A DNA stretch of 64,000 nt from a bacterium (GTDB lineage Bacteria; SZUA-182; DTGQ01), in the NCBI GenBank assembly GCA_040755755.1, contig JBFLZW010000013.1:62001-126000 (forward strand), written 5' to 3'. Shown here in pieces: positions 1-64,000 of this stretch; positions within the stretch are counted from its first letter, which is position 1, and every line of letters begins with the position of its first letter. A program made the position numbers and the translations under genes. The notes below the pieces were generated by a model that did no database searches, had not been told where the DNA came from, and was given only the letters and a program-made list of their open reading frames with translations.

Positions 1-1123
1 CGAGGCTCATATTGATGATTCGTGCTCCATTGTTGGCGGCAAAATAGATGCCGTCCGCTTCGGCGCTGATTGCCGTAGAGCCAAGGTTATCCATAACTTT
101 AACCGGCATGATGGTCGAATTGAAGGCCACCCCGGCCACTCCCAGAAGATTATTGGTAGTCTGAGCAATGCATCCGGCCATGTGAGTTCCATGTCCATAG
201 TCGTCATCTGGAAAAGCATCGAGATTGACAAAATCATAGCCGGGAGCAAAAAGTGTTCCGGCAAGATCGGGTGCCTTGGCATAGACTCCCGCCGTTTGAT
301 AAGCCACGCCGGAGTCGAGGAGTGCCACCATCGCCCCGATACCGGTGCTGAAATCCCAGGCAAAGCTGCAATTCAGCCTGGGCAGATGCCACTGATAGGT
401 ATAGTAAGGGTCATTGGGAATAAGGTGAGCATAGCGATAGAAGTTGGGACTGCAATAGAGGACCGAAGGCTCCAGGGAAAGCTGCAGAGCCATCTCCAGT
501 ACGGGAACAAAACTTGGTATAGCCAGGAGCTTGAAGCCTGCATAGGGGCTGGTGTATATCTCCTGGCACTGATGGACAGCATAGACCCTGCCCATTTCAG
601 CCGCAGGAGTGCCGGGCCGGAAAGTGACCAAAATCTGTCCGGGTACATAGCTTGGCTGTCCGGGAATATACGAGTTAAGTGATGCTAGAATGGCCGGGGG
701 TCCCATCCGAAGCTGACCGGTATCCACCCCCGTAGGCCCCCCGATCGGGAGAGCCGGAAGCGGAGTAAAAGCGACCGAAGCCGCACTACGCCCCGCAGCA
801 GCCGTAGGGGCAGGCCAGAAGGGATCGACAATGCTCTCCAGGGTCCAGGGTGAGGATGGAAGATAAAATGGCACAGTTGAGCTTCCAGGCAAAGGTGACT
901 GAGCAGGGGACAGAGGGAATCGCGAGTAAGCGGGCAGGGGAGGTGCCATAAGTGTAGATATCCAGGGCAAACTATACTCCTGGAGAAGGAGCCCTGATGA
1001 ATCAGGCCATACCGAAACAGAATAGGCAATATCGGCCAATAAAAGAAAACTTATTGTTAAAAAAATACCTGCTACCATAACCCTCAACAAAAGACATCGC
1101 TTAAAAAGTTTCATTTTTCTCAT
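1..1123 (-). CDS. Subtilisin-like (S8) serine protease, 5' part only
   Basis: One open frame runs from the ATG at 1123 to the left edge, so the C-terminus and the catalytic Ser lie outside the window. The start follows AGAGGTGTGAG. Residues 1-35 look like a signal peptide. A Pro/Ser/Ala-rich stretch follows, then from about residue 150 a propeptide-like segment beginning VPGQILVTFRPG, as in fervidolysin/thermitase-type precursors. PNDPYYTYQWHL leads into the catalytic domain. VALLDSGV holds the catalytic Asp (about residue 270) and YGHGTHMAG the catalytic His (about 311). The family cleaves proteins outside the cell or on the surface. Its location beside low-complexity secreted proteins would suit a processing role, which is inference only. 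Confidence 0.9.
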   Translation of the reverse strand, partial: MRKMKLFKRCLLLRVMVAGIFLTISFLLLADIAYSVSVWPDSSGLLLQEYSLPWISTLMAPPLPAYSRFPLSPAQSPLPGSSTVPFYLPSSPWTLESIVDPFWPAPTAAAGRSAASVAFTPLPALPIGGPTGVDTGQLRMGPPAILASLNSYIPGQPSYVPGQILVTFRPGTPAAEMGRVYAVHQCQEIYTSPYAGFKLLAIPSFVPVLEMALQLSLEPSVLYCSPNFYRYAHLIPNDPYYTYQWHLPRLNCSFAWDFSTGIGAMVALLDSGVAYQTAGVYAKAPDLAGTLFAPGYDFVNLDAFPDDDYGHGTHMAGCIAQTTNNLLGVAGVAFNSTIMPVKVMDNLGSTAISAEADGIYFAANNGARIINMSL

Positions 1124-1551
1124 CTCACACCTCTTATGGAATAAACTGATCTTATGCATTAGCTCTGAAATTCGGTACTGTTTCTCAATCGTAATCACTC
1201 ACTCCTCCTCCCACCCTTTTCCCCCGCCGGAGAGAGAGGGGAAGTGTGAAGGAGCTATGAATGACTACCCCAATCAGGTAAACAAACTCGGTTGATATTT
1301 TATTGTCAGGGAAGATATAAAATGTAAATATACTTGAATTACAACCAGTTACAACCGATACAGGATGTGCATTGAATATGAGTATAGTACTGCTTCTTCA
1401 GCTACGGCGGCTTTTCACCCGCCGGGTTGCCCGGTGATCCTTATAAAGTTTAACATGGTAGGGGTAAAAAAAGCAAATTCTTGAAAACTAAATTTTAGGG
1501 ATCGGTGGAAAGGTTTTATTGGCCCTGCCCGGCTCAGGCTTCGTCGGAGGG
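1124..1551 (-). other. Long leader region with two overlapping GC hairpins
   Basis: No gene is seen here. On the reverse strand, about 280-310 bases before the subtilase start, two GC-rich hairpins overlap: CCGGG/CCCGG (1422-1426 with 1430-1434) and CGGCGG/CCGCCG (1405-1410 with 1419-1424). They share 1422-1424, so they cannot both form fully. The arrangement resembles an attenuator or structured leader, but it does not match any riboswitch consensus I know. A purine/pyrimidine-rich REP-like palindrome lies at about 1206-1240. Confidence 0.35.
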
Positions 1552-2346
1552 CTAATCCTGTGCCTGCCCTCTCAGTCGTGCCCAGGTAATGCCCAGATAT
1601 TCGTAAAATACCCGTTCCGCTTTCCGAAGGTTTCCGGCCTTTGGAAAAAACGTCCCGACACTGAGCATTTGCGCATCCTTTGCCAGGTGTCCTGCAGGTG
1701 CCGGAACAGGATTCATTCCAAGCCTTTTAAACATCGCCATCGACCGTGGCATATGCGAGGCCGAGGTCACGAGAATAAACCGGTCCTGGCGGACAATCGG
1801 CTTTATCAGCATGGCCTCATCCCAGGTATCTTTCGATTGAGATTCAAGGATAATATCCCGCTCAGATACCCCAAGCTCCTGAGCTACATCTGCCAAAACC
1901 TGAGCGTGGGAAACCGGATCAAATAACTGTCCGCCGGATAGAATAAGCTTGCTGCCAGCATGCTTTCGATATATCCGGATCCCCTCGACCAGACGAACCA
2001 GAGCATCTTCGTCAAGCTGGCTGGTTATGGGGATATTCGGGTCCGAGTAGTGCCCAGAACCAAGAACAACGATAAACTTTATCGGCTGTCCGCTTCCCGA
2101 TGGGGATGAGGATCCAAGCTTGTACGGCTCGTACTTCCTTTCGAGGGGCTTGAGCAAACGGTTTGATACTCCACCGAAGCTTAAGACCAGCATAAGGAGC
2201 AGGCCGATAGTTACCAATATCTTCCCGGCCCGCTGTCTTCTGGTAAACCAGAGGAGAAACAAGCCGATGAGGGAAAGCTCAAGAATCAGGAACACCGGGA
2301 ATAATAACTGGGAGATGATTTTTTTGAGGATGAAGAGTATGTGCAT
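1552..2346 (-). CDS. elyC: ElyC/SanA/YdcF-type DUF218 envelope protein
   Basis: At 264 aa it matches ElyC in length and layout: two N-terminal membrane segments (about residues 10-35 and 42-60), then a soluble DUF218 domain. Family motifs are FIVVLGSGHYSD, LILSGGQ, ILESQSKDTWDEA and LVTSASHMPRSM. In E. coli ElyC is an inner-membrane factor needed for normal peptidoglycan synthesis; its biochemical activity is not settled. The ATG at 2346 has no clear Shine-Dalgarno sequence, but it begins exactly where the family's N-terminus begins. It stands alone between two secreted-protein genes on the same strand. Confidence 0.85.
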   Translation of the reverse strand: MHILFILKKIISQLLFPVFLILELSLIGLFLLWFTRRQRAGKILVTIGLLLMLVLSFGGVSNRLLKPLERKYEPYKLGSSSPSGSGQPIKFIVVLGSGHYSDPNIPITSQLDEDALVRLVEGIRIYRKHAGSKLILSGGQLFDPVSHAQVLADVAQELGVSERDIILESQSKDTWDEAMLIKPIVRQDRFILVTSASHMPRSMAMFKRLGMNPVPAPAGHLAKDAQMLSVGTFFPKAGNLRKAERVFYEYLGITWARLRGQAQD

Positions 2347-2513
2347 GGTTTTTAATTTTTAATCAGACCTTGAGGAGAATTTCTTGGATTATCTGGATAT
2401 TCAGCTTCGAAATCATAAAAATATCAGTATACCAGAGATAACAAATATTTTTCAAGTGATATCGGCGGGGAGCAGAGACCGACATTCTCATAATGTAATC
2501 TGGTAAAAAGGAA

Positions 2514-2548
2514 AAGCCTGTGCAGGCTTATATTCCCTGCACAGGCTT
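2514..2548 (-). terminator. Rho-independent terminator of the Gly/Tyr-repeat gene
   Basis: A 13-bp stem (2514-2526 with 2536-2548, AAGCCTGTGCAGG) with a 9-nt loop is followed on the reverse strand by TTTTCCTTTTT. It lies about 60 bases downstream of the stop of the reverse-strand gene ending at 2610. Confidence 0.85.
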
Positions 2549-2609
2549 TCCAGGGTAATCAGAAGAGAGTTCCTATCTTTGTCCGATAGGAGCAAATTAC
2601 CAAAATCGC

Positions 2610-3407
2610 TTATAATGCAGCAGCGGTAGCAGCGGGGGCTGTTGTTGCCGTACTTGCAGGCGGAGTAACAGTTGTTGTTGTCCCGCCGAGTAAGCTGTTC
2701 AGTCCGGATAAGCCAGCGAGGCTGCCCATCATCGAATAGGGATTCATCATCATGCCGCCAAGACCAAGCCCACCGTAACCCAGGCCGCCTAAACCGCTCA
2801 AACCACTCAGACCGCTTAAACTACCAAGTCCAGACAGACCGCTGAGGCCGCCGTACAGGCCACCATACAGGCCGTACACACCACCCAGGCCGCCTAAGCC
2901 GCCGTACATACCACCCATCATCATATAGGGGCTGACCAGGCCAGATCCAAGCCCGCTCAAGCCGCCGTACAGACCAGCGGTACCAGTCAACCCACCGAGG
3001 CCGCCTAAGCCAGCCAGTCCGCTCAACATATAAGAGTTTGTCAGTCCGGTTCCAAGACCGCCTAAACCACCGTACATTCCACCATACAGGCCATACATAC
3101 CGCCCAGGCCGCCTAATCCGCCATACAGGCCGCTCAAGCTGCTCAAGCCGCTGAGGCTGCCTAATAATCCACCGTACAGGCCTCCATACATCCCGCCATA
3201 CATACTCCCCAAGCCGCCATATAGACCTGCATAGCCTCCCAGGCCTGAATAACCACCCAGGCCGGCATAACCTCCGTATGAATACCCAGGATATCCGCTC
3301 ATTAATGTGCTGTACTGTGCATAGCCAGGACCGGAAGAAATCAGGATAAGTCCAAAAGCGATAACTGCTGACAAAACCATAGATTTTACACTACCTTTAC
3401 AAACCAT
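2610..3407 (-). CDS. Secreted Gly/Tyr/Leu-repeat low-complexity protein
   Basis: The 265-aa product has a Sec signal peptide ending near GPGYAQ. Nearly all the rest is built from short GGLGG, YGGMYGG and LSGLSGL units with interspersed MMMGG and SYML blocks. The C-terminus turns to Thr/Ala (TTTTVTPPASTATTAP). The ATG at 3407 is preferred over the GTG at 3422 because GGTGAGG lies nine bases before it. No catalytic domain is visible. The composition suggests a structural surface or matrix protein, like the other low-complexity genes at 35.4, 36.5 and 44.1 kb. Its function is unknown. Confidence 0.8.
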   Translation of the reverse strand: MVCKGSVKSMVLSAVIAFGLILISSGPGYAQYSTLMSGYPGYSYGGYAGLGGYSGLGGYAGLYGGLGSMYGGMYGGLYGGLLGSLSGLSSLSGLYGGLGGLGGMYGLYGGMYGGLGGLGTGLTNSYMLSGLAGLGGLGGLTGTAGLYGGLSGLGSGLVSPYMMMGGMYGGLGGLGGVYGLYGGLYGGLSGLSGLGSLSGLSGLSGLGGLGYGGLGLGGMMMNPYSMMGSLAGLSGLNSLLGGTTTTVTPPASTATTAPAATAAAL

Positions 3408-4007
3408 GTTCTTTAACCTCACCTGTTACTGTAACATTAGCATTCGAAATAGTAAAATAGAGAGAAATACCATTACCGCAAAGCCTGTTTGTCCCCATTC
3501 GCCAACTCAGCACTCTCCACAAGTCGAGTCTTCATTGGCTTACGTAAAACACCACCTTCCGTCTTCCCTTTAGCATTTCGCCAGGGATAATCTACCTTTG
3601 TAAGGCTTACTGCAAGGACTGTCTACTGCATCTTGGAAAAGAAATAATAAATAAATAAATAAGAGTACAGGCAACCTTAATCGACAACTTTTCTGGAATA
3701 ACAAGGCTCCTTATATTGAGGATATGTATATATGGACGGATACTTTGATTGGCGATAAGAATGGAACCCCAAAGCGGCCCCCCACGTTCCCGGAGCAATT
3801 ATTTTACTCAAGTTTTAATACAAGACGAAGGATCATCCGTTCGACTTACGGAAAAAAATTAATTTCCCGGCGACTAATCCCTGCTTCCGGGGAAATTATC
3901 TTCGGCCCGTGACCGACGGACCCCGGCGAGGTCTCCGATAATGAAAGAGAGGGATATCGAAAATGGAGGAAGCACCCCTGCATTGAAAAAGGAGCTTTGA
4001 CCGACAC
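3408..4007. other. Divergent intergenic region, no gene seen
   Basis: This 600-base spacer separates two divergent genes. The small frames inside have no ribosome-binding sites and no coherent composition. It should hold both promoters, but I could not pick a convincing -35/-10 pair. Confidence 0.4.
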
Positions 4008-6032
4008 ATGAACGATCGTTCCCTTCAGTACTATCTGGTAGTACGGCCCCTGTCCGAAGATCCTGCTCAGGTGGAACCGCACCTTGATTCCCTGACTGCT
4101 GCGACCGGGCTGGATCGGATGACTTTACGGCAGAAGCTGATCGGGGCTGCGCTGCGGGTCCTGAAGGTTCATCATGAGCAGGCTGCTTTGGAGGAAATGT
4201 CCCTGAAGCTGAAATCGTGCGGTCTTTCCTCCGCCGTGATCGGCAAGCACGAGATGGGTGAGGTAAAAAAATATCTTCGCGCCTCGAGCCTCGAAATCAA
4301 ACAAAAATCCATCACCTTTCTCTCACCCCGCTCTGAAGAGATTCTCTCTCTTGACAGCTCCCGGAATTGCCTCATTGTTCTGGCCACCATGAATTTCAAG
4401 CGGCTTCAGGGGAAACGCCTGGTCAGACTGGCCATGAACGCAGGAGGCCCGATTCCTGTGCCGGAGATACTGTCCTATATCTTCCGCAATAACCCTGTCA
4501 TGGACATCTATGTTGACGGGTTCGATGCACCGATACGAATTGACAGCACGAAATTTAATTTCAGTTGCCTGGGCGAGAACAACAAGTACGCAACCGTTCA
4601 TAACTTTCCCTCAATCATCAAGGAGATCGGACGGATTTCGCCTTCGGTGATTCTTGATTCCGGTTTTGGAGAAAGCGAGCTGCCCATCCTGAACTGGCTG
4701 GAGCAGGCTGACGAGGCACAGTTCAGGGAGAAATTTGCCCTGTATTCCAGCTTTGTCTATCTGGCCTACCAGCGGGGGCTTTTCACCTTACCGGAGACCG
4801 TGAAGGGAACCCGGCAAGATGCTGATTCCATAATCAGGGAGATGAACGGGGTCATCTGGGCGGGACCTTTGATGCTGCTCAAAAGCCTTGATCAGCAGCA
4901 GCCTGCAACCAGTGAAGAGCCTTCCAGCCGGAAAGAAACCGGCATTCTTCCTGCTCCCCCGGATGGAATCAGGGTTTCTCGCCCCGCGCTGAGTCTGGTT
5001 TCCCTGCCCGGTCTGCTCAATTTCCTCCGGATTGACTGGCGATGGGTCAAAACTCTTGGTCCACCCGTTCTGATCTACCCCTTGAGCATGGCTATAATAC
5101 TCTCCTTCGGCCTGGCTTATGCACTGAAAAGACCGGAACCTGTCTCTCTGGGACTGCTTTCTCTGGGACTTATCCTGTTTATCCATTCCTTTGTCCTTTT
5201 GCAGCGAAAGAAAATCATAGAAAACTGCCCAACCAGCAAGATACGCTCAATGCCCATGGGGCAGGTTGAAATCAAGGGGCATGCCCGGCAAAAATATTAT
5301 CTGAAATCTCCTCATACCCTGACTGACTGCGTTTATTACTCGTATAAAGTCTATGAGAAGGTGCGAAGGAAGGACGAATACCGGTGTGTATTGAAAGAGA
5401 GCGCCGACAGCGGTCTTGTTCCCTTTTATCTGGAGGACGAGACGGGAAAGGCTCTTGTCCTTCCCGGTGAGGCCATTATCCATGCCGGGACTTCCCAGAC
5501 CATGCTGGGGGACCCCCTGGTGAAGATCTTCGGGGCAAGTCCTTCTTGTTCCGGCACCGAGCGGGAAATCGTTGAGACCGTTATTCCTGTCGGTCAGCCT
5601 CTCTACGTGATCGGCTTTGCCCGGCGACTGAAGGTAAGCAGTCAGGAAAAGAAAAAGATGCTGATCGAAAAAATCCGCTCTCTGAAGGCGGACCAGGGCC
5701 GCCTGAAGCAGTACGACCTTGACCGTGATGGCACGCTGAGTCAGGAAGAGTGGGATGCGGCCAGAAAGAAGATGGAAGAGGACGTGCTGCTGGAAGGACT
5801 GAGCGATCAGGAAAGCACGAATGATACCGTAGCTGTCGGCGAAAATCCCCTCGGCGGTCTTTTCTATATTTCGGACAGGGGGGAAGAGCGGATCATCAGA
5901 TCCATGGCCTGGAAGATACCCCTTGCCTTTTCCCTGGGTATGGCAGGCACGGTCGGCGGGGTCCTTTACCTGATGAAGTTTGTCCAGAATAAAGCTCTGC
6001 TGCTGGTCCTGAAAGGGTTCTTCCGCCTGTGA
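4008..6032 (+). CDS. GIDE-domain membrane protein with an EF-hand-like loop
   Basis: This 674-aa protein has an N-terminal region of about 310 residues with no recognised domain, and two membrane helices near residues 345-395. A GIDE-type domain follows (about 405-545). It shows the family pattern TSKIRSMPMGQVEIKG, PFYLEDETGKALVLPG and GQPLYVIGFARRL, which is shared with MULAN-type membrane proteins. After it comes a single EF-hand-like calcium loop, DLDRDGTLSQEEW, and a final membrane helix. Bacterial GIDE proteins lack the RING finger of the eukaryotic ligase, and none is seen here. The next gene is LemA, a common partner, so the two probably act together in the membrane. The ATG follows AAAGGAG at long spacing. 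Confidence 0.75.
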   Translation: MNDRSLQYYLVVRPLSEDPAQVEPHLDSLTAATGLDRMTLRQKLIGAALRVLKVHHEQAALEEMSLKLKSCGLSSAVIGKHEMGEVKKYLRASSLEIKQKSITFLSPRSEEILSLDSSRNCLIVLATMNFKRLQGKRLVRLAMNAGGPIPVPEILSYIFRNNPVMDIYVDGFDAPIRIDSTKFNFSCLGENNKYATVHNFPSIIKEIGRISPSVILDSGFGESELPILNWLEQADEAQFREKFALYSSFVYLAYQRGLFTLPETVKGTRQDADSIIREMNGVIWAGPLMLLKSLDQQQPATSEEPSSRKETGILPAPPDGIRVSRPALSLVSLPGLLNFLRIDWRWVKTLGPPVLIYPLSMAIILSFGLAYALKRPEPVSLGLLSLGLILFIHSFVLLQRKKIIENCPTSKIRSMPMGQVEIKGHARQKYYLKSPHTLTDCVYYSYKVYEKVRRKDEYRCVLKESADSGLVPFYLEDETGKALVLPGEAIIHAGTSQTMLGDPLVKIFGASPSCSGTEREIVETVIPVGQPLYVIGFARRLKVSSQEKKKMLIEKIRSLKADQGRLKQYDLDRDGTLSQEEWDAARKKMEEDVLLEGLSDQESTNDTVAVGENPLGGLFYISDRGEERIIRSMAWKIPLAFSLGMAGTVGGVLYLMKFVQNKALLLVLKGFFRL

Positions 6033-6048
6033 GCAGTGAGGGGAGTAA

Positions 6049-6079
6049 AGTGGTCAGTGGCCAGTGGTCAGTGGTCAGT
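6049..6079. repeat. Heptamer tandem repeat (AGTGGTC)
   Basis: AGTGGTC, AGTGGCC, AGTGGTC and AGTGGTC run in direct tandem between the GIDE gene and lemA. The same heptamer, inverted, occurs at 45207-45237. Confidence 0.8.
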
Positions 6080-6140
6080 TATTAATAAAGACAGTCTGCT
6101 GGATTCTACCTCATTTTCCATCCATTAAGGGGGGCTGGAT

Positions 6141-6707
6141 ATGGTCAGTACGATAGTCATTGTTGTCTCTCTGCTTCTCATTGCAGCCTTGGTTTTTTAC
6201 TTTGTGAGCGTATATAACGGCCTGGTTATCGTTAAAAACAACGTTGACAAATCCTGGAGCAATATCGATGTCCTCCTGAAACAAAGGCATGATGAGCTTC
6301 CCAAACTGGTCTCGGTCTGCGAGCGGTACATGAAGCATGAGGCAGATACCCTGGAAAAGGTTATTCAGGCCCGTTCGATGATGGCCAGCGCCCGGACCAT
6401 GGATGATCGGGGGAAAGCCGAGAGCATGCTCACCGGAGCGCTCAAATCGCTCTTTGCCGTCTCCGAAAGTTACCCTGAGCTTAAGGCTGACAAGAGATTC
6501 GGCCAGCTCCAGAGCAGGATAACGGAGCTTGAAAACGAAATCGCCGACCGAAGGGAATTCTTCAATGATAGCGTCAATGTCTATAACATCTGCCTGGAGA
6601 AGATCCCTGATGTCTTTGTGGCCAGACTTCTGAACTACCAGCCCAGAGACCTGTGGCAGATAAACCCGCAGGACCGGGAGGACGTGAAGGTTGTCTTTTC
6701 GTATTGA
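6141..6707 (+). CDS. lemA: LemA family membrane protein
   Basis: The 188-aa protein has one N-terminal membrane helix (residues 3-23). The LemA signature follows: YNGLVIVKNNVDKSWSNID, then VLLKQRHDELPKLV. A long helical domain comes next, and a C-terminal FNDSVNVYN with a hydrophobic end. LemA proteins are membrane-anchored helical bundles of unclear role, often encoded beside GIDE or TPM-domain proteins. A GGGG run precedes the ATG. It is about 108 bases downstream of the GIDE gene and probably cotranscribed with it. Confidence 0.92.
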   Translation: MVSTIVIVVSLLLIAALVFYFVSVYNGLVIVKNNVDKSWSNIDVLLKQRHDELPKLVSVCERYMKHEADTLEKVIQARSMMASARTMDDRGKAESMLTGALKSLFAVSESYPELKADKRFGQLQSRITELENEIADRREFFNDSVNVYNICLEKIPDVFVARLLNYQPRDLWQINPQDREDVKVVFSY

Positions 6708-6720
6708 GGGGAGAGGCAGA

Positions 6721-6885
6721 TTACCCCTCTCTTCGAGTAACAGTTATTTGGTCCATAATCTTAGCTCCAGAAGGAAGTTCACTAAGCCCCGGCCAGTCCC
6801 CAGCTCTTGCAGATGCGCTCAAATAATCACTAAACGCTTCACTGGCTTGTCTGTCAGCAATGACTGCATAAATATGGCTCTTCCG
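6721..6885 (-). pseudogene. C-terminal gene remnant on the reverse strand
   Basis: On the reverse strand, 54 codons read as a clean protein tail (HIYAVIADRQASEAFSDYL, then SGAKIMDQITVTRREG) before the stop at 6721. The frame is closed upstream by a stop at 6886-6888 and has no ATG, GTG or TTG at a sensible place. I do not recognise the family. It is most likely the end of a lost gene, though a small gene with an unusual start is possible. It is convergent with lemA. Confidence 0.3.
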
Positions 6886-6998
6886 TTACTCCTTTGTGCC
6901 TCCCTAATACTTGGAGTTCACCTATGGGGAAACCGCTATATATGTGATAGACATCACACCATGGTGACAGGGTAGAGCAACAGTATGGTGGGGCTAAA

Positions 6999-7658
6999 AT
7001 GCCTCATCACTGCCATGGGGGAAAAATCAACCAGTCTATCTACTTGGGTAGTTACGGTTTTTCTTTTTGCTTTTGCCTCTCTTGCGTTCTTTTTACAGTG
7101 TATGCTATAATAATTACAGGCATATTTTATATTTTATTGATAGAGAATCAAGGCGAAAAGCTGAAATTGGGTATGGTAGAATTCTTAACAAATCCTGTTT
7201 TTAAATATGGCATCCTTCCCATAGGGAGTGCGATGTTGGGTATAGCTGTTAAATATGCCAGTAGAAACGACCAATACGCCAAGTTCAGGAAAGAGGATAT
7301 CGCAGTAGGACTTGACCTGACCCTTACTGCTTGTCTTATGTTTGTCGTTCTTACCACAGATCGTGCAGCGAAATTACTCATTGCAAATCGCGGTTTAGCC
7401 GATTTATTAAACAGGCACCCTCTCGATACTGTGGTTGCTGCTGAATTACAGGCAAAATCTCAGTTATTATCCAGTCAGATTGCCAGTTCAGGTTGGGTGA
7501 TAGCTCTTATGTTTTTAGGTCTTGGCGGATTATCTACAACAGTCAGGAAATGGGGCTGGAATTCGGAAACAGAAATGAATCCCATCATGGGAATTGCCAT
7601 CCCTTTAATTTTTGGAATAGCAGCAATAATTGGAGTAATGGCTGGGGCAGCTCAATGA
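6999..7658 (+). CDS. Multi-pass membrane protein, partner of the TIR gene
   Basis: The product is about 219 aa with four or five predicted membrane helices (near residues 35-50, 72-85, 105-125, 165-180 and 195-215) and no recognised domain. The true start is uncertain: the first 30 residues are odd, and an ATG at 7173 is an alternative. A second frame from 7014 (MGEKSTSLSTWVVTVFLFAF) also reads like a membrane N-terminus before it stops at 7109, so a frameshift near 7090 is possible. The stop overlaps the next gene by ATGA, showing tight coupling. The DNA is visibly more AT-rich than its neighbours, suggesting acquisition. Confidence 0.6.
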   Translation: MPHHCHGGKINQSIYLGSYGFSFCFCLSCVLFTVYAIIITGIFYILLIENQGEKLKLGMVEFLTNPVFKYGILPIGSAMLGIAVKYASRNDQYAKFRKEDIAVGLDLTLTACLMFVVLTTDRAAKLLIANRGLADLLNRHPLDTVVAAELQAKSQLLSSQIASSGWVIALMFLGLGGLSTTVRKWGWNSETEMNPIMGIAIPLIFGIAAIIGVMAGAAQ

Positions 7659-8233
7659 AGATTAAATTTAATTCGATGCTGGATTTAATATCGATTGGAG
7701 GGGGGGTAGTTTCTTTTGTAGGGTTATTAACGACAATTATCATACGGTTTAAGATGTCAGATAAGGCATTAATTTCAGCAGTCTCTGCTGGAGTATCTGT
7801 CTTATTGGCTTTTTTGAGTGGCCTCTATAGTCAACAGTTAAGTAGGGGATTATCTAAATTATCACATATCAAGCGGGTATTCTTATCCTACCCCAGTGAT
7901 TTTGAAGTATACGCCACGAGAGTTGCTCAAGCTCTGCGTCACAATGGGGCAAAGGTTTGGATTGCCGAGGAGCGTATAAAGCCCGGAGAAAAAATAGAAG
8001 AAAAGATTTCTCAAGCTATTGATGATGCAGACAATGTTGTCGTTTTCCTGAGTAAGGGAATATCTCCCAATATGCTCCATGAAATCAATATTGCAAGGGC
8101 AAAAAGAAAAAGGATTATTCCTGTACTGCTTGAATCAGTTGAAATTCCGGCTGATATACAAGGTTTGCGATACATAGATCTGCGTGAAAATAAAGAAGAT
8201 AACCTTCAAGAGCTCGTAAGGGCAGCTAGTTAA
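7655..8233 (+). CDS. Membrane-anchored TIR-domain protein
   Basis: The 192-aa protein has two N-terminal membrane helices (about residues 12-32 and 40-58). A TIR domain follows from about 72 to 185. Visible TIR elements are RVFLSYPSDFEVYA (box 1), GAKVWIAEERIKPGEKIEE and VVVFLSKGISPNMLHE, which places the putative catalytic Glu near residue 143. Bacterial TIR domains often cleave NAD+ or make cyclic ADP-ribose variants in anti-phage systems. The ATG at 7655 overlaps the TGA of the preceding membrane gene; a longer frame from 7493 is only the shadow of that gene. The pair looks like a small defence or sensing module, but activity is inferred. Confidence 0.8.
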   Translation: MKIKFNSMLDLISIGGGVVSFVGLLTTIIIRFKMSDKALISAVSAGVSVLLAFLSGLYSQQLSRGLSKLSHIKRVFLSYPSDFEVYATRVAQALRHNGAKVWIAEERIKPGEKIEEKISQAIDDADNVVVFLSKGISPNMLHEINIARAKRKRIIPVLLESVEIPADIQGLRYIDLRENKEDNLQELVRAAS

Positions 8234-8330
8234 TAATTCTCGTCGCTCTCATTTATTAGACACCATCCCTATGGTAAGATAGGGCTGATCAAATATGTTA
8301 GCCATTATGTCAGCCATCGGATTCATGCTC

Positions 8331-8570
8331 TGTCATTCCCGCCTACGCTGGAATGACGGGATTGGAGCTTTTGAGAAGTATTTGGTGGGGCAAGAGCCTG
8401 GAAGTACCTAAGAGATTTGGTGGACACAAGCCCCACCCTACGTTCAGGGTCACGAAGAGCAATAGCTCAACACCTCTGGGTTTGTATCCCACCGAACACC
8501 CTGAATGTAGGGTAGGGCTTGTACCTGCCTGACACCATACACTACCATACCCTGTAGCCCCACCAGATAC
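8331..8570. repeat. Nested inverted repeats, REP/MITE-like
   Basis: A common REP-type palindrome (TCATTCC...GGAATGA) lies at about 8334-8356. It is followed by nested inverted repeats: an outer pair at 8378-8391 and 8557-8570 (GTATTTGGTGGGGC type) and an inner 24-bp pair at 8427-8450 and 8498-8521 (CAAGCCCCACCCTACGTTCA). The whole can fold into a long cruciform. The GGTGGGGC unit recurs at 36431-36450 and about 39656-39680. No open frame of substance is present. Confidence 0.75.
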
Positions 8571-8688
8571 CTCGAAGTGTCTTACGTCTTTTCCCTGTTT
8601 TCCTGGTGCCAGAAAGTATGGTGACTGATAAATGGGAGCGATTCTTGTCAATCATTTTTATTGTACCTTACTCCCGCCCTTCCCCTCC

Positions 8689-10035
8689 TCACACCCCCAA
8701 TTGCTGCTGGATCACAGCGGTCAGTTGGCTGGCGAGTCTTTCGGTGGTCTGGGTATCCGGGCCTTCGACCATGACCCGGACCATGAGTTGTGTTCCGGAA
8801 TAGCGGACTAGAATCCTGCCCTGGTTTCCCAATTCCTCCTTGGCCCTGGTGATTACCTGCTGGATTTGCGGGACCTGGCTTAAATCCACCCTGGCCCGCA
8901 CCGGTACACCGGTCAGAACCTGGGGGTAGCGCCGCATGATTTTCCCCAGTGCCGACAGCGGCCCTGGCTGTTCGCGGAGCACCTGGAGGAGCCGTAAGGC
9001 GACAAAAATTCCATCACCGGTAGTATGCTCACCATCCAGAAAGATAATATGCCCGGAGTCCTCTCCGCCGATGATTGCCCCGCAATTTTGCATCTCCTCC
9101 AGCACATACCGGTCTCCGACCTGGGTTTGACGGACCTGAAGGCCCAATTGTTCAGCCGCCCTGAAAAATCCCAGGTTGCTCATGACCGTAGTTACCACCA
9201 TATTAGAGGGGAGGATTCCTTTTTCTTTGAGATACCGGCCCAGAATCAGGAGCAGATTGTCTCCGCTGAGAATCGATCCCTGCTCATCCACACAGATCAG
9301 CCGGTCACCGTCACCGTCGAAGGAAAAGCCTGCATCGGACCGCTGCTCCCTGACCTGTTGAGCCAGCACCGCAGGGTGCATGGCTCCGCACTCGTGATTG
9401 ATATTTATTCCATCGGGCTGAAAATGACTGGGATTCACCTCAGCTCCAAGTTCCTGGAAGAGGAAGGGAGCGATGAGGCTTGTGGCCCCATTGGCGCAAT
9501 CCAGGGAAATCCGCATTCCGGACAGGTCGAGGTCGATGAATGAGCACTTCAAAAAATCGAGGTATTGCTGAGCAGCATCTCCCACTTCCAGAATGCGCCC
9601 GATCTCCCGTCCGGTCGGATGGGGAAATTCCTCATCCTCATTGTGGATTCTTTGTTCCATCTCCAGTTCCTGCTGATCAGTCAATTTGAAACCATCCGGA
9701 CCGAATATCTTGATGCCATTGTCTTCCATGGGATTGTGGGAGGCGGAAATGACCACTCCGGCAGCAGCCTTGAGTTTTCTGGTCAGGTAGGCGATACCGG
9801 GTGTTGGCAATATTCCGACGCGATAGCAGGATCGTCCGCATGAGCTGATTCCGGCCATAAGGGCAGCCTCCAGCATATCGCCGGAACGGCGGGAATCTTT
9901 TCCCACGACGATCCCCTTTCGTTCCGGGTCCAGAGTGACCGCAATTGCCTGACCAACCCGTAAAACAGTCGAGGGGATCATGGGAGAGATATTAGCCACT
10001 CCCCGAATTCCATCAGTGCCAAATAGTTTCCTCAT
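8689..10035 (-). CDS. glmM: Phosphoglucosamine mutase
   Basis: GlmM converts glucosamine-6-phosphate to glucosamine-1-phosphate on the way to UDP-GlcNAc. The 448-aa length is standard. The N-terminus MRKLFGTDGIRG is diagnostic. The catalytic phosphoserine is in ISASHNP (Ser at about 99), the Mg-binding loop is DGDGDR, the sugar-binding loop is GGEDSGH, and the C-terminal phosphate-binding loop is RYSGTQ. It lies 38 bases behind the GlmS-like gene and closes a three-gene amino-sugar operon. Confidence 0.97.
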   Translation of the reverse strand: MRKLFGTDGIRGVANISPMIPSTVLRVGQAIAVTLDPERKGIVVGKDSRRSGDMLEAALMAGISSCGRSCYRVGILPTPGIAYLTRKLKAAAGVVISASHNPMEDNGIKIFGPDGFKLTDQQELEMEQRIHNEDEEFPHPTGREIGRILEVGDAAQQYLDFLKCSFIDLDLSGMRISLDCANGATSLIAPFLFQELGAEVNPSHFQPDGININHECGAMHPAVLAQQVREQRSDAGFSFDGDGDRLICVDEQGSILSGDNLLLILGRYLKEKGILPSNMVVTTVMSNLGFFRAAEQLGLQVRQTQVGDRYVLEEMQNCGAIIGGEDSGHIIFLDGEHTTGDGIFVALRLLQVLREQPGPLSALGKIMRRYPQVLTGVPVRARVDLSQVPQIQQVITRAKEELGNQGRILVRYSGTQLMVRVMVEGPDTQTTERLASQLTAVIQQQLGV

Positions 10036-10073
10036 CTCGCATTTTCCTCACTCAGGTTCCAGGTAATCAAAGA

Positions 10074-13000
10074 TCAGACATCCGCCCTCCCCAGCCGGGA
10101 GCGGATAGCTTCGATGAGGGCATCATCGGACTTGAGAAAAAGCTCGGCCGTGGAAAAGGGGGCCAGGAATTCATCCTGCCAGGGAATATCGAGCTCTGCC
10201 AGGGCGTCAACCAGGTCTTCATATTTGGCTCCCAGGGCGGAAACTTTAACTTTCAGGGGAACATCCTCATCAAAGCCGATATGGAAGAGAAGCACCACCT
10301 TCTGATGGACACTCTCCCCCTGGGCGGGGATAATCAGCAATTGGGCATTGTCGGATTTACCCAGGCCGATGAAAATCGAATTATTGGTGACAATATTTCG
10401 TTTATTACCCCGCAGCCGGGAATCTTTCTCGATCCGGGAGGTAATATTCCGGGAGATTCCACCCCGGTCAATGATCCTGATAGTCGAGTTATCGGTGGGC
10501 CTTCCCAGGTAATCCAATTGATTGACTTCATAGAGGGTATAGCCGTTAACACTCCGGATAACAGGTTGCAGCCGTTTCAAGGCAGCCACATTAGAGGGGG
10601 CAAACTTTTCGATCGGCAGCCCGATTTGCCGGATAGTTTCAAAAATATGGCCGGTGAACAGCTCCGGCAGGCGGCTGGTTCCGACAGTGACGGTCTTGGC
10701 CTGGTGCTTTATGGCATCGATCGGACGGGAAAGCTCGTTAATGGCCTGATCCAGGGCCTTTCGCAGCAATTGCAGGCAGCAGCTGATACCTCCCCCAAAC
10801 TGGAAATCCCGGTCAAGATCAGTAATCGGCAATTTCCCGCCGGCATATTTGAGCAGCAGGATCAGATTGGCCACAGTGTTCGGCTGAACGGCGGCATTGA
10901 ATACTCCGCAGCAGTTTTTCTGATGCAGGAGAAAGGCGGACTCACTGACCAGATTCTGGAAATTCAAATCAAAAACGATTTCCAGCGGATTTCGGCCTGC
11001 ACTTTCAAGCTCGACTATTTTCTGGTTAATCGCCTGCCGCGAGTTTCGGAGGAAATTCGCTTCCTCATCGATGTGCAGGGCCGCAAAATACCCCCACAGA
11101 TGCCCGACCAGGGTGTTGAGAATCGGAGACAGCCGCTCGCTCGTCCGGGGGACTTCTATCAGCGAGTCAGCACAGGACTGAAACCGCTGCTCGCCCTCAT
11201 TGGCAATGATAATAGTCGTGGCCTTATGCGCCTTGAAAATGGCTACATCTTTAATAATGTCTCCCAGGACAACTTCACGGCTTCCTGCGGCACAGACTAA
11301 AACCAGCGGCTCGGCTGAAAGGTCGATATGCTTGCGGTCCTCGACCACATCCGCAGGCAGGGTCTTGTAGCACAGCTCGCTGAGCTTGATGCGGATTTCA
11401 TCAGCCGCAACCTTATTCGGTCCGCTTCCCACGACAGCCCAGTGCCGTTTTGATAAGGCCCACTTTTTGGCCGAGGCGGCGATCATCTCCTGCCGCTCCT
11501 GGAGGACCTGAGTCATCAGCCGGGGAAGCCGCTTCAACTGTTTGACTTCCTGAATCAGATATTCATCGGGCCGCAGTCCCATGAGTTGCGCAAAGCGAAT
11601 GCCCAGGAGATACCCGGCCACAATCTGGGAGTAAAATGCCTTGGTGGAGGCCACCGACATCTCGATATCCCGTCCGTCACTGGTGTAGAAGACCCCATCG
11701 ACCTTGTAGGTGATGTCGGAATCCCGCCGGTTGACAATGGCCAGGGTGTAAGCTCCGGCCCCTTTGGCCATATCGACCGCTTTATTGGTGTCCGTTGTAG
11801 TGCCGGACTGGGTAACCGCGATTACCAGGGTATCGGTCATACTGCCGTCAAGACAGAATCCGCTCAACTCGGAGGCCTTCTGCTCGGCGATGTGAATCCC
11901 GGAATTGCTCAGATATTCCCGCAGCAGCATGGCGATGCCACTGGCCGCAATGCCTGCCGTACCCTGTCCAACCAGATAAATATGTTTGATGTGCCGGTCT
12001 TGCAAAGCCTGTTCGATCCGGGCGGGAATAATCTCTTCACCCAGATTGAAAACGAGCTGCTTTGATTCGGCAGCACAGTCTTGCTCCGACACCAGGTCAA
12101 CCTTTCCCCGGATCGTCTTTTGTACCGACTGGGGGGACTCGGAGATTTCCTTGAGAAAATAGTGAAAGAACCCCCGGCGATCGATGTCCCTGGTCGTGAT
12201 TTCGGTGGACTGGATGTTTTTCTCCGAAAGATCGAGAGGAACGCCATCGTAGCTCATGGCCATGATTCCATTTAAACTTCCCGAAGCATTGGCATTGAGA
12301 ATGAAAATCTGACCCTGGGTTTTGGCATTTCCCGGAATCCGTTCTTTTTCACCATCCATCTTGATGAACCGCGGGGTCTCTTCAACAAACCCGTAGATTT
12401 CGGAGGCCGGGAAATATCCCTCCTCACCGAGGCCGACAAATATGGACTGGCCGCTTCCGCGTAATGCCAGAAACAGCCGGTCAGGCTCAAGATCACTCTG
12501 CAGGGCAATGGCATGCGAGCCTTCAAAATCATTGACCGCCCTCCGGAAAGATTCGGCCAGGTCATACCCCTCACGCAGATAGCTTTCCACCTGGAGGGGA
12601 ATGATCTTGGTGTCGGTAGTGATCCGTTCGCTGATGCAGCAGCCCGCATTTTTTTGCTCCCAGCAGGTTTTCAGCTCCGCATAATTATCGATATCCCCAT
12701 TGAGAACTGCCTGGAGACTGCCGATTGGCCGCTGATAATGCGGGGAGATGAAGTCAGAAATCACTTCATCCCTCAGGATGTCCTCACCCGACGAGCGGCT
12801 TTTCCTATGATAGGCACTATTAACCGGATGGCAATTCTCTTCGCTGATCATCCCGACGGATGCCCAGCGGGTATGGGCAATGGTGTTGGTGAAAATTCCT
12901 TTCTCCTGCAGAGCAAGGTGAAAGATGGGGTCCTGGGTGATTGTCCGGCGCAGGAAGGCTACGTTATCTCCCAATTTGCCGATCTCGGCTGCGACCTTGA

Positions 13001-13832
13001 AGGTAAAGGTCAGGGTTTGGGAAGAGCAGGAAATGTGGCCGTTCAAAAGATCGCTGATCCTGGTGCGCTCCTTCATCTGTTTTTCCAGACCCTGGTGCTT
13101 GATTTTACCCTGAAAATCGGAAAGAGCCGCTGAATCGGGGAAGGTGATCATGACCGAAATACCGGCTGAATCACGGCCTCGGATTTCGAGCCGGTCGAGG
13201 TTATTCAGGATGAAGTTAACCTTGCGAAGCTCCTGAACGAGCTGAGGTGAAGGCTGGACATCTTCCTTCTGGCCAAGTAAATCTTTCACCCGCTCGATAT
13301 TAGCCGCGATTTCACTCTCGATGCTCCAGATGATATCTTTCAGGGTAACCAGATTATTATTGATCAGCTCGAGCAGACTTGAGGGAATTCGGACTCCCTC
13401 TTTTTCCATCACCCGCTCTTCTCTCTCAACAATGGCTTTCAGGTTTTGACTTTGCTGAAGGAAATTTTCCCGGATGGGTGTGTGGGTGAAAAGGCTGAAA
13501 AAGATCGATGACTGCTTGGCTTGCTGGAGCAGGTGGTCAAGTTCCTTGACCAGGTTACTGTGCAGATGCACCCATGGGGGAGAAAACCCATCTGACTGAA
13601 GGCTCTGCCCCTCCAGATTTTCAACCAATACCCGGATTTGATCGACCAGCCGCTCGGCCTGGGGAGGCTCACTTTTTTTCCGAAATTCCAGAATACCCAC
13701 CAATCCGCAGCCCAGCAGGTTCGGATTACAGGGAAAGAGGACAATGGCCGGGTGGGAGAGATGCTTTGGACATCTAACCCAATAAACCCTTGGTACATAC
13801 TTTGCAATGAATTTTCTGGCGAACTTAAGCAT
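10074..13832 (-). CDS. Giant GlmS-like glutamine amidotransferase/SIS protein
   Basis: The 1252-aa protein is about twice the length of GlmS. It has a class II glutamine amidotransferase core (GCGLVGILEF with Cys at about 42; RGRDSAGISV at about 218; AHTRWASVG at about 320; LNGDIDNYAEL at about 378). Two SIS domains follow (about 600-750 with VTQSGTTTDT and SVASTKAF; about 795-920). An extension of about 325 residues after the second SIS domain resembles nothing I recognise. A helical insertion of roughly 155 residues separates the Cys strand from RGRDSAG. The nucleophilic Cys is not at position 2 and no start codon precedes it, so a 41-residue leader must be removed or the glutaminase works differently. 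Context between the GlmU-like and glmM genes argues for glucosamine-6-phosphate synthesis. The start overlaps the upstream gene by 8 bases. Confidence 0.85.
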   Translation of the reverse strand: MLKFARKFIAKYVPRVYWVRCPKHLSHPAIVLFPCNPNLLGCGLVGILEFRKKSEPPQAERLVDQIRVLVENLEGQSLQSDGFSPPWVHLHSNLVKELDHLLQQAKQSSIFFSLFTHTPIRENFLQQSQNLKAIVEREERVMEKEGVRIPSSLLELINNNLVTLKDIIWSIESEIAANIERVKDLLGQKEDVQPSPQLVQELRKVNFILNNLDRLEIRGRDSAGISVMITFPDSAALSDFQGKIKHQGLEKQMKERTRISDLLNGHISCSSQTLTFTFKVAAEIGKLGDNVAFLRRTITQDPIFHLALQEKGIFTNTIAHTRWASVGMISEENCHPVNSAYHRKSRSSGEDILRDEVISDFISPHYQRPIGSLQAVLNGDIDNYAELKTCWEQKNAGCCISERITTDTKIIPLQVESYLREGYDLAESFRRAVNDFEGSHAIALQSDLEPDRLFLALRGSGQSIFVGLGEEGYFPASEIYGFVEETPRFIKMDGEKERIPGNAKTQGQIFILNANASGSLNGIMAMSYDGVPLDLSEKNIQSTEITTRDIDRRGFFHYFLKEISESPQSVQKTIRGKVDLVSEQDCAAESKQLVFNLGEEIIPARIEQALQDRHIKHIYLVGQGTAGIAASGIAMLLREYLSNSGIHIAEQKASELSGFCLDGSMTDTLVIAVTQSGTTTDTNKAVDMAKGAGAYTLAIVNRRDSDITYKVDGVFYTSDGRDIEMSVASTKAFYSQIVAGYLLGIRFAQLMGLRPDEYLIQEVKQLKRLPRLMTQVLQERQEMIAASAKKWALSKRHWAVVGSGPNKVAADEIRIKLSELCYKTLPADVVEDRKHIDLSAEPLVLVCAAGSREVVLGDIIKDVAIFKAHKATTIIIANEGEQRFQSCADSLIEVPRTSERLSPILNTLVGHLWGYFAALHIDEEANFLRNSRQAINQKIVELESAGRNPLEIVFDLNFQNLVSESAFLLHQKNCCGVFNAAVQPNTVANLILLLKYAGGKLPITDLDRDFQFGGGISCCLQLLRKALDQAINELSRPIDAIKHQAKTVTVGTSRLPELFTGHIFETIRQIGLPIEKFAPSNVAALKRLQPVIRSVNGYTLYEVNQLDYLGRPTDNSTIRIIDRGGISRNITSRIEKDSRLRGNKRNIVTNNSIFIGLGKSDNAQLLIIPAQGESVHQKVVLLFHIGFDEDVPLKVKVSALGAKYEDLVDALAELDIPWQDEFLAPFSTAELFLKSDDALIEAIRSRLGRADV

Positions 13833-14649
13833 TCGTCGTATCCCGCCTTTCGATCAGATGTTGATCCTGTTTGACTTTTACGATGACAGAAGGAGGGTAA
13901 TAACCCCGCAGGGTACTGTTTGGATATGCTAAAACGTTTTGGCCTACGATAGTGCCTGGCGCCGTTACCGTATTGCATCCGGTCTCAACGCCATCCCCTA
14001 AAATTGCGCCCATCTTGCGAAGTCCCGTCTGATACTGTTTACCCTCTACGGTCACCGTGACCGGAGAGGAAAAAACCTTCAGGTTTGCCAGCTTTGTCCC
14101 GGCACCGAGGTTAACTTTGCCTAAAATGCTGTCCCCGATGTAGGAAAAATGTCCGGCTTTGGAATCTCCCAGGAGGATGGAATGCTTTACTTCCGTCGTA
14201 TGCCCGACCACACATCGGGAGCCAACCAGGACATGCCCACGGATGTAAGCTCCCTGGCGGACCTCGGTGAAATCGCCAATAATGGTCGGCCCCATGATAA
14301 GAGCACCGGGCTCGACAACTGTTCCCTGGCCGATCGAGATACTCGAGTCCAGAAAGATCGATCCGGCATACAGGATGCTTGCTTCAGGGCAAGGCATGTT
14401 GTCAAGAAAGACCTTTGGAAGGTTCCCTGCCGATCTCTCAACCTGAAAGCCCTGATCGAATACTTTCCCCTGGTATACAATATACGTTTTCGGCAGTACG
14501 CCCAGGGGAAGATCGCCCAGATTGGGCTGAAGATAATCAGAAATGAAAGATTTCAGTTTTTTCAATGGATTCCAGACCTCTTCCTCTGGCGGGAAGAGGT
14601 CGGGAAATGGGAAATTTGCTATATTAAAAAAATTTTTTACTTCCACCAT
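13825..14649 (-). CDS. GlmU-like left-handed beta-helix acyltransferase
   Basis: The 274-aa protein has an N-terminal segment of about 75 residues and then hexapeptide repeats forming a left-handed beta-helix (about 80-255). GHFSYIGDSILGKVNLGAG matches the GlmU acetyltransferase region closely. There is no pyrophosphorylase domain, so it would cover only the glucosamine-1-phosphate acetylation step; a separate uridylyltransferase would be needed. It is first in the operon with the GlmS-like protein and GlmM, supporting a role in UDP-GlcNAc formation. A sugar-nucleotide acyltransferase of other specificity cannot be excluded. Confidence 0.8.
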   Translation of the reverse strand: MVEVKNFFNIANFPFPDLFPPEEEVWNPLKKLKSFISDYLQPNLGDLPLGVLPKTYIVYQGKVFDQGFQVERSAGNLPKVFLDNMPCPEASILYAGSIFLDSSISIGQGTVVEPGALIMGPTIIGDFTEVRQGAYIRGHVLVGSRCVVGHTTEVKHSILLGDSKAGHFSYIGDSILGKVNLGAGTKLANLKVFSSPVTVTVEGKQYQTGLRKMGAILGDGVETGCNTVTAPGTIVGQNVLAYPNSTLRGYYPPSVIVKVKQDQHLIERRDTTNA

Positions 14650-14970
14650 AGATTAAAGAGAGTAATATTGCCGATAAGATAATGGAGGCCGTTTCCATTC
14701 CTCTCAGCATAGGGAAAAGTTTTTGCCAAAATACTGCCTAAGTAGGTGACTGTCCTGCAAGAATAAACAGTTACATAAAGATATCTTCTGGTTTGCACGA
14801 TTTATGTAGAACACACATAAACCCTGCTTCCATTACCGCGAATGATATAACTTTTTTCCAGGTCTGTCAAAAAAAACTTGGTGGAGGGAGAGCGCAAGGA
14901 CTATTTTTCAGCCGAAATTAAGACTAGACTTTAATCTTTTCTCATTCAAAAAAATTTTAAAACTAATCTA

Positions 14971-14999
14971 TTGACTTTTGAGGTATCGATCACTATGAT
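14971..14999 (+). promoter_or_regulatory. Sigma-70-type promoter for the glycosyltransferase
   Basis: TTGACT at 14971-14976 and TATGAT at 14994-14999 are separated by exactly 17 bases, about 55 bases before the start at 15054. Confidence 0.7.
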
Positions 15000-15053
15000 G
15001 AATAAGTTTACAGGTAATTATAAACAACTGTACACCTTAGGGGGATGGACTCT

Positions 15054-16217
15054 ATGAAAATTGCCTTGTTTTCCTGGGAGTCCCTGCACTCGATCAGTGT
15101 CGGAGGTGTAGGGAACCATGTGACGGAGTTGGGAGCGGCTTTAGAAAGAAAAAAGCATGAAGTCCACATTTTTACCAGGATGGGTAACAACCAGCCTCAC
15201 TATGAGAACATCCATGGAGTTCACTATCACCGGTGTCCTTTCTCCCTCAATCCAAACTTTATTGAGGAAGTCAAAGAAATGTGCCGGTCTTTTGTCCATC
15301 ATTTTCTGCAAACCGAAGATCACATCGGGCATTTCGATATTATTCACGCCCATGACTGGCTGGCTTCAAACAGCATGATCTGGCTGAAAGCCGGCAAGGG
15401 GGTGGGGAAAAAGATGGTCTTCACCCTGCATTCAACCGAATATGGACGATGCGGAAATCATTTCTGGGGAGGGAATTCAGCCCTCATCCGGGAGCAGGAG
15501 CGTCAAGCGGTTCATCATGCCGACCGGGTGATCACGGTTTCCAACCAGTTGAAAAACGAAGTCATGTGGATGTACAATGTTCCGGACTGGAAAATTTCCG
15601 TTATCTACAACGGGATTAATGTTCATAACTTCGATGGCTGGGTTGATCCGGGCGAGATCAAGAGGCAGTATGGAATCGGGCCTCTTGATCCCACTGTCCT
15701 TTTTGTCGGACGAATGACTTATCAAAAGGCCCCTGACCTCCTGATCGAATCCATCCCCTATGTTTTACGCTACTATCCTGCAGCCAAGTTTGTCTTTGTT
15801 GGAGATGGCGACATGAAAATGCATCTTGAGCGCCGTGCCCACCAGATTGGAGTGGCTCACGCTACCCGGTTCCTGGGATACCGCTCCGGAAACGATCTCT
15901 ATAACCTGTATAAAGCCTGTGATTGCGTCTGCATTCCCAGCAGAAACGAGCCTTTTGGGATCGTAATCCTTGAGGCCTGGGGTGCAGGAAAGCCAGTGAT
16001 CACGACAGTCAACGGCGGCCCATCCGAATTCATCTGGCATGATGTGACAGGATTGAAAATCTATGATAATCCAGACTCTATCGCCTGGGGCATTGGAACG
16101 TTATTCGCAGATTTTGAACACGCCCGCTGGATGGGGAAAAACGGAAGAATTGCAGCCGAAAAGGGATTTTCCTGGGACAGCATCGCCGATAAAGTGATCG
16201 ATGTTTATAGTAGCTGA
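15054..16217 (+). CDS. GT4-family glycosyltransferase (glycogen synthase-like)
   Basis: The product of about 387 aa has a GT-B fold. The N-terminal domain begins MKIALFSWESL and carries the glycine loop SVGGVGNHVTELG. The C-terminal domain has VLFVGRMTYQKAPDLLIES and the nucleotide-sugar acceptor motif PSRNEPFGIVILEAWGAGKP, with the E-x7-E pattern of GT4 retaining enzymes. DIIHAHDW is typical of the glycogen/starch synthase-like branch. The start at 15054 is preferred to 15045 because TAGGGGGA sits eight bases upstream. It forms a single-gene unit behind a good promoter. The sugar donor and acceptor cannot be read from sequence. Confidence 0.88.
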   Translation: MKIALFSWESLHSISVGGVGNHVTELGAALERKKHEVHIFTRMGNNQPHYENIHGVHYHRCPFSLNPNFIEEVKEMCRSFVHHFLQTEDHIGHFDIIHAHDWLASNSMIWLKAGKGVGKKMVFTLHSTEYGRCGNHFWGGNSALIREQERQAVHHADRVITVSNQLKNEVMWMYNVPDWKISVIYNGINVHNFDGWVDPGEIKRQYGIGPLDPTVLFVGRMTYQKAPDLLIESIPYVLRYYPAAKFVFVGDGDMKMHLERRAHQIGVAHATRFLGYRSGNDLYNLYKACDCVCIPSRNEPFGIVILEAWGAGKPVITTVNGGPSEFIWHDVTGLKIYDNPDSIAWGIGTLFADFEHARWMGKNGRIAAEKGFSWDSIADKVIDVYSS

Positions 16218-16392
16218 TTTTCAGGTCAAACTGCTGCTAAAAAATTTATCACCTCCTGGAATCAAACATCTACTTTGACTTCTCTCCTTGACCCAAGGGC
16301 TCCCTCTTCCGCACGATGAGGGTTCAAAGAGCCAGCCGGGTCTCAGGGTGAATTCTTGCCCGGGTCAAGGGGGGAACCATAATCGGTACGTT
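16218..16392. other. Intergenic stretch, nothing specific
   Basis: This is a spacer between convergent genes. No clear terminator with a T-tract was found. Confidence 0.3.
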
Positions 16393-16518
16393 TCATTGTC
16401 CTTTTTCAGATCTTTTCTCCGAAGGGACCTTGATGTTATTGCAAATATAGACGCAGACAAAGCTCATTAAAGCAGGCAGGAGAAAATAGACAAAATCCAG
16501 ACGGTCAAGGTAATGCAT
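16393..16518 (-). CDS. Small single-pass membrane protein, 41 aa
   Basis: The ATG at 16518 has a strong GGGAGG Shine-Dalgarno sequence eight bases upstream. The peptide MHYLDRLDFVYFLLPALMSF continues into a membrane helix and a charged, Lys/Glu-rich tail. The longer frame reaching 16695 lacks a ribosome-binding site. No family is recognised; the shape (short hydrophobic helix, charged C-terminus) resembles small regulatory or assembly subunits of membrane complexes. Confidence 0.5.
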   Translation of the reverse strand: MHYLDRLDFVYFLLPALMSFVCVYICNNIKVPSEKRSEKGQ

Positions 16519-16905
16519 GTGGGCTACCTCCCTAGAATGAATGAAGCAAGTTGTTAAACACTCCCCTGAATGTGGAAAACCCTCTGCCATTCCAGAAAAT
16601 GCATTTTCTGTACCTCCTCTGGAAAGATTGCTCAAACCTCGTGAGAACCCTTTTGGGTACAAAGCGATCCAGTTTTCGGATATGCCCCTGGTCAATGAGA
16701 TTTTCGGTGAAGAGTCTATTCCAATATGAAACAGTTTCTGGTGGTCTGAGATGGTAAGGCCTTATATCTCAAGTAATTAACCAGCGTGGATCTATCTTGA
16801 AATGCCCCGCCGGTATGGAGGGGCATTCAGGACATCCATAGAATTCCGGTAATTTTTCCCCATACACGGGAGAAATACCTGGATGGAGTTCCCTGGCTTG
16901 TCATC
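16519..16905. other. Intergenic stretch, no gene seen
   Basis: Overlapping short frames on both strands lack ribosome-binding sites and domain features. It contains the upstream region of the 41-aa membrane peptide. Confidence 0.3.
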
Positions 16906-17601
16906 TCATTTTGAGATCAGAGCCCAGAACTGCTCCTGGTTCAGGAGATTTGGCATGAGGTAATCAGGCTCACAGCAGGCCAGATCACCCAATGGGGTGG
17001 ACCCTGTGGCTACTGCTATCACCCTGACTCCGGCTGTCCGGGCACAGCGGATATCATGAGGAGTATCGCCGATAACAAAAATCCTCTCGGGGGGAACACA
17101 CTCCCCCGCATATTCACGCCCCCTGTCTACTGCCAGTTTGGCAATCTCGCCCCGGTCTTCAGCATCTGAGCCAAACCCGCCAAAGGGGAAGAATTGTTTC
17201 AGGTTGGAACGGGTGAGCTTGATGCTGGCTCCCTCCTCCCAATTTCCAGTCAATAGCCCCAGAAACAGGCCGGATATCCGCCTGCCATGTTCGAGCAGGG
17301 GAAGGATACCAGGAAGAAGACGGTAGCTGGGAGATGTCTCGACCTCAGTCACCAGATACCGCAGGTAGATATCTTTTAATTCCTCGATTTCCGCAGCCTC
17401 CGGTTCCCGGTGCAGCTTTTCCCGGAAAACTTCCCGGACAATGGCCGGATCGGTCTTGCCGTCCGGTCTGATCGATTCCATGACCTTCTTGATCCCGTAT
17501 TTTTCCTGAAAAGCCCGGTTTAAAGCCCGATTCCCCGCACCTCCGGAAATGAGCAGAGTACCGTCAATATCAAAAAGGAGAATAGTTTTTGAACTGTTCA
17601 T
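16906..17601 (-). CDS. HAD-superfamily phosphatase, phosphoglycolate phosphatase-like
   Basis: The 231-aa protein has HAD motif I LLFDIDGTLL (nucleophile Asp near residue 10), motif II GLLTGNWEEG and motif IV FVIGDTPHDIRCA. A helical C1-type cap lies between motifs I and II. The layout is that of Gph/PGMB-type phosphatases. The substrate is not determined. It is a stand-alone gene on the reverse strand. Confidence 0.85.
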   Translation of the reverse strand: MNSSKTILLFDIDGTLLISGGAGNRALNRAFQEKYGIKKVMESIRPDGKTDPAIVREVFREKLHREPEAAEIEELKDIYLRYLVTEVETSPSYRLLPGILPLLEHGRRISGLFLGLLTGNWEEGASIKLTRSNLKQFFPFGGFGSDAEDRGEIAKLAVDRGREYAGECVPPERIFVIGDTPHDIRCARTAGVRVIAVATGSTPLGDLACCEPDYLMPNLLNQEQFWALISK

Positions 17602-17727
17602 CTACTTATCCATCGTTGTCTCAAATTTGATCCATTTATTTGTTCAGTTAGTAACCATATACTGTTCACTTTATGGGCCACTGTTGCCAAAATTTGAACC
17701 TTACCATCCGCCAGCGCCAAGAAAAAA

Positions 17728-18183
17728 TTATTTCCCCTGACTGATCATCTCCTTGGCTCTCGAATACACCTGGTAAAATTTGGCATAGTTCGAAATTTCC
17801 TGCTGCACTACTGCTCCCAGTCCCTTATCCTCCCGTATCTTCCCCTGGTCAACCAGAAGATTGGCGCTCAGGGAGAAAGCCTCAAGGGGGTCAAGGTGTT
17901 TCACTCCCCTGCCCAGTAAGACCACAAAGGTATGCCGTCTCAGGGTCATGGACATCTGGGCCAGTTCCCGGCATACCGGGCTCTCGCTCAAGCGTGCTCC
18001 CTGAAAGCCATCCTCCAGGACGATCACCCGGTAGGGTGTGCCCTTGATCTGCTCCAGGGCCTTGTCGGCCAGGGTACAAAGGTTCACCTGGTAGCCGAGA
18101 TCCTCCAGCATTCTCACCATCTCCTGCTGACTGCCTCGATCATCCACACATACTAAAGCCTGTCCATTCGGTGTTTCGCTCAT
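17728..18183 (-). CDS. Degenerate response-regulator receiver protein
   Basis: The 151-aa protein has a receiver-like fold. LVCVDDRG carries the acidic pair and VIVLEDGF places a phospho-acceptor Asp near residue 58. The conserved Lys-Pro near the end of the receiver fold is missing, so phosphorylation-dependent switching is doubtful. It ends in a short amphipathic helix. It follows the PilU-like gene by 2 bases, so it is probably an accessory regulator of the twitching-motility ATPases. Confidence 0.65.
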   Translation of the reverse strand: MSETPNGQALVCVDDRGSQQEMVRMLEDLGYQVNLCTLADKALEQIKGTPYRVIVLEDGFQGARLSESPVCRELAQMSMTLRRHTFVVLLGRGVKHLDPLEAFSLSANLLVDQGKIREDKGLGAVVQQEISNYAKFYQVYSRAKEMISQGK

Positions 18184-18185
18184 GG

Positions 18186-19355
18186 TTATCGTAACCTCTT
18201 CTCATAATCCCTGTCAAGGGAAAGTCCTTCGATATCGGTTGTCTTTTCTCCCCGTGCCCCCTTGATTGAATCAATTCCCCGCGAAACAACACTGCGGTGG
18301 GAAGCATACGCCAGGGCCGTCTCTTCGGTCACTACTCCCTGGCCGTAGAGGGAGGCGATGTGGTTGTCAAAGGTTTGCATTCCGAATGCCTTGCCGTCAT
18401 TGATAATATCCTGAAAGGTTTTCCCTTCGGATTCACCGTTTAAAATTACTTCCTTGATACGCAAATTACTGCCCATAATCTCCAGTGCCGCCACCCGGCC
18501 TCCCCCGACCTTGGGCAGGAGCCGTTGACACACGATCCACCGTATGGTTTCGGCCAGCCGGATGCGGATTTGTTTTTCTTCCTCCTGCTCGAACATGCCG
18601 ACAATACGGCTGATGGTCTGGCCTGCATCGACCGTATGCAGGGTGCTCAGCACCAGGTGCCCGGTTTCGGCAGCTCCGAGGCCGATTTCCACCGTCTCCC
18701 GGTCCCGCATCTCGCCAACCAGAATGACCTTGGGAGCCTGCCGGAGGGCAGCCCGCAATCCGCTGGCAAAGCGGTCAAAGTCCATCCCCAGCTCCCGCTG
18801 GTTGAAGGTTGCTTTCTGGTGGCTGTGGACAAACTCGACCGGGTCTTCCAGGGTAATGATATGCACGGATTTCTGCCTGTTGATGATGTTGAGCAGGGCA
18901 GCCAGAGAGGTCGATTTTCCAGACCCCGTAGCACCGGTAACCAGAATAAGCCCGTTTTTTTCCTCAGCCATTTTATGGAATACGGGGGGAAGGTTGAGGT
19001 CTTCCACCGTAGGTATCCTGGTTTCGAGCTTTCGCAGGACGATGGAATAGGATCCTCGCTGGGAAAAAATGTTGACCCGGAACCGGGCCATTCCTTCCAG
19101 GGAATAGGAAAGGTCGCAGGACCCTTCCCGCAGCAGGGTTTCGGTAAGCCGCCAGTCTCCCTTGACCAGCATCAGGGCCAGCGTCTCGGTCTGGTACGGG
19201 GTAAGTTGCGGCAGGGGAGGATCAAACTCTACCGGCACAAGCTGCCCCGATGATTCCACCTGTGGCGGCTTGCCAACCGTCAGGTTAAGGTCAGAGACAT
19301 TCTTATGAGACGTCAGCATGGTAGTCAGGATCCGGTCCAATTCCCGTTTGGTCAA
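18186..19355 (-). CDS. PilT/PilU-family retraction ATPase
   Basis: This hexameric pilus ATPase homologue has an N-terminal PAS-like domain and then a RecA domain. The Walker A is GATGSGKST, the Asp box is ITLEDPVEFVH, the Walker B region is VILVGEMRDRET, and the His box is HLVLSTLHT. The C-terminal AIRNLIRE motif of PilT is not present as such (GSNLRIKEVI instead), which fits PilU better. The start is taken as TTG at 19355 because AGGAGGG lies seven bases before it; an ATG at 19388 inside the upstream gene's end is the alternative. PilU usually assists PilT in retracting type IV pili. Confidence 0.88.
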   Translation of the reverse strand: MTKRELDRILTTMLTSHKNVSDLNLTVGKPPQVESSGQLVPVEFDPPLPQLTPYQTETLALMLVKGDWRLTETLLREGSCDLSYSLEGMARFRVNIFSQRGSYSIVLRKLETRIPTVEDLNLPPVFHKMAEEKNGLILVTGATGSGKSTSLAALLNIINRQKSVHIITLEDPVEFVHSHQKATFNQRELGMDFDRFASGLRAALRQAPKVILVGEMRDRETVEIGLGAAETGHLVLSTLHTVDAGQTISRIVGMFEQEEEKQIRIRLAETIRWIVCQRLLPKVGGGRVAALEIMGSNLRIKEVILNGESEGKTFQDIINDGKAFGMQTFDNHIASLYGQGVVTEETALAYASHRSVVSRGIDSIKGARGEKTTDIEGLSLDRDYEKRLR

Positions 19356-19374
19356 TTTTCGTCCCTCCTCTTTC

Positions 19375-20451
19375 TTACACCATGTCATCCGGCGGGGTTT
19401 TCAGGAAAGGTTCGAATTTGGCTTTCTGGACACATTTCATGTAAGCCTCCTCCGGACTGATCATCCGTTTTTGCAGAAAGTTCATAATGGCATCATCCAG
19501 GGTCTGCATGCCAGCCTGCTTCCCGGTCTGGATAACCGAGGCCAATTGAAAGGTTTTCCCCTCCCTGATCAGGTTCCCTACTGCATAGGAGCAGATTAAA
19601 ATCTCAAGGGCAGCGCAGCGGCCTTTGATATCGATCCGTTTGAACAGGGTTTGGGCTACCACGGCTCTCAGGCTTTCGGACAGGGTGGTCCGGATCTGAG
19701 ACTGCTGGTTGGCCGGGAATACGTCGATAATACGGTCTACAGTTTTTGTCGCGCTCTGAGTATGCAGGGTGCCAAATACCAGGTGGCCGGTGGAAGCAGC
19801 TTCCAGGGCCAGGGAGATGGTTTCAAGATCCCGCATTTCACCCACCAGAATAATGTCCGGGTCCTCGCGCAGGGCACCCCGCAAGGCAGTGGCAAAAGAG
19901 CGGGTATGGGTCCCGACTTCCCGGTGATTGACGATGCACCCTTGACTCTGATGAACAAATTCAATGGGATCTTCGATCGTGATGATATGGTCCCTGCGAT
20001 TCCGGTTGGCATGATCGATGATAGCGGCCAGAGTGGTTGATTTTCCACTCCCCGTAGGGCCGGTGACCAGGACCAGCCCTTTATTGAGCATGGCCAGTTT
20101 TTTGACTACCGCAGGCAGGCCCAGTTGCTCGGCGGTTAAAACCTTGGAGGGAATCTCTCTGAAAACCGCCCCGACTCCATTTTTCTGCATGAAAAAATTG
20201 ACCCGATATCTGGCCAGGCCGGGAATCTCATAAGCGAAATCGATATCCCCCGTCTCTTCGAAGAGCTTGACCTTCTCCTCAGGGGCAATCTCGTACAGCA
20301 TGGAACGCAGGTTGTCATTATCCAGAACATCGAACTTGACCCGTTCCATGTCACCCCGAATACGCAGGATAGGCTGGGAACCAGCGACCATGTGCAAATC
20401 CGAAGCTCCCTGCTCATGCATCAGTTTAAAAAAAGCATCGATTCTGGCCAT
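19375..20451 (-). CDS. pilT: Type IV pilus retraction ATPase PilT
   Basis: The 358-aa length is typical of PilT. The N-terminal ASDLHMVAG is the family start, the Walker A is GPTGSGKSTT, the Asp box is ITIEDPIEFVH, the Walker B region is DIILVGEMRD and the His box is HLVFGTLHT. EILICSYAVGNLIREGKTF contains the PilT C-terminal AIRNLIRE-like motif. It powers pilus depolymerisation in twitching motility. It is first in a three-gene operon with the PilU-like ATPase and the receiver protein. Confidence 0.95.
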   Translation of the reverse strand: MARIDAFFKLMHEQGASDLHMVAGSQPILRIRGDMERVKFDVLDNDNLRSMLYEIAPEEKVKLFEETGDIDFAYEIPGLARYRVNFFMQKNGVGAVFREIPSKVLTAEQLGLPAVVKKLAMLNKGLVLVTGPTGSGKSTTLAAIIDHANRNRRDHIITIEDPIEFVHQSQGCIVNHREVGTHTRSFATALRGALREDPDIILVGEMRDLETISLALEAASTGHLVFGTLHTQSATKTVDRIIDVFPANQQSQIRTTLSESLRAVVAQTLFKRIDIKGRCAALEILICSYAVGNLIREGKTFQLASVIQTGKQAGMQTLDDAIMNFLQKRMISPEEAYMKCVQKAKFEPFLKTPPDDMV

Positions 20452-20466
20452 GATTTCTCCTTAGCA

Positions 20467-20568
20467 GACAGAATTCAGAATTCAGGAGACAGGAGTCAGG
20501 AGTTAAGAGTTAAGATAAGCCGATTTTTCATTCTGAATTCTGAATTCTGGATTCTGGATTCTGACTCC
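20467..20568. repeat. Inverted pair of heptamer repeat arrays
   Basis: The left array (20467-20517) runs in 7-base steps (ATTCAGA, ATTCAGG, AGACAGG, AGTCAGG, AGTTAAG, AGTTAAG). The right array (about 20530-20568) has TTCTGAA twice, TTCTGGA twice and TTCTGAC. The two are roughly inverse complements, so the whole can fold back. It lies between the divergent pilT and Rieske genes. Confidence 0.75.
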
Positions 20569-20810
20569 TTACTATAGCTTTTCGCCGAATCCCTGCCGAC
20601 ATTCGAGGATTTCGGTAAATTTTCACATTATCAGTTTTTGAACGAAGATTCGACAGCCCGCGCCGATCATAATGTAGAGAGATGCAAATTTGGGGACTTA
20701 CAGTTTATCTTCACTCCCTGCTGGTTTTTCAGTGCCTTAAAGAGCCCTGCATACCCCAAATCCAATCAGTTGCCATCTGACCTGATGTTTCACAGAGGAG
20801 CTTATTTTTT

Positions 20811-21263
20811 ATGGACGTAAGCAACACTCAAACATCCTATCTGGCCACTACCCGCAGGGTCTTTCTCAATATTTTCACGGGTGGAATCATCGGAGGGCTG
20901 CTCAGCCTGTTTCTTTATCCAATCGTTCGGTTTCTGATTCCACCTCAGGGGAACTCCCAGGACCCGGATGTGGTTCAAATCAATGGAGCCGAGATCCCCG
21001 TGGGAAGATCCAAAGTCATCAATTATAAAAATACCCCGACTATTATCATCCGCAACGGGCAGGATATCGTTGCCCTCACGGCTGTCTGTACCCATCTGGG
21101 ATGCATCGTTCAATGGGATGAAGTCAGCCAGGAAATCGTCTGCCCCTGCCATGCCGCCAAATATGATCTTAACGGAAACGTGAAATCCGGTCCCGCCCCA
21201 AAGCCGTTGACGCTTGTCAAGGCCAGAATAGTTGACGATAAAATTCTTGTAGGGGAGGCTTAA
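20811..21263 (+). CDS. Rieske iron-sulfur protein of a bc/b6f-type complex
   Basis: The 150-aa protein has an N-terminal membrane anchor (about residues 18-42). Its [2Fe-2S] domain has CTHLGC (with the bridge to Cys later) and CPCHAAKYD, the two ligand loops with one His and one Cys each. It transfers electrons from quinol to cytochrome c. It is followed after 3 bases by cytochrome b and then a multihaem cytochrome, forming one quinol-oxidising unit. Confidence 0.95.
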   Translation: MDVSNTQTSYLATTRRVFLNIFTGGIIGGLLSLFLYPIVRFLIPPQGNSQDPDVVQINGAEIPVGRSKVINYKNTPTIIIRNGQDIVALTAVCTHLGCIVQWDEVSQEIVCPCHAAKYDLNGNVKSGPAPKPLTLVKARIVDDKILVGEA

Positions 21264-21266
21264 GTC

Positions 21267-22397
21267 ATGGCAACCCTGATATCAGAGCCCAGACAGAAGA
21301 ATATGACAGAAGAACCCAGGAAGAATAAGAAGTTAAATCATCCGGCAGGACTGAAAGAGATACTTCACTGGTTTACCCCGGCAGGGTTCAGAGAAGATGT
21401 GCTGAAAAGAAGACTGGGAATGGGTGATGAGCTGCTTTTGAGCATCGAGCGGAACCTGCACCCCAAGAAAAAGATCCACTTCGGTGCCTATACGGGGTGG
21501 ATCGTGGCTTTTCTCTTTATGATGGAATGCATCAGCGGCGTCTTTCTGATGATTTATTATCATCCTACGGTAGCCGAAGCATTTGAAAACGTCCGCTATA
21601 TTACCAATATCGTACCCTACGGCTGGCTGATCCGGGGGGTCCATTTCTGGGGCTCGCATCTGATGATCGGCCTGACCTTCCTGCATCTTCTTCAAACTTT
21701 CATCAGAGGGGGATATAAGCCTCCGCGGGAAATTGTCTGGATATCCGGGGTGGTATTACTTCTCCTCGCCCTGGCCTTTGGGCTCACCGGCTACCTCCTG
21801 CCCTGGAATCAGATCTCATACTGGGCTTCGACGGTTGTTACCGAAGTGCCGATGGCCTTCCCGTACATCGGGCATTGTCTCAAGATTATTGCCCGTGGCG
21901 GGGAAAATGTCTCGCAGGTGACCCTGACCCGGTTTTTCACGCTGCATGTGACGGTTTTACCTGCTCTAACCACCCTCTTTCTTGTCGTTCACTTTCTGCC
22001 GATCCGAAAGTACCTTATTCCCAAGGACCTTATTACCCATGCCATTGCCATCCTTCTCTGCTTTGCCCTGCTGATTTCTCTGGCTACGCTTTCGCCCGCT
22101 CCCATCCATGAGAAGGCCGATCCGTATCACACTCCGAAGCGGGTTAAAGCCGAGTGGTATTTTCTGGCCGGGCAGGAAGTTCTGGAACTGGCGGGAAGCC
22201 TGGAATTTATCGGCAGTTGGGCGCCAAAGCTCCTTGGCGTACTCTTTCAGATCGGAGTTATCGCCATTCTCTTTCTCATTCCCTTTCTTGATCGAAATCC
22301 AGCTCATAACCCCAAGAAGAGGCCGCTGGCCATGGCCTTTATCAGCCTAAGCTTTGTATGTTTCATCTTTCTCACTCTTTTTGCCAAGTTCAGGTGA
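21267..22397 (+). CDS. Cytochrome b of a quinol:cytochrome oxidoreductase
   Basis: The 376-aa protein has about eight membrane helices, covering the b6 part and a shortened subunit-IV part in one chain. Haem ligands are the paired His in RGVHFWGSHLMIG and in FFTLHVTV plus LVVHFLP. The quinol-site PEWY motif appears as KAEWYFL, so the Pro is replaced by Ala, a known but informative variation. It sits between the Rieske gene and the nine-haem cytochrome, which probably replaces cytochrome c1/f. Confidence 0.94.
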   Translation: MATLISEPRQKNMTEEPRKNKKLNHPAGLKEILHWFTPAGFREDVLKRRLGMGDELLLSIERNLHPKKKIHFGAYTGWIVAFLFMMECISGVFLMIYYHPTVAEAFENVRYITNIVPYGWLIRGVHFWGSHLMIGLTFLHLLQTFIRGGYKPPREIVWISGVVLLLLALAFGLTGYLLPWNQISYWASTVVTEVPMAFPYIGHCLKIIARGGENVSQVTLTRFFTLHVTVLPALTTLFLVVHFLPIRKYLIPKDLITHAIAILLCFALLISLATLSPAPIHEKADPYHTPKRVKAEWYFLAGQEVLELAGSLEFIGSWAPKLLGVLFQIGVIAILFLIPFLDRNPAHNPKKRPLAMAFISLSFVCFIFLTLFAKFR

Positions 22398-22402
22398 TCT
22401 CT

Positions 22403-23773
22403 ATGAGAAAATATCCCCTCAAAGCAGCCATTGCTCTTGTTCTCCTTTTCATGCTCCTCATCCTTTCCCAGAGTCTGGGGAGGGTGAGGGCGAGCATGGC
22501 CCAGGACACACAACAGAATGAAGCAAGCACAGCCACCCCGAATGGGCAAAGTGTGCCCAGGAAGCGAAAACGCAGGAGCAGGCAGATCACCTGCATTGTC
22601 TGTCATACGCAACTGGGGCAGGACAAGGCCGAATGGGTCAAACAATGGCAGGACAGTGTTCATGGAAAAAATAATGTCACCTGCCCGGCCTGCCACGGAG
22701 GAGACCCCAGTTCCTTCAATAAACCCAAGGTCGAGGGAACAGGGTTTATCGGAAAACCCACTCGGTTTGATATCCCGGAATTTTGCGGCCGATGCCATTC
22801 AAACCCTGCCTGGATGCGGCAATATAATAAGCGTGTGGATCAGTTGTCACAGTACAGGACCAGTAAGCATGGCAAGACGCTGTATGAAAAAAACGATCTC
22901 AAGGTGGCAGTTTGCGTGGATTGTCATGGACGGCATGATATTGCAAAAGTAACCGAGCACAATGCCCTGGCTAATCATAAAAATATTGCCGGAACCTGTG
23001 CCAAATGTCATGGCAATGCAGACTATATGCTGCCTTACGGCCTTCCAACCAATCAGCTCAAGGCCTATTACAACAGCTATCATGGCATGATTATCCAGGG
23101 CAAGGTGGATGGAAAGAACAGTTCCCTGGTCCCATCCTGCCCGGACTGCCACAGTGCTCACGGGGCCAAACCGGCAGAGGTTTCCGAAGTAGCCAACGTG
23201 TGTGGAAACTGTCACATGAATACCGCCAAGTTTTTCTCCGAAGGAGGCCATAAAATCGCCCTGGAAGAGCAGAATAAACCCCGGTGTATCGATTGTCACA
23301 GCCACCATGAAATCCGCTATCCCACAACCGAACTTTTCGCCGGTGAATCTCTTCACCATTGCGGATTTTGCCACTTGACCAATTCAAAGGAATATCTTAA
23401 GGGGATACGGCTGAAAGAAGCTATCGAGAACACGAACCTGGAAATCAATCGAGTGGAAGAAACCGTCCTGGCTCTTCAGGAAACGCCGGGACTCGACGTC
23501 ATGGATCTGAAAGAAAGCCTCCTGGAAGCCCGGCGAAGCGTCCTGGAAGCCATACCAAGGACCCACTCTCTCAATGAAGACGAAGTAACCAAGTATACAG
23601 ACAAAGGCATGGCTACTGTCAAAAAAATCAAACAGGACGTAGATAACATGAAAGAGGAGTTCATTACCCGGAAAAAAGGCCTCTTTGCAGCCTTGATGGT
23701 CATCTTCTTCCTGATTTGCTTTCTGCTCTATAAACGATGGCTCCTGGAACTGAAAGAGGAAGAGCCGGTTTAG
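22403..23773 (+). CDS. Nine-haem membrane-anchored cytochrome c
   Basis: Nine CxxCH motifs are present (CIVCH, CPACH, CGRCH, CVDCH, CAKCH, CPDCH, CGNCH, CIDCH, CGFCH). An N-terminal Sec signal or anchor precedes them. A coiled, haem-free region (about 340-420) and one C-terminal membrane helix follow, so the haem domain faces the periplasm. The ATG at 22403 is preferred over the upstream one at 22358, which lies inside the cytochrome b gene; AGGTGA precedes 22403. It probably accepts electrons from the Rieske/cytochrome b pair and passes them to periplasmic reductases. A hairpin at the stop codon has no T-run. Confidence 0.92.
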   Translation: MRKYPLKAAIALVLLFMLLILSQSLGRVRASMAQDTQQNEASTATPNGQSVPRKRKRRSRQITCIVCHTQLGQDKAEWVKQWQDSVHGKNNVTCPACHGGDPSSFNKPKVEGTGFIGKPTRFDIPEFCGRCHSNPAWMRQYNKRVDQLSQYRTSKHGKTLYEKNDLKVAVCVDCHGRHDIAKVTEHNALANHKNIAGTCAKCHGNADYMLPYGLPTNQLKAYYNSYHGMIIQGKVDGKNSSLVPSCPDCHSAHGAKPAEVSEVANVCGNCHMNTAKFFSEGGHKIALEEQNKPRCIDCHSHHEIRYPTTELFAGESLHHCGFCHLTNSKEYLKGIRLKEAIENTNLEINRVEETVLALQETPGLDVMDLKESLLEARRSVLEAIPRTHSLNEDEVTKYTDKGMATVKKIKQDVDNMKEEFITRKKGLFAALMVIFFLICFLLYKRWLLELKEEEPV

Positions 23774-23858
23774 TAATACCGGCTTATTCCCGCAAGGTCA
23801 TGTATCGTAAGGTCCCTCTCCACCTGCTTATGTACCCGGATAACTATCGGTAGGATCG

Positions 23859-25115
23859 ATGAAAAAAATACTTATCCTGGAAGACAGCTCATTAATAGCC
23901 AATGCTATCAGGGAAAAGGTCGGTAAAAATAATTTTCTCGAGTGTGATACCGCTTCAAGCCTGACTGAAGCCAAGTATAAAATTGAAGATAATCTGGAAA
24001 AATATTTCCTGGGTGTCATTGACCTGAATCTTCCCGATGCTCAAGGTGATAAAACCGTTGACTATTTCCTCTCCAAGGGCATTTCCCCCATTGTATTTAC
24101 CGCAGAGTATAGTGATGAAATCCGTGACCGGATCATCTCAAAAAAGGTAATAGATTATATTATTAAAAGTGATGAACGGTCGATGGATTATCTTGTTTAC
24201 ATCATCGAAAGGATATATAAAAATCAGTTCATAAAAGTCATGGTCGTGGATGACTCGAGTTTATCCAGACAATATCTTACCGATATTCTCAAGGTACAGA
24301 AATTTATCGTGCTGGAAGCCAGAAACGGATTCGAAGCCCTCACCCTGCTGGTGCAGAATAAAGATATCAAGCTGATAATAACTGACTTCATGATGGATAA
24401 GATAAATGGCTTTGAGCTGACCCGGAAAATCAGGCGATATTATTCCTCAAAACAGCTTGCCATCATCGGAATCTCAGCATATGGTTCAGTTCCTCTCTCG
24501 GTAAAATTTTTAAAGAGCGGTGCAAACGATTTTATTACAAAACCATTTGTGGAAGAAGAATTTTGCCTCCGAATCAGGCAAAATATCGAAATTCTGGAGC
24601 AATTTGAGCAATTGGACGCTTATAAGAGATTATCTCATGTTGATTATCTTACTCAGGTATATAATCGCTGCTTTTTTTTTGAGATAGGGAATAAGATTTT
24701 TGAAAACGCCAAAAGAAAAAATGTGGATATTACTACGGTCATGCTGGATATCGACCATTTCAAATCAATCAACGATACTTATGGACACGATATTGGTGAT
24801 CTGGTTCTTAAGCATGTGGCTCAAATTCTATCAAAAAACTTGAGAGCCACCGATATTCTTGCCCGATATGGAGGAGAAGAATTTTGTATTTTAGCAATTA
24901 ATCTAAAAAAAGAGAATACTCTTGAAGTTTTTGAAAGACTTCGCTTGCGTATTGAACAGTCAAAACTCGAAGTAAAAAACAGCAAAATATCCGTATCCGT
25001 TTCTCTTGGTGTGACTACAAGGATTTTTGATTCCCTTGAAAGCAATATAAAACATGCTGACGACCTTCTGTATAAGGCCAAACAGCAGGGACGAAACTGC
25101 GTGGTTGTTGATTAG
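23859..25115 (+). CDS. Two-receiver diguanylate cyclase (REC-REC-GGDEF)
   Basis: The 418-aa protein has receiver 1 (about 3-118, acceptor in FLGVIDLNLPDA) and receiver 2 (about 125-240, acceptor in LIITDFMMDKINGF, Lys in FITKPF). A GGDEF domain follows (about 258-418) with an intact active site, YGGEEFCIL, and an upstream inhibitory I-site RATD five residues before it. It should make c-di-GMP when phosphorylated, with product inhibition. The architecture resembles PleD. The DNA is noticeably AT-rich compared with the flanking cytochrome genes. It is a single gene, with a purine-rich ribosome site before the ATG. Confidence 0.93.
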   Translation: MKKILILEDSSLIANAIREKVGKNNFLECDTASSLTEAKYKIEDNLEKYFLGVIDLNLPDAQGDKTVDYFLSKGISPIVFTAEYSDEIRDRIISKKVIDYIIKSDERSMDYLVYIIERIYKNQFIKVMVVDDSSLSRQYLTDILKVQKFIVLEARNGFEALTLLVQNKDIKLIITDFMMDKINGFELTRKIRRYYSSKQLAIIGISAYGSVPLSVKFLKSGANDFITKPFVEEEFCLRIRQNIEILEQFEQLDAYKRLSHVDYLTQVYNRCFFFEIGNKIFENAKRKNVDITTVMLDIDHFKSINDTYGHDIGDLVLKHVAQILSKNLRATDILARYGGEEFCILAINLKKENTLEVFERLRLRIEQSKLEVKNSKISVSVSLGVTTRIFDSLESNIKHADDLLYKAKQQGRNCVVVD

Positions 25116-25180
25116 GCATTATCACAGTTTCTGGTGCTATCCCATAACTCCATGTAATCGTTAATAGATTAGGAGCGATT

Positions 25181-25591
25181 TTAAGGGCACAAGGTAAATC
25201 CAGCTCGCTCAAAATGCTGATCGAAAGAAAATACTCGCTTGAGCTTCCTTTTGTCCATAAGGACAAAGGACAGGCAGTCAGTAAAGCTGACTCCCTGGTC
25301 TGCATATTTTTCAAAAAGATCAATAGCCATGAGTTCTTCCTCTTGGCCGGAACGGAGGATGACCAGCAAAAGATAATGGTCATGATTTCGGGCGAGATCT
25401 TCAGGGCCCTGGTCATGGAAGACAGCATCATCAGCAAATAGGGGATCATCCTTAAAATACCCCTCCGGATTATTTAATATCACCTCCAAGGATTCACGGA
25501 TAAGCTCACCAAGGGATATCCCCTTCTGATTAGCTTTTTGAATCGCTTTCGTCTTTAACTCCGAAGGCAACATAATAGTTGTCCTTTTCAT
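25181..25591 (-). pseudogene. VapB-VapC deletion fusion (antitoxin joined to PIN tail)
   Basis: Residues 1-72 are a CopG/ribbon-helix-helix antitoxin (MKRTTIMLPSELKTKAIQKA ... EDLARNHDHYL). Without a stop, the frame passes into the last 60 or so residues of a PIN-domain toxin: LFEKYADQGVSFTDCLSFVL ... VFSFDQHFERAGF. The toxin's first half, with its first catalytic Asp, is gone. An in-frame deletion between the two genes of a vapBC pair explains this. The ATG at 25591 follows AAGGAG with eight bases spacing. The fused protein might still bind DNA but should not be a ribonuclease. Confidence 0.75.
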
Positions 25592-25703
25592 ATATTTGCT
25601 CCTTTCTGGAGTATTACTTAGGCATATACATAATAACACCGCCATAACAATTTGCCAAAGCAGGAAAAGGGTCGGATCAGGAGGGAAGAGAATAGTTACG
25701 ATA

Positions 25704-26402
25704 TTACCATAAAAACCACTTTCCGCTCATGCAGACGTATACGACCAAAACGGCATTGGAGATGCCATGAGCTATCATGCAGAGCCGTAAATCCTTTTTC
25801 ATGACCAGAAAAGAGTTTAGAAGCAGGGCATAGATCAGGGCTACTATCCATTCGTTATGCGATAGTGCGAATAATATGGCTGATCCCCAAAAGGCAAAGG
25901 CCGTGTACATGCCTACAGTAACCCGCTCAATGTCAGGATTGATAATATAGCGCCAGAGAAACGAGCGGATGAATAGTTCCTCAAAAATGGGTACGATAAC
26001 GACAGAACCAACAAAGCGGACGAGAAAAAAAAGTATCTTGCTGCTCTCTCCCAATGAGCTGAGATCAACCCCTTTTCTCGATCCTCCCACCAGACCAAAT
26101 ATGCCATCTGTTGCAGTAAATCCGGCAATATAATGGTAGGGTAAAATCCAGATGACAATTCCAACAAGACCTACCAGGAGTGCCAGGAGAAAATCGGGAA
26201 AAGTGATCCTCGCCCCTTTCACCTCCTGGTATTTATCCCGATAGACCCACAGGAGCACGGCGGTGACAGGGTAAGCGATAAAAGTACCATAATAAAGGCC
26301 ATTGGAAAAATTACCGGCAAGAGTGATAATTCCCAGGAAAGCGAAATAAGGCAAAATATAAGGAGGGTAAATGGACAGCTTGTTATCCGGTTTAGTTGGC
26401 AT
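25704..26402 (-). CDS. CPBP-family intramembrane protease (CAAX protease-related)
   Basis: The 232-aa protein has about seven membrane helices. CPBP motifs are FEELFIRSFLWR (the EExxxR box), FALSHNEW (motif 2) and MIAHGISNAV (motif 3). The N-terminal PYILPYFAFLGIITL fits the CAAX prenyl protease-related group often found with exosortases, but no exosortase or PEP-CTERM tail is seen here. The substrate is unknown. It neighbours decayed mobile DNA. Confidence 0.85.
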   Translation of the reverse strand: MPTKPDNKLSIYPPYILPYFAFLGIITLAGNFSNGLYYGTFIAYPVTAVLLWVYRDKYQEVKGARITFPDFLLALLVGLVGIVIWILPYHYIAGFTATDGIFGLVGGSRKGVDLSSLGESSKILFFLVRFVGSVVIVPIFEELFIRSFLWRYIINPDIERVTVGMYTAFAFWGSAILFALSHNEWIVALIYALLLNSFLVMKKDLRLCMIAHGISNAVLVVYVCMSGKWFLW

Positions 26403-26521
26403 GTGGTTTCCTGTTTCTTTCTGGCTTGGAAAATATTCCTGTGCTTAAAGGACTCTCTTGATTTTATTCACCCCCGCCTAACATCCCCCCTCAAGGGGAA
26501 GGAACTGAGGAGAATAACATT

Positions 26522-27034
26522 GTGGCTTATATGACTCATAAAAAAATAAAAGGGATCACCTGCTACTATGCTGAAGAAAGAGAATGGAGAGAAGGAAAAT
26601 CTCGTCGTAAATGGCAAAAATACCTTGGTCCTTTATCAAAAATCATAGCCGCGATAGATGGTACCCAAGAGAAGCCACAGTATGCGGAAATATTTGAACT
26701 TGGTTGGCCTCCTGCTTACTTTAGCATAGCTCAGGAGTTGAAAACAATAGAAATTTTTAACCAGGTCTTGTCAAAACGTCGGCAAGGATTAAGCATTGGC
26801 TTTTATTTAATTCTGGCTGCGGTTAATCGGGGGGGTGAACCGGTAAGCAAACGTTCCATGTGGAACTGGTTTTCCAACTCTACGGCAGATCGACTATGCA
26901 CTCTTTTGCACGAGGAAGGATCATATCCCCTTGTATTTCGATGTGTTTGAGGGTAATAGGCATGACTCAAAGGAGTTTGGAATAATTATCGAGAAATTTC
27001 AGAAGAGGCTCTTGGCTACAGCCAGGTTCAAGTG
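26522..27034 (+). pseudogene. Broken IS1634/IS4-type transposase
   Basis: The first 130 or so codons encode a transposase N-terminus with YYAEEREWREGKSRRKWQKY followed by LGPLSKI, as in IS1634-like elements. A frame jump near 26900 then gives IPLYFDVFEGNRHDSKEFG, a piece from the catalytic part, up to a stop at about 27034. The middle and C-terminus are missing, so this is an inactive relic. No terminal inverted repeats were found around it. Confidence 0.75.
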
Positions 27035-27272
27035 ATGCAGAGAATTTTCTTTATCGGTGGCTATGGAAACCCGTTTACCACTGAGGCCTTGCATACACTG
27101 CCTAGTTTGTTCATCGGGGGATGGGGGGATTTCCATCTTTTATTCACGAGCAGCCTGTCGGGAGGAAAGTAGCGAAAAAAACCTCTTTCTGGCGATAAGA
27201 TTCATGTCTTATATTGAGAGGGGGGCAAAAAGGTTTTTTGCCCTTTGAGGATAATGGAAGGAGGGTTAAAGA

Positions 27273-27599
27273 ATGCGTTGGGAAAAGATTTTACCATTTC
27301 TTGTCGGACTGGGGATGATGGTTCTCCTGGTTTTCGGTTATATGCCCATCCATTCTCCTGTTCTGGGCCTGGTTGTGAATGATGTCAAAGGGCCTATTAC
27401 CGTAGTCTCGACCAATCCCGGTCCTAAGACCGGCAAAGCCGTATCCACGACTATCCTGGGCCTTGTTGCCAGCGGAGATTCCGGCATAGAAGCAGCAGCG
27501 AGAAATGGCGGGATTACTAAAATTATGACCGTTGATTGTGACTCGTGCAATATCTTGGGGATTTATACACGCTTTACCACTACCGTTACGGGAGAATAA
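27273..27599 (+). CDS. TRL-like secreted protein
   Basis: The 108-aa protein has an N-terminal signal or anchor helix. The TRL-like pattern follows: GPITVVSTNPGPKTGKAV, STTILGLVASGDSGIEAAA, NGGITKI and NILGIYTRFTTTVTGE. The family consists of small envelope proteins or lipoproteins of unknown function. No lipobox Cys is seen. AAGGAGG precedes the ATG. A hairpin (GGGCAAAAA/TTTTTGCCC, about 27223-27244) sits in its leader. Confidence 0.75.
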   Translation: MRWEKILPFLVGLGMMVLLVFGYMPIHSPVLGLVVNDVKGPITVVSTNPGPKTGKAVSTTILGLVASGDSGIEAAARNGGITKIMTVDCDSCNILGIYTRFTTTVTGE

Positions 27600-27650
27600 A
27601 CCGGTTCCCAGGAGCCACGAAGTAATTCGGGTGCTCCCTGACCACGTTCT

Positions 27651-28172
27651 TTACAGTGAGGTTGCCCCGTGGATCACGGCCTTGATCTCCAGAAACATCT
27701 CTTTCTGCCGGAGGGAGAGGAGAAGCTCATGCATCTCCTCCTGGTAGGAGGCAGAGGCCAGCAGTTCCACGAGCCCCAGGGAGCCGTCCAGTGTCCGAAG
27801 GACAGCTATGTCACCATGACCTTCCATCAGGCCGTTTAAGAAGCAAATATCGGCAGGTTTGATGAGGGCTACAATACGCAGGCACCCCTCTTGCGGCTGA
27901 ACTTTTTCAACCGTATCTGAGGGCTGGACAGGAACATCGGAAAAGAGGACAACTTGCTCCCCCCTGCCTGCCCGGTAGATTCTCTGTCCTTCTTCGCTCT
28001 CCATGCGGGTGATTATCATTTGCCGGGCTGCCTGCTGCTCTTCGGCCTGGTTCTCCCCTGAGAAGATAAACCGAACGGCCTCACCGACAGCCAGGTCCTC
28101 CTGAAGCTCAACCGCAATCCGGCTGCTGCCGCTGCCTGGATATACTCGAAGCACTCTACCAACGATGTGCAT
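27651..28172 (-). CDS. DUF4911-containing protein, third gene of the aroA'B' operon
   Basis: The product is about 173 aa. The C-terminal part (LIKPADICFLNGLMEGHGDI, then LGLVELLAS and a helical end) matches DUF4911. The N-terminal half is beta-rich (HIVGRVLRVYPGSGSSRI) and may be a small barrel. The function is unknown. It follows aroB' by about 30 bases, so it is cotranscribed. The start may instead be a GTG at 28196 that overlaps the AGGAGG site. Confidence 0.65.
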   Translation of the reverse strand: MHIVGRVLRVYPGSGSSRIAVELQEDLAVGEAVRFIFSGENQAEEQQAARQMIITRMESEEGQRIYRAGRGEQVVLFSDVPVQPSDTVEKVQPQEGCLRIVALIKPADICFLNGLMEGHGDIAVLRTLDGSLGLVELLASASYQEEMHELLLSLRQKEMFLEIKAVIHGATSL

Positions 28173-28203
28173 AAGCCTTTTTAGCTGTCTTACCACCTCC
28201 TGC

Positions 28204-29196
28204 CTACTTTTCGATGATTGTTTCCTTGATCTTCATCCCGAAATGGCGGCCTGCTTCCTCGATATAAACCAGGACCTCGGATCCGGGCCGAAGGTCAACG
28301 ACCGATACCGGATGACCGTCAGGCTGGGTCAGCCGGATAGTTTCGGCGTTTTGCAGGATTGTGGTCAGGACCTCGCCCTCCAGCTCAGCCTGGATGAAAA
28401 GGAGGGGCCGGCGCTCGATTTTGGTCCTGCCGACAATGGCTGATTCGGTCTTTCCCTGATAGTCCACAATCAGGATCGAATCTCCCGCCTTCAGCTCAGA
28501 GAGGTATTTGGTCTTGTTATCAGCCAGAAAGACATAGGCATGAACCGGTCCGGCATTAACCCGAAAGGGCCGGGGCTCGACATAGGGATTGACGACGGTT
28601 TCCGAGTGGACCAGAAAGAGGGCCCGGCTGCTGTTTCCCACCAGCATGCCCTGCCCTTCCGTCATCATGGTGCAGGTATCGATGCACACCCGGTCTCCCA
28701 TGCCGCAGGGGGAGACTTCCAGAATCCTGGCAATTTTCAGGGGCATGCTCTGCCGTGTTCTTTTGGCCACGGCAATGGCTTTTTTAACTTCACCAGGGTC
28801 CTGGGAATTGATCAGCACTCCATCCACTCCCTTTTCCAGTATTCCCAGCGCGGTTTCAGCTTCCTGACTGCCGGAAACTTCGGCGATCAGCCCTTCAGTC
28901 TGGGCAATGATGTTTTCCAGGGGGATGATGGTCCAGTCACTGGTCCGCACAATGACCATTTTATCCCTGGCCAGCCTGACAATTTCTTCCTCATCCTTCT
29001 TGCCCTTGATTTCCCACTCGACAACCTCTTCCCCCAGCCGCAGGTCACCGTTGGCACTGATAGTCTGAATCAGCCCCAATTGCCTGACCTTTTCCGTATA
29101 TTCCTGATCCACCATGACAGCGTCCGCTCCGCTCTCAAGGGCAGTAGTGACAATCGACTTATTCCAGGGAATAGCCCGCACCCAGACCTTTTTCAT
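28204..29196 (-). CDS. aroB': 3-dehydroquinate synthase II (archaeal type)
   Basis: The enzyme oxidatively deaminates 2-amino-3,7-dideoxy-D-threo-hept-6-ulosonate to 3-dehydroquinate with NAD+. The 330-aa product begins [20 protein letters not shown]. Family signatures are GDRVCIDTCTMMTEGQGMLV, SSRALFLVHSET and FRVNAGPVHAYVF. The start at 29196 shares one base with the stop of the aldolase gene (TAATG), with GGAGG eight bases upstream. Together with the preceding gene it gives the archaeal entry to the shikimate pathway. Confidence 0.94.
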   Translation of the reverse strand: MKKVWVRAIPWNKSIVTTALESGADAVMVDQEYTEKVRQLGLIQTISANGDLRLGEEVVEWEIKGKKDEEEIVRLARDKMVIVRTSDWTIIPLENIIAQTEGLIAEVSGSQEAETALGILEKGVDGVLINSQDPGEVKKAIAVAKRTRQSMPLKIARILEVSPCGMGDRVCIDTCTMMTEGQGMLVGNSSRALFLVHSETVVNPYVEPRPFRVNAGPVHAYVFLADNKTKYLSELKAGDSILIVDYQGKTESAIVGRTKIERRPLLFIQAELEGEVLTTILQNAETIRLTQPDGHPVSVVDLRPGSEVLVYIEEAGRHFGMKIKETIIEK

Positions 29197-29993
29197 TAAC
29201 TTGCCTCCACCAGTTTCAGAGCTTCCTCCACCTTCCACCCCTCGTGGACCATGTTGCTGATGGCCCTGACAATCTGCTCCGGTTTCGGGTGCTGGAAGGC
29301 ATTGCGGCCGATGGACACCCCGGCCCCCCCTGCTTCCAGAGACCCCTGAACCATTTCAAGAACCTGGCGGTCGGTTTCCATCTTCTCTCCGCCGGCAATA
29401 ACCACCGGCACAAAGCACCCCCTGACCACATCGGCGAAGGACTCGGCGCTGCCGGTATAGGCCACCTTGATGATATCGGCTCCCAGTTCGGCACCAATCC
29501 TGGCGGCGTGCTTAACCACGGCGGGATCGTATTCATTTTTGATCTTCGGCCCCCGCGTATACATCATGGCTACCAGAGGCAATCCCCACTGCTGGGCCTT
29601 TTTGGCTGTATCTCCCAGGTCCTTGAGCATGGATTTTTCATCGTCCGAGCCGATATTGACATGGATGGAGACCGCATCAGCCCCAGAACGGATAGCCTCC
29701 TCCACGGTACAGACTAAAACCTTGGCATTGGGATCCGGAGAAAGAACGGTGCTGGCTGAAAGATGGACAATCAACCCGACATCTTTTCCTCCCCCGCGGT
29801 GCCCGGCAGCCACCAGCCCTTTGTGGATAATAATGGCATTGGCGCCTCCGGCAGCCACCGAATCTACAGCCTTTTTGGCGTCAATAAGACCGGGAATGGG
29901 ACCCAGCGTGATCCCATGATCCATGGGCACAATGACCGTTCTTTTGGAATTCCGATTCATGATTCTTTCTAAACGAATTTGTTTACCAACCAT
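29196..29993 (-). CDS. aroA': ADH synthase, class I aldolase of the archaeal shikimate route
   Basis: The 265-aa DeoC/LacD-fold aldolase has [14 protein letters not shown] at the active-site entrance, HVNIGSD, and DIIKVAYTG with the Schiff-base Lys at about residue 176. IAGGEKM and VSIGRNAFQ form the phosphate-binding end. It joins aspartate semialdehyde to a 6-deoxy-5-ketofructose-derived unit to make 2-amino-3,7-dideoxy-D-threo-hept-6-ulosonate. The pairing with aroB' separates it from fructose-bisphosphate aldolases of the same family. It is preceded by a good promoter. Confidence 0.92.
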
Positions 29994-30029
29994 ACATTAA
30001 CCCCCTTTTGAAAGTATTTGGCTGAAGTT

Positions 30030-30058
30030 ATTCTATTGGAAAGAATATCCCTTGTCAA
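30030..30058 (-). promoter_or_regulatory. Sigma-70-type promoter of the aroA'B' operon
   Basis: On the reverse strand TTGACA (30058-30053) and TAGAAT (30035-30030) are 17 bases apart, about 37 bases before the aroA' start. Confidence 0.75.
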
Positions 30059-30261
30059 TGGATATTCTCTTCTTGAGGAGCCAGAAGAGAGTGGTCAGTG
30101 ACCACTAAAAAATCTCTCAGGCAGCATAAGGGAATTTACCTGAACATCGTCTGGTATGGTGATAAGAGAACTGATTATCTTCATGAAGGTAATTCAGAGT
30201 ATTATTTTATATTCTATTATTATTAACTTTAACTTAATTCCTTTAGAAAGCTTAAACAGAA

Positions 30262-30287
30262 AAACCCATTCTCTCAGGAATGGGTTT
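30262..30287 (-). terminator. Terminator after the CheY-like gene, T-tract on both strands
   Basis: A 10-bp stem (30262-30271 with 30278-30287) and 6-nt loop are flanked by T-runs on both strands. It lies about 30 bases past the reverse-strand stop at 30319. Confidence 0.8.
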
Positions 30288-30318
30288 TTTGTTTGATCCA
30301 TGCCATCTGCCGGAGGCT

Positions 30319-30681
30319 TTATTTCAAAATCTTCGAGATGATACTTTTCAATATCTTCGGGTTAATAGGCTTGGTGATATACTCGAAGGCACCTATCCTC
30401 ATAGCCTTGAGATAGGAATCCACCTCGCCCAAAGCAGTCATAATGATAATTTCGATTTTGGGATACTTGCCTTTAACGATTTGCAGCAATTCCAGACCGT
30501 CGATAATCGGCATTCTCATGTCAGTAATAATCAGGTGGGGCTCTTGTTGCTCGATCAAGGCCAGGGCCTCCTGTCCGTTGTCTGAAATCATCACATCATA
30601 GCCATCATCCAAGAGGATATCCTGCAACGTAATGCACATGTTTATGTTATCATCAACTACCAGTATCCGGTTCTTTTCCAT
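30319..30681 (-). CDS. Single-domain response regulator (CheY-like)
   Basis: The 120-aa protein is one receiver domain: LVVDDN acidic pair, LIITDMRMPIIDGLE with acceptor Asp at about 54, IIMTAL with the conserved Thr, and YITKPI with the conserved Lys. There is no output domain. It is a monocistronic gene, and the partner kinase is not in the window. Confidence 0.95.
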   Translation of the reverse strand: MEKNRILVVDDNINMCITLQDILLDDGYDVMISDNGQEALALIEQQEPHLIITDMRMPIIDGLELLQIVKGKYPKIEIIIMTALGEVDSYLKAMRIGAFEYITKPINPKILKSIISKILK

Positions 30682-30990
30682 CCTGTTCCACCTGCAAGTA
30701 TCAATATTCTCTTATGCATACTGTGTGTTGAGCTCCTGGATAAAAAAGAGCTGCCCCGAGAATCAACTCATCAATAAATTCCTTACAGTTTCTCTTCGGA
30801 AATCTCACCATTGTTACTTGGGTGTAAAACCGTTCTCCCGAATATCTTATGGTCGAATCTCTTATGGAGGTATCAATTATCATGCTAAATTTTAATATTA
30901 TCAACCTGAGTGAACCAAGTCAATAGACCGCCCTGCCGAATCCGAATATCAATCAAAAAAACATCCGATGGGCTAAAAACCAGGCTACCT
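30682..30990. other. Intergenic stretch, no gene seen
   Basis: The spacer between the CheY-like gene and the long radical SAM gene is AT-rich and holds no coherent frame. It should contain the CheY-like promoter. Confidence 0.3.
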
Positions 30991-33675
30991 TCAACTGATG
31001 TCGATGAGATCCCAGAGCCGGTCAGAGAGAAAGGCGCAAAGACTTTCACGGGTGATTTTCAGGGAGCCCCTTGGCGGATTGATCAATCCCTCGTAGAGAG
31101 ACTCCAATACCAGAACAGGGTCTACATTCTCCTGTCCGGCGGAGAGAAACATCCGCAAGCTCTTTGGCTGTTCCTTGGGGGAATCTTTCCTGAAAGTAAG
31201 GTCAAAAATCAGCGGCCGGATATTGACCATTTTTTTTAAATCAGGATCTTCGTCATTTTCGAGGTTCTTTCTGTTCTTTTGTACCCAGATTTCATCCCTG
31301 GCTAAAAACCGGGCGATGTGCTCCTGGTGATCGATACCCCCGTTGCCATCCTTCCAGGTCCGATCAGGAACCTGGACCTGATAGATGGCCCGGTTGATCA
31401 GGGCGGAGAGGGAGCGGGCCTGCAATGGAATGCGCCGGGCGTGCAGCATTCTTATTCCTTCGGGCAACTGCTCATTGATCCTAATCAGGAACTCTTCCGG
31501 CTCTACCGGCTTATGGAAAACAAAATCGGTGTATTCGCCCAGGCCCTCTACCCCTACCGGCAAGGGGAGACCAAAGGAAATCTGCGGATGGGGATGAAAC
31601 CCCTGGCTGAAGGTTATCGGAAGATCAGCCCGCCGGATGGCACGAAAAAATACCCGCATCAGATCTAAATGCGACATGTAAACAGCCGGACCAGTCTTGA
31701 TGAATTTCCCTCGAATCTGGCAGGCCTTTTTCCCGGTACTATCTTTTCCCGGTGACATCGGCTCCGGACTGCGGGAAAGTCCTTCCGGATTTTCCCGGCT
31801 GGCCAGGGCCGTGGGGAGCGCGGGTATGGCAATTCCCCGGCTCTGGCAGGCTCCGCATCCGTGGCAGTGGCTGGCCCGGCAGTCGGCAGTCAATTCTTCC
31901 CGAAGGGCTTTATCTGCCTCGTGTGCCAAAAAGCGTGAGGCTGCCTTTGAGCCCAGGTGCTCCCAGGGCAGAAGCTCTTTTTCCCCTATGGACCGCTGAG
32001 CGTAGAAGGCCATGTCGAGGTGATTTTCGGCAAAGGCCTGCTCCCAGAGGGAGAAATTGAACTGCTCGGTCCACTGGTCGAAGCGGGAGCCAAGCTCCCA
32101 TGCCCGGACGAGGACCCGGCTCAGGCGACGATCTGCGCGGGAAAGCGCCGCCTCGAGGCAGCTTACCTGCGGGTCCCGGCACTTCACCTTGAAGTTTCGG
32201 CTGTTCAACTGCTGAGAGATGGTTTTCTCTTTCTCCCGCAAAAGCTCCATGGGCTCCTGCGGCATTCGCTGAAAGGGTGTATGGGGCTTGGGCACAAAGG
32301 GCGAGATCGTCAGATTGATATTGATCCGCCGCTCTTTATTCCATTTTCTCCCCAGTTTCAGTATCTCCCGGCAGGTAGTCACGATTCCGTCAATGTCTTC
32401 AGGCCGCTCGGTTGGAAGGCCGATCATGAAATAAAGCTTTAAGAGGTCCCAGCCCTGCTCAAAGATCAGGCGGGCAGTCGAGAAGATATCCTGGTCGGTG
32501 ATCCCCTTATTGATAACGTCACGCAGCCTCTGGGTGCCGGCTTCGGGAGCAATGGTAAAGCCGGTCTTTCGGACCTCCTTGATCGAGGAAATCAGGGAAG
32601 GGCTGATCGTTCCCGGCCTCAGCGAGGGAAGCGAAAAAGCCACCATATGGGCCTGGCAATCCGGGCGCAAAAGGCCCAGCAATGGTTCGAGAAGGCTGTA
32701 ATCACTGGAGCTTAGGGACACCAGAGAAAGCTCTTCATACCCAGTCGAGCGGATGGATTCCCTGGCCAGGGCCAGCAGGTTTTCCGGTGAACGTTCGCGG
32801 ACTGGACGGTAAATATATCCGGCCTGGCAAAAGCGGCACCCCCTGCTGCACCCTCTGGCAATTTCCAGGGCAAAACGGTCATGGACAGCCTCGATGAACG
32901 GGACCACCGGCCGTGCGGGATAAAAAACCCGGTCAAGATCAGAGACCACTCTCTTTTCGATCCGCCGGACGGGTACCGGCCCGTGTTCCAGAGGCTGCTC
33001 ACCCTGGTGAGAAATCCTCCGAATAGTGCCATCGGCATGATACTCTACCCGGTAATGGGAGGGGACATATACCCCGGGGAGCCTGGCCATTCTGTCGAGC
33101 AGCATCGATCGCGGCCAGTCTTCCTCCCTGGCCTTGATGGAAAGGTCAGCGATCTCCAGGATCACCTCTTCACCATCCCCCAGGACGAACAGGTCGAAAA
33201 AGTCTGCCAGCGGCTCAGGGTTGAAAGCTCCCGGCCCGCCGCCGATAATCAGGGGGAAGGATGTATCACGCTCCGAAGCGAGGAAGGGAATTCCAGCCAG
33301 GCTGAGCATGTTCAGGATATTGGTGTAGCAGAGTTCATACGGCAGGGTGAAACCGAGCGCATCGAACTGCCGCACGGGTTTTCCGGATTCCAGGGCATAG
33401 AGGCTGATGCCGTTGTCCCGCATTTTGTGCTCTGCATCGGGCCAGGGGTTGAATACCCGCTCGGCGAGCGTATCGGGCCGGTTATTCAGGATGCCGTACA
33501 GGATCTTGATAGCCAGGTTGGACATGCCGACTTCGTAGAGATCGGGATAGGCCAGAGCCATGCGGAACCGGACCTGATTCCAGTCCTTGTGGATGGAGTT
33601 AACCTCGCTTCCCAGGTAACGGGCAGGCTTGGTAACCTGCAGCAGGAAGTTTGAAAAAGAGTTTATCCTATCCAT
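30991..33675 (-). CDS. B12-binding radical SAM protein fused to DUF2344
   Basis: The 894-aa protein has a TIGR03960-type N-terminal B12-binding-like domain (LAYPDLYEVGMSNLAIKILY, GGGPGAFNPEPLADFFD). The radical SAM core has the cluster motif CSRGCRFCQAG, and a short CHGCGACQ cysteine cluster lies near residue 620. The C-terminal DUF2344/TIGR03936 domain (from about 660) includes YMSHLDLMRVFFRAIRRADL and SQGFHPHPQISFGLPLPVG. The two parts are separate genes in many bacteria and fused in others. Fused forms have been linked to tRNA/ribosome-related modification only by context; the substrate is unknown. It lies 3 bases after the next radical SAM gene. Confidence 0.88.
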   Translation of the reverse strand: MDRINSFSNFLLQVTKPARYLGSEVNSIHKDWNQVRFRMALAYPDLYEVGMSNLAIKILYGILNNRPDTLAERVFNPWPDAEHKMRDNGISLYALESGKPVRQFDALGFTLPYELCYTNILNMLSLAGIPFLASERDTSFPLIIGGGPGAFNPEPLADFFDLFVLGDGEEVILEIADLSIKAREEDWPRSMLLDRMARLPGVYVPSHYRVEYHADGTIRRISHQGEQPLEHGPVPVRRIEKRVVSDLDRVFYPARPVVPFIEAVHDRFALEIARGCSRGCRFCQAGYIYRPVRERSPENLLALARESIRSTGYEELSLVSLSSSDYSLLEPLLGLLRPDCQAHMVAFSLPSLRPGTISPSLISSIKEVRKTGFTIAPEAGTQRLRDVINKGITDQDIFSTARLIFEQGWDLLKLYFMIGLPTERPEDIDGIVTTCREILKLGRKWNKERRININLTISPFVPKPHTPFQRMPQEPMELLREKEKTISQQLNSRNFKVKCRDPQVSCLEAALSRADRRLSRVLVRAWELGSRFDQWTEQFNFSLWEQAFAENHLDMAFYAQRSIGEKELLPWEHLGSKAASRFLAHEADKALREELTADCRASHCHGCGACQSRGIAIPALPTALASRENPEGLSRSPEPMSPGKDSTGKKACQIRGKFIKTGPAVYMSHLDLMRVFFRAIRRADLPITFSQGFHPHPQISFGLPLPVGVEGLGEYTDFVFHKPVEPEEFLIRINEQLPEGIRMLHARRIPLQARSLSALINRAIYQVQVPDRTWKDGNGGIDHQEHIARFLARDEIWVQKNRKNLENDEDPDLKKMVNIRPLIFDLTFRKDSPKEQPKSLRMFLSAGQENVDPVLVLESLYEGLINPPRGSLKITRESLCAFLSDRLWDLIDIS

Positions 33676-33678
33676 CGG

Positions 33679-34743
33679 CTATGACTTCTCTTTCCGGGGC
33701 TGATAGATGCACATCGGCTCCTCGGCCAGATAATCATCCGAGGCCTGATAGGCACGCGCCCGGCAGCCACCGCATATCCAGCGGTACTCGCAGCGGCCGC
33801 ACTTCCCGTGCAGCTTGTCGGGGTTTCTCAGGTCCAGAAAGAGGGGTGACTCGGCCCATATCCGGCTCAGGCGCTGATCGCGGATGTTTCCGGCCACGAC
33901 AGGCAGATAGCCGCAGGGACAGACCTCTCCTTTATAGGAGACGAAGCAAAATCCCGTCCCTCCCAGACACCCCCGGCTGTAAGCGGAAAGCCCCCGCGCG
34001 GCATGAGATGCAGGCAGTTTGCCGGATAACTGATGGACAATCCGGTAATAATGGGGAGCGCAGGTCGCTTTGACCTGAATGGGATACTGCTGCCCGAATT
34101 CATAAAACCAGCGCAGCACCTTTTCATATTCCACGGCTGAAATTTCATCCCCCTCCAGGCTTTTCCCCCGGCCTGTCGGGACCAGAAGGAAGATATGCAG
34201 TGCCTGGGCCTTTAATTTTATCGCCAGATCCGCAATGGCCCCGATCTCTTCAAGGTTCCTCCGGGTAATGGTGGTGTTGATCTGGAAGGGAAGCTCTACC
34301 CTCCTCATCTCCTCGATCCCGTCCAGAGCCCCCCGATAGGCCCCCGGCAGCCCCCGGAAACTGTCGTGGCTCTCCTCGCTGGCCCCGTCAAGGCTGATAC
34401 TGACCCTCTGGACGCCAATTTTTTTCAGCGTTCTGGCCCTGTCATGATCGACCAGGGTCGCGTTTGTAGCCAGAACCACCCGTAAGCCCCGGTAGGATGC
34501 GTATTCAATGACCTCGAATGAATCCTCCCGGCTGAGCGGTTCCCCGCCGCTGAAGATTAAAATCGGCGGCTCTTTGAAGTCCGCCATGCTGTCGATAAAG
34601 GAGCGGCTTTCCGATAAACTCAATTCTTCCGACGAGACATCATGAGTGGCCGACCCCCGGCAGTGGAGGCAGTTGAGGTTGCATTTCCGGGTAAACTCCC
34701 AGGCAATAAGCCGAAGCGTACTGTCAATCTTTTGATTCAACAT
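33679..34743 (-). CDS. ahbD: Radical SAM/SPASM protein, probable AhbD haem synthase
   Basis: The 354-aa protein has the radical SAM cluster in EFTRKCNLNCLHCRGSA. The rest of the core follows (IFSGGEPLSR, VSISLDGASEESHD). A SPASM tail carries Cys in GCLGGTGFCFVSYKGEVCPC and in GKCGRCEYRWICGGCRARAY. The pattern fits AhbD, which decarboxylates iron-coproporphyrin III to haem in anaerobes, and a nine-haem cytochrome in the same window shows a need for haem. A related peptide-modifying SPASM enzyme remains possible. It is probably cotranscribed with the following radical SAM gene. Confidence 0.75.
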   Translation of the reverse strand: MLNQKIDSTLRLIAWEFTRKCNLNCLHCRGSATHDVSSEELSLSESRSFIDSMADFKEPPILIFSGGEPLSREDSFEVIEYASYRGLRVVLATNATLVDHDRARTLKKIGVQRVSISLDGASEESHDSFRGLPGAYRGALDGIEEMRRVELPFQINTTITRRNLEEIGAIADLAIKLKAQALHIFLLVPTGRGKSLEGDEISAVEYEKVLRWFYEFGQQYPIQVKATCAPHYYRIVHQLSGKLPASHAARGLSAYSRGCLGGTGFCFVSYKGEVCPCGYLPVVAGNIRDQRLSRIWAESPLFLDLRNPDKLHGKCGRCEYRWICGGCRARAYQASDDYLAEEPMCIYQPRKEKS

Positions 34744-35425
34744 ATGTATTTCCCCGAATAAGGTGATGGTAATTTCCTGGCATTTCAGACGCTTTATAGT
34801 GAAATCTGAATCGCAGGAACTTATGATACCATTAAATTACCTTTCAGGCAACCCACTCCTGGTTTTCCTGCTCAGGCTTTTCAACTAACAACCTACAGCC
34901 TGAATGCCTCCAGTCTATCTACCTGCGTAGTTACCCCGACTTCTCCCTTTTCGACCGGAACGCAAACGTAAGGATGAGGGTACTTTTCCGTCTAAAGAGA
35001 GTAGCTATGACAGGCCTGATAAGGTCGCATTGGAAAAGATCGTGTTTGAGTCCAGTAGCTTTTACAGTACGTACATATTCTCTTCTATCTCTCAATATCT
35101 CCAAAGCCGTCTCCTGCAGGTAATGCTGCCAGTTTTCCCTCTAACCTTCTGTTTTCTCCCTGGCTGATACTCTCGACCGGACATTGAAAAGCCTTCGGGC
35201 TCTCACCCTCATAAAACCCGATCTTTTTGTTCTTTTCCATGCCAGACTGGAAAAATCACGGGACAGGCATAGATGCCCTTATCGGACTGGTTTACGAAAG
35301 GGGGGTGTGTCAATGGTCATAACTTTTTGATTTCATTCAGGAGTTCTCCCTGCATGAATACCGTTTTCACCTCAAATCAGGCAGCAAAACATTAATCATC
35401 AAACTAAGGTTCAGGAGGCAAGCAC
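34744..35425. other. Divergent intergenic region of about 680 bases
   Basis: No gene is seen. The stretch serves as leader for the secreted protein at 35426. It contains CAGTCTATCTACCTGCGTAG (about 34913), which resembles a stretch at about 7033, and several short hairpins. GGAACGCAAACGTAAGGATG (about 34961) looks faintly like part of a c-di-GMP-I aptamer, but the rest of the consensus is not there. Confidence 0.35.
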
Positions 35426-36352
35426 ATGAAACACATGAACGGCAGCAAGTACACTTCAGAAAGATTGACAAAAGTCCTTTCTCTATCCCTGTCTCTGGCA
35501 GCGGTGATTTTTTTCACCCGCACGCTCCCCGCCCTTGCGGGAGGCGGTGGCGGTGGAATGGGCGGTATGGGTGGCGGGATGGTCATGAGCAGTATGGGCT
35601 ATGGCGGCTTTGGTGCCAATTATGGAGCCGGCTATGGTGTTCCCGTCGTGACGACCGGCTATAATCCCGCCGGTTATGCCATGAGCTATGGCTATGGGGC
35701 GGCAGGCATTGGCCCAGGATACGGATCTGGCTACACCATTCCCACAACAACCTTTGTTCCCACCACCAACACGGCGGCTATGTTCAGCGGATTGGGTACG
35801 GGATTGGGAACATGGGGGGGCCAGTCTGGTACATCGGCAGTGCCTTCCTGGGGCCAGAACAATGTGTTCGGCAACGCCTATGGCACCACATTCAGCATGC
35901 CAGCCCTGACCCAGACAACGAGCGGCACGTACGGTATGAGTAATACCGGCATGAACAACTACGGCATGAGCGGAAGCGGCGACATATACCGCCAGGATCA
36001 GGGACACATGATGAGCGGGCATCATGCGATGAACTGGGGAATAAATCAGCCGGTGGTCACTACCCCTGACACCATTGTAACATCTCCCGCCGGGACAACC
36101 GTTATTACTACCTCTCAGCCAGTATCTTCCGGAGCTCCAGGAGGTAACCCGATGCCCTACGCCAATGCCATCAATGATCTGGGAGTTGCAGGCTATATGA
36201 CCGGATTAGGCACCGCAAACCCGACCTTTACCCCAAGGGCAAGCGCTGCTGCCTCCACTTCCTGGGGCTCTTCCTTCGGCGCTCCGGGAACGTTTCTTCC
36301 TTACGGCTCGGTAAACCAATACGGTTATACGTACGGTAGTCCGTGGTTGTGA
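35426..36352 (+). CDS. Secreted Gly/Tyr/Thr-rich low-complexity protein
   Basis: The 308-aa protein has a Sec signal peptide cleaved near TLPALA. A Gly/Met tract follows (GGGGGGMGGMGGGM), then Tyr-Gly-rich repeats (YGGFGANYGAGYG, MSYGYGAAGIG), a Thr/Ser/Pro-rich middle and a Gly/Asn/Met region. It ends YTYGSPWL. There is no enzymatic motif. AGGAGG lies before the ATG. It is the first of two tandem forward genes for low-complexity secreted proteins. The composition suggests a matrix or filament protein, but the role is unknown. Confidence 0.8.
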   Translation: MKHMNGSKYTSERLTKVLSLSLSLAAVIFFTRTLPALAGGGGGGMGGMGGGMVMSSMGYGGFGANYGAGYGVPVVTTGYNPAGYAMSYGYGAAGIGPGYGSGYTIPTTTFVPTTNTAAMFSGLGTGLGTWGGQSGTSAVPSWGQNNVFGNAYGTTFSMPALTQTTSGTYGMSNTGMNNYGMSGSGDIYRQDQGHMMSGHHAMNWGINQPVVTTPDTIVTSPAGTTVITTSQPVSSGAPGGNPMPYANAINDLGVAGYMTGLGTANPTFTPRASAAASTSWGSSFGAPGTFLPYGSVNQYGYTYGSPWL

Positions 36353-36430
36353 TAATGGAAGGATTAAATTTTCAGCCTCCTTCCTGCTGATTTTATGAGC
36401 AGGGAGAAAGTGAGGAACCGTTTCTTATGT

Positions 36431-36450
36431 GGTGGGGCATGCGCCCCACC
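36431..36450. repeat. Perfect palindrome GGTGGGGC/GCCCCACC
   Basis: An 8-bp stem with a 4-base loop lies between two secreted-protein genes. It has no T-tract, so it is not a standard terminator. It belongs to the dispersed GGTGGGGC palindrome family of this window. Confidence 0.6.
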
Positions 36451-36519
36451 ATAAAATCAGTAACAAATTAGTATCTTAATACTTTAATAGGCAAGTAGGT
36501 AAGACGAGGTTAATAAATT

Positions 36520-37623
36520 ATGAAAAACAAGCAAAGAACACGCCTTCTCCTCTCTATCGGCGGGCTGGTAAGTATGGCCCTGATTTTTATGGTTGTTACC
36601 ACTTCTGCACTGGCTGCAAACGGTGGACTGATGATCAGCGAACAGAATTGCCCCCTCACCGGAAATGAAATAACTTTTACGGTTTCCATCGTCAATGCCC
36701 CTCAGCCGGTAAACAGCATGGGCTTTAAGATCAGCTATGATGCAAGTGCCCTTGAATATGTGGGATATGCAAGAGGGACCCTGACGGCAGGATTTACTCT
36801 TTTAGAAGTCAGCAGACCCTCGAATGGCACGTTGCAGGTTGGCGGGTTGGATACCGCAACCGGCATAGCCCAGGGAGCCAGCGGGTCCGTCGTAGAATTG
36901 ACTTTTAGAGTCCTCACCTGTAAAACCAGCCCCCTGCAACTCACCAATCTCATCGACGATCTGGCAGGCTGGGCCACCGCCAATGGACAGCTTATTCCCC
37001 AATCCTCCTCGAATCCAGGAGGACAAAGCAGCACAGGCAGCACAGGCAGCACAGGCGGTTCTGGTTCCACCGTGCCATATGGATATGGTTATGGCACACC
37101 GATGCCTGGTACTGGCTATGGCTACGGCAGTCCTGTTTATGGCACACCGACTGGCACTGGCTATGGGTATGGCACTCCTGTGTATGGCACACCGGCCAGT
37201 ACCGGCTATGGCTACGGAGCCCCTGTATATGGCACACCGACTGGTTCCGGCTATGGCTACGGGGCTCAGGCTGGCTATAGTTTTGGCACTCCGGTCAGTT
37301 ACGGATTCTCTTCTCCGGTAGGCTATGGGCTTACCTCATCTCCCTTTGGTGTTGGTTTCACTAACCCATTGAGTTCCGGTTTCTCAACTCCGTGGAGTTC
37401 GGGCTTTGCCTCTCCCTTTGGTTTTGGAGTGACTAATCCGATAGGTTTTGGTCTAACTTCAGGATACGGTTATACTTCTCCCATGAGCTATGGGATCCCC
37501 TCTTCCTTCAGCTATGGTTTTACTTCTCCCGTGACGGGCTCTTTCCCCTCGACGTTCGGTCTTAGCGGGTTCGGGGCCAGCGGATTCGGATCATATCCTT
37601 ACCTGACTTCCTGGTCGTTCTAA
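36520..37623 (+). CDS. Secreted cohesin-like protein with GYGYGTP repeats
   Basis: The 367-aa protein has a signal peptide ending near TSALAA. A cohesin-type beta-sandwich follows (about 36-160), with NSMGFKISYDASALEYVG and GSVVELTFRVLTC. A Ser/Thr/Gly linker (about 165-190) leads to at least four repeats of the type TGYGYGTPVYGTP, then a Gly/Phe/Ser/Pro tail. Cohesins bind dockerins or other surface modules; here the domain may tether a fibrous Tyr-Gly tail. No dockerin is seen in this window. The stop codon lies within the first base pairs of a MITE, so the C-terminus may have been fixed by that insertion. Confidence 0.82.
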   Translation: MKNKQRTRLLLSIGGLVSMALIFMVVTTSALAANGGLMISEQNCPLTGNEITFTVSIVNAPQPVNSMGFKISYDASALEYVGYARGTLTAGFTLLEVSRPSNGTLQVGGLDTATGIAQGASGSVVELTFRVLTCKTSPLQLTNLIDDLAGWATANGQLIPQSSSNPGGQSSTGSTGSTGGSGSTVPYGYGYGTPMPGTGYGYGSPVYGTPTGTGYGYGTPVYGTPASTGYGYGAPVYGTPTGSGYGYGAQAGYSFGTPVSYGFSSPVGYGLTSSPFGVGFTNPLSSGFSTPWSSGFASPFGFGVTNPIGFGLTSGYGYTSPMSYGIPSSFSYGFTSPVTGSFPSTFGLSGFGASGFGSYPYLTSWSF

Positions 37624-37759
37624 GTACACAGCGCGTTAAATCCGCGGCCAGTTAAAGCCGCCCCTTCACTCCCTCGCCCCCCTTTGGGGGGAGAGGGCTG
37701 GGGTGAGGGGGGCGTCGTTGAACCAAACCGGCCGCGTAATTCCCGTGCCGTGTACTTAG
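37621..37759. mobile_element. MITE-like element, copy A
   Basis: The 139-bp element has imperfect terminal inverted repeats of about 35 bp: TAAGTACACAGCGCG at the left, and TAAGTACACGGCACG when the right end is read inversely, each followed by a GCGGCC block. The centre is a hairpin of the CCCTC...GAGGG type. No coding capacity. Copy B at 39455-39742 is in the opposite orientation. Copy A starts in the stop codon of the cohesin-like gene and ends just before the DUF3102 gene. Confidence 0.8.
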
Positions 37760-37774
37760 GATACGCGGTCTTTC

Positions 37775-38191
37775 GTGCAGGCTAAGACGGCGGAAATACG
37801 CGTGCTGGTCAGGCAGACCGCGCAAGGGATTATCGAAATCGGGCAAAGACTGATTGAGGTGAAGGAAAGGTTGGGGCATGGGAATTTTATTCCGTGGCTA
37901 AAGAGTGAATTTAACTGGTCATTGCAAAGTGCAAAACGGTTTATGAATGTTGCTGAAACCTTTGGTCAAAATCAACAAATTGTTGATTTTTATCCATCCG
38001 CTCTTTATGCACTTGCAGCACCTTCCATCCCAGACGAAGCCCGCGAGGAAGCGCTTACCCTTGCCGAATCGGGCCTGATGCTCGGTCGGGACAGGGGCGG
38101 GTTGCGGGAGCTGGTTGAGAGGGAGATTGTTGCTGTATCACTGGTGGAAAATTTTCCACAAGTGATTTTGATTTTCCAGGAGCAGTCCTAG
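37775..38191 (+). CDS. DUF3102 protein, probably truncated at both ends
   Basis: The frame starts at a GTG directly after MITE copy A and encodes 138 aa. The DUF3102 core is clear: RQTAQGIIEIGQRLIEVKER, LGHGNFIPWLKSEF and SAKRFMNVAETF. This domain is found on plasmids and mobile elements and is thought to bind DNA. The C-terminus turns abruptly into hydrophobic residues after EREIVAVS, while a charged tail suited to the family lies inverted immediately downstream. A 26-base palindrome (38139-38164) sits at that break. It is probably a damaged gene. Confidence 0.7.
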   Translation: MQAKTAEIRVLVRQTAQGIIEIGQRLIEVKERLGHGNFIPWLKSEFNWSLQSAKRFMNVAETFGQNQQIVDFYPSALYALAAPSIPDEAREEALTLAESGLMLGRDRGGLRELVEREIVAVSLVENFPQVILIFQEQS

Positions 38192-38192
38192 C

Positions 38193-38297
38193 ATGCTCTT
38201 TCTGTCTTCTCTTCGCCCTCTCCGCTTCAATCCTCTTCAGTTGTTCGTATTCTCTGGCCTTTTGCTCTTCTTCTGGTGCTTTGGCAACGGAAGCTGC
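38193..38297 (-). pseudogene. Inverted DUF3102 tail fragment
   Basis: On the reverse strand the DNA reads ASVAKAPEEEQKAREYEQLK and then RIEAERAKRRQKEHA, a Glu/Lys/Arg-rich coiled tail of the kind that follows the DUF3102 core. It begins after an in-frame stop and has no start codon. The best explanation is a local inversion or an inverted partial duplicate of the neighbouring gene. Confidence 0.45.
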
Positions 38298-38444
38298 TCA
38301 ATCCCGCGCGTGATCCTGCCTATTACTTCTTTGGCAAAAATTGGAGGGTGATTCGGGATGGTGAATTTTTTGCTTGACTGGTAAACGACTTTATGAGTAA
38401 AATAATAGAAAATTATAGAACACTATCGAACATGAGGTAATAAA

Positions 38445-38633
38445 ATGGATAATCAAGAAATTTTAACTATGAAGGAAGCGGCGGCGTATCTGAAAATAAC
38501 AGAAAAGACTTTGCTTAAATTGGTCAAAGAAAACAAAGTTAGGGCCTTACGAGTAGGAAACGTATACCGATTTATCAAAAAAGAACTCACCGAAGATGTC
38601 AGGGAGAAAGAAGCAAAGGTGGCTACAAGATGA
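38445..38633 (+). CDS. Excisionase-type helix-turn-helix protein
   Basis: The 62-aa protein matches the DNA-binding excisionase family: MKEAAAYLKITEKTLLKLVK is the helix-turn-helix and VRALRVGNVYRFIKKEL the wing. Such proteins regulate integration or small operons on mobile elements. The stop overlaps the start of the next gene (ATGA), so the two are coupled. Confidence 0.85.
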   Translation: MDNQEILTMKEAAAYLKITEKTLLKLVKENKVRALRVGNVYRFIKKELTEDVREKEAKVATR

Positions 38634-38932
38634 GCATCGAGGCAATAGAGCTCTTTGATATTTTCTCAGGAACCTTCGGCAAGGAAAAAGCTCAAGCAGC
38701 GGTACGGGATATTGAAACCCTGATATCCGAGCACAAGCGGGAGTTGGCGACGAAAGAGGATATCAAGGAAGTAAAAGGTGATATCCGAGAAACCGAGCTT
38801 AAACTGACCAAGGAGATTGAATCGGTCAGGCTGGAAGTGGAAAAAGCAAAATCAGGTATTGTCAAATGGTTTGCCGGTCTTTTGATTGCCTACACAGGGG
38901 TAATTATCACCATACTTACACTTCTTAAGTAG
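38630..38932 (+). CDS. Coiled-coil membrane protein (DUF1640-like)
   Basis: The 100-aa protein has a helical N-terminus, a coiled coil (about 30-75: KREL ... TKEDIKEVKGDIRETELKLT), and one C-terminal membrane helix (about 78-98). The layout is that of the DUF1640/CCDC90-like group. The function is unknown. It is coupled to the excisionase-type gene and lies between the two MITE copies. Confidence 0.75.
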   Translation: MSIEAIELFDIFSGTFGKEKAQAAVRDIETLISEHKRELATKEDIKEVKGDIRETELKLTKEIESVRLEVEKAKSGIVKWFAGLLIAYTGVIITILTLLK

Positions 38933-39282
38933 TCGGTCCCGGAAGGTGATAGCGACACCTTGCCGAGACCTGGCCGGTACATGGCTTATTGAGGCGCTAC
39001 CATGCCGGTTAAGTCATTATCTCATCAAAAAAACATTCCATCTCCCCTTTTCCCTTGCTTCAATCACCTTACAAAATTGCCTTATCCATGCATTTCGAGC
39101 GATTTCTGAGGCGCTGGTGAAGTGTGGCGGGGTGATCGTGGATTCATTCAAGGGCAGGAATCAGATTCGTACCCTATGAGGCTGACGGGATCTCGGCGGG
39201 GGATTTCGTACATTGCGGTCGGTCTTATGGTCGGTTCGTTTTCCTCTGGGAGGCCTCTGGTCGGTGCGGTTATTGTCTGGGG

Positions 39283-39455
39283 TTAAAAATGTACTCCGGA
39301 CAAAAATCCATAATGGAGTCCTCCGGCTTCTACATCCTCCTCAAAAATCGTTACTTCAGCCTTGGAATAGCGGATCTGTAATCCAAGATTAAAGATTTTG
39401 CTAATAGTCCAGTAAATTCCTCCTCCGATCCAGAAACCGAGAGCAGAATCAGACT
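39283..39455 (-). pseudogene. Outer-membrane beta-barrel fragment cut by a MITE
   Basis: About 56 codons encode the last strands of a beta-barrel: ALGFWIGGGIYWTISKIFNL, then alternating residues ending LHYGFLSGVHF with the terminal Phe typical of Bam-dependent porins. Upstream the frame enters MITE copy B, where any homology is lost. The rest of the gene is absent from the window. Confidence 0.6.
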
Positions 39456-39742
39456 TAGTACATAGCGCGGGAATTACGCGGCCGGTTAAATAATGGCCCC
39501 CCTCACCTGCCACACAGGGATCCCCTGTGGCGGAGGCTCTCTGCCACTCCCTCTCCCCCCCCAAAGGGGGGTAAGGGAGTGGAGGAGGGCTATCCCTCAG
39601 AGAAAGGCAGCGAGCACCTGTATTCGATAGTCGCTAACGGAGAGCACATGGAGGGTGGGGCTGCTTTTTTGCCCCACCAAATACCGCACGCCATCTCTTT
39701 GTCGAGCCTAACTGGTCGCGGATTTTAATGCATGTTATGTAC
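39455..39742. mobile_element. MITE-like element, copy B
   Basis: The 288-bp element is in inverse orientation to copy A. The left end GTACATAGCGCGGGAATTAC equals copy A's right end read inversely, and its right end matches copy A's left end (CCGCGACCAGTT against CCGCGGCCAGTT). The centre shares the CCCTCTCC/GGGGGG hairpin plus extra sequence, including GTGGGGC...GCCCCACC. It truncates a beta-barrel gene. Confidence 0.75.
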
Positions 39743-40328
39743 GCAGAAAACAAAAAAACCGCCAGTATTGTAGACTCTGTTTACCTGCCCCTTCAGGCAG
39801 GAATCTTACCAGAAAGTTTCCTCCCTGATAAGATTTTCACAAAGCCTATAACACTGACGGCCAATATCTTTCTTGCCCTATCTATCGGTAATGTGCCGCA
39901 CGGAGAACTACTGGTATAATTTTTTCAGGCATCAATCAGAGATTTGACCAGTCCGAAGCCCACGTTCAGCATGCATGGTATATTCTTTGCCCCTTTGTGC
40001 CTGAGTTGTTACGAAATAAAGAGAATTTACTTGCCAATAGGGGGCGATTTTCGTAGAATCGTCAAGGGAATTCGCAATTATCAGCATACCCCGCAGATAG
40101 TCATTTTTCTTGCGGATGGCTCAATACATCCGCTTTTGAGAACAGCCGGGCTTAACTTAAGAGCGTTGTCCTTCAGGAGCGAGGAGAAAAAGAGGTTGCC
40201 CTGCGCTCAATGCCTGCCCTTGAATGTTAATGACATTGACCTCAGGGGGAGGGATTGAGTGGGTGCAACTCCCGCTGATTATTGGGAGTTCTCTGCGTTA
40301 TGAAACCAGATTAAGCAAAAGGAGAACC
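39743..40328. other. Intergenic region upstream of pyrF
   Basis: No supported gene. Two short frames (39728-39919 and 39944-40258) lack ribosome sites and protein-like composition. CCCCTTTGTGCCTGAG (about 40000) recurs near 42946 and partly at about 6890, suggesting another dispersed repeat. AACTCCC/GGGAGTT forms a small hairpin before pyrF. Confidence 0.35.
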
Positions 40329-41072
40329 ATGGCATCGCAAATACCAGCAAATCCAAAACCGATTCCCCTCAACAAGCGTCTCATCTTTGCTCTGGATGTG
40401 GAATCTCCGCAGGAGGCACAGGAGTGGGTATCAAAATTGAAGGATCAGATTAAATTTTATAAAGTAGGATTGCAGCTCTTTCTGGCAGGATGGTTCAATA
40501 TCGTTGACTGGATCGTGCAGCAGGATCTTGAAGTCATGGTGGATCTGAAATTTTTCGATGTTCCCCAGACCGTGGCTTCAGCTTTCAGGCAACTGAAAGG
40601 GCATGGTATTTCCTTTACTACGGTTCACGGTAACGATGCCATTTTACGGGCTGCGGTCGAGGCCAGGCACGACATTGCTCCGGCCAGCCATGAGCTGAAT
40701 ATCCTGGCGGTCACGGTTCTGACCAGTCTGGATCAGGCAGACTTGCAGGATCTTGGCTTCAACTGCTCTGTCGAGGAGCTTGTCCTGAGCCGGGCCAGAC
40801 GTGCTCTCGCCCTTGGATGTGACGGCGTGGTCTCATCCGGCCTGGAGGCCCCGCGGCTGAGGAGCGATCTTGGCCAAAATTTTCTGATTGTTGTGCCGGG
40901 TGTGAGGCCGGTCCAAAACCGGGTGGATGACCAGAAAAGAACTGTTGACCTGACGGGGGCTTTTCTGGCCGGTGCAGATCATGTTGTCGTCGGAAGGCCT
41001 ATTCGACAGGCGGACAATCCGGTGGCAGTGGTCGAAACAATGCAGGCCCAGATTGCGAAGGCTTTTGGATAA
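40329..41072 (+). CDS. pyrF: Orotidine 5'-phosphate decarboxylase
   Basis: The enzyme catalyses the last step of UMP synthesis. The 247-aa TIM barrel begins with FALDVES (first catalytic Asp). VMVDLKFFDVPQT holds the Lys-x-x-x-Asp pair (Asp-Leu-Lys-Phe-Phe-Asp). TVHGND, VVPGVRP and VVGRPI form the phosphate-binding end. The ATG at 40329 follows AAAAGGAG by five bases; the longer frame from 40224 has no such site. It is followed by a gene fragment and a chorismate synthase homologue. Confidence 0.95.
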   Translation: MASQIPANPKPIPLNKRLIFALDVESPQEAQEWVSKLKDQIKFYKVGLQLFLAGWFNIVDWIVQQDLEVMVDLKFFDVPQTVASAFRQLKGHGISFTTVHGNDAILRAAVEARHDIAPASHELNILAVTVLTSLDQADLQDLGFNCSVEELVLSRARRALALGCDGVVSSGLEAPRLRSDLGQNFLIVVPGVRPVQNRVDDQKRTVDLTGAFLAGADHVVVGRPIRQADNPVAVVETMQAQIAKAFG

Positions 41073-41105
41073 ATCCTTCAATAGGAGGAAGTCGATCCGG
41101 GAACA

Positions 41106-41192
41106 ATGAAAAAGACCAGGGGGCAGTTAGAAGCAGAAGTTAGTGAAGCGATAGTTAAATTTGAGAAGGAATATAAAGAAGGGAGAAAATAA
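41106..41192 (+). pseudogene. DUF2294 N-terminal stub
   Basis: The 28-codon frame MKKTRGQLEAEVSEAIVKFE followed by KEYKEGRK matches the first residues of DUF2294 proteins (normally about 115 aa), then stops. It has AGGAGG at some distance and lies 2 bases before the chorismate synthase gene. It is probably what is left of a DUF2294 gene, but it may still be translated and couple the next gene. Confidence 0.5.
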
Positions 41193-41194
41193 TT

Positions 41195-42526
41195 ATGCTT
41201 GGATGTCATTTAGGAAAATTCTTTCAGGTTACTATAGCTGGTGGCTCTTATCAGGAGGGCCTGGTTGCCGTAGTACAGGGGACGCCACCGGGTCTACTGC
41301 TCACCGAGAAAGAAATTTACGCTGACCTTTTGCTCAGGAAACCGGGCAGCGATGAGCTTGCCTCACCGCGAAAAGAGCCTGATCTTCCAGTCCTCTACAC
41401 CGGACTCAATGCTGCAGATACGGTCGAAAACGCCGGTAATCGGAACCATACGAACGGCACCCCCATAACTATCCTGATTCCCAATCTCGATCGACATTTT
41501 ATTCATATCAAGCAATATCAGGATACCAACCGCACCCCAAGGCCGGGTCATGCCTCATATGCTTCGTTCATAAAATATGGACCTGATGATGACGCCATTG
41601 GTGCGGGCCTGTTCAGCGGTCGCTATACTGCACCTATTGTGGCCGCGGGTTCTATTGCCAAGAAGGTCCTGAGTAACTGCGGCATAGAGATATTTTCCTA
41701 CATCAAAGAGCTGGCTGGTGTCCGCTGTAGCGAGGTCGAGTATACCCAGGCACTTAGCCGTAGCCGGGCATTCAAGAAAATGCGCCAGGATTTTGACCCC
41801 TTTTTTCAAGAGATTTATGTTAATAACCGGATAACGATGGAGATGCGCTTTCTTGAAAAGATGAGGATTATGGCTGAGATCGAGCGTGAAATCGATGATA
41901 TCCGGGCCCGTGGTCCGGAATTTGTGCCGGACAAGGTCAAGGAGAAATACGGGGTGCATCCCGTCATCAATTGCCCTGACCTTGAGGCAGCAGAGGAAAT
42001 GCTGGAGGCATGCCAGCGGATAACGGAAACTGGTGATTCATCGGGTGGTATCATCGAGACAGTGGCTACGGGCGTGCCGATTGGCCTTGGAGAGCCTGTT
42101 TTTAACAAACTGGATGCAGAGCTTGGCAGAATGCTCGGCCTCGGTGCAGTCAAGGGTGTGGAGGTCGGGGCCGGGTTCATGGTCAAGGATATGACCGGCA
42201 GCCAGTGTAACGATGCCATGCAGGTGGAAAATGGTCAGGTTGCCTTTATGACGAATAATGCCGGAGGTATTACCGGAGGGCTGGCTACCGGTCAGCCGAT
42301 CGTGGTACGACTGGCGGTCAAACCTACGCCCACTATTGACAAGGCACAGCAAACGATTGATAAGTATACGATGGAGAATCGTACCCTGGCCGCGATTACG
42401 CGGCGCGATCCTACGGTAGTCGGACGACTCTGGCCGGTAGCGGAAAGCTATACGGCGCTCGTGCTTCTTGACCTTTTAATCGCCCACTACGGCTATCAAA
42501 CCCTGATAGCCAAAAACCGGACATGA
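41195..42526 (+). CDS. aroC: Divergent chorismate synthase
   Basis: The 443-aa protein has the chorismate synthase fold throughout: GDSSGGIIETVATGVPIGLG, VKGVEVGAGF, NNAGGITGG and KPTPTI are clear. The usual active-site signatures differ, however. The N-terminal GESHG position reads GGSYQ (the catalytic His replaced by Tyr at about 19), the SARET region reads SGRYT, and RxDP...PRA reads RRDPTVVGRLW. It is also longer than the usual 360-390 aa, with an added segment around 180-265. It may be a functional variant or an enzyme of altered substrate; a second, normal aroC elsewhere would favour the latter. The start is 2 bases after the DUF2294 stub. Confidence 0.8.
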   Translation: MLGCHLGKFFQVTIAGGSYQEGLVAVVQGTPPGLLLTEKEIYADLLLRKPGSDELASPRKEPDLPVLYTGLNAADTVENAGNRNHTNGTPITILIPNLDRHFIHIKQYQDTNRTPRPGHASYASFIKYGPDDDAIGAGLFSGRYTAPIVAAGSIAKKVLSNCGIEIFSYIKELAGVRCSEVEYTQALSRSRAFKKMRQDFDPFFQEIYVNNRITMEMRFLEKMRIMAEIEREIDDIRARGPEFVPDKVKEKYGVHPVINCPDLEAAEEMLEACQRITETGDSSGGIIETVATGVPIGLGEPVFNKLDAELGRMLGLGAVKGVEVGAGFMVKDMTGSQCNDAMQVENGQVAFMTNNAGGITGGLATGQPIVVRLAVKPTPTIDKAQQTIDKYTMENRTLAAITRRDPTVVGRLWPVAESYTALVLLDLLIAHYGYQTLIAKNRT

Positions 42527-44095
42527 AGTTAAGTATTGAAGACCAATTTCAGTTAAGAGCGTTAAACGGCGATGGTTTTAACTAGAGTCGCTCATATTGG
42601 TAAGACAACACAGTAATATTTTTCCCCTCTCTAGGATTTTCACTTCGCTGAAGGCATCAGATCCAAACAGTGTGATGGCTACCATATATGAGCGTCCAAT
42701 AGAGCGGGTTATTGTTAAAAAATGTCAAAGGGTGTAGGGCATTTGGACGTACTGTGCCGAAAAGTGTTCACTGCTGTATGGCGGGAGGTTAATTAAAGGT
42801 TGTAACACGATATGCAAGGTGATGTTATATCTTTCCAGCCCTCAGGTTTCCATCATGTTTTGGCAACCTTTGAAGAGAAAAAACTTGAGGGCTGGGAAAA
42901 CAACTACTCAGGCCCTTTGTGCCTTTGTCTCTCTGTGCCTTTGTGCCTGAGCAGTTATCCAAGAAGTACCTTTTCAGCCACTCCATATAAAGTATGAGTC
43001 CCCCCATAGCGGCTATGATCACCCAACAGCTTCAAAATTCCTGTTCATCCAGGTATCTTCCTGATTACGGCATTGTCCGGTTCTCAAACTATCATTGTTT
43101 TTACGAGCTCGTATCACGAGCCGAATGTTCCAGTCAACTTCCCTGAACTAAAAATCAGTCCCTGACACGCCCGGTCATGTCTTAAAATTCATGACAACTC
43201 TGAGACCTGCAGAGACAGGCATCGGCATCAGGCATAAAAGTTGCCTATAAAGATAGTGATTCTGCTTTATCGATCAGGGTCCTTGCCCTTATGGAGAGAA
43301 GGACAAGAAGCCCCGGCAGAATGAGAGAGATTTGAGAGATGAGAGAGATTAAAGTTAAATAGCCGCAGGCAGTCAATTTTAACCGGGAGGAAAAACGACA
43401 GTCGCTGTAGAGTTCAAAAAGCATCTATCAGAATATCTTGCAGGTTCCATCCGCGACAAGTGGTCATTCTCGTATCCAGGTGTGCTTCATGGTCTGTCTC
43501 AAGGCGCTTGAATTCCTATCCCACCCCAGCAATTAAATAGGATAACAGGCGCTTGAAAGGGCAGGATTGCCCCAGGGATTCATGAGCCCACGGATAGGTG
43601 GATCGATAAGCTCAGCATGAATGTAATTCGGCAGCTCCTCTTCCTGCTTTGCAATACTTCCTGAGATAAAGAGCACATCGAACTGCGTTGAGGATTGACC
43701 GCAGAGATCCCTAAAAGGTAGTACCAAATAACATATTTACTTTCAAGGGCTTAAGCTCTGCTGTAGCCCAGAGAATGAAAGAAGTGTGTCTTAAGGAGTT
43801 GAATTCTATAAACGGCTCTTTGATGGACAGGAATGCTTTCAGGATCTATAAGTCTGGACATGAGGAATGTGGGGATGTTTATTGGGAAAGCGGCCTGTTC
43901 CAGTCTGAAGAGCAAAGGCTTCCAAAGAAAGGAGGTGAAATATTCACCGGAAGAGAAAGACTGAAAAGCAGTGGAGAAGGTTATTGCTCAAGTTACGGTT
44001 ATTGCTCGGGGTTATCGTTTTTTCATCATTATGATTAGCATCTGAAACATCCATATTGAAAGTTTTATCGAAAGAGTACGGAGGAAGTTTTTACC
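42527..44095. other. Long non-coding stretch of about 1.57 kb
   Basis: No gene is convincing. Visible items are a repeat rich in CTTTGTGCC and CTCTGTGCC (42916-42956), a direct repeat GGCGCTTGAA at about 43504 and 43551, a small hairpin GGGCA/TGCCC after the second copy, and AAGGAGGTG at 43929-43937. That last site is followed five bases later by an ATT-initiated 30-codon frame (43942-44034) coding a basic, hydrophobic peptide. A reverse frame at 43533-43727 reads partly like protein (AELIDPPIRGLMNPWG) and could be a gene remnant. Confidence 0.4.
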
Positions 44096-45049
44096 ATGAT
44101 TATCGCGAAGAGATTCACTTACGCCCTTTTGGTCAGTTTAGTTGCCTTGCTTCTCGCTTATTCACCTATCGCTCAGGCTCAAAACTGGATGGCCCTGCCC
44201 CCATACAACACCCTGTGGCCATTGTGGTCTCCTACCCTGTCTCCCGTTGATCCTGCTACCGGCCTGCCAACTCCGGTCGTATCCTCGCTGGCTCCGAGTA
44301 CGGTTTTACCTGTACAGCCCGGCCTGACCTGGGACCCGTCCGCAGCTAATCCCTGGTTGCTGTACAATACTCCGCTTGGCATGGCGTATTATGATCCAGT
44401 CAATGGCGTAAATCTCTGGCCAGCACCCTATCTGCAAGATGCAGCCGGACTTCCTTTGCCCCTGACTTTACCTGCGGGTTATGAGCTTCTGCCCCCGACG
44501 GCTTCTTCCTGGCTCACCAGCACCACGCCATTGGCGAATGCAGCCATTTTCGCTTACCTGATGACCGTCCCGTTCTTTGGAGCCGCTGTTGCGCCGGTTG
44601 CACCAGTAGTTGCTCCAACCTTTGCACCTACGTTTGCACCGACTTTTTCTCCACTTGCAACCACGATGATTATCGGACCGACCTTTACTCCGACCTTTGC
44701 CCCGACCTTTGTACCTCCGGTTACGCCAACAGCTACCCCAACAGTTGCCCCGACCTTTGCCCCGACTTTCACTCCGACAGTTTCTCCGCTCGCTACGACC
44801 ATGATCATCGGCCCGACCTTTACTCCGACCTTTGCGCCTACTTTTACCCCAACCGTTTCTCCGCTCGCAACAACAATGATCATCGGCCCAACCGCTACTC
44901 CGACCTTCGTGCCTACTGTCGCTCCAACCGTTTCTCCGCTCGCTACGACCATGATTATCGGGCCAACCTTTGCTCCAGCTGTACCTGTACCACCTACGGT
45001 AGTCGGACCATTTGGAGTACCATTCCTTGCACCGAGTGCTATTATCTAA
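44096..45049 (+). CDS. Secreted Pro/Thr-rich protein with SPLATTMIIGPT repeats
   Basis: The 317-aa protein has a signal peptide cleaved near SPIAQA. A Pro/Leu/Trp-rich region (about 30-165) is followed by a repeat region of APTF, FTPT and TPTV units carrying four exact copies of SPLATTMIIGPT at about residues 185, 230, 255 and 280. It ends GVPFLAPSAII. No known domain. The exact repetition of the hydrophobic MIIGP core within extended Pro/Thr linkers suggests an assembling or spacer surface protein. GGAGGAAG lies before the ATG, and a strong terminator follows. Confidence 0.8.
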   Translation: MIIAKRFTYALLVSLVALLLAYSPIAQAQNWMALPPYNTLWPLWSPTLSPVDPATGLPTPVVSSLAPSTVLPVQPGLTWDPSAANPWLLYNTPLGMAYYDPVNGVNLWPAPYLQDAAGLPLPLTLPAGYELLPPTASSWLTSTTPLANAAIFAYLMTVPFFGAAVAPVAPVVAPTFAPTFAPTFSPLATTMIIGPTFTPTFAPTFVPPVTPTATPTVAPTFAPTFTPTVSPLATTMIIGPTFTPTFAPTFTPTVSPLATTMIIGPTATPTFVPTVAPTVSPLATTMIIGPTFAPAVPVPPTVVGPFGVPFLAPSAII

Positions 45050-45116
45050 AAATAGAGACTATCGATTCACCTTTAACCCTCATCACGTACCAGAGGGAAG
45101 CTTGCTAACCTGAAAA

Positions 45117-45156
45117 GCCCTGGGGGACAGACCGAATCCGGTCTGCCCCCCAGGGC
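45117..45156. terminator. Bidirectional terminator between convergent genes
   Basis: A long GC-rich stem (45117-45133 with 45140-45156, GCCCTGGGGG.CAGACC) is flanked by ATTTTTAA on the forward side and TTTTC on the reverse side. It serves the repeat-protein gene and the reverse hydrogenase operon. Confidence 0.85.
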
Positions 45157-45206
45157 ATTTTTAATGGAAGTTATCAGTTGGAAGTTTTGAATTTTTCTGA
45201 TTTTTT

Positions 45207-45237
45207 ACTGACCACTGACCACTGACCACTGACCACT
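45207..45237. repeat. Heptamer tandem repeat (ACTGACC)
   Basis: Four direct copies of ACTGACC plus ACT form the inverse complement of the AGTGGTC-type array at 6049-6079. It touches the stop of the hydrogenase maturation protease gene. Confidence 0.8.
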
Positions 45238-45694
45238 AACAGGACATCTCCTGAACCACCTGCCGGATCACTTCATCCATTTTGCCTTTCAGACAGGAGG
45301 AAAGCTCATCACCGATATCCACCCGGTCCGGTTCTACCGCCACAATTTTAATTTCCGGGATGGGAAGGTTGAGCGTTTTGCCGAGATTGATCAAGTTGAG
45401 GATATCACCCTCATGAGTGCTTATTGGCTGGCAATTTCTTTGGGTTTGAAGCTGGTCCGGAGAAAACACCATCACCGTGCCAGGCTTTTGCCCCATGAAG
45501 GCGGAGTCGATAATTACAATTTTTTCTGTTTCATAATTAAAGTGCCTGAACAGCCGTAGACCATCGGTGGAAATATCCTCGGCCTCAAAGTCCTGGTCCA
45601 GTTCCCGCAGGCAGATCTGCTCGATTACTTTTGGTCCCACGCCGTCATCCTGCATCAGATAGTTGCCGATACCGATAGCGATTTTTTTACCCAT
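45236..45694 (-). CDS. [NiFe] hydrogenase maturation endopeptidase
   Basis: The 152-aa HycI/HyaD/FrxA-type protease begins IAIGIGNYLMQDDGVGPKVI, whose acidic residue binds nickel. Further ligands are Asp in VIIDSAF and His in ISTHEGDIL. It removes the C-terminal peptide of the large subunit after metal insertion. It lies about 120 bases downstream of that subunit's gene, separated by a REP-like palindrome. Confidence 0.92.
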   Translation of the reverse strand: MGKKIAIGIGNYLMQDDGVGPKVIEQICLRELDQDFEAEDISTDGLRLFRHFNYETEKIVIIDSAFMGQKPGTVMVFSPDQLQTQRNCQPISTHEGDILNLINLGKTLNLPIPEIKIVAVEPDRVDIGDELSSCLKGKMDEVIRQVVQEMSC

Positions 45695-45741
45695 ATTTGT
45701 TTCTCCCTCTCTCTCCTCATGGCAGTGATGGTTGTTAAATC

Positions 45742-45793
45742 ACCCCCCTCACACCCTGGCCCTCTCCCCCACGGGGGAGAGGGCAACGTGAGG
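45742..45793. repeat. REP-like palindrome CCCTCTCCCC/GGGGAGAGGG
   Basis: A 10-bp stem (45760-45769 with 45774-45783) has outer arms CCTCAC/GTGAGG. Related palindromes occur inside both MITEs and at about 1206-1240. Confidence 0.7.
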
Positions 45794-45816
45794 AGGATAT
45801 GAATGATACACTCCAC

Positions 45817-47136
45817 CTACTTCACAAAGGTTACGTCCAGATAATGCGTTGAGCAGGAAATACAGGGGTCATAAGCCCGAACGAGCATCTCCAGGTGCAG
45901 TTCCATCTCCGGCTGGCTCTTATTGGCCCGCATCATCTCCGGCACCAGCTTGTCCATATCGCCCTGGATATTGGCATGGTTCTGGTTGGTCGGAATAATG
46001 CAGTTGGCCGAGGTGCACAGGCCTGCATCATCGTATTCATAGTCGTGGAAAAGAATACCCCTCGGTACATCCACAGCTCCCACTCCGCGGCCGGCTCTCG
46101 GCGTGATGACCGGTAACTCCTCATCCCGCATGCCGGCAGCCAGCAGGCTGTCAATAAGCTCCAGCCCGGTAAAGGCGGAATGGACAGCCTCGATGAACTG
46201 GGCTATAGTGTTCAGGTAGGGATTATAACAGGGGACGGAAAATCCCAGTTCCTGAGCCATTCTCTGAGCTTCCGGGTGCAATTGCTGAAAATTGAGATTG
46301 ATCCTGGCCAGGGCCCCAACCATGTAGGAGTCCATGTGATGCCGGGTATATTTAGCTGTGGACAGCGGGCTGACCCATTCGTTGGTTACCGAGCGGTAGT
46401 CCTCCACATCGATCAGGGTCTTTTGACCATCAGGCATAAGGCATCCAATCTGTCCGTCGTACAGGCCATACTCTACCGTGTCCACCAGACCTACATACTC
46501 TGTTTTCCGCTCAAAATGCGGAACCTTATCGACCACTGCCTGAAGGGTCTTGACAGTCGCTTCCACGTCCGGAACGATATTCAAAATACTTTTTTTCAGC
46601 TCGATCAGCTCAGCCTCCGTGACCAGGGAAGAGAAGCCTCCGGGGACAATCCTGACCGGATGCGTGGATCTGCCGCATATGATGCTTGACCAGCGGCTTC
46701 CCAATCCCTTCATGGCCAGGGCCCGTTTGACTACTTCCGGATGGGATTCTGCCAGAGGCATGACCGAGGGAACCCCCAGAAGATCAGGAGCAACGAGAAA
46801 ATAGACATGGAGAATGTGAGAATCGAAATTTTCACCATGCTTCAGGAGCCGCCGCAGTTTCTCGGTCTGCTCGGAGACAGTGATGCCGAGCGCCTTTTCC
46901 GTGGCTTTGATTGAAGCCAGTTGATGACCTACCGAGCAGATGCCGCAGATACGGGAAGTAATACGGGCGATCTCCGAAAAATGCCGTCCCCGGACCATGG
47001 ATTCGAAGAATCTCGGAGCTTCGGGCACCTGCCATTCACACCGCTCAAGTTTGCCGTTGGTGGCATTGACGACGATGTTTCCATGGCCCTCGACCCGGGT
47101 GACATGCTGTAAATTGATATTGATTTTTTGTGCCAT
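45817..47136 (-). CDS. hydA: [NiFe] hydrogenase large (alpha) subunit, group 3b
   Basis: The 439-aa subunit carries the Ni-Fe site. The N-terminal motif is RICGICSVGHQLAS and the C-terminal motif DPCISCSTH, followed by the short extension YLDVTFVK that the maturation protease would remove after His. RVEGHGNIVV is the family start. Length, motifs and the hydBGDA gene order fit cytosolic bidirectional NADP-linked hydrogenases (sulfhydrogenases) of the Pyrococcus SH-I type. Confidence 0.95.
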   Translation of the reverse strand: MAQKININLQHVTRVEGHGNIVVNATNGKLERCEWQVPEAPRFFESMVRGRHFSEIARITSRICGICSVGHQLASIKATEKALGITVSEQTEKLRRLLKHGENFDSHILHVYFLVAPDLLGVPSVMPLAESHPEVVKRALAMKGLGSRWSSIICGRSTHPVRIVPGGFSSLVTEAELIELKKSILNIVPDVEATVKTLQAVVDKVPHFERKTEYVGLVDTVEYGLYDGQIGCLMPDGQKTLIDVEDYRSVTNEWVSPLSTAKYTRHHMDSYMVGALARINLNFQQLHPEAQRMAQELGFSVPCYNPYLNTIAQFIEAVHSAFTGLELIDSLLAAGMRDEELPVITPRAGRGVGAVDVPRGILFHDYEYDDAGLCTSANCIIPTNQNHANIQGDMDKLVPEMMRANKSQPEMELHLEMLVRAYDPCISCSTHYLDVTFVK

Positions 47137-47141
47137 AGAAG

Positions 47142-47888
47142 TTACTCCTCCACCAGATTCGCGGTAAACATCCGGGCTTTGGCCGCGGCGTAAGCGGGCT
47201 GCATTCCCGTCTTGATCAGCAGCTCTACCAGGGAATCCACATTCGGGTTATCCACAAAGCCCCGGCAGGCCTCGCAGGGGATGCCGTTGGTTGGACAGAG
47301 AGCACCACAGCCTGCCCTGGCCACCACGCCAAGACAGGTATCCTGAAGCTCGTAGCGGCAGATGTTTTCCTTCTTTTTACATTCCACGCAGACCGGATAG
47401 TTCGGAATAGTCGGTGCCTTGCCATGCAGCAGGTCCGAAACCAGCCGGACGAATTCCGCCCGGTCGACCGGACAGCCGGGAATCGCCAGATCCACCGGAA
47501 TGGCCGCTGAAATAGGCAGGGCTTTCTGGGTTTCGAGGTGAGGCAGGGTCGCATCCGCACCGTACACCTCCACCTTGTATTTATAATCGGGCTTATGATT
47601 CTTCAGGGCATTGATTCCGCCCGTGGCCGCGCAGGAACCATAGGCAACCACCAGATTGGCCCGCTGGCGGATCTTTTGCAGCCGGGCGCGGTCCTTTTCC
47701 CGGGAAAAGCTCCCCTCCACGAAGGCAATGTCCAAAGGTGCGGAGCAGGTTTCTTTCATGATCTCCCGAAACTCCACAACCTCCACCGCCTGAAGCAGCT
47801 TCAATAAATCCTGATCGAAATTGGCAATTTCCACCTGGCATCCTTCGCAACTGGTGAAGTCAAAAAAGGCGACCTTTGGTATACTCAT
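47142..47888 (-). CDS. hydD: [NiFe] hydrogenase small (delta) subunit
   Basis: The 248-aa subunit begins with FFDFTSCEGCQVEIANFD, the proximal cluster ligands. VAYGSCAATGGI and IPGCPVDRAEF complete that cluster. A C-terminal Cys-rich region (CVECKKKENIC, CLGVVARAGCGALCP, IPCEACRG) supplies two further clusters. It relays electrons from the Ni-Fe site. It abuts hydG directly and precedes hydA by 5 bases. Confidence 0.94.
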   Translation of the reverse strand: MSIPKVAFFDFTSCEGCQVEIANFDQDLLKLLQAVEVVEFREIMKETCSAPLDIAFVEGSFSREKDRARLQKIRQRANLVVAYGSCAATGGINALKNHKPDYKYKVEVYGADATLPHLETQKALPISAAIPVDLAIPGCPVDRAEFVRLVSDLLHGKAPTIPNYPVCVECKKKENICRYELQDTCLGVVARAGCGALCPTNGIPCEACRGFVDNPNVDSLVELLIKTGMQPAYAAAKARMFTANLVEE

Positions 47889-48773
47889 TTAGAACGCCTC
47901 CTCCAGATTTTTAATCCTGGCATAGTTGAAAACCGGCCCATCGGTGCAGACATAGAGGCCATTGATCTGGCAATGACCACATTTTCCCACTCCGCATTTC
48001 ATTCTCCGCTCCAGGTCAACATAGATATGAGAATCCGGAACAGCCAGTTTTTGCAGTTCCTTGATAACAAATTTGTACATGATCGGCGGACCGCAGATAA
48101 TCACCCGGTAATCTTCGCTGATGCTGGTTTGAGCAAACAGGGTGGTGATTACTCCTACATTCCCTTTCCAGTCAGGGCTCCCCTGATCCACGGTCTCATG
48201 ATACTCGATCCACTCGCTCCCATCCCTCCATCGGGCCAGATCATCCAGGAAAAGCTGGTCCTTCGGGGAGCGGGCACCGAAAAACAGGACAAATCGGCCA
48301 AACTCTTCCCTCCGGTCCTCGATGTATTCAATCATGCTTCTGGTAGGGCATAAACCGATTCCTCCGGCGACTATCAGCACATTATGGCCTTTGAATTCCT
48401 CCACCGGAAAGCCTGTTCCCAGGGGGCCTCGAATGTACATGGTATCGCCCTCGTTCAGGTTCCACAGGGCAGTGGAAACGCGTCCGGCTTTTCGAATCAC
48501 CAGGTCAAAATACCCTTCCCGGGTGGGGGAAGAGGCGATTCCCAGCGGAATTTCGCCGAAACCGAACAGGGATGCCTCGACAATCTGGCCAGGCTGGTGG
48601 GCTATCGAAGTGCCATCCGTAAAGGCGAGGCGAAACTGTTTCTCGGTTCTGGCCATTGGCTGAACCTGAAGTATTCTGGCCGGTTTTGGCAAAAATATAT
48701 TTTCCCCTTCCCGAACAGCTTCTTCGGTAATTAATTTATCTTCCTTATCATCAGTATAATAAGGGTGACTCAT
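47889..48773 (-). CDS. hydG: Hydrogenase gamma subunit, FAD/NAD(P)-binding
   Basis: The 294-aa ferredoxin-reductase-like subunit has a flavin-binding barrel (GSASIAHQPGQI-like region near 50, and GPLGTGFP). An NAD(P) domain follows (VLIVAGGIGLCPTRSMIEY, VIICGPPIMYKF), and a C-terminal [2Fe-2S] ligand set (RRMKCGVGKCGHCQ ... VCTDGPVF). It exchanges electrons with NADP(H). The first 30 residues are less conserved. It is followed without a gap by hydD. Confidence 0.94.
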   Translation of the reverse strand: MSHPYYTDDKEDKLITEEAVREGENIFLPKPARILQVQPMARTEKQFRLAFTDGTSIAHQPGQIVEASLFGFGEIPLGIASSPTREGYFDLVIRKAGRVSTALWNLNEGDTMYIRGPLGTGFPVEEFKGHNVLIVAGGIGLCPTRSMIEYIEDRREEFGRFVLFFGARSPKDQLFLDDLARWRDGSEWIEYHETVDQGSPDWKGNVGVITTLFAQTSISEDYRVIICGPPIMYKFVIKELQKLAVPDSHIYVDLERRMKCGVGKCGHCQINGLYVCTDGPVFNYARIKNLEEAF

Positions 48774-48774
48774 A

Positions 48775-49800
48775 CTATCCCTCCATAATTTTATTGAGGA
48801 CAGGCACCGGGTTGGCCAGATCTGCCGGACAGGCTGCAGCGCAGCGGCCGCATCCTACACAGGCAGGTCCCCCTAATTTTGAATTCAGATAAACAGCCTT
48901 GCGCATGATCCGGTGACGGTACCGGGAAGAACGGTCCTCCCGGAAGTTTTCCGTACCACCCTGCACGGTAACTTTGGCAAAATCCTCGGTCAGACAGCCA
49001 TCCCAGGTCCGAAACCGGGTTCCCGATACCTGATCGAGATTCCAGACATCCTGGACATCAAAACAGTAGCAGGTTGGACAAACCAGATTACAGGCTCCGC
49101 AGGAGAAACAGCGGCCAGCCATCTCTTCCCAAATCGGGTGGTGAAAGGAATGGTTTACCTTTTCGGCAACTTCTTCCGACAGGTGAAGCAGCTTCTGGGA
49201 ACATCGATCGGTTTGCCCGTACAGGATTTCCTTATGCATTTCCACCTGTTGAGGCGCAGCCTGAGAAAATTTCCCCTGAGTAAGCAGAGCTTCCCCTTTT
49301 TCGGTGGCTACCTCAACCACAAACCCTTCTTCCCCGATATCGGTCAGGAACAGATCATACCCCGTGGTAACGATGCTGGCTCCTATGCTTTCGAAGAAGG
49401 CGGTTTTGAAGACCTGATGGACATTGATGCCTACAATGGTGGTTGAATGACGGTTAGCCAGGTAATTCCAGTCCTTTTTCCCCTCGCTGAACAGATGGTC
49501 CAGCATGGAAATGGCCTTGATGTCATACGGATGCACACCGAAAAGGATCCTTGGCCTCGGTTCTATACACCCCTGAAACCCTTCGGGAGAGAATTTGACC
49601 AGGTCCTGCTGAGGCTGAAAAAAATACTTCTTGGGAGGGAGGATGGTCGTATCAAAATCCAACCGCAATTCAGCAGGGCTCTCGATCTTGTCGAACACAA
49701 ACCGATTCTTTTTGGCCTTTGGACCCACCACTTCCTGCGAGGCAATGAGATTCTGAACAAATGGCCCCAGTTCGTCTCTTTGTAGAAAAAGCAGTCGCAT
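48775..49800 (-). CDS. hydB: Hydrogenase beta subunit, 4Fe-4S protein
   Basis: The product of about 341 aa has two [4Fe-4S] motifs in its C-terminal third: CFSCGACNLVCPTC and CVGCGRCAAACP. WDGCLTEDFAKV lies between them. The N-terminal part matches the AsrA/HydB beta-subunit family (PRILFGVHPYDIKAISMLDH). It connects the flavin subunit with the electron pathway. The ATG at 49800 follows AAGGGGAAT; the longer frame to 49857 has no ribosome site. It is first of hydBGDA. Confidence 0.93.
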   Translation of the reverse strand: MRLLFLQRDELGPFVQNLIASQEVVGPKAKKNRFVFDKIESPAELRLDFDTTILPPKKYFFQPQQDLVKFSPEGFQGCIEPRPRILFGVHPYDIKAISMLDHLFSEGKKDWNYLANRHSTTIVGINVHQVFKTAFFESIGASIVTTGYDLFLTDIGEEGFVVEVATEKGEALLTQGKFSQAAPQQVEMHKEILYGQTDRCSQKLLHLSEEVAEKVNHSFHHPIWEEMAGRCFSCGACNLVCPTCYCFDVQDVWNLDQVSGTRFRTWDGCLTEDFAKVTVQGGTENFREDRSSRYRHRIMRKAVYLNSKLGGPACVGCGRCAAACPADLANPVPVLNKIMEG

Positions 49801-49829
49801 ATTCCCCTTTCTCCCTTCGGTGACCGGTG

Positions 49830-49857
49830 ATAATGAATTTCGTTGCGGTACTTTCAA
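49830..49857 (-). promoter_or_regulatory. Possible promoter of the hydrogenase operon
   Basis: On the reverse strand TTGAAA (49857-49852) and CATTAT (49835-49830) are 16 bases apart, with about 30 bases to the hydB start. Confidence 0.4.
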
Positions 49858-50571
49858 TTCACCACCTATGGTTAATGATGTTTAAAGATGCTTCAAAGTT
49901 GTTCCCATCCATGCCCAGGAAACAACCTGGCTTGAAGAAAAAATGCCAAGATTGCCTGCTAACTACCTCTCCGCTGACTTCTATTTATCATATCGCGTTA
50001 TATATACCGCGCTCCTCCCATCATCCTTTTTCTCATGAGCAGAAGGGATGACGGGCTATCCAAAAAACCTGTGGTAATATTGGTATATACCAAAACCAAG
50101 GAGGAGTGGTTTATTCTCTCCAGATGAAGAGACGATCAGAAGTGGTCGATATAAAGCATAGGGGCAAATCAATTTTGCCCTGCTCAGGTAATTATCCTTC
50201 TCAATAATTTATGCCTTCCTAAAAATTTATGCCTTCCTAAAAAAAATTTCCGAGAAACCATCGACCCTTACTCTTACACCACCTGGCAGGAATCATATAT
50301 TTCTCGGAACACGCTTATAACTGTAAATCAAACTGTCCCTAATGTCAACCTAAAATACGTAAAAAGTACATAGTATTAACTCTATATTTGCGTATTAAAG
50401 CGGATTATTTCGAGCAACCTTTAAGTTTTTTTACCTTGTGGAGAGTGAGTGAACAGCCCCGGCTGCATCGGCATTGCATCCGGAACCGTTCACTCCCTGC
50501 TCCTTATGCTCTCCTATTCCAGCAGATAGAATTGCATCCCTTACCCTCATATGGATACGGACTGTACCTCT
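49858..50571. other. Intergenic region, no gene seen
   Basis: The stretch holds a tandem duplication of AATTTATGCCTTCCTAAAA (50206-50244), the palindrome TGGTATATACCA (about 50080), and a GGGGCAAA/TTTGCCC hairpin (about 50161-50180). Small frames have no support. It separates the hydrogenase operon from the end of the envelope cluster. Confidence 0.4.
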
Positions 50572-52971
50572 CTATGGGTACGACTGCCCTGGATGGTATT
50601 TCAGGGTTACCCGCAAATAACAGGGAGCGCCGGTATATCCCCAGTCGTCATCGGGATGAGCTGAGTTGACATAGTTAAAGTCACTGATGCTCAGGTAAAA
50701 TTTACCTTTCCAGGCATCTCCAACCCAGAATTTTTGATTTGTCCCTTCTTTCGGTATCGTAACCTCGAAGGGGCTGACAGCAGTGTCAACATCTCCGGCA
50801 CTGGCCATAAATCCGTCTGAATCCCGTGGGCGATCGACCAGTATCCTGTTCTGATTCCAGTCCCGGTAAAGTTTCCAGACGTATTCCACATCAGAACCCG
50901 GAGCACCGGTATGGAAATCGATGATGATGTCATAGTACCATTTGGTTGGAGCAGGCTGGTTCCCATCCTCCAGGGGGGTAAGGTCGATCTGGAACCAGTC
51001 CTGATCGCCCTGAAAATCGATATATCCCGCAATCCAGGGGAAAGAGATGGTCGCCTGGTCATTGCTGCGCGCAATGGTGATTTTCTTCGAACTCATTTCC
51101 TCTGGATGATTTGGATCATTCAGCCGGTTGGGATCATGGAAATCGAGAATTCTGGTATTGACCCGGTAATCTTTTTTTATCAGAGAAGTATGTTCGAGCT
51201 TAATCGAAGCGGCGGATTCATCCGCAAGCTCCATGATTTCGGTATAATAGACGACCGCATTCTGATCAATGGCAGGATCGGGCGGCAGAGCCTGCGGAAT
51301 ATCCCGGATATTGGCCTGAATCCGGTAGGGATTCAGCCCATCGCCATTATCCCCCTGGTAATCACAGACCCTGAAGAAATAGGAGAGCGGGCTCAAGGTT
51401 TCCTGTGCCGGAACAAGAACACTCATCTTGAGCTCACCGGGACCAGGCTCACCATTATTATCAAAGGCCCTCCTGATCACCTCGTCACGCATAAGGCTGA
51501 GGGAGTAGTCCACCGGGGAAGCCTGGGAATTGGTGTCCAGGAATACCTCAAGCACCCTGGGGCTGCTGGTATCTGTTATCCCCATCCGATACCAGTCCTC
51601 GTCTCCCCGAAAGGCGATTTTAGCCGGAGTGAGGCTGTCCGAAACGAGAATATCGGCGGTATCGATGGTATTGTTTCCGATAGCGGTCTCACCGGTATCG
51701 GGATCGATAACCTTCACTGCATCTTCGGCAGGATCGCTCACGTCCAGGACCTCGATCAGGACGCGGTACGGGGCCGATCGGGTGATGATCTTTCCCTGGG
51801 CAGCCTGAACCACAAGGTAATGGTCCCCTGCTCCGGCCTTGATCTGGTTTTGACAGGTTGTCGATCCGCCGGTATAGCTATGGGAAAGCAGGGCTGCTCC
51901 GCCTGCATCCTCCAGGGAGAGCTGATAGGTGAAGCTCAGGCCCTGCCCCTGATCATCGAAGCTTATTGCCAGAACTTTGCAGCCCGAAGCAATGATATCG
52001 TCAAGGCAGATGAGGTACCAGTCCTGATCCCCCAGGTAATCGAGGGAGCCTTCTGCAGTGAAGGTGCGGGTTGCGGCATCATATTCCATGGAGGAGGCGC
52101 TCGCTCTCGCATCGTTGGTATCCTGCTCATCAGCCTCACAGGAGGCCACGCAGATATCATAGGGTGAAGCCTGATCGAAGTCATCCCGTCCGTAATCTTC
52201 GATCAGCACATAATAATCTCCGGCAGCAAGATACGGGAGAAGATGGCAGCCATTCCCCTGTCCCTGAGCCGGCAGGGAGGAGAAGGATTCAGCCAGCACG
52301 CCCTGACTGTCGTAGAGCTCGAGTGCAAGCTGCACTTGTGTTCCGCCGGAGAAGGGGGTAAAGTCAACCAGGATGTCATAGACGCCGTCTGTTGGGGCTG
52401 TAAACCGGAAGCAGTCGATATCACCGATAGAGCTGATACTGTCACTCCGGCAGCTCTCCGGGTCATCGACAATGAGCACAAGGGCCTGGGCGAAATTTTC
52501 ATTTCCTTCCGGACCCCTGGCAAAATCGAGGGTGAGGTAATAGGGATTATTCGATGATTCATCATCCATGAGGTCCCGCACGGAAATATAAATATCCTGC
52601 GGGGCATGGATAGCGATATTCAGGGAAATCCGGGCTGGCAGATAACTGCCCTCGGGTGCATGGTCAGCCATGAGCCTCACTCTGCTGCCATCTGCATCCT
52701 GCCGGTAAACGGTTACCAGAAGCTCTTCATCGGAGCGATAGGTGTTGGATGCACAATTAACCTGGAGGATGCTGTTGGCTTCAACCGCCCGGAAGTGATA
52801 CCAGTCAACCTCTCCGGGCTTCGAGATGGTCCCGGACACCTGCTGCCGCAAAGCCAGTTCCCGGACCGTGTTTTCCTGTTTCGCGGGAGACTTGCTGCCG
52901 CAGGAGCAGAGCCATACTGCCGCTATGGGGATGAAAAGGGATAAGGCCATTGTTCGATCGGTGCATTTCAT
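50572..52971 (-). CDS. Lipoprotein with repeated PPC-type domains
   Basis: The 799-aa product has a lipoprotein signal (FIPIAAVWLCSCGSKS, Cys near residue 24). About five copies follow of a beta-sandwich resembling the bacterial pre-peptidase C-terminal (PPC) domain, marked by GEVDWYHFRA, GDIDCFRFTAP, GDQDWYLICL, GDEDWYRMGI and GDQDWFQIDL, each followed by a Tyr-Tyr-rich strand. No catalytic domain is present, so it is probably an adhesive or calcium-binding surface protein. The ATG at 52971 is chosen for the signal peptide. It is the last gene of the envelope cluster. Confidence 0.8.
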   Translation of the reverse strand: MKCTDRTMALSLFIPIAAVWLCSCGSKSPAKQENTVRELALRQQVSGTISKPGEVDWYHFRAVEANSILQVNCASNTYRSDEELLVTVYRQDADGSRVRLMADHAPEGSYLPARISLNIAIHAPQDIYISVRDLMDDESSNNPYYLTLDFARGPEGNENFAQALVLIVDDPESCRSDSISSIGDIDCFRFTAPTDGVYDILVDFTPFSGGTQVQLALELYDSQGVLAESFSSLPAQGQGNGCHLLPYLAAGDYYVLIEDYGRDDFDQASPYDICVASCEADEQDTNDARASASSMEYDAATRTFTAEGSLDYLGDQDWYLICLDDIIASGCKVLAISFDDQGQGLSFTYQLSLEDAGGAALLSHSYTGGSTTCQNQIKAGAGDHYLVVQAAQGKIITRSAPYRVLIEVLDVSDPAEDAVKVIDPDTGETAIGNNTIDTADILVSDSLTPAKIAFRGDEDWYRMGITDTSSPRVLEVFLDTNSQASPVDYSLSLMRDEVIRRAFDNNGEPGPGELKMSVLVPAQETLSPLSYFFRVCDYQGDNGDGLNPYRIQANIRDIPQALPPDPAIDQNAVVYYTEIMELADESAASIKLEHTSLIKKDYRVNTRILDFHDPNRLNDPNHPEEMSSKKITIARSNDQATISFPWIAGYIDFQGDQDWFQIDLTPLEDGNQPAPTKWYYDIIIDFHTGAPGSDVEYVWKLYRDWNQNRILVDRPRDSDGFMASAGDVDTAVSPFEVTIPKEGTNQKFWVGDAWKGKFYLSISDFNYVNSAHPDDDWGYTGAPCYLRVTLKYHPGQSYP

Positions 52972-52987
52972 GATGAAGCCCCCCTTG

Positions 52988-54607
52988 TTACTGAAGCAGG
53001 ACAAAATCCTGTGGGGTAAGGATAATATGTTTATTGGGTTCGTTGATATTTACGACCACCTCGGCCATCCGGAAGATCGGCGTGATGGATGGATTATCTT
53101 CCGGCACCTCGGCAATGTAGAAGCGGATAAGGTTATCTCCCGGACGCAAGGCAACGCCGTTCTCCGTGGTACACCCCAGGGTGTCCATGAGGTCGATATT
53201 CGAAATCGTGAAATGGTACTGCCGTACATAGGAGGGCAGGGATGATCCCTGCGACAGGGGCACTAACCCCTGGTCCCTGACATCGTACTGATAGCTGTAT
53301 CGCTCCCGTATCCTGGGATCATTCGAGGTGACATTGGTATGCCGCTGGACCTCCTGGTAATCCGCTACGCCGTCAAAATCGCAATCAGCGGTGGATTGGT
53401 CTTCGAGAGGATTTGTGCCCATGGGAAATTCAAGGCCATCTGGGATGCCATCTGCATCCGAATCCGCAACATGCCGGTTGGTGCCCTTGACATATTCCTC
53501 GCAGTCCGTCAACCCATCGTTATCGGAATCCGGCCAGATGCCATCGGGCATCTGATCGCAGGGGCTGTCCGGCAGCCGGGGATTGAGCTCATGACCGGGG
53601 GAGCTTGATTTGACCTCGAAGAAATCGCTGAGCCCGTCGGCGTCAGTGTCCCGGCTGCCCGGATCGGTGCCGCGAGCCGCTTCCTCCTCATCGGTGAGGC
53701 CGTCGGCGTCGCTGTCGGCATACACCAGCTCTAGCCCCGGCCTGACATTATAGTTGAAGGCAACCAGGTATTTGATCTTGTACTCGACCGTCAGGCGCAT
53801 ATCGACAATATTGATAAAATCGATAGCTTCAGCGTTTTCGAACAGACGAAACTGCCCCTCCCCCCGGTCAGCCATCCCTTCCAGGGTCGTTTCCGCCATC
53901 TGCCGGGCCAGTTGTCCATCTGCCGTCGGCGGAAAATTGCCAAGCAGGAGAAAGGTATGGAAATTAAAGGACCCGACTCCCATCTGGGCAGCCATCTCGC
54001 GCATTTCATTGACCCGGTTCCAGATATCCGTATCGGACTGCCTGCCGCCCTGGACGTTGGACATGCCGTCACTCAGAAAGACGACAATGTACTTGGTGCG
54101 GATAAGGTTCTGTTCCTCCTGTGCCTTCACCCGGTTGATGTCCCGCTCGATATCGGCATATATGGCCTCCAGGGTTCCCAGATAATCGGTCATGGTATCG
54201 TTGGCCACCCGGTTCAGGACCCGGTTGATCTCGTCAGGATCTTTGGTAAACCCTCCCCGGCCATCGGTGGTCCTTGTCCGCTCGAAGACATCGTTATTCC
54301 AGAGCATGATCTCAAAGGAGGTGTTCTCGTTGCTGTTATAGGTATCGACAAAGGTCCGCACCGCCTCGATCCGCAGAAAGTGCGGATCAGACCCCACCAG
54401 TTGGCCGTTGACCGTATCCCCCATGCTCAAGGAGCAGTCAATGGCAAACAGGACCTTGACCGGAAAGCGGATCTCATCAGGGCTTTCGGTAACAAACATT
54501 CCCTCAAGCGTTACCTTGGGCAGGGACTGGATCCTCTCAAGATCAGGCCCGCCCCCGCACCCCAGGGCAACAGAAAGGATGAGGCAGACAAAGAGGGAAA
54601 ATACCAT
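52988..54607 (-). CDS. VWA-domain lipoprotein with thrombospondin type 3 repeats
   Basis: The product of about 539 aa has a lipobox VALGC (Cys near 16). A von Willebrand A domain (about 50-290) has the MIDAS motif DCSLS and YIVVFLSDGMSN. Calcium-binding thrombospondin type 3-like repeats follow (DSDADGLTDEEEAARGTDP, DSDNDGLTDCEEYVKGTN, DSDADGIPDG). A beta-rich C-terminal domain of about 100 residues ends it. The ATG at 54607 is preferred: the longer frame to 54937 overlaps the upstream gene in another frame and crosses a CACAGAGA repeat. It is probably surface exposed and binds a partner through the metal site. Confidence 0.85.
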   Translation of the reverse strand: MVFSLFVCLILSVALGCGGGPDLERIQSLPKVTLEGMFVTESPDEIRFPVKVLFAIDCSLSMGDTVNGQLVGSDPHFLRIEAVRTFVDTYNSNENTSFEIMLWNNDVFERTRTTDGRGGFTKDPDEINRVLNRVANDTMTDYLGTLEAIYADIERDINRVKAQEEQNLIRTKYIVVFLSDGMSNVQGGRQSDTDIWNRVNEMREMAAQMGVGSFNFHTFLLLGNFPPTADGQLARQMAETTLEGMADRGEGQFRLFENAEAIDFINIVDMRLTVEYKIKYLVAFNYNVRPGLELVYADSDADGLTDEEEAARGTDPGSRDTDADGLSDFFEVKSSSPGHELNPRLPDSPCDQMPDGIWPDSDNDGLTDCEEYVKGTNRHVADSDADGIPDGLEFPMGTNPLEDQSTADCDFDGVADYQEVQRHTNVTSNDPRIRERYSYQYDVRDQGLVPLSQGSSLPSYVRQYHFTISNIDLMDTLGCTTENGVALRPGDNLIRFYIAEVPEDNPSITPIFRMAEVVVNINEPNKHIILTPQDFVLLQ

Positions 54608-54710
54608 GCTTCCCGGTAACTCCTGAGTCCCCTCTGTGTCTCTGTGTCTCTGTGGTTTCCTTTCCCTGCGATCTTTGCTGATCCTTCCATCCGGTTGTTT
54701 GCCATTACCG

Positions 54711-55559
54711 TTACCGTACATCGCAGGCATCTCCTTTCCCATCCCGGTCCCTGTCCGTCTGGTCAGGATTGGCATGTCTGGGGCAGTTATCACAGGCATC
54801 GCCGATGCCGTCCTCATCAAAATCCGTGTTCTCGGAGGTACGGCAGTTGGGACAAAGATCTCTGTCGGGTCCATCACCCTCCAAAAAGCCGTCATTGTCC
54901 AGGTCCTCATCGCAGACATCGCCGGCCGTATCCCCAATCATGAAAAAATCGCTGTTTTCCTGCTCCGGGTTATAGACCCTGCTGCAATTGTCAACCGTAT
55001 CCGGAACCCCGTCATCGTCATCATCCTCATCGCAGATGTCCCCGCGCTCATCATGGTCATAATCCGCCTGGAGAGGATTACCAATAGCGGGGCAATTATC
55101 ACTCTGGTTCACGATGCCGTCTCCATCGATATCTCCATCACAGGCATCCCCAATCCCGTCCCCGTCGGTATCGAGCTGATCGTTATTGGCCATACCAGGG
55201 CAATTATCGCAGGCATCCCCGTGGTCGTCGCCATCGGCGTTCCGGCTCTGGTCGTTCGGGGTGTAGGGGCAATTGTCCCTGGTATCGACCACCCCGTCGG
55301 CATCGTAATCCTCCTGGAGCGAGAAAAGCGGGCCGAGGTCGTAATTGACCACGATCGGGCCGCCGCCTCCCCCGCCTCCTCCGGCACCGCCGGATGGAGG
55401 TGCGCCGCACAGATCGTCGGGGCATTCGTCAAACCAGTCATTGGGATTAAAATCCTGGGCCTGAACCGGAATACTCCTCCCGGCAGCCATGACAAGGGCA
55501 GTGAAGAGAACCACGAAGAGCATACGGGTGAATGGATGGGAAACAGGGTGCTTGTACAT
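54711..55559 (-). CDS. Secreted thrombospondin type 3 repeat protein
   Basis: The 282-aa product has a signal peptide (LFVVLFTALVMAAGRSIPVQ, then AQ), a Gly-rich linker GGAGGGGGGGG, and at least six calcium-binding repeats of the form DxDxDGxxDxxDNCP, for example DTDGDGIGDACDGD and DFDEDGIGDACDNCP. Each repeat has the paired Cys of the family. It ends DRDGKGDACDVR. The protein should be stiff and calcium-dependent. GAGGTGAT precedes the ATG at 55559. It stands between the FxxG-type lipoprotein gene and the VWA lipoprotein gene. Confidence 0.85.
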   Translation of the reverse strand: MYKHPVSHPFTRMLFVVLFTALVMAAGRSIPVQAQDFNPNDWFDECPDDLCGAPPSGGAGGGGGGGGPIVVNYDLGPLFSLQEDYDADGVVDTRDNCPYTPNDQSRNADGDDHGDACDNCPGMANNDQLDTDGDGIGDACDGDIDGDGIVNQSDNCPAIGNPLQADYDHDERGDICDEDDDDDGVPDTVDNCSRVYNPEQENSDFFMIGDTAGDVCDEDLDNDGFLEGDGPDRDLCPNCRTSENTDFDEDGIGDACDNCPRHANPDQTDRDRDGKGDACDVR

Positions 55560-55569
55560 ACCTATCACC

Positions 55570-56931
55570 TCACACTTGCGCGGGATGGAAGAGATAAATC
55601 GTTCGTTCCGTCCCGGAGTAGGAACAAATGACGGGCCTGTTCCGCCCGTCAAACCATAAGCTGTTATAGAGGCCGATATCTCCGCTCGAGGCCACGGTCT
55701 CCCTCTTCCATGCGCCTTCCTGAAGTTGAGCGAACCTCAGGTTGTTCGCGGCATATCCGCTATGGCTTTTCAGCTCATAGTAGGCAATGGCGGCAGATCC
55801 TGCGGCATCGTAGGCCAGACTGCAATAATCCCCGCACCAGGAGGTATCATCCACCATCTGAATCCGCCAGGATGAAGCCTCTTCTTCCGCATACCGCAGG
55901 CAATGATGGTCGGCCCTCCCGTCGCCATACTCCTCGACGTAATAGGCTACGCCCAGGAATCCTCCAGCATCACACCGGGCGCCGCTTATCGAGCCAACCA
56001 CGCAGCCTTCCTCGATCCATTCCTTTTCCCATATCCCCTGCTGTCTGCGGGCCACCCGAAGGCCTCTGGTATTGCCGGGAAGCTCGGCATAGTAAAAAAT
56101 GACCGGATTGTCCCCGCTATCCAGGGTAATTACACAATGGTAGCCCACACTGTTTTGCACATTGCTGCCATCATCATAGTGATTCCCCTCGACCGTCTCC
56201 TCAAGAGCCGCTGCAGAAAGCGCCGAGCGGTCCTTTTTCACGTAGCAAAGATCGGGGTAGCGGTAATTCATGGCATCGCAGCCTTCATAAAAGAACTGAT
56301 AGGCGAGGTGGATGGCCCCTTCCGAATCAACCGCCACCGAGACCTCGGTTCCCGCCAGCCCATCCTGGAACACGGGATTTCGCTCGACAATCCCGACAGC
56401 CCCGGTATATTCTCCCCATCCGCCCGCAGCCTTAAGGCTCAGCATGGCATCGGACTGCTGCTCCCTGCCGCATTCCCGGACCGTTCCTCCCCGGTAGGAG
56501 ATCACCGGCAGGTTATCCTGGCCAAGGGCCAGGGAGAGGGCCGCACAGTTATCGATGCTCGTGACAGGTTCCGGTTCAGGGCTGGAGGAAAGGGTTCGGA
56601 GAGTGCCGGTCGGGTTGTCTAGGACCAGGTACTGAATCTGATAAGCGGCAGCGGTATTATCATCGTCCTGAAAATACGCAAGGTGCACGGTGCCTTGTGC
56701 ATCCCTTGCCGCCTTGACCCGCGGACTGAGCATCCCTCCAGCCTCGATCCGGGCGAGCGGGACATTTTCCCACCGGCTGGCCACGACATTCCGGGATTGG
56801 CTGCCGGTATTGTTACTGCCTCCCCCGCCTCCTCCACATCCGAGGATATTTGTATAGATAATCAGAAGGAGCGCTAACAGCGATATCACCAGTTCCAGGT
56901 ACCCGCATCTCCTACCCCCGAAGGTAAGCAT
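55570..56931 (-). CDS. Lipoprotein with a beta-propeller-like repeat domain
   Basis: The 453-aa product has a lipoprotein signal ending IYTNILGC with a poly-Gly tether (GGGGGG). Repeated segments of about 60-70 residues follow, each with an AxDxxGxxHLAY-like core (ARDAQGTVHLAYFQDD, AVDSEGAIHLAYQFF, TLDSGDNPVIFYYAEL, AYDAAGSAAIAYYEL). This is typical of beta-propeller blades of the BNR/NHL-like kind. No enzymatic residues can be named. The start at 56931 gives the lipobox and overlaps the end of the TPR gene by 20 bases. Confidence 0.8.
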   Translation of the reverse strand: MLTFGGRRCGYLELVISLLALLLIIYTNILGCGGGGGGSNNTGSQSRNVVASRWENVPLARIEAGGMLSPRVKAARDAQGTVHLAYFQDDDNTAAAYQIQYLVLDNPTGTLRTLSSSPEPEPVTSIDNCAALSLALGQDNLPVISYRGGTVRECGREQQSDAMLSLKAAGGWGEYTGAVGIVERNPVFQDGLAGTEVSVAVDSEGAIHLAYQFFYEGCDAMNYRYPDLCYVKKDRSALSAAALEETVEGNHYDDGSNVQNSVGYHCVITLDSGDNPVIFYYAELPGNTRGLRVARRQQGIWEKEWIEEGCVVGSISGARCDAGGFLGVAYYVEEYGDGRADHHCLRYAEEEASSWRIQMVDDTSWCGDYCSLAYDAAGSAAIAYYELKSHSGYAANNLRFAQLQEGAWKRETVASSGDIGLYNSLWFDGRNRPVICSYSGTERTIYLFHPAQV

Positions 56932-59900
56932 AGTAAGATTCCCGTGCCTGTGGATGGATTGCATCTTTGGTCTCCTCAACCCTTGCCTGATTCGGAAGGG
57001 CCTGGTAAAGGTCTCTGGCCTTGTCGATATGGCCATAATACTGATAAAGTCCGGCAAGATTGACCCGTGCGCCGATATGGTGAGCATCGAGAGCCAGGGC
57101 TTTGGTAAAAGCATCTTTTGCCAGACTGTCCTCGCCAATGGCGAGATAGGCTACACCAAGGGCATTGTATATCCTGGCCTGCACTGCCTTATCAAAAGCT
57201 TTAGCCTCGCCGAGGGCTTTTTGGGCTATGAGGATCGAGAGCCTGACATCTCCCTTTTCCCGGTAGGTCTCGGCAAGAGTCAAAAGAGCGGTGGGATCGC
57301 CCGGATCCTGCATCAGCTTTTGATGGATCCCCCGTAAGGTCTCATCCTTTGACCATTGGGAGGTTATTTCAACCAGGGGCCGTGCCTTTGAAAAACCGGC
57401 GTTCCTTGATTGCCGTCCTGCTGAATCGAGGAAGCAGGGTGCCAGCTTCGGATCGCACACTTCCCAGGAATGTGCTTTCTCGACACAGGCCCGGCGATAT
57501 TCATCCGCCTTATTGCCATATCCTTGAGCCTTCTGGTTCAAAAGCTCGCGGTACTGCTCTTTCTCTTCAGGGGATAAATCAGGCAGGGGAGATTCCTGGA
57601 GAAAGCGTTCGAATTCCCGGTAGATCTCATACGAACGGTAGCAGGCGGAAAGAGCCCATTCAGGAGACTGATATTGGATGACGGCGGCGTAGCCCTTCTC
57701 CAGGTTCTCGAGGAGCTTTGCCTTGGCAGCCACCAGGCTGGTATCGATACTCCCGGAGAGCTGAAGGCCCATATAGTCCTGAAAAGTCTTTTCAAGAAGG
57801 TTATATTCCATTGCGGCCATCCGGGTGCGCACATCCCTGTCCTTCCCGGCCAGATCGGGCTTGCAGGCTTTTCTGGCTTGTGCGGCCAGGGCACGTGCCG
57901 TATCGAATTCACCTGCCTGGGCATGGAGATCGGCCATGCGGGCATCGGCTTTCAGTTGCCCCAGGGGGGATGCCTGGTCCCGGCAGGTCTGGAGCACCTT
58001 CAGTGCCGCGTCTCCGCTCCCTTTTTTCTCCGCATTGTCGGCCATGGCCATGAAGATTTCCTCCCTGGCACCGGCGCTCTTTCCTCCCCGGTCGAGAACC
58101 ATCTGATAGTCCTTATTGGCAAGATCGTATTGCCCAAGGCTCTCCCGGATCCGGGCTGCCTGATACAGGAAATCGGTGCTGCTGCTTTCTTTCGGAAGCC
58201 GCACGCTGAACTCTTCGAGATATTGAGCCAGGAGCCTGAACTGGCTGATCCGCAGCGAGGAATCGATCAGAAGGCTTAAGGTGTCTTTAATTTTCGCTGA
58301 CGAGGGATAGTGGACGATCAATTCAGAGCCTGCATTAAAGAGGGTCTCAAGATCTCCCTTCTCCTTGCTGGGAAGCAGCAGGGCATACAGGGCATATTCT
58401 CCCATCGAGGCACCTTTCTGCTGATCGGCTATCCGGGAAAGACCTCCCTTGCCCTTGTCCCAGTCATTGACCGCGGACACGGTGAGAGAATTGATGATCT
58501 TGGATTCCGCGGCCTGTACGATCCCGCTGACCTCGGTCTTCAATTCCTCATCCTGGATATTCCGATCTTTGAGCACCTTTTGGCCGTATTTGACCAGACC
58601 TGCATAATCCTCTTTCAGGTTATAGGCATCGAGAATAAGATGGACCGCAGCCCTGGCCTCTTCCCCCGTGGGGCAGCGATCGATAAACCGGGAAAATTCG
58701 GCAATGGCTTGGTCATATTTTCCCTGATCATAGGTGATCCAGGCCACGTTAAAGAGCACATTCGAAACCCGGTGCGATCCGGGAAAATCACTGGCATAGA
58801 CCTGGCCGCAGGCCGTGAGCCCTCCTCTGGCTGAGGCAATCTCATAATAGGTGAGGCTGTCTTTCTGTTTCAGAGCGCGATAATACGAGAGCACCGCGCT
58901 GTAGAGGCCCTCTTCCCGCTGCCGGTTTTTTTGTGGTATAGCCAGGGCGCATTTTTCGTATTGCTTCCCGGCCTCAAGGTATCTTTGGGCTGAAAACAGC
59001 GCCTCGGCGTAATTCGCTTCCATCTCACGATACACAGGGCTTGTGTCAAAAAATTCAAGGTAAGCCTTGTACGAGTCCGCGGCCCGGATAAAATCCTCTT
59101 TCGATTTTTTCTCTCTGGCTTTCTGGTGGAGGTGAGTAATAATGTCTCTGGCATAAAGTTCGAAGTCAGCCAGATTTTTCTTTTTCTCTTCTTCAGAGAT
59201 ATGGACCGAGTATTTCTGTGCCTTGAGTGCCCCGACCATAATGGCCACATCCTGATCCGCATCCTCGAAGCGCTCCAGGGACTGGACACATTCGAAGATT
59301 CTGCGGCTGTATTCCAGAAGCTTTTCGACATCATAGCGCAAGGTCGCCAGTTTGCGGTAAATGGCCGCGGCATGAGACCACTTGTTCTTGATCAGGTAGC
59401 GATAGGCCAGTTTTTCCAGAGCCAGAGTATAGACGGGCCGTGACCAGGCATATTTTTCAAAGTAGGCTATCGCATCCTGCGGGCTGCTCTCTTTGTAACA
59501 CTCGCAATAGCAATAGGCCATATCGGTCAGGGCCTCGGTTCTCACATCCACCCTTTTGTAGGTGTCGATATCCAGCTCGCTGGTATCGCTGAGGCTGGTG
59601 ACCGACTCCTCGAAGAGCTTGATGGCCTTCTGGAAGTCCACCCTGTTGATGTAACACCAGCCCAGCTTATACCGGGCAAGAGCTGCGGCTGAGCTTTGAG
59701 GATAGGTTAACACCTCCTCGTAGTGCCTTTGGGCCATATCGAGGTCCGACAGGTTGAAAAAATGGTCCCCCAGCAGCAGATAGGCTTCCGCTGCATACGG
59801 GCTGTCCTTGTATTTGCTGATAATGGCCCGGTACTGGCCGACCATGTCCTCGATCTGACCAAGCTCCCGGTATTCATGAGCCAGAAAGAAATGCACCTTG

Positions 59901-60340
59901 TCAAGCTCCCCGAAATCGGGGAAGTTGTTGATGATGCGGTGATAGATTTCGATAGCCTGATTCTTCAGGGTGTTCGATTCAAAATGCTCCAGCGATTTGA
60001 CCGATGAGGAGCCTTTCGGGCTCTCAGCCTTGCGGAGAAAATAGATAATGCGGGATTTTTCGATGTACAGCTCAGCCAGGCGAAGGTAGAGTTCGGGAAG
60101 ATAGGGTTTGTTCCTCGACCGGTCAATCAGGACCCTGGTATTTTGTATGGCCAGGTCACATTTCTTTTTATCTTCCCTGAGCTTGAGGATAAATTTCTTT
60201 TCTTCCCCGCAGGTGTCCTTTTTTTCGTAGGCGTAGCTCTCCGGCTTTTCAGCCTGGCCGCTGCCATAAGCCGGTGCAGCCAGAAAAACAAGCCCCAGGA
60301 TACTAATAATAGCTTTGCAGGTGAGATGTTTTGTTGTCAT
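56912..60340 (-). CDS. Large periplasmic TPR protein, about 1142 aa
   Basis: A signal peptide (MTTKHLTCKAIISILGLVFL, then AAPAYGS) is followed by about 20 or more TPR-type helical repeats over the full length. Clear units include PYAAEAYLLLGDHFFNL, SAAALARYKLGWCYINR and, near the end, ARIYNALGVAYLAIGEDSL and HIGARVNLAGLYQYYGHID. It resembles the giant TPR proteins of myxobacterial gliding and envelope complexes and is probably a periplasmic scaffold. The start at 60340 is favoured; an ATG at 60358 overlaps the upstream stop and is an alternative. Confidence 0.82.
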   Translation of the reverse strand: MTTKHLTCKAIISILGLVFLAAPAYGSGQAEKPESYAYEKKDTCGEEKKFILKLREDKKKCDLAIQNTRVLIDRSRNKPYLPELYLRLAELYIEKSRIIYFLRKAESPKGSSSVKSLEHFESNTLKNQAIEIYHRIINNFPDFGELDKVHFFLAHEYRELGQIEDMVGQYRAIISKYKDSPYAAEAYLLLGDHFFNLSDLDMAQRHYEEVLTYPQSSAAALARYKLGWCYINRVDFQKAIKLFEESVTSLSDTSELDIDTYKRVDVRTEALTDMAYCYCECYKESSPQDAIAYFEKYAWSRPVYTLALEKLAYRYLIKNKWSHAAAIYRKLATLRYDVEKLLEYSRRIFECVQSLERFEDADQDVAIMVGALKAQKYSVHISEEEKKKNLADFELYARDIITHLHQKAREKKSKEDFIRAADSYKAYLEFFDTSPVYREMEANYAEALFSAQRYLEAGKQYEKCALAIPQKNRQREEGLYSAVLSYYRALKQKDSLTYYEIASARGGLTACGQVYASDFPGSHRVSNVLFNVAWITYDQGKYDQAIAEFSRFIDRCPTGEEARAAVHLILDAYNLKEDYAGLVKYGQKVLKDRNIQDEELKTEVSGIVQAAESKIINSLTVSAVNDWDKGKGGLSRIADQQKGASMGEYALYALLLPSKEKGDLETLFNAGSELIVHYPSSAKIKDTLSLLIDSSLRISQFRLLAQYLEEFSVRLPKESSSTDFLYQAARIRESLGQYDLANKDYQMVLDRGGKSAGAREEIFMAMADNAEKKGSGDAALKVLQTCRDQASPLGQLKADARMADLHAQAGEFDTARALAAQARKACKPDLAGKDRDVRTRMAAMEYNLLEKTFQDYMGLQLSGSIDTSLVAAKAKLLENLEKGYAAVIQYQSPEWALSACYRSYEIYREFERFLQESPLPDLSPEEKEQYRELLNQKAQGYGNKADEYRRACVEKAHSWEVCDPKLAPCFLDSAGRQSRNAGFSKARPLVEITSQWSKDETLRGIHQKLMQDPGDPTALLTLAETYREKGDVRLSILIAQKALGEAKAFDKAVQARIYNALGVAYLAIGEDSLAKDAFTKALALDAHHIGARVNLAGLYQYYGHIDKARDLYQALPNQARVEETKDAIHPQARESYYAYLRG

Positions 60341-60354
60341 TGGAAAATATCCCA

Positions 60355-61869
60355 TCATTTGAAGAAGATATCCCACTCTTCGAGGCAGTTGCATTTGTTG
60401 GGCAAAGTTACCGTGTAATCATCCAGCTCATCGTTCCAGAATTCTCCCTGGAAGGGATAGATGGCTATCCTTCCTGTTGGCTTTTGGGCCGAAGCAGCAT
60501 CCTCCCGGTAGTGATACTGATATACCCGCTGGTACATATCGAGCCCGATCTCATATTCCATGAGGTTGGCCTCTTCCTCGAACTTCAGGATTTCGTTGGC
60601 CATTTTCTCATACTCTTCCTTGATCTGGGTTCTCAATACTCTGGTCATTTTCTCGATTTCAAGGGTATACAGCTTATCCAGGAACCCGCACAGAGGCTTA
60701 TCGGGAAAGAGGGCGATCTTTTCCTTTTCCTGCTCCAGGAGCTTCAGGAATCTCCAGGTCTGGTTGATCTTTTTTTTGCTCAGAAGGAGCAGGAGCAATC
60801 CGGGGTCATCGGCTGCCTCTCCCCTGGCGTAAATCGTTTCCAGGGAATGGCCGTAGTGAGCCTTAAATTCCCTGACTACAGCCAGGGCCTTCTGATAATG
60901 GCACACCTCTTTGTAGATGAGAGATTTCAGGATATAGTGTTCAGGGGTAAAATAATCCCGGAAGCCGGGGGCTTCAAAGGCATATAAAAGCCCCATTGCC
61001 TTTTCCGAATTTCCGAGGCGGTAGTGGTTCCAGGCCCGCTCGAAGAGCGTCTGGGCCTGTTCGAGAACCGGTTTCGGATTCTTCTGATAGATGCGCTCAG
61101 CCTCAGCATGCTCTCCCTTTTCATAGAGCAGGCGGGCCAGGGTGGTGGCCGCCTCGCTTTTCAGATCATCCGCCGTACCGGGAGATTCCAGAATATCCTG
61201 AGCTATGGCCATAGCCTCATCGATCTTATCCTGATAAATCCTCAGCATGGCTTTTTGAAAAAGATAGCGGTAATAGTAATAGCTCTTTGGAGTAATCCGG
61301 TGAAAGTGATTATCCCCCCACTGGAAGAATCCACGCTCCCAGTCGAACATCCCCTGATAATAATTGATAAAATCAGCCATCTCCTCTTCCAGCGCACCAT
61401 ATTCCTGATCACAGACAACCGTGTTGATAATAAGCTCGCGGTCAAAGGGGATGGTGCGGGTTATTTCCTCGAAGAGCTCAAGGCAGTAGGAAACGATCCT
61501 GGGATTCGGTTTTCTGACGATAAGATTCACCAGCTCATCGACTGCCGCATGGGACAGGCCGCACTTCTTCAGGCAGATGCCGAAGAAGAACTGCGCCCAT
61601 TCATAGTCAACCACGTCCGGTGAGTTCATACTCAGGAAATGGAACAGCCGGGGAGCTGCAGCAGCATAATTCTTTTTCTCAAAAAGCGCATATCCCCGGG
61701 CAAAAGAATTTGGATCCTTCATTGGAATGGCGGCATCAGCATCCTGCTGGACAACAGGGGGCTTTTGATCCTTTTCACCTTCCCCAGGGTTCTCTGATGC
61801 CAAAGCCCTGCCGGAGGAGATTACCATGATCCACAACAATATCAGTGCATATCCGATTATACGCTTCAT
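60355..61869 (-). CDS. Periplasmic TPR protein, 504 aa
   Basis: A signal peptide (IIGYALILLWIMVISSGRAL, then ASE) is followed by an acidic linker and TPR-like helices from about residue 55 (FARGYALFEKKNYAAAAPRL) through 300. A helical, charged domain (about 380-450) and a unique C-terminal segment with two Cys in NKCNCLEEW follow. The start overlaps the preceding barrel gene by 4 bases (ATGA). It is probably a partner of the larger TPR protein. Confidence 0.8.
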   Translation of the reverse strand: MKRIIGYALILLWIMVISSGRALASENPGEGEKDQKPPVVQQDADAAIPMKDPNSFARGYALFEKKNYAAAAPRLFHFLSMNSPDVVDYEWAQFFFGICLKKCGLSHAAVDELVNLIVRKPNPRIVSYCLELFEEITRTIPFDRELIINTVVCDQEYGALEEEMADFINYYQGMFDWERGFFQWGDNHFHRITPKSYYYYRYLFQKAMLRIYQDKIDEAMAIAQDILESPGTADDLKSEAATTLARLLYEKGEHAEAERIYQKNPKPVLEQAQTLFERAWNHYRLGNSEKAMGLLYAFEAPGFRDYFTPEHYILKSLIYKEVCHYQKALAVVREFKAHYGHSLETIYARGEAADDPGLLLLLLSKKKINQTWRFLKLLEQEKEKIALFPDKPLCGFLDKLYTLEIEKMTRVLRTQIKEEYEKMANEILKFEEEANLMEYEIGLDMYQRVYQYHYREDAASAQKPTGRIAIYPFQGEFWNDELDDYTVTLPNKCNCLEEWDIFFK

Positions 61870-62576
61870 GGTTTTCCATCTTCCCGCAGATAGTTCTGTA
61901 AGACCTTGACGGTTTCGTCCCTCTCCGTTTTTCTCGGAGACAGGTTAAACCGGAATCCCAGGCCAAGACCAAAGCCAAGCCGGTTTTCCCTTTTATCTTC
62001 CCTGAAATTGACCAGATCACGGATTTCGAGATTCAGGCACAGGTGCTTGCGGATAAAGTATTTCATGCCGATTCCAAAGCTCACCGAAAGGACGTTTTCT
62101 ATCACTGCCGCGGGCTTGTTTTCATAACTGACCATCCCTCCGCCGAGGAAAAGGTAGCCCTCGTGGTTCAGTATCCGGCGATTCCAGACCGCATCCTTCC
62201 CATAGAAGGGCTTCACCACCAGGTGGGTATGAACCATATACTTGGTTTCCCTGAATTCCGTGGGTGCAACCCCGAATTTCTTCTCAAGGTCTTTGCGCAG
62301 CTCCTTTTCCCGGTTGAGCATCAGGTATCCCCTGGCTACCTCCCAGCCCAGATGTTCATTGATGTGGTAGGTATAATGGAGCCCCAGAGGATAAAGATGA
62401 TAGAAATCATCATCGGGAAAATAGCCACAGCTTGCGCCGATTTCATGGCAGTAGTGGAATACCCTGTTCTGAATGGCATACACCTGCTCCTTATCTGCCG
62501 GATCCTCTCCAAACCCCTCCCGTGGACCAGGGAAAAGCAGCAGCAGGAGGAATAATAAAACGATCCATCGTTTCAT
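61866..62576 (-). CDS. Outer-membrane beta-barrel protein (Myxo-type OMP family)
   Basis: The 236-aa protein has a signal peptide (RWIVLLFLLLLLFPGPREGF) and then alternating beta-strands: LYPLGLHYTYHINEHLGWEV, YLFLGGGMVSYENK, FGIGMKYFIRKHLCLNLEIR and FGLGLGFRFNL. It resembles the outer membrane beta-barrel domain described from myxobacteria and relatives (TIGR04565-like), usually beside AgmX-type genes as here. AAGGAG lies nine bases before the ATG. A C-terminal tail follows the last strand. Confidence 0.8.
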   Translation of the reverse strand: MKRWIVLLFLLLLLFPGPREGFGEDPADKEQVYAIQNRVFHYCHEIGASCGYFPDDDFYHLYPLGLHYTYHINEHLGWEVARGYLMLNREKELRKDLEKKFGVAPTEFRETKYMVHTHLVVKPFYGKDAVWNRRILNHEGYLFLGGGMVSYENKPAAVIENVLSVSFGIGMKYFIRKHLCLNLEIRDLVNFREDKRENRLGFGLGLGFRFNLSPRKTERDETVKVLQNYLREDGKP

Positions 62577-62588
62577 GCACTCATCTCC

Positions 62589-63989
62589 TTAAAAACCTAC
62601 GATATCGAAAATAAAGGGATAGGAAACAACCACTTCTGCACCCTGGGGTTGGGGAAACTGCCAGGATTTGATTTTCTCCTTCATACATTCATGGATCGAA
62701 TCCGATTGAACGGAAGAAAAGCTGGTCCGGATCTCTCCCACTCTGCCGGAGAGCAGGATTTTCCATTCAAAGACAATCTTTCCCATAAGCGAGGGATTCG
62801 AGATCAGGGCGGTTTCGTAGCAATTGGTGATCTCGGCAAGGTGCTGGTCAATCACTTTCTTGACCGCCTCGCGGCTCATGCCTCCTCCCTGGACGCTCAC
62901 CTTCTTGCTCAGCTCTGCCTTGACCATGGCCATGACCTGCTTCTGCCCGGTCTGGCCTGTCTCCAGAGCGCCGACCTGATCCGGCTCGTCCTGCCCTGCT
63001 GCCTCCGCATTCCCTGCCAGGCCGATTCCCCCGCCCTTGCCTCTTCCATAGGCGGCCACACTCCCCTTTCCGGCAACACCGGCACTGCGTAAAACCTGGG
63101 CAGATCCCCGGGTAGTGACTACGCCGCCGGAAGGCACTTCGATCCCCGAAGTATCCAGCTTCCCGACGATGCCGCCAACCTTGAAATTCCCTTCACTGCT
63201 TGTGGGGGAAGAGACAATGTCGAGGTTCGTCACTGCGGCCAGCACCTGTTTGGCTCCTGACTGAGGTCCCGGATCAACTCCATCTTTGGTGCCGAGCACG
63301 CTGAGGAGCCCTGCCTGCTTGATGTTGCGGTTTACAATATTCCCCCCGGCTTTGCCGCTGCCTCCCCCCGCATCGGGTGACAGGCCATTGGCAGGCCCGG
63401 CCCCGGATGATTCCCTCTGAAGCGAGCTGACCACGTGAGGACGGCCAGTCCGGGAAGAAGGGTTTTTAGCAACGGAGCGGGTGGAGGCTTCTTTTGCCGT
63501 GCGCTTCACCTCAAGAGAAGCGGTTTTCTCCTGCGGCACCGGTTTTTGGGTTTCAAGCGGCTGGGTCTTTTTCGGCTGCCGGCTCTTTTGGGGTTCCGGT
63601 CTGGCTGCCTTTTGGGGAACGCTCGTATTGCTCATCTCGGTCAATTGCCGGGTATCCACCTGAGCAAAGCGCGGCTTTTCCGGAACGGGCGAGTGAGATT
63701 GCTCCGGCAGCGAAAATACCACTCCTCCCAAAATGAGTAAAAGTCCATGAACGAGCAGGGATTGAAGGAGATTTTTCGGGAAGCGCCGCTCTTTGTCCCG
63801 ATGAATCGCAACCTGCGGACTTTCTCCCGGTTCAGTGGCCCGGACGATATATTCGTAGCAGCCGTCGCTGAGATAGAGGGTGCCCTGCAGGGGGAGCTTC
63901 GAGCGGTAGATCCGCTCCATGTGCGGATACGAGCAGAGGTTTTCAGGCCTGCACAGGCTGGTGAGCTCTTTGACAGTATCTTCATACAT
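62589..63989 (-). CDS. AgmX/PglI-type TonB-like envelope protein
   Basis: The frame begins at an ATG 11 bases from the right edge, so the start may lie beyond it. A cytoplasmic N-terminal part of about 75 residues (LYLSDGCYEYIVRATEPGES) leads to one membrane helix (NLLQSLLVHGLLLILGGVVF). A long Pro/Lys/Gln-rich periplasmic linker follows, then Gly/Ser-rich spacers. The conserved AgmX/PglI C-terminal domain (about 370-466) has GGGMSREAVKKVIDQHLAEI, TNCYETAL and SWQFPQPQGAEVVVSYPF. The layout matches GltG/GltJ and other TonB-like proteins that cross the periplasm. It heads the visible envelope cluster. Confidence 0.88.
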   Translation of the reverse strand: MYEDTVKELTSLCRPENLCSYPHMERIYRSKLPLQGTLYLSDGCYEYIVRATEPGESPQVAIHRDKERRFPKNLLQSLLVHGLLLILGGVVFSLPEQSHSPVPEKPRFAQVDTRQLTEMSNTSVPQKAARPEPQKSRQPKKTQPLETQKPVPQEKTASLEVKRTAKEASTRSVAKNPSSRTGRPHVVSSLQRESSGAGPANGLSPDAGGGSGKAGGNIVNRNIKQAGLLSVLGTKDGVDPGPQSGAKQVLAAVTNLDIVSSPTSSEGNFKVGGIVGKLDTSGIEVPSGGVVTTRGSAQVLRSAGVAGKGSVAAYGRGKGGGIGLAGNAEAAGQDEPDQVGALETGQTGQKQVMAMVKAELSKKVSVQGGGMSREAVKKVIDQHLAEITNCYETALISNPSLMGKIVFEWKILLSGRVGEIRTSFSSVQSDSIHECMKEKIKSWQFPQPQGAEVVVSYPFIFDIVGF

Positions 63990-64000
63990 GAGCCTGCCCT

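Follow-up and report, generated by a model that had tools for sequence, protein, structure and literature searches.

An operon combining a probable AglRQS-Glt-type trans-envelope machine with putative Mts-type adhesion proteins

In Myxococcus xanthus, the motor protein AglR interacts with GltG, and this motor moves both the Glt and the Nfs machines at the cell surface (PMC3169522; PMC3858216). Nfs transports the spore-coat polymer using the same motor (PMC3858216), and CglB is a VWA adhesin of focal adhesions (PMC13104615). A smaller set of these genes, the AglRQS-Glt core complex (Group B: aglRQS, gltC, D, E, and G), occurs in gammaproteobacteria, Geobacter, and others. Luciano et al. (2011, PMC3169522) reported it as a conserved unit of unknown function found in non-gliding bacteria, and in M. 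xanthus the core by itself does not suffice for gliding. Two further M. xanthus proteins, MtsC (NF047638) and MtsD (NF047639), are named for cell-cell cohesion in NCBIfam.

The AglRQS-Glt core and Mts are each known already, and we found no description of their merger into one operon that recurs across phyla. A search of the literature on Mts, on TSP3 proteins with Glt, and on the G4/G5 clusters (PMC3169522) returned no paper describing a link between core and adhesins. Here, we describe an operon that probably (at about 0.6) encodes a self-contained, proton-driven machine that spans the envelope, belongs to the AglRQS-Glt type, and has an Mts-type Ca2+/MIDAS adhesion module as its cargo.

Gene content of the operon

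The operon extends across one end of the window, which denotes the whole 64,000-nucleotide stretch of DNA that was analyzed. An earlier note, made from the letters of the window, had listed eight consecutive reverse-strand genes, and all eight open reading frames were recovered where the note had placed them. The AgmX gene is truncated by the window end, which leaves only its C-terminal part inside; its start is not at position 63989 and lies further upstream. Beyond it, four additional genes encode a CglF/GltF-like protein, two ExbD/TolR proteins, and one MotA/TolQ/ExbB protein, giving 12 genes in one operon on the minus strand (window frame 50572-67239). The TolQ/TolR-type genes that the earlier note suggested looking for to the right of the window are therefore located immediately upstream, in the same operon. 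Probable true starts were inferred from signal peptides and lipoboxes (Table 1). A wrongly binned contig is unlikely: in tetranucleotide profile, the operon and its two flanks agree with a second contig from this genome (0.79-0.89, versus 0.14-0.58 for other organisms).

Table 1. Genes of the operon, listed from last to first; coordinates are in the window frame
Product	Coordinates	Coordinates in L002	Strand	Remarks
PPC-repeat lipoprotein	50572..52971		-	799 aa, ATG start 52971; LCSC lipobox; final operon gene
VWA and bacterial TSP3 lipoprotein, MtsD-like	52988..54607		-	539 aa, likely start 54607; lipobox ALGC
Secreted thrombospondin-3 repeat protein, MtsC-like	54711..55559		-	282 aa, likely start 55559
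Lectin-like beta-propeller lipoprotein	55570..56931		-	~453 aa, start ~56931 (exact start uncertain); lipobox ILGC
GltD-like periplasmic TPR protein	56912..60340		-	1142 aa, likely start 60340
GltC-like periplasmic TPR protein	60355..61869		-	504 aa; NF033756
Outer-membrane beta-barrel, GltH/OMP_myx_plus type	61866..62576		-	236 aa; TIGR04565
GltG-like FHA-TM-TonB/AgmX-tail protein	62589..65120 (in window to 64000)	14589-17120	-	843 aa
CglF/GltF-like protein	65117-65470	17117-17470	-	117 aa; NF033764
ExbD, AglS-like	65483-65971	17483-17971	-	Asp25 present
ExbD, AglQ-like	65992-66540	17992-18540	-	Asn36 at AglQ Asp28 site
MotA/TolQ/ExbB, AglR-like	66592-67239	18592-19239	-	First operon gene

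Motor and periplasmic core

The AglR-like protein matched MotA_ExbB (PF01618, 1.2e-29), and the two TolR-type proteins encoded next in the operon matched ExbD (PF02472, 2.7e-11 and 6.6e-11). HMM comparison sorted the latter into one AglQ-like and one AglS-like protein. The motor superfamily and a TonB-like C-terminal transducer are features that the operon shares with Tol-Pal and TonB-ExbBD systems; however, the transducer encoded here carries an FHA domain. A Tol-Pal operon was ruled out by the scores (TolQ equivalog 77.7 bits, cut-off 221), and neither TolA nor TolB or Pal was present in the operon, the TolB and Pal profiles having been run on its proteins.

Both AglQ and AglS of M. xanthus possess the Asp residue, and D28 is essential in AglQ, with D28N paralyzing the motor. 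In the AglQ-like subunit of the operon, Asn occupies this position, whereas the AglS-like subunit keeps its Asp. The same Asn was found in 23 of the 24 aligned rows having a residue there. Judging from these residues, motor power may depend on the AglS-like subunit only, or it may be altered. We found no description of a conserved Asp-to-Asn change at the AglQ D28 site.

The GltG-like protein comprises an N-terminal FHA domain (9.2e-9), a putative transmembrane segment read from the sequence alone, and an AgmX/PglI tail (myxo_SS_tail, NF033768, 7e-30). It matched GltG (NF033760) at 1.6e-33, with 116 bits versus an equivalog cut-off of 650. The GltC-like protein matched its profile at 1.7e-31 (110 bits versus a cut-off of 450) and the CglF profile gave 1.2e-4 with the short protein upstream of GltG; like the MtsC and MtsD matches below, the GltC, GltG, and GltF matches fall under the NCBIfam equivalog cut-offs and indicate homologues, not proven equivalents. 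The barrel scored above the cut-off for OMP_myx_plus (2.5e-24). Homologues of the GltD-like protein are full-length, with the best segment 44-54% identical to those of the Desulfobacterota type and approximately 31% identical to that of Myxococcus. No protein of the window matched GltE (NF033758), and the TPR proteins number only two.

This gene set closely resembles the AglRQS-Glt core complex, in which a MotA/ExbB-type protein, two ExbD proteins, an FHA-TonB GltG, and the TPR proteins GltC and GltD are likewise encoded in a single cluster of patchy distribution, with horizontal transfer (PMC3169522). The statement in the earlier note that no homologous whole was known is consequently too strong, the motor and periplasmic core corresponding to this complex and the surface module being related to Mts (NCBIfam). 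The operon differs by the absence of a separate GltE match and by including GltF-like and OMP_myx_plus barrel genes, where PMC3169522 limits GltF and GltH to Myxococcales and Bdellovibrionales. It also adds a four-gene VWA/TSP3/propeller/PPC module that the available text of this paper does not mention.

With the Agl-Glt gliding and Agl-Nfs sporulation machines, the system shares the motor, a GltG-type coupler, TPR proteins, and a barrel, and a VWA adhesin (CglB) forms the surface end of the gliding machine as well. It differs from both in its organization as a single operon, the Asn at the AglQ D28 site, its surface cargo, and the failure to find a GltJ. A second AgmX-tail protein, anticipated by the earlier note, is encoded on contig C78. 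These two are the only AgmX-tail proteins in the 97.6%-complete genome, and both are of the FHA/GltG type, reaching 41 and 37 bits with the GltJ model (cut-off 450).

Surface module and its relationship to Mts

The VWA/TSP3 lipoprotein matched TSP3_bac at 3.3e-13, and its VWA match was weak (0.028). However, the MIDAS residues (D-x-S-x-S, T, and D) are invariant, as are the TSP3 aspartates, and the predicted fold is similar to those of pilus-tip adhesins and of complement C2a. The fold search indicates the VWA family at most, its matches spanning the VWA part only with low TM-scores. Assignment of a VWA domain is supported by the invariant MIDAS residues and the predicted fold. Against MtsD, the protein scored 2.6e-39 (135 bits; equivalog cut-off 800), and full-length BLAST alignments gave 31% identity to a 600-aa MtsD-like Myxococcus neighbor and 26% to MtsD itself. 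The TSP3 protein (TSP_3, 1.1e-38) matched MtsC at 1.8e-64 over positions 5-266 of 428 (218 bits; equivalog cut-off 350). It stops after the TSP3 repeats, without a MYXO-CTERM tail. The match of the PPC protein to PPC was sub-threshold (7.5e-4).

The propeller identity is supported by the predicted fold (pTM 0.83), for which the top Foldseek matches were the Photorhabdus PLL/PHL lectins (E 1e-11). A lectin-like propeller could act as a polysaccharide-binding adaptor in handling a capsule or coat, much as Nfs uses this motor to move spore-coat polymer (PMC3858216). This is very improbable, given that no polysaccharide synthesis or export genes were recognized by eye in the operon or directly adjoining it and that the VWA/TSP3 content indicates protein adhesion.

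In M. xanthus AM003, the Mts operon is divergent from a paralogue cluster encoding GltF, GltG, the barrel, GltC, and GltD. The neighbors of this cluster scored 597 bits for MtsC (cut-off 350) and 1350 bits for MtsD (cut-off 800). As in the operon described here, a TSP3 protein, VWA-TSP3 protein(s), and lipoproteins are encoded within one operon. The Mts locus has no adjacent motor, whereas the window operon has its own, and the window proteins stay under the equivalog cut-offs and lack the MYXO-CTERM tail. The propeller-cytochrome and 796-aa proteins of Myxococcus showed no BLAST similarity to the propeller and PPC proteins of the window.

These relationships bear on whether the operon encodes a gliding engine like Agl-Glt, with the VWA-TSP3 lipoprotein in the role of CglB or CglD. 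Motor and core are homologous, CglB is itself a VWA adhesin (PMC13104615), and the lipoprotein matched CglD weakly, in the TSP3 region only (2.1e-9). We regard this as distinctly unlikely, as the AgmX-tail test yielded no GltJ, the core does not suffice in M. xanthus (PMC3169522), and the proteins encoded next to the matching Myxococcus cluster have names that refer to cohesion. Gliding by this system is possible but not supported.

Conservation and proposed role

The full 12-gene operon is collinear, in the same order and on the same strand, in eight Desulfobacterota-type loci, and gammaproteobacterium L051 carries the complete set plus one additional VWA gene. The genes are hence kept together in relatives, as the earlier note had proposed to check. 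PPC homologues were found at the equivalent place in L038, L040, L043, L044, L046, L048, L052, and L051. In L125 and L126, the order is rearranged, with TSP3-VWA-PPC upstream of AglR; in Bermanella (L050) and Myxococcus, surface and core genes are divergent and linkage is retained. Within the phylum of Desulfosudis, GltC-like and full-length VWA/TSP3 proteins occurred in the identical 8 of 297 genomes, with none discordant. Among 321 gammaproteobacteria, either protein was present only in the centre genome, which has both. Core and surface protein distances correlated (r 0.67-0.83; 0 of 2000 permutations). Chance clustering is ruled out by the 12-gene collinearity across phyla and the strict co-occurrence. 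Horizontal acquisition is likely, since the operon was absent from all same-class relatives sampled.

Other proton-driven trans-envelope systems, such as the T9SS, support secretion. The motor-Glt core might similarly move no cargo and instead bring the VWA/TSP3/PPC proteins to the outer surface, unmask them, or anchor them there. Each of the four cargo proteins is predicted to be a lipoprotein or to be exported and has to get to the surface, a conduit or chaperone could be provided by the barrel and TPR proteins, and strict co-inheritance fits a dedicated substrate set. Still, such an assembly or export machine appears rather unlikely: the small barrel is Myxo-OMP-like and neither a secretin nor a large translocon, the four proteins showed no shared sorting domain, and the precedent of the Agl-Glt/Nfs family is surface movement.

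In the powered adhesion machine that we favor, the AglR-like and two ExbD proteins would assemble into an inner-membrane motor of the 5:2 type. The FHA-TM-TonB-like GltG protein and GltF would transmit its force across the periplasm to GltC, GltD, and the outer-membrane barrel. The TPR proteins and barrel would in turn hold or move a surface-exposed, Mts-like adhesion module consisting of the lectin-like propeller lipoprotein, the TSP3 protein, the MIDAS-bearing VWA-TSP3 lipoprotein, and the PPC lipoprotein. Its biological role would most likely be Ca2+-dependent, force-bearing adhesion or cell-cell cohesion. Profiles and linkage support the proposal of the earlier note that a single envelope-spanning, Glt/Nfs-related system is joined to calcium-binding surface proteins. 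That note left adhesion and motility side by side; the evidence leans toward adhesion or cohesion, and motility is just one option.

A specific, conserved cargo of putatively calcium-binding, integrin-like surface proteins is linked to the core complex in Desulfobacterota, Gammaproteobacteria, Myxococcota, and the lineage of the window itself, and in Myxococcus proteins of this kind take their name from cell-cell cohesion. Recurrence of the same gene set in several phyla suggests that these machines originally served powered adhesion or cell-cell cohesion, not gliding, a question that becomes directly testable. We tentatively envisage, as a possibility well short of even odds, that the ancestral Agl-Glt-Nfs machine pulled by proton power on Ca2+/MIDAS cell-joining adhesins through an asymmetric motor axle of one Asp ExbD and one permanently Asn ExbD, gliding and spore-coat transport being derived. 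The conserved Asp-to-Asn change at a residue essential in AglQ offers naturally occurring variants in which to ask how many proton sites a 5:2 motor requires, and the presence of motor, transducer, and adhesins in a single operon provides a compact system for reconstitution.

Anatomy of the operon

The eight reverse-strand ORFs that an earlier note had read as an AgmX/TonB-like, envelope-spanning cluster were all present as described, with the AgmX ORF running off the end of the window. The genome is 5.26 Mb in size and 97.6% complete, and the window falls on its contig C13. In the DNA to its right (L002; L002 position + 48000 = window position), the full AgmX-type protein has an FHA domain at its N-terminus and ends in an AgmX/PglI tail. 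Its gene is followed by a CglF/GltF-like gene, two ExbD/TolR genes and one of the MotA/TolQ/ExbB type, the last three being motor genes of the type that the note had proposed to look for there. These genes are on one strand and overlap or are closely spaced; the operon therefore comprises twelve genes.

A second AgmX copy, likewise suggested, was found on another contig of the same genome, C78, in a different motor-AgmX cluster. AgmX-tail hits were obtained in one congener and one member of the family, with which this genome appears to share the cluster; it therefore looks ancestral in the lineage.

Operon, related loci and neighboring features (for the operon, GltC, GltF and GltG denote homologues scoring below the NCBIfam equivalog cut-offs)
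Feature	Location	Strand	Profile match or remark
Twelve-gene operon	window frame 50572 to 67239	minus	AglR-ExbD(AglQ-like)-ExbD(AglS-like)-GltF-GltG-barrel-GltC-GltD-propeller-TSP3-VWA/TSP3-PPC
MotA/TolQ/ExbB protein (AglR)			MotA_ExbB 1.2e-29
Two ExbD/TolR proteins			ExbD 2.7e-11 and 6.6e-11
AglQ-like protein	L002:17992-18540		Asn36
GltF-like protein, 117 aa			CglF 1.2e-4
GltG-like protein, 843 aa			FHA 9.2e-9, GltG 1.6e-33, AgmX tail 7e-30
Outer-membrane barrel			OMP_myx_plus 2.5e-24
GltC-like protein			GltC 1.7e-31
C78 cluster	C78:40000-50228 (L015:1-10229)		1617-aa TPR protein, TPR lipoprotein, 307-aa protein with CXXCH haem motifs, ExbB, ExbD (Asn at proton site), ExbD (Asp), FHA/AgmX protein
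AM003 surface-protein operon (M. xanthus)			812-aa propeller/cytochrome-like protein, 542-aa TSP3 protein, MtsC, MtsD, 600-aa MtsD-like protein, 796-aa lipoprotein
812-aa protein (M. xanthus)	L124:2720-5158		matches a lactonase-type propeller and cytochrome c, both weakly; first in Mts operon, divergent from Glt paralogues; possible haem protein among adhesion genes
TSP3-repeat gene (G041, AT-rich 2.3-Mb genome)	L016:4913-5728	opposite	between AglR gene and GltD-GltC-barrel; in the same cluster (L031) a VWA protein adjoins GltG
Transposase-like fragment	L003:1-220		just right of first operon gene
Exported low-complexity protein	L003:909-1403		YGGLYGLYG repeats; no NCBIfam match
Exported low-complexity protein	window 44096-45049		TFTPTFAPTF-type repeats
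Sulfhydrogenase-like NiFe hydrogenase operon	window 45817-49857		beside the operon; appears unrelated

Conservation, co-occurrence and origin

GTDB genomes were scanned with a three-sequence GltD alignment (135 relatives, 80 kept), and all twelve window proteins were mapped onto the relatives' loci. The best GltD relatives were Desulfobacterota MAGs (44-54% identity, best segment), followed by gammaproteobacteria (39-47%) and Myxococcota (~30%). The gene-order conservation that the earlier note had wanted examined was evident: the complete set was collinear, with order and strand kept, in eight loci (L038, L039, L040, L043, L044, L046, L048, and L052; PPC and GltG genes are fragmented in L039), and the Saccharospirillaceae locus L051 had the complete set plus a second VWA gene. 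L047, L045, and L041 agreed with the window order up to their contig ends. TSP3-VWA-PPC lay directly upstream of AglR in G141 (L125) and G065 (L126), the VWA gene was divergent from AglR in Bermanella (L050), and VWA and TSP3 genes were divergent from GltF-G-barrel-C-D in many Myxococcaceae. That core (motor and Glt-type) and surface genes stay linked even where their order has changed speaks for selection on having them together.

In a sample of 297 genomes belonging to the Desulfosudis (L048) phylum, eight had a GltC-like protein, and precisely those eight had a full-length VWA/TSP3 protein (both at E <= 1e-20); no genome was discordant. Excluding the centre genome, seven had both and 289 neither; the Fisher probability, by our own arithmetic, is ~3e-14 if the genomes are taken as independent, which they are not fully. 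Among 321 gammaproteobacteria, the centre genome alone had either protein, and it had both. Core and surface pairwise distances were correlated (r 0.67-0.83; 0/2000 permutations as high), as expected under co-inheritance.

In a quick GltD tree with long branches, the window sequence fell inside a clade (SH-aLRT 99) whose other members are Thermodesulfobacteriota (Desulfobacterota) and uncertainly labeled MAGs. No GltC homologue was found in any of the class's eight other genomes, and in composition the operon agrees with the contig that carries it and with a second contig of this genome. The origin is most simply read as ancient horizontal acquisition, with loss from sister lineages a possible alternative. 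The short fragment bordering the operon resembles, by eye, the C-terminal portion of a REP-associated transposase and is a possible trace of mobility.

Motor and Asp-to-Asn replacement

Profile scores pair the first ExbD protein with AglQ (66.6 bits; 9.9 with the AglS profile) and the second with AglS (93.2 versus 14.4). At the AglQ Asp28 position, the window protein has Asn; across the alignment, Asn occupies 23 of 24 rows with a residue, and the one Asp belongs to a distant locus of Bdellovibrionales, L115. All 25 rows of the AglS-like alignment have Asp. A few of the rows compared are overlapping copies of one genome. Both members have Asp in M. xanthus AglQ and AglS and in the second M. 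xanthus pair. Given that D28N in AglQ abolished proton conductance and paralysed the M. xanthus machine (PMC3858216), the window-type motor would either have a single proton site on its AglS-like subunit or be compensated otherwise. Literature searches found no description of Asn at this position.

Surface proteins and a Myxococcus counterpart

In the VWA-TSP3 lipoprotein, the MIDAS is intact (D58-x-S60-x-S62, T122, D181; aligned-protein numbering) and invariant across 11 homologues; the TSP3 aspartates are likewise invariant. In the protein's AlphaFold2 model (pLDDT 75), similarity to complement C2a and to the pilus-tip adhesins GBS104, RrgA, and SpaC lies in the VWA part. The 453-aa lipoprotein was modeled as an all-beta propeller (pLDDT 82, pTM 0.83) nearest to Photorhabdus PLL/PHL lectins (E 1e-11) and then sialidases among solved structures, and may thus bind sugar.

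In M. xanthus AM003, the GltF-G-barrel-C-D paralogues directly adjoin, in divergent orientation, a surface-protein operon. Its MtsC (597 bits; cut-off 350) and MtsD (1350 bits; cut-off 800) carry the NCBIfam label "cell-cell cohesion," taken here as database annotation. The window VWA protein shares 31% identity with the AM003 600-aa protein (546 columns) and 26% with MtsD (601 columns); the TSP3 protein shares 39% with MtsC (324 columns). Both the core and the Mts proteins are already known, and literature searches found no description of the combined cross-phylum operon; the earlier statement that no homologous whole is known is too strong.

The sequence analysis establishes the operon's anatomy and gene order, the co-occurrence of core and surface proteins, the residues named above and the predicted folds. 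We infer that the operon's products form a complex, transmit force, are displayed at the surface and mediate Ca2+-dependent adhesion or cohesion. Luciano et al. describe the core (aglRQS, gltC, D, E, and G) as a self-contained cluster of unknown function in bacteria that do not glide (PMC3169522), and Wartel et al. proposed that it is a basal transport machine whose use is defined by its cargo (PMC3858216). The operon itself supplies a candidate cargo for this core.
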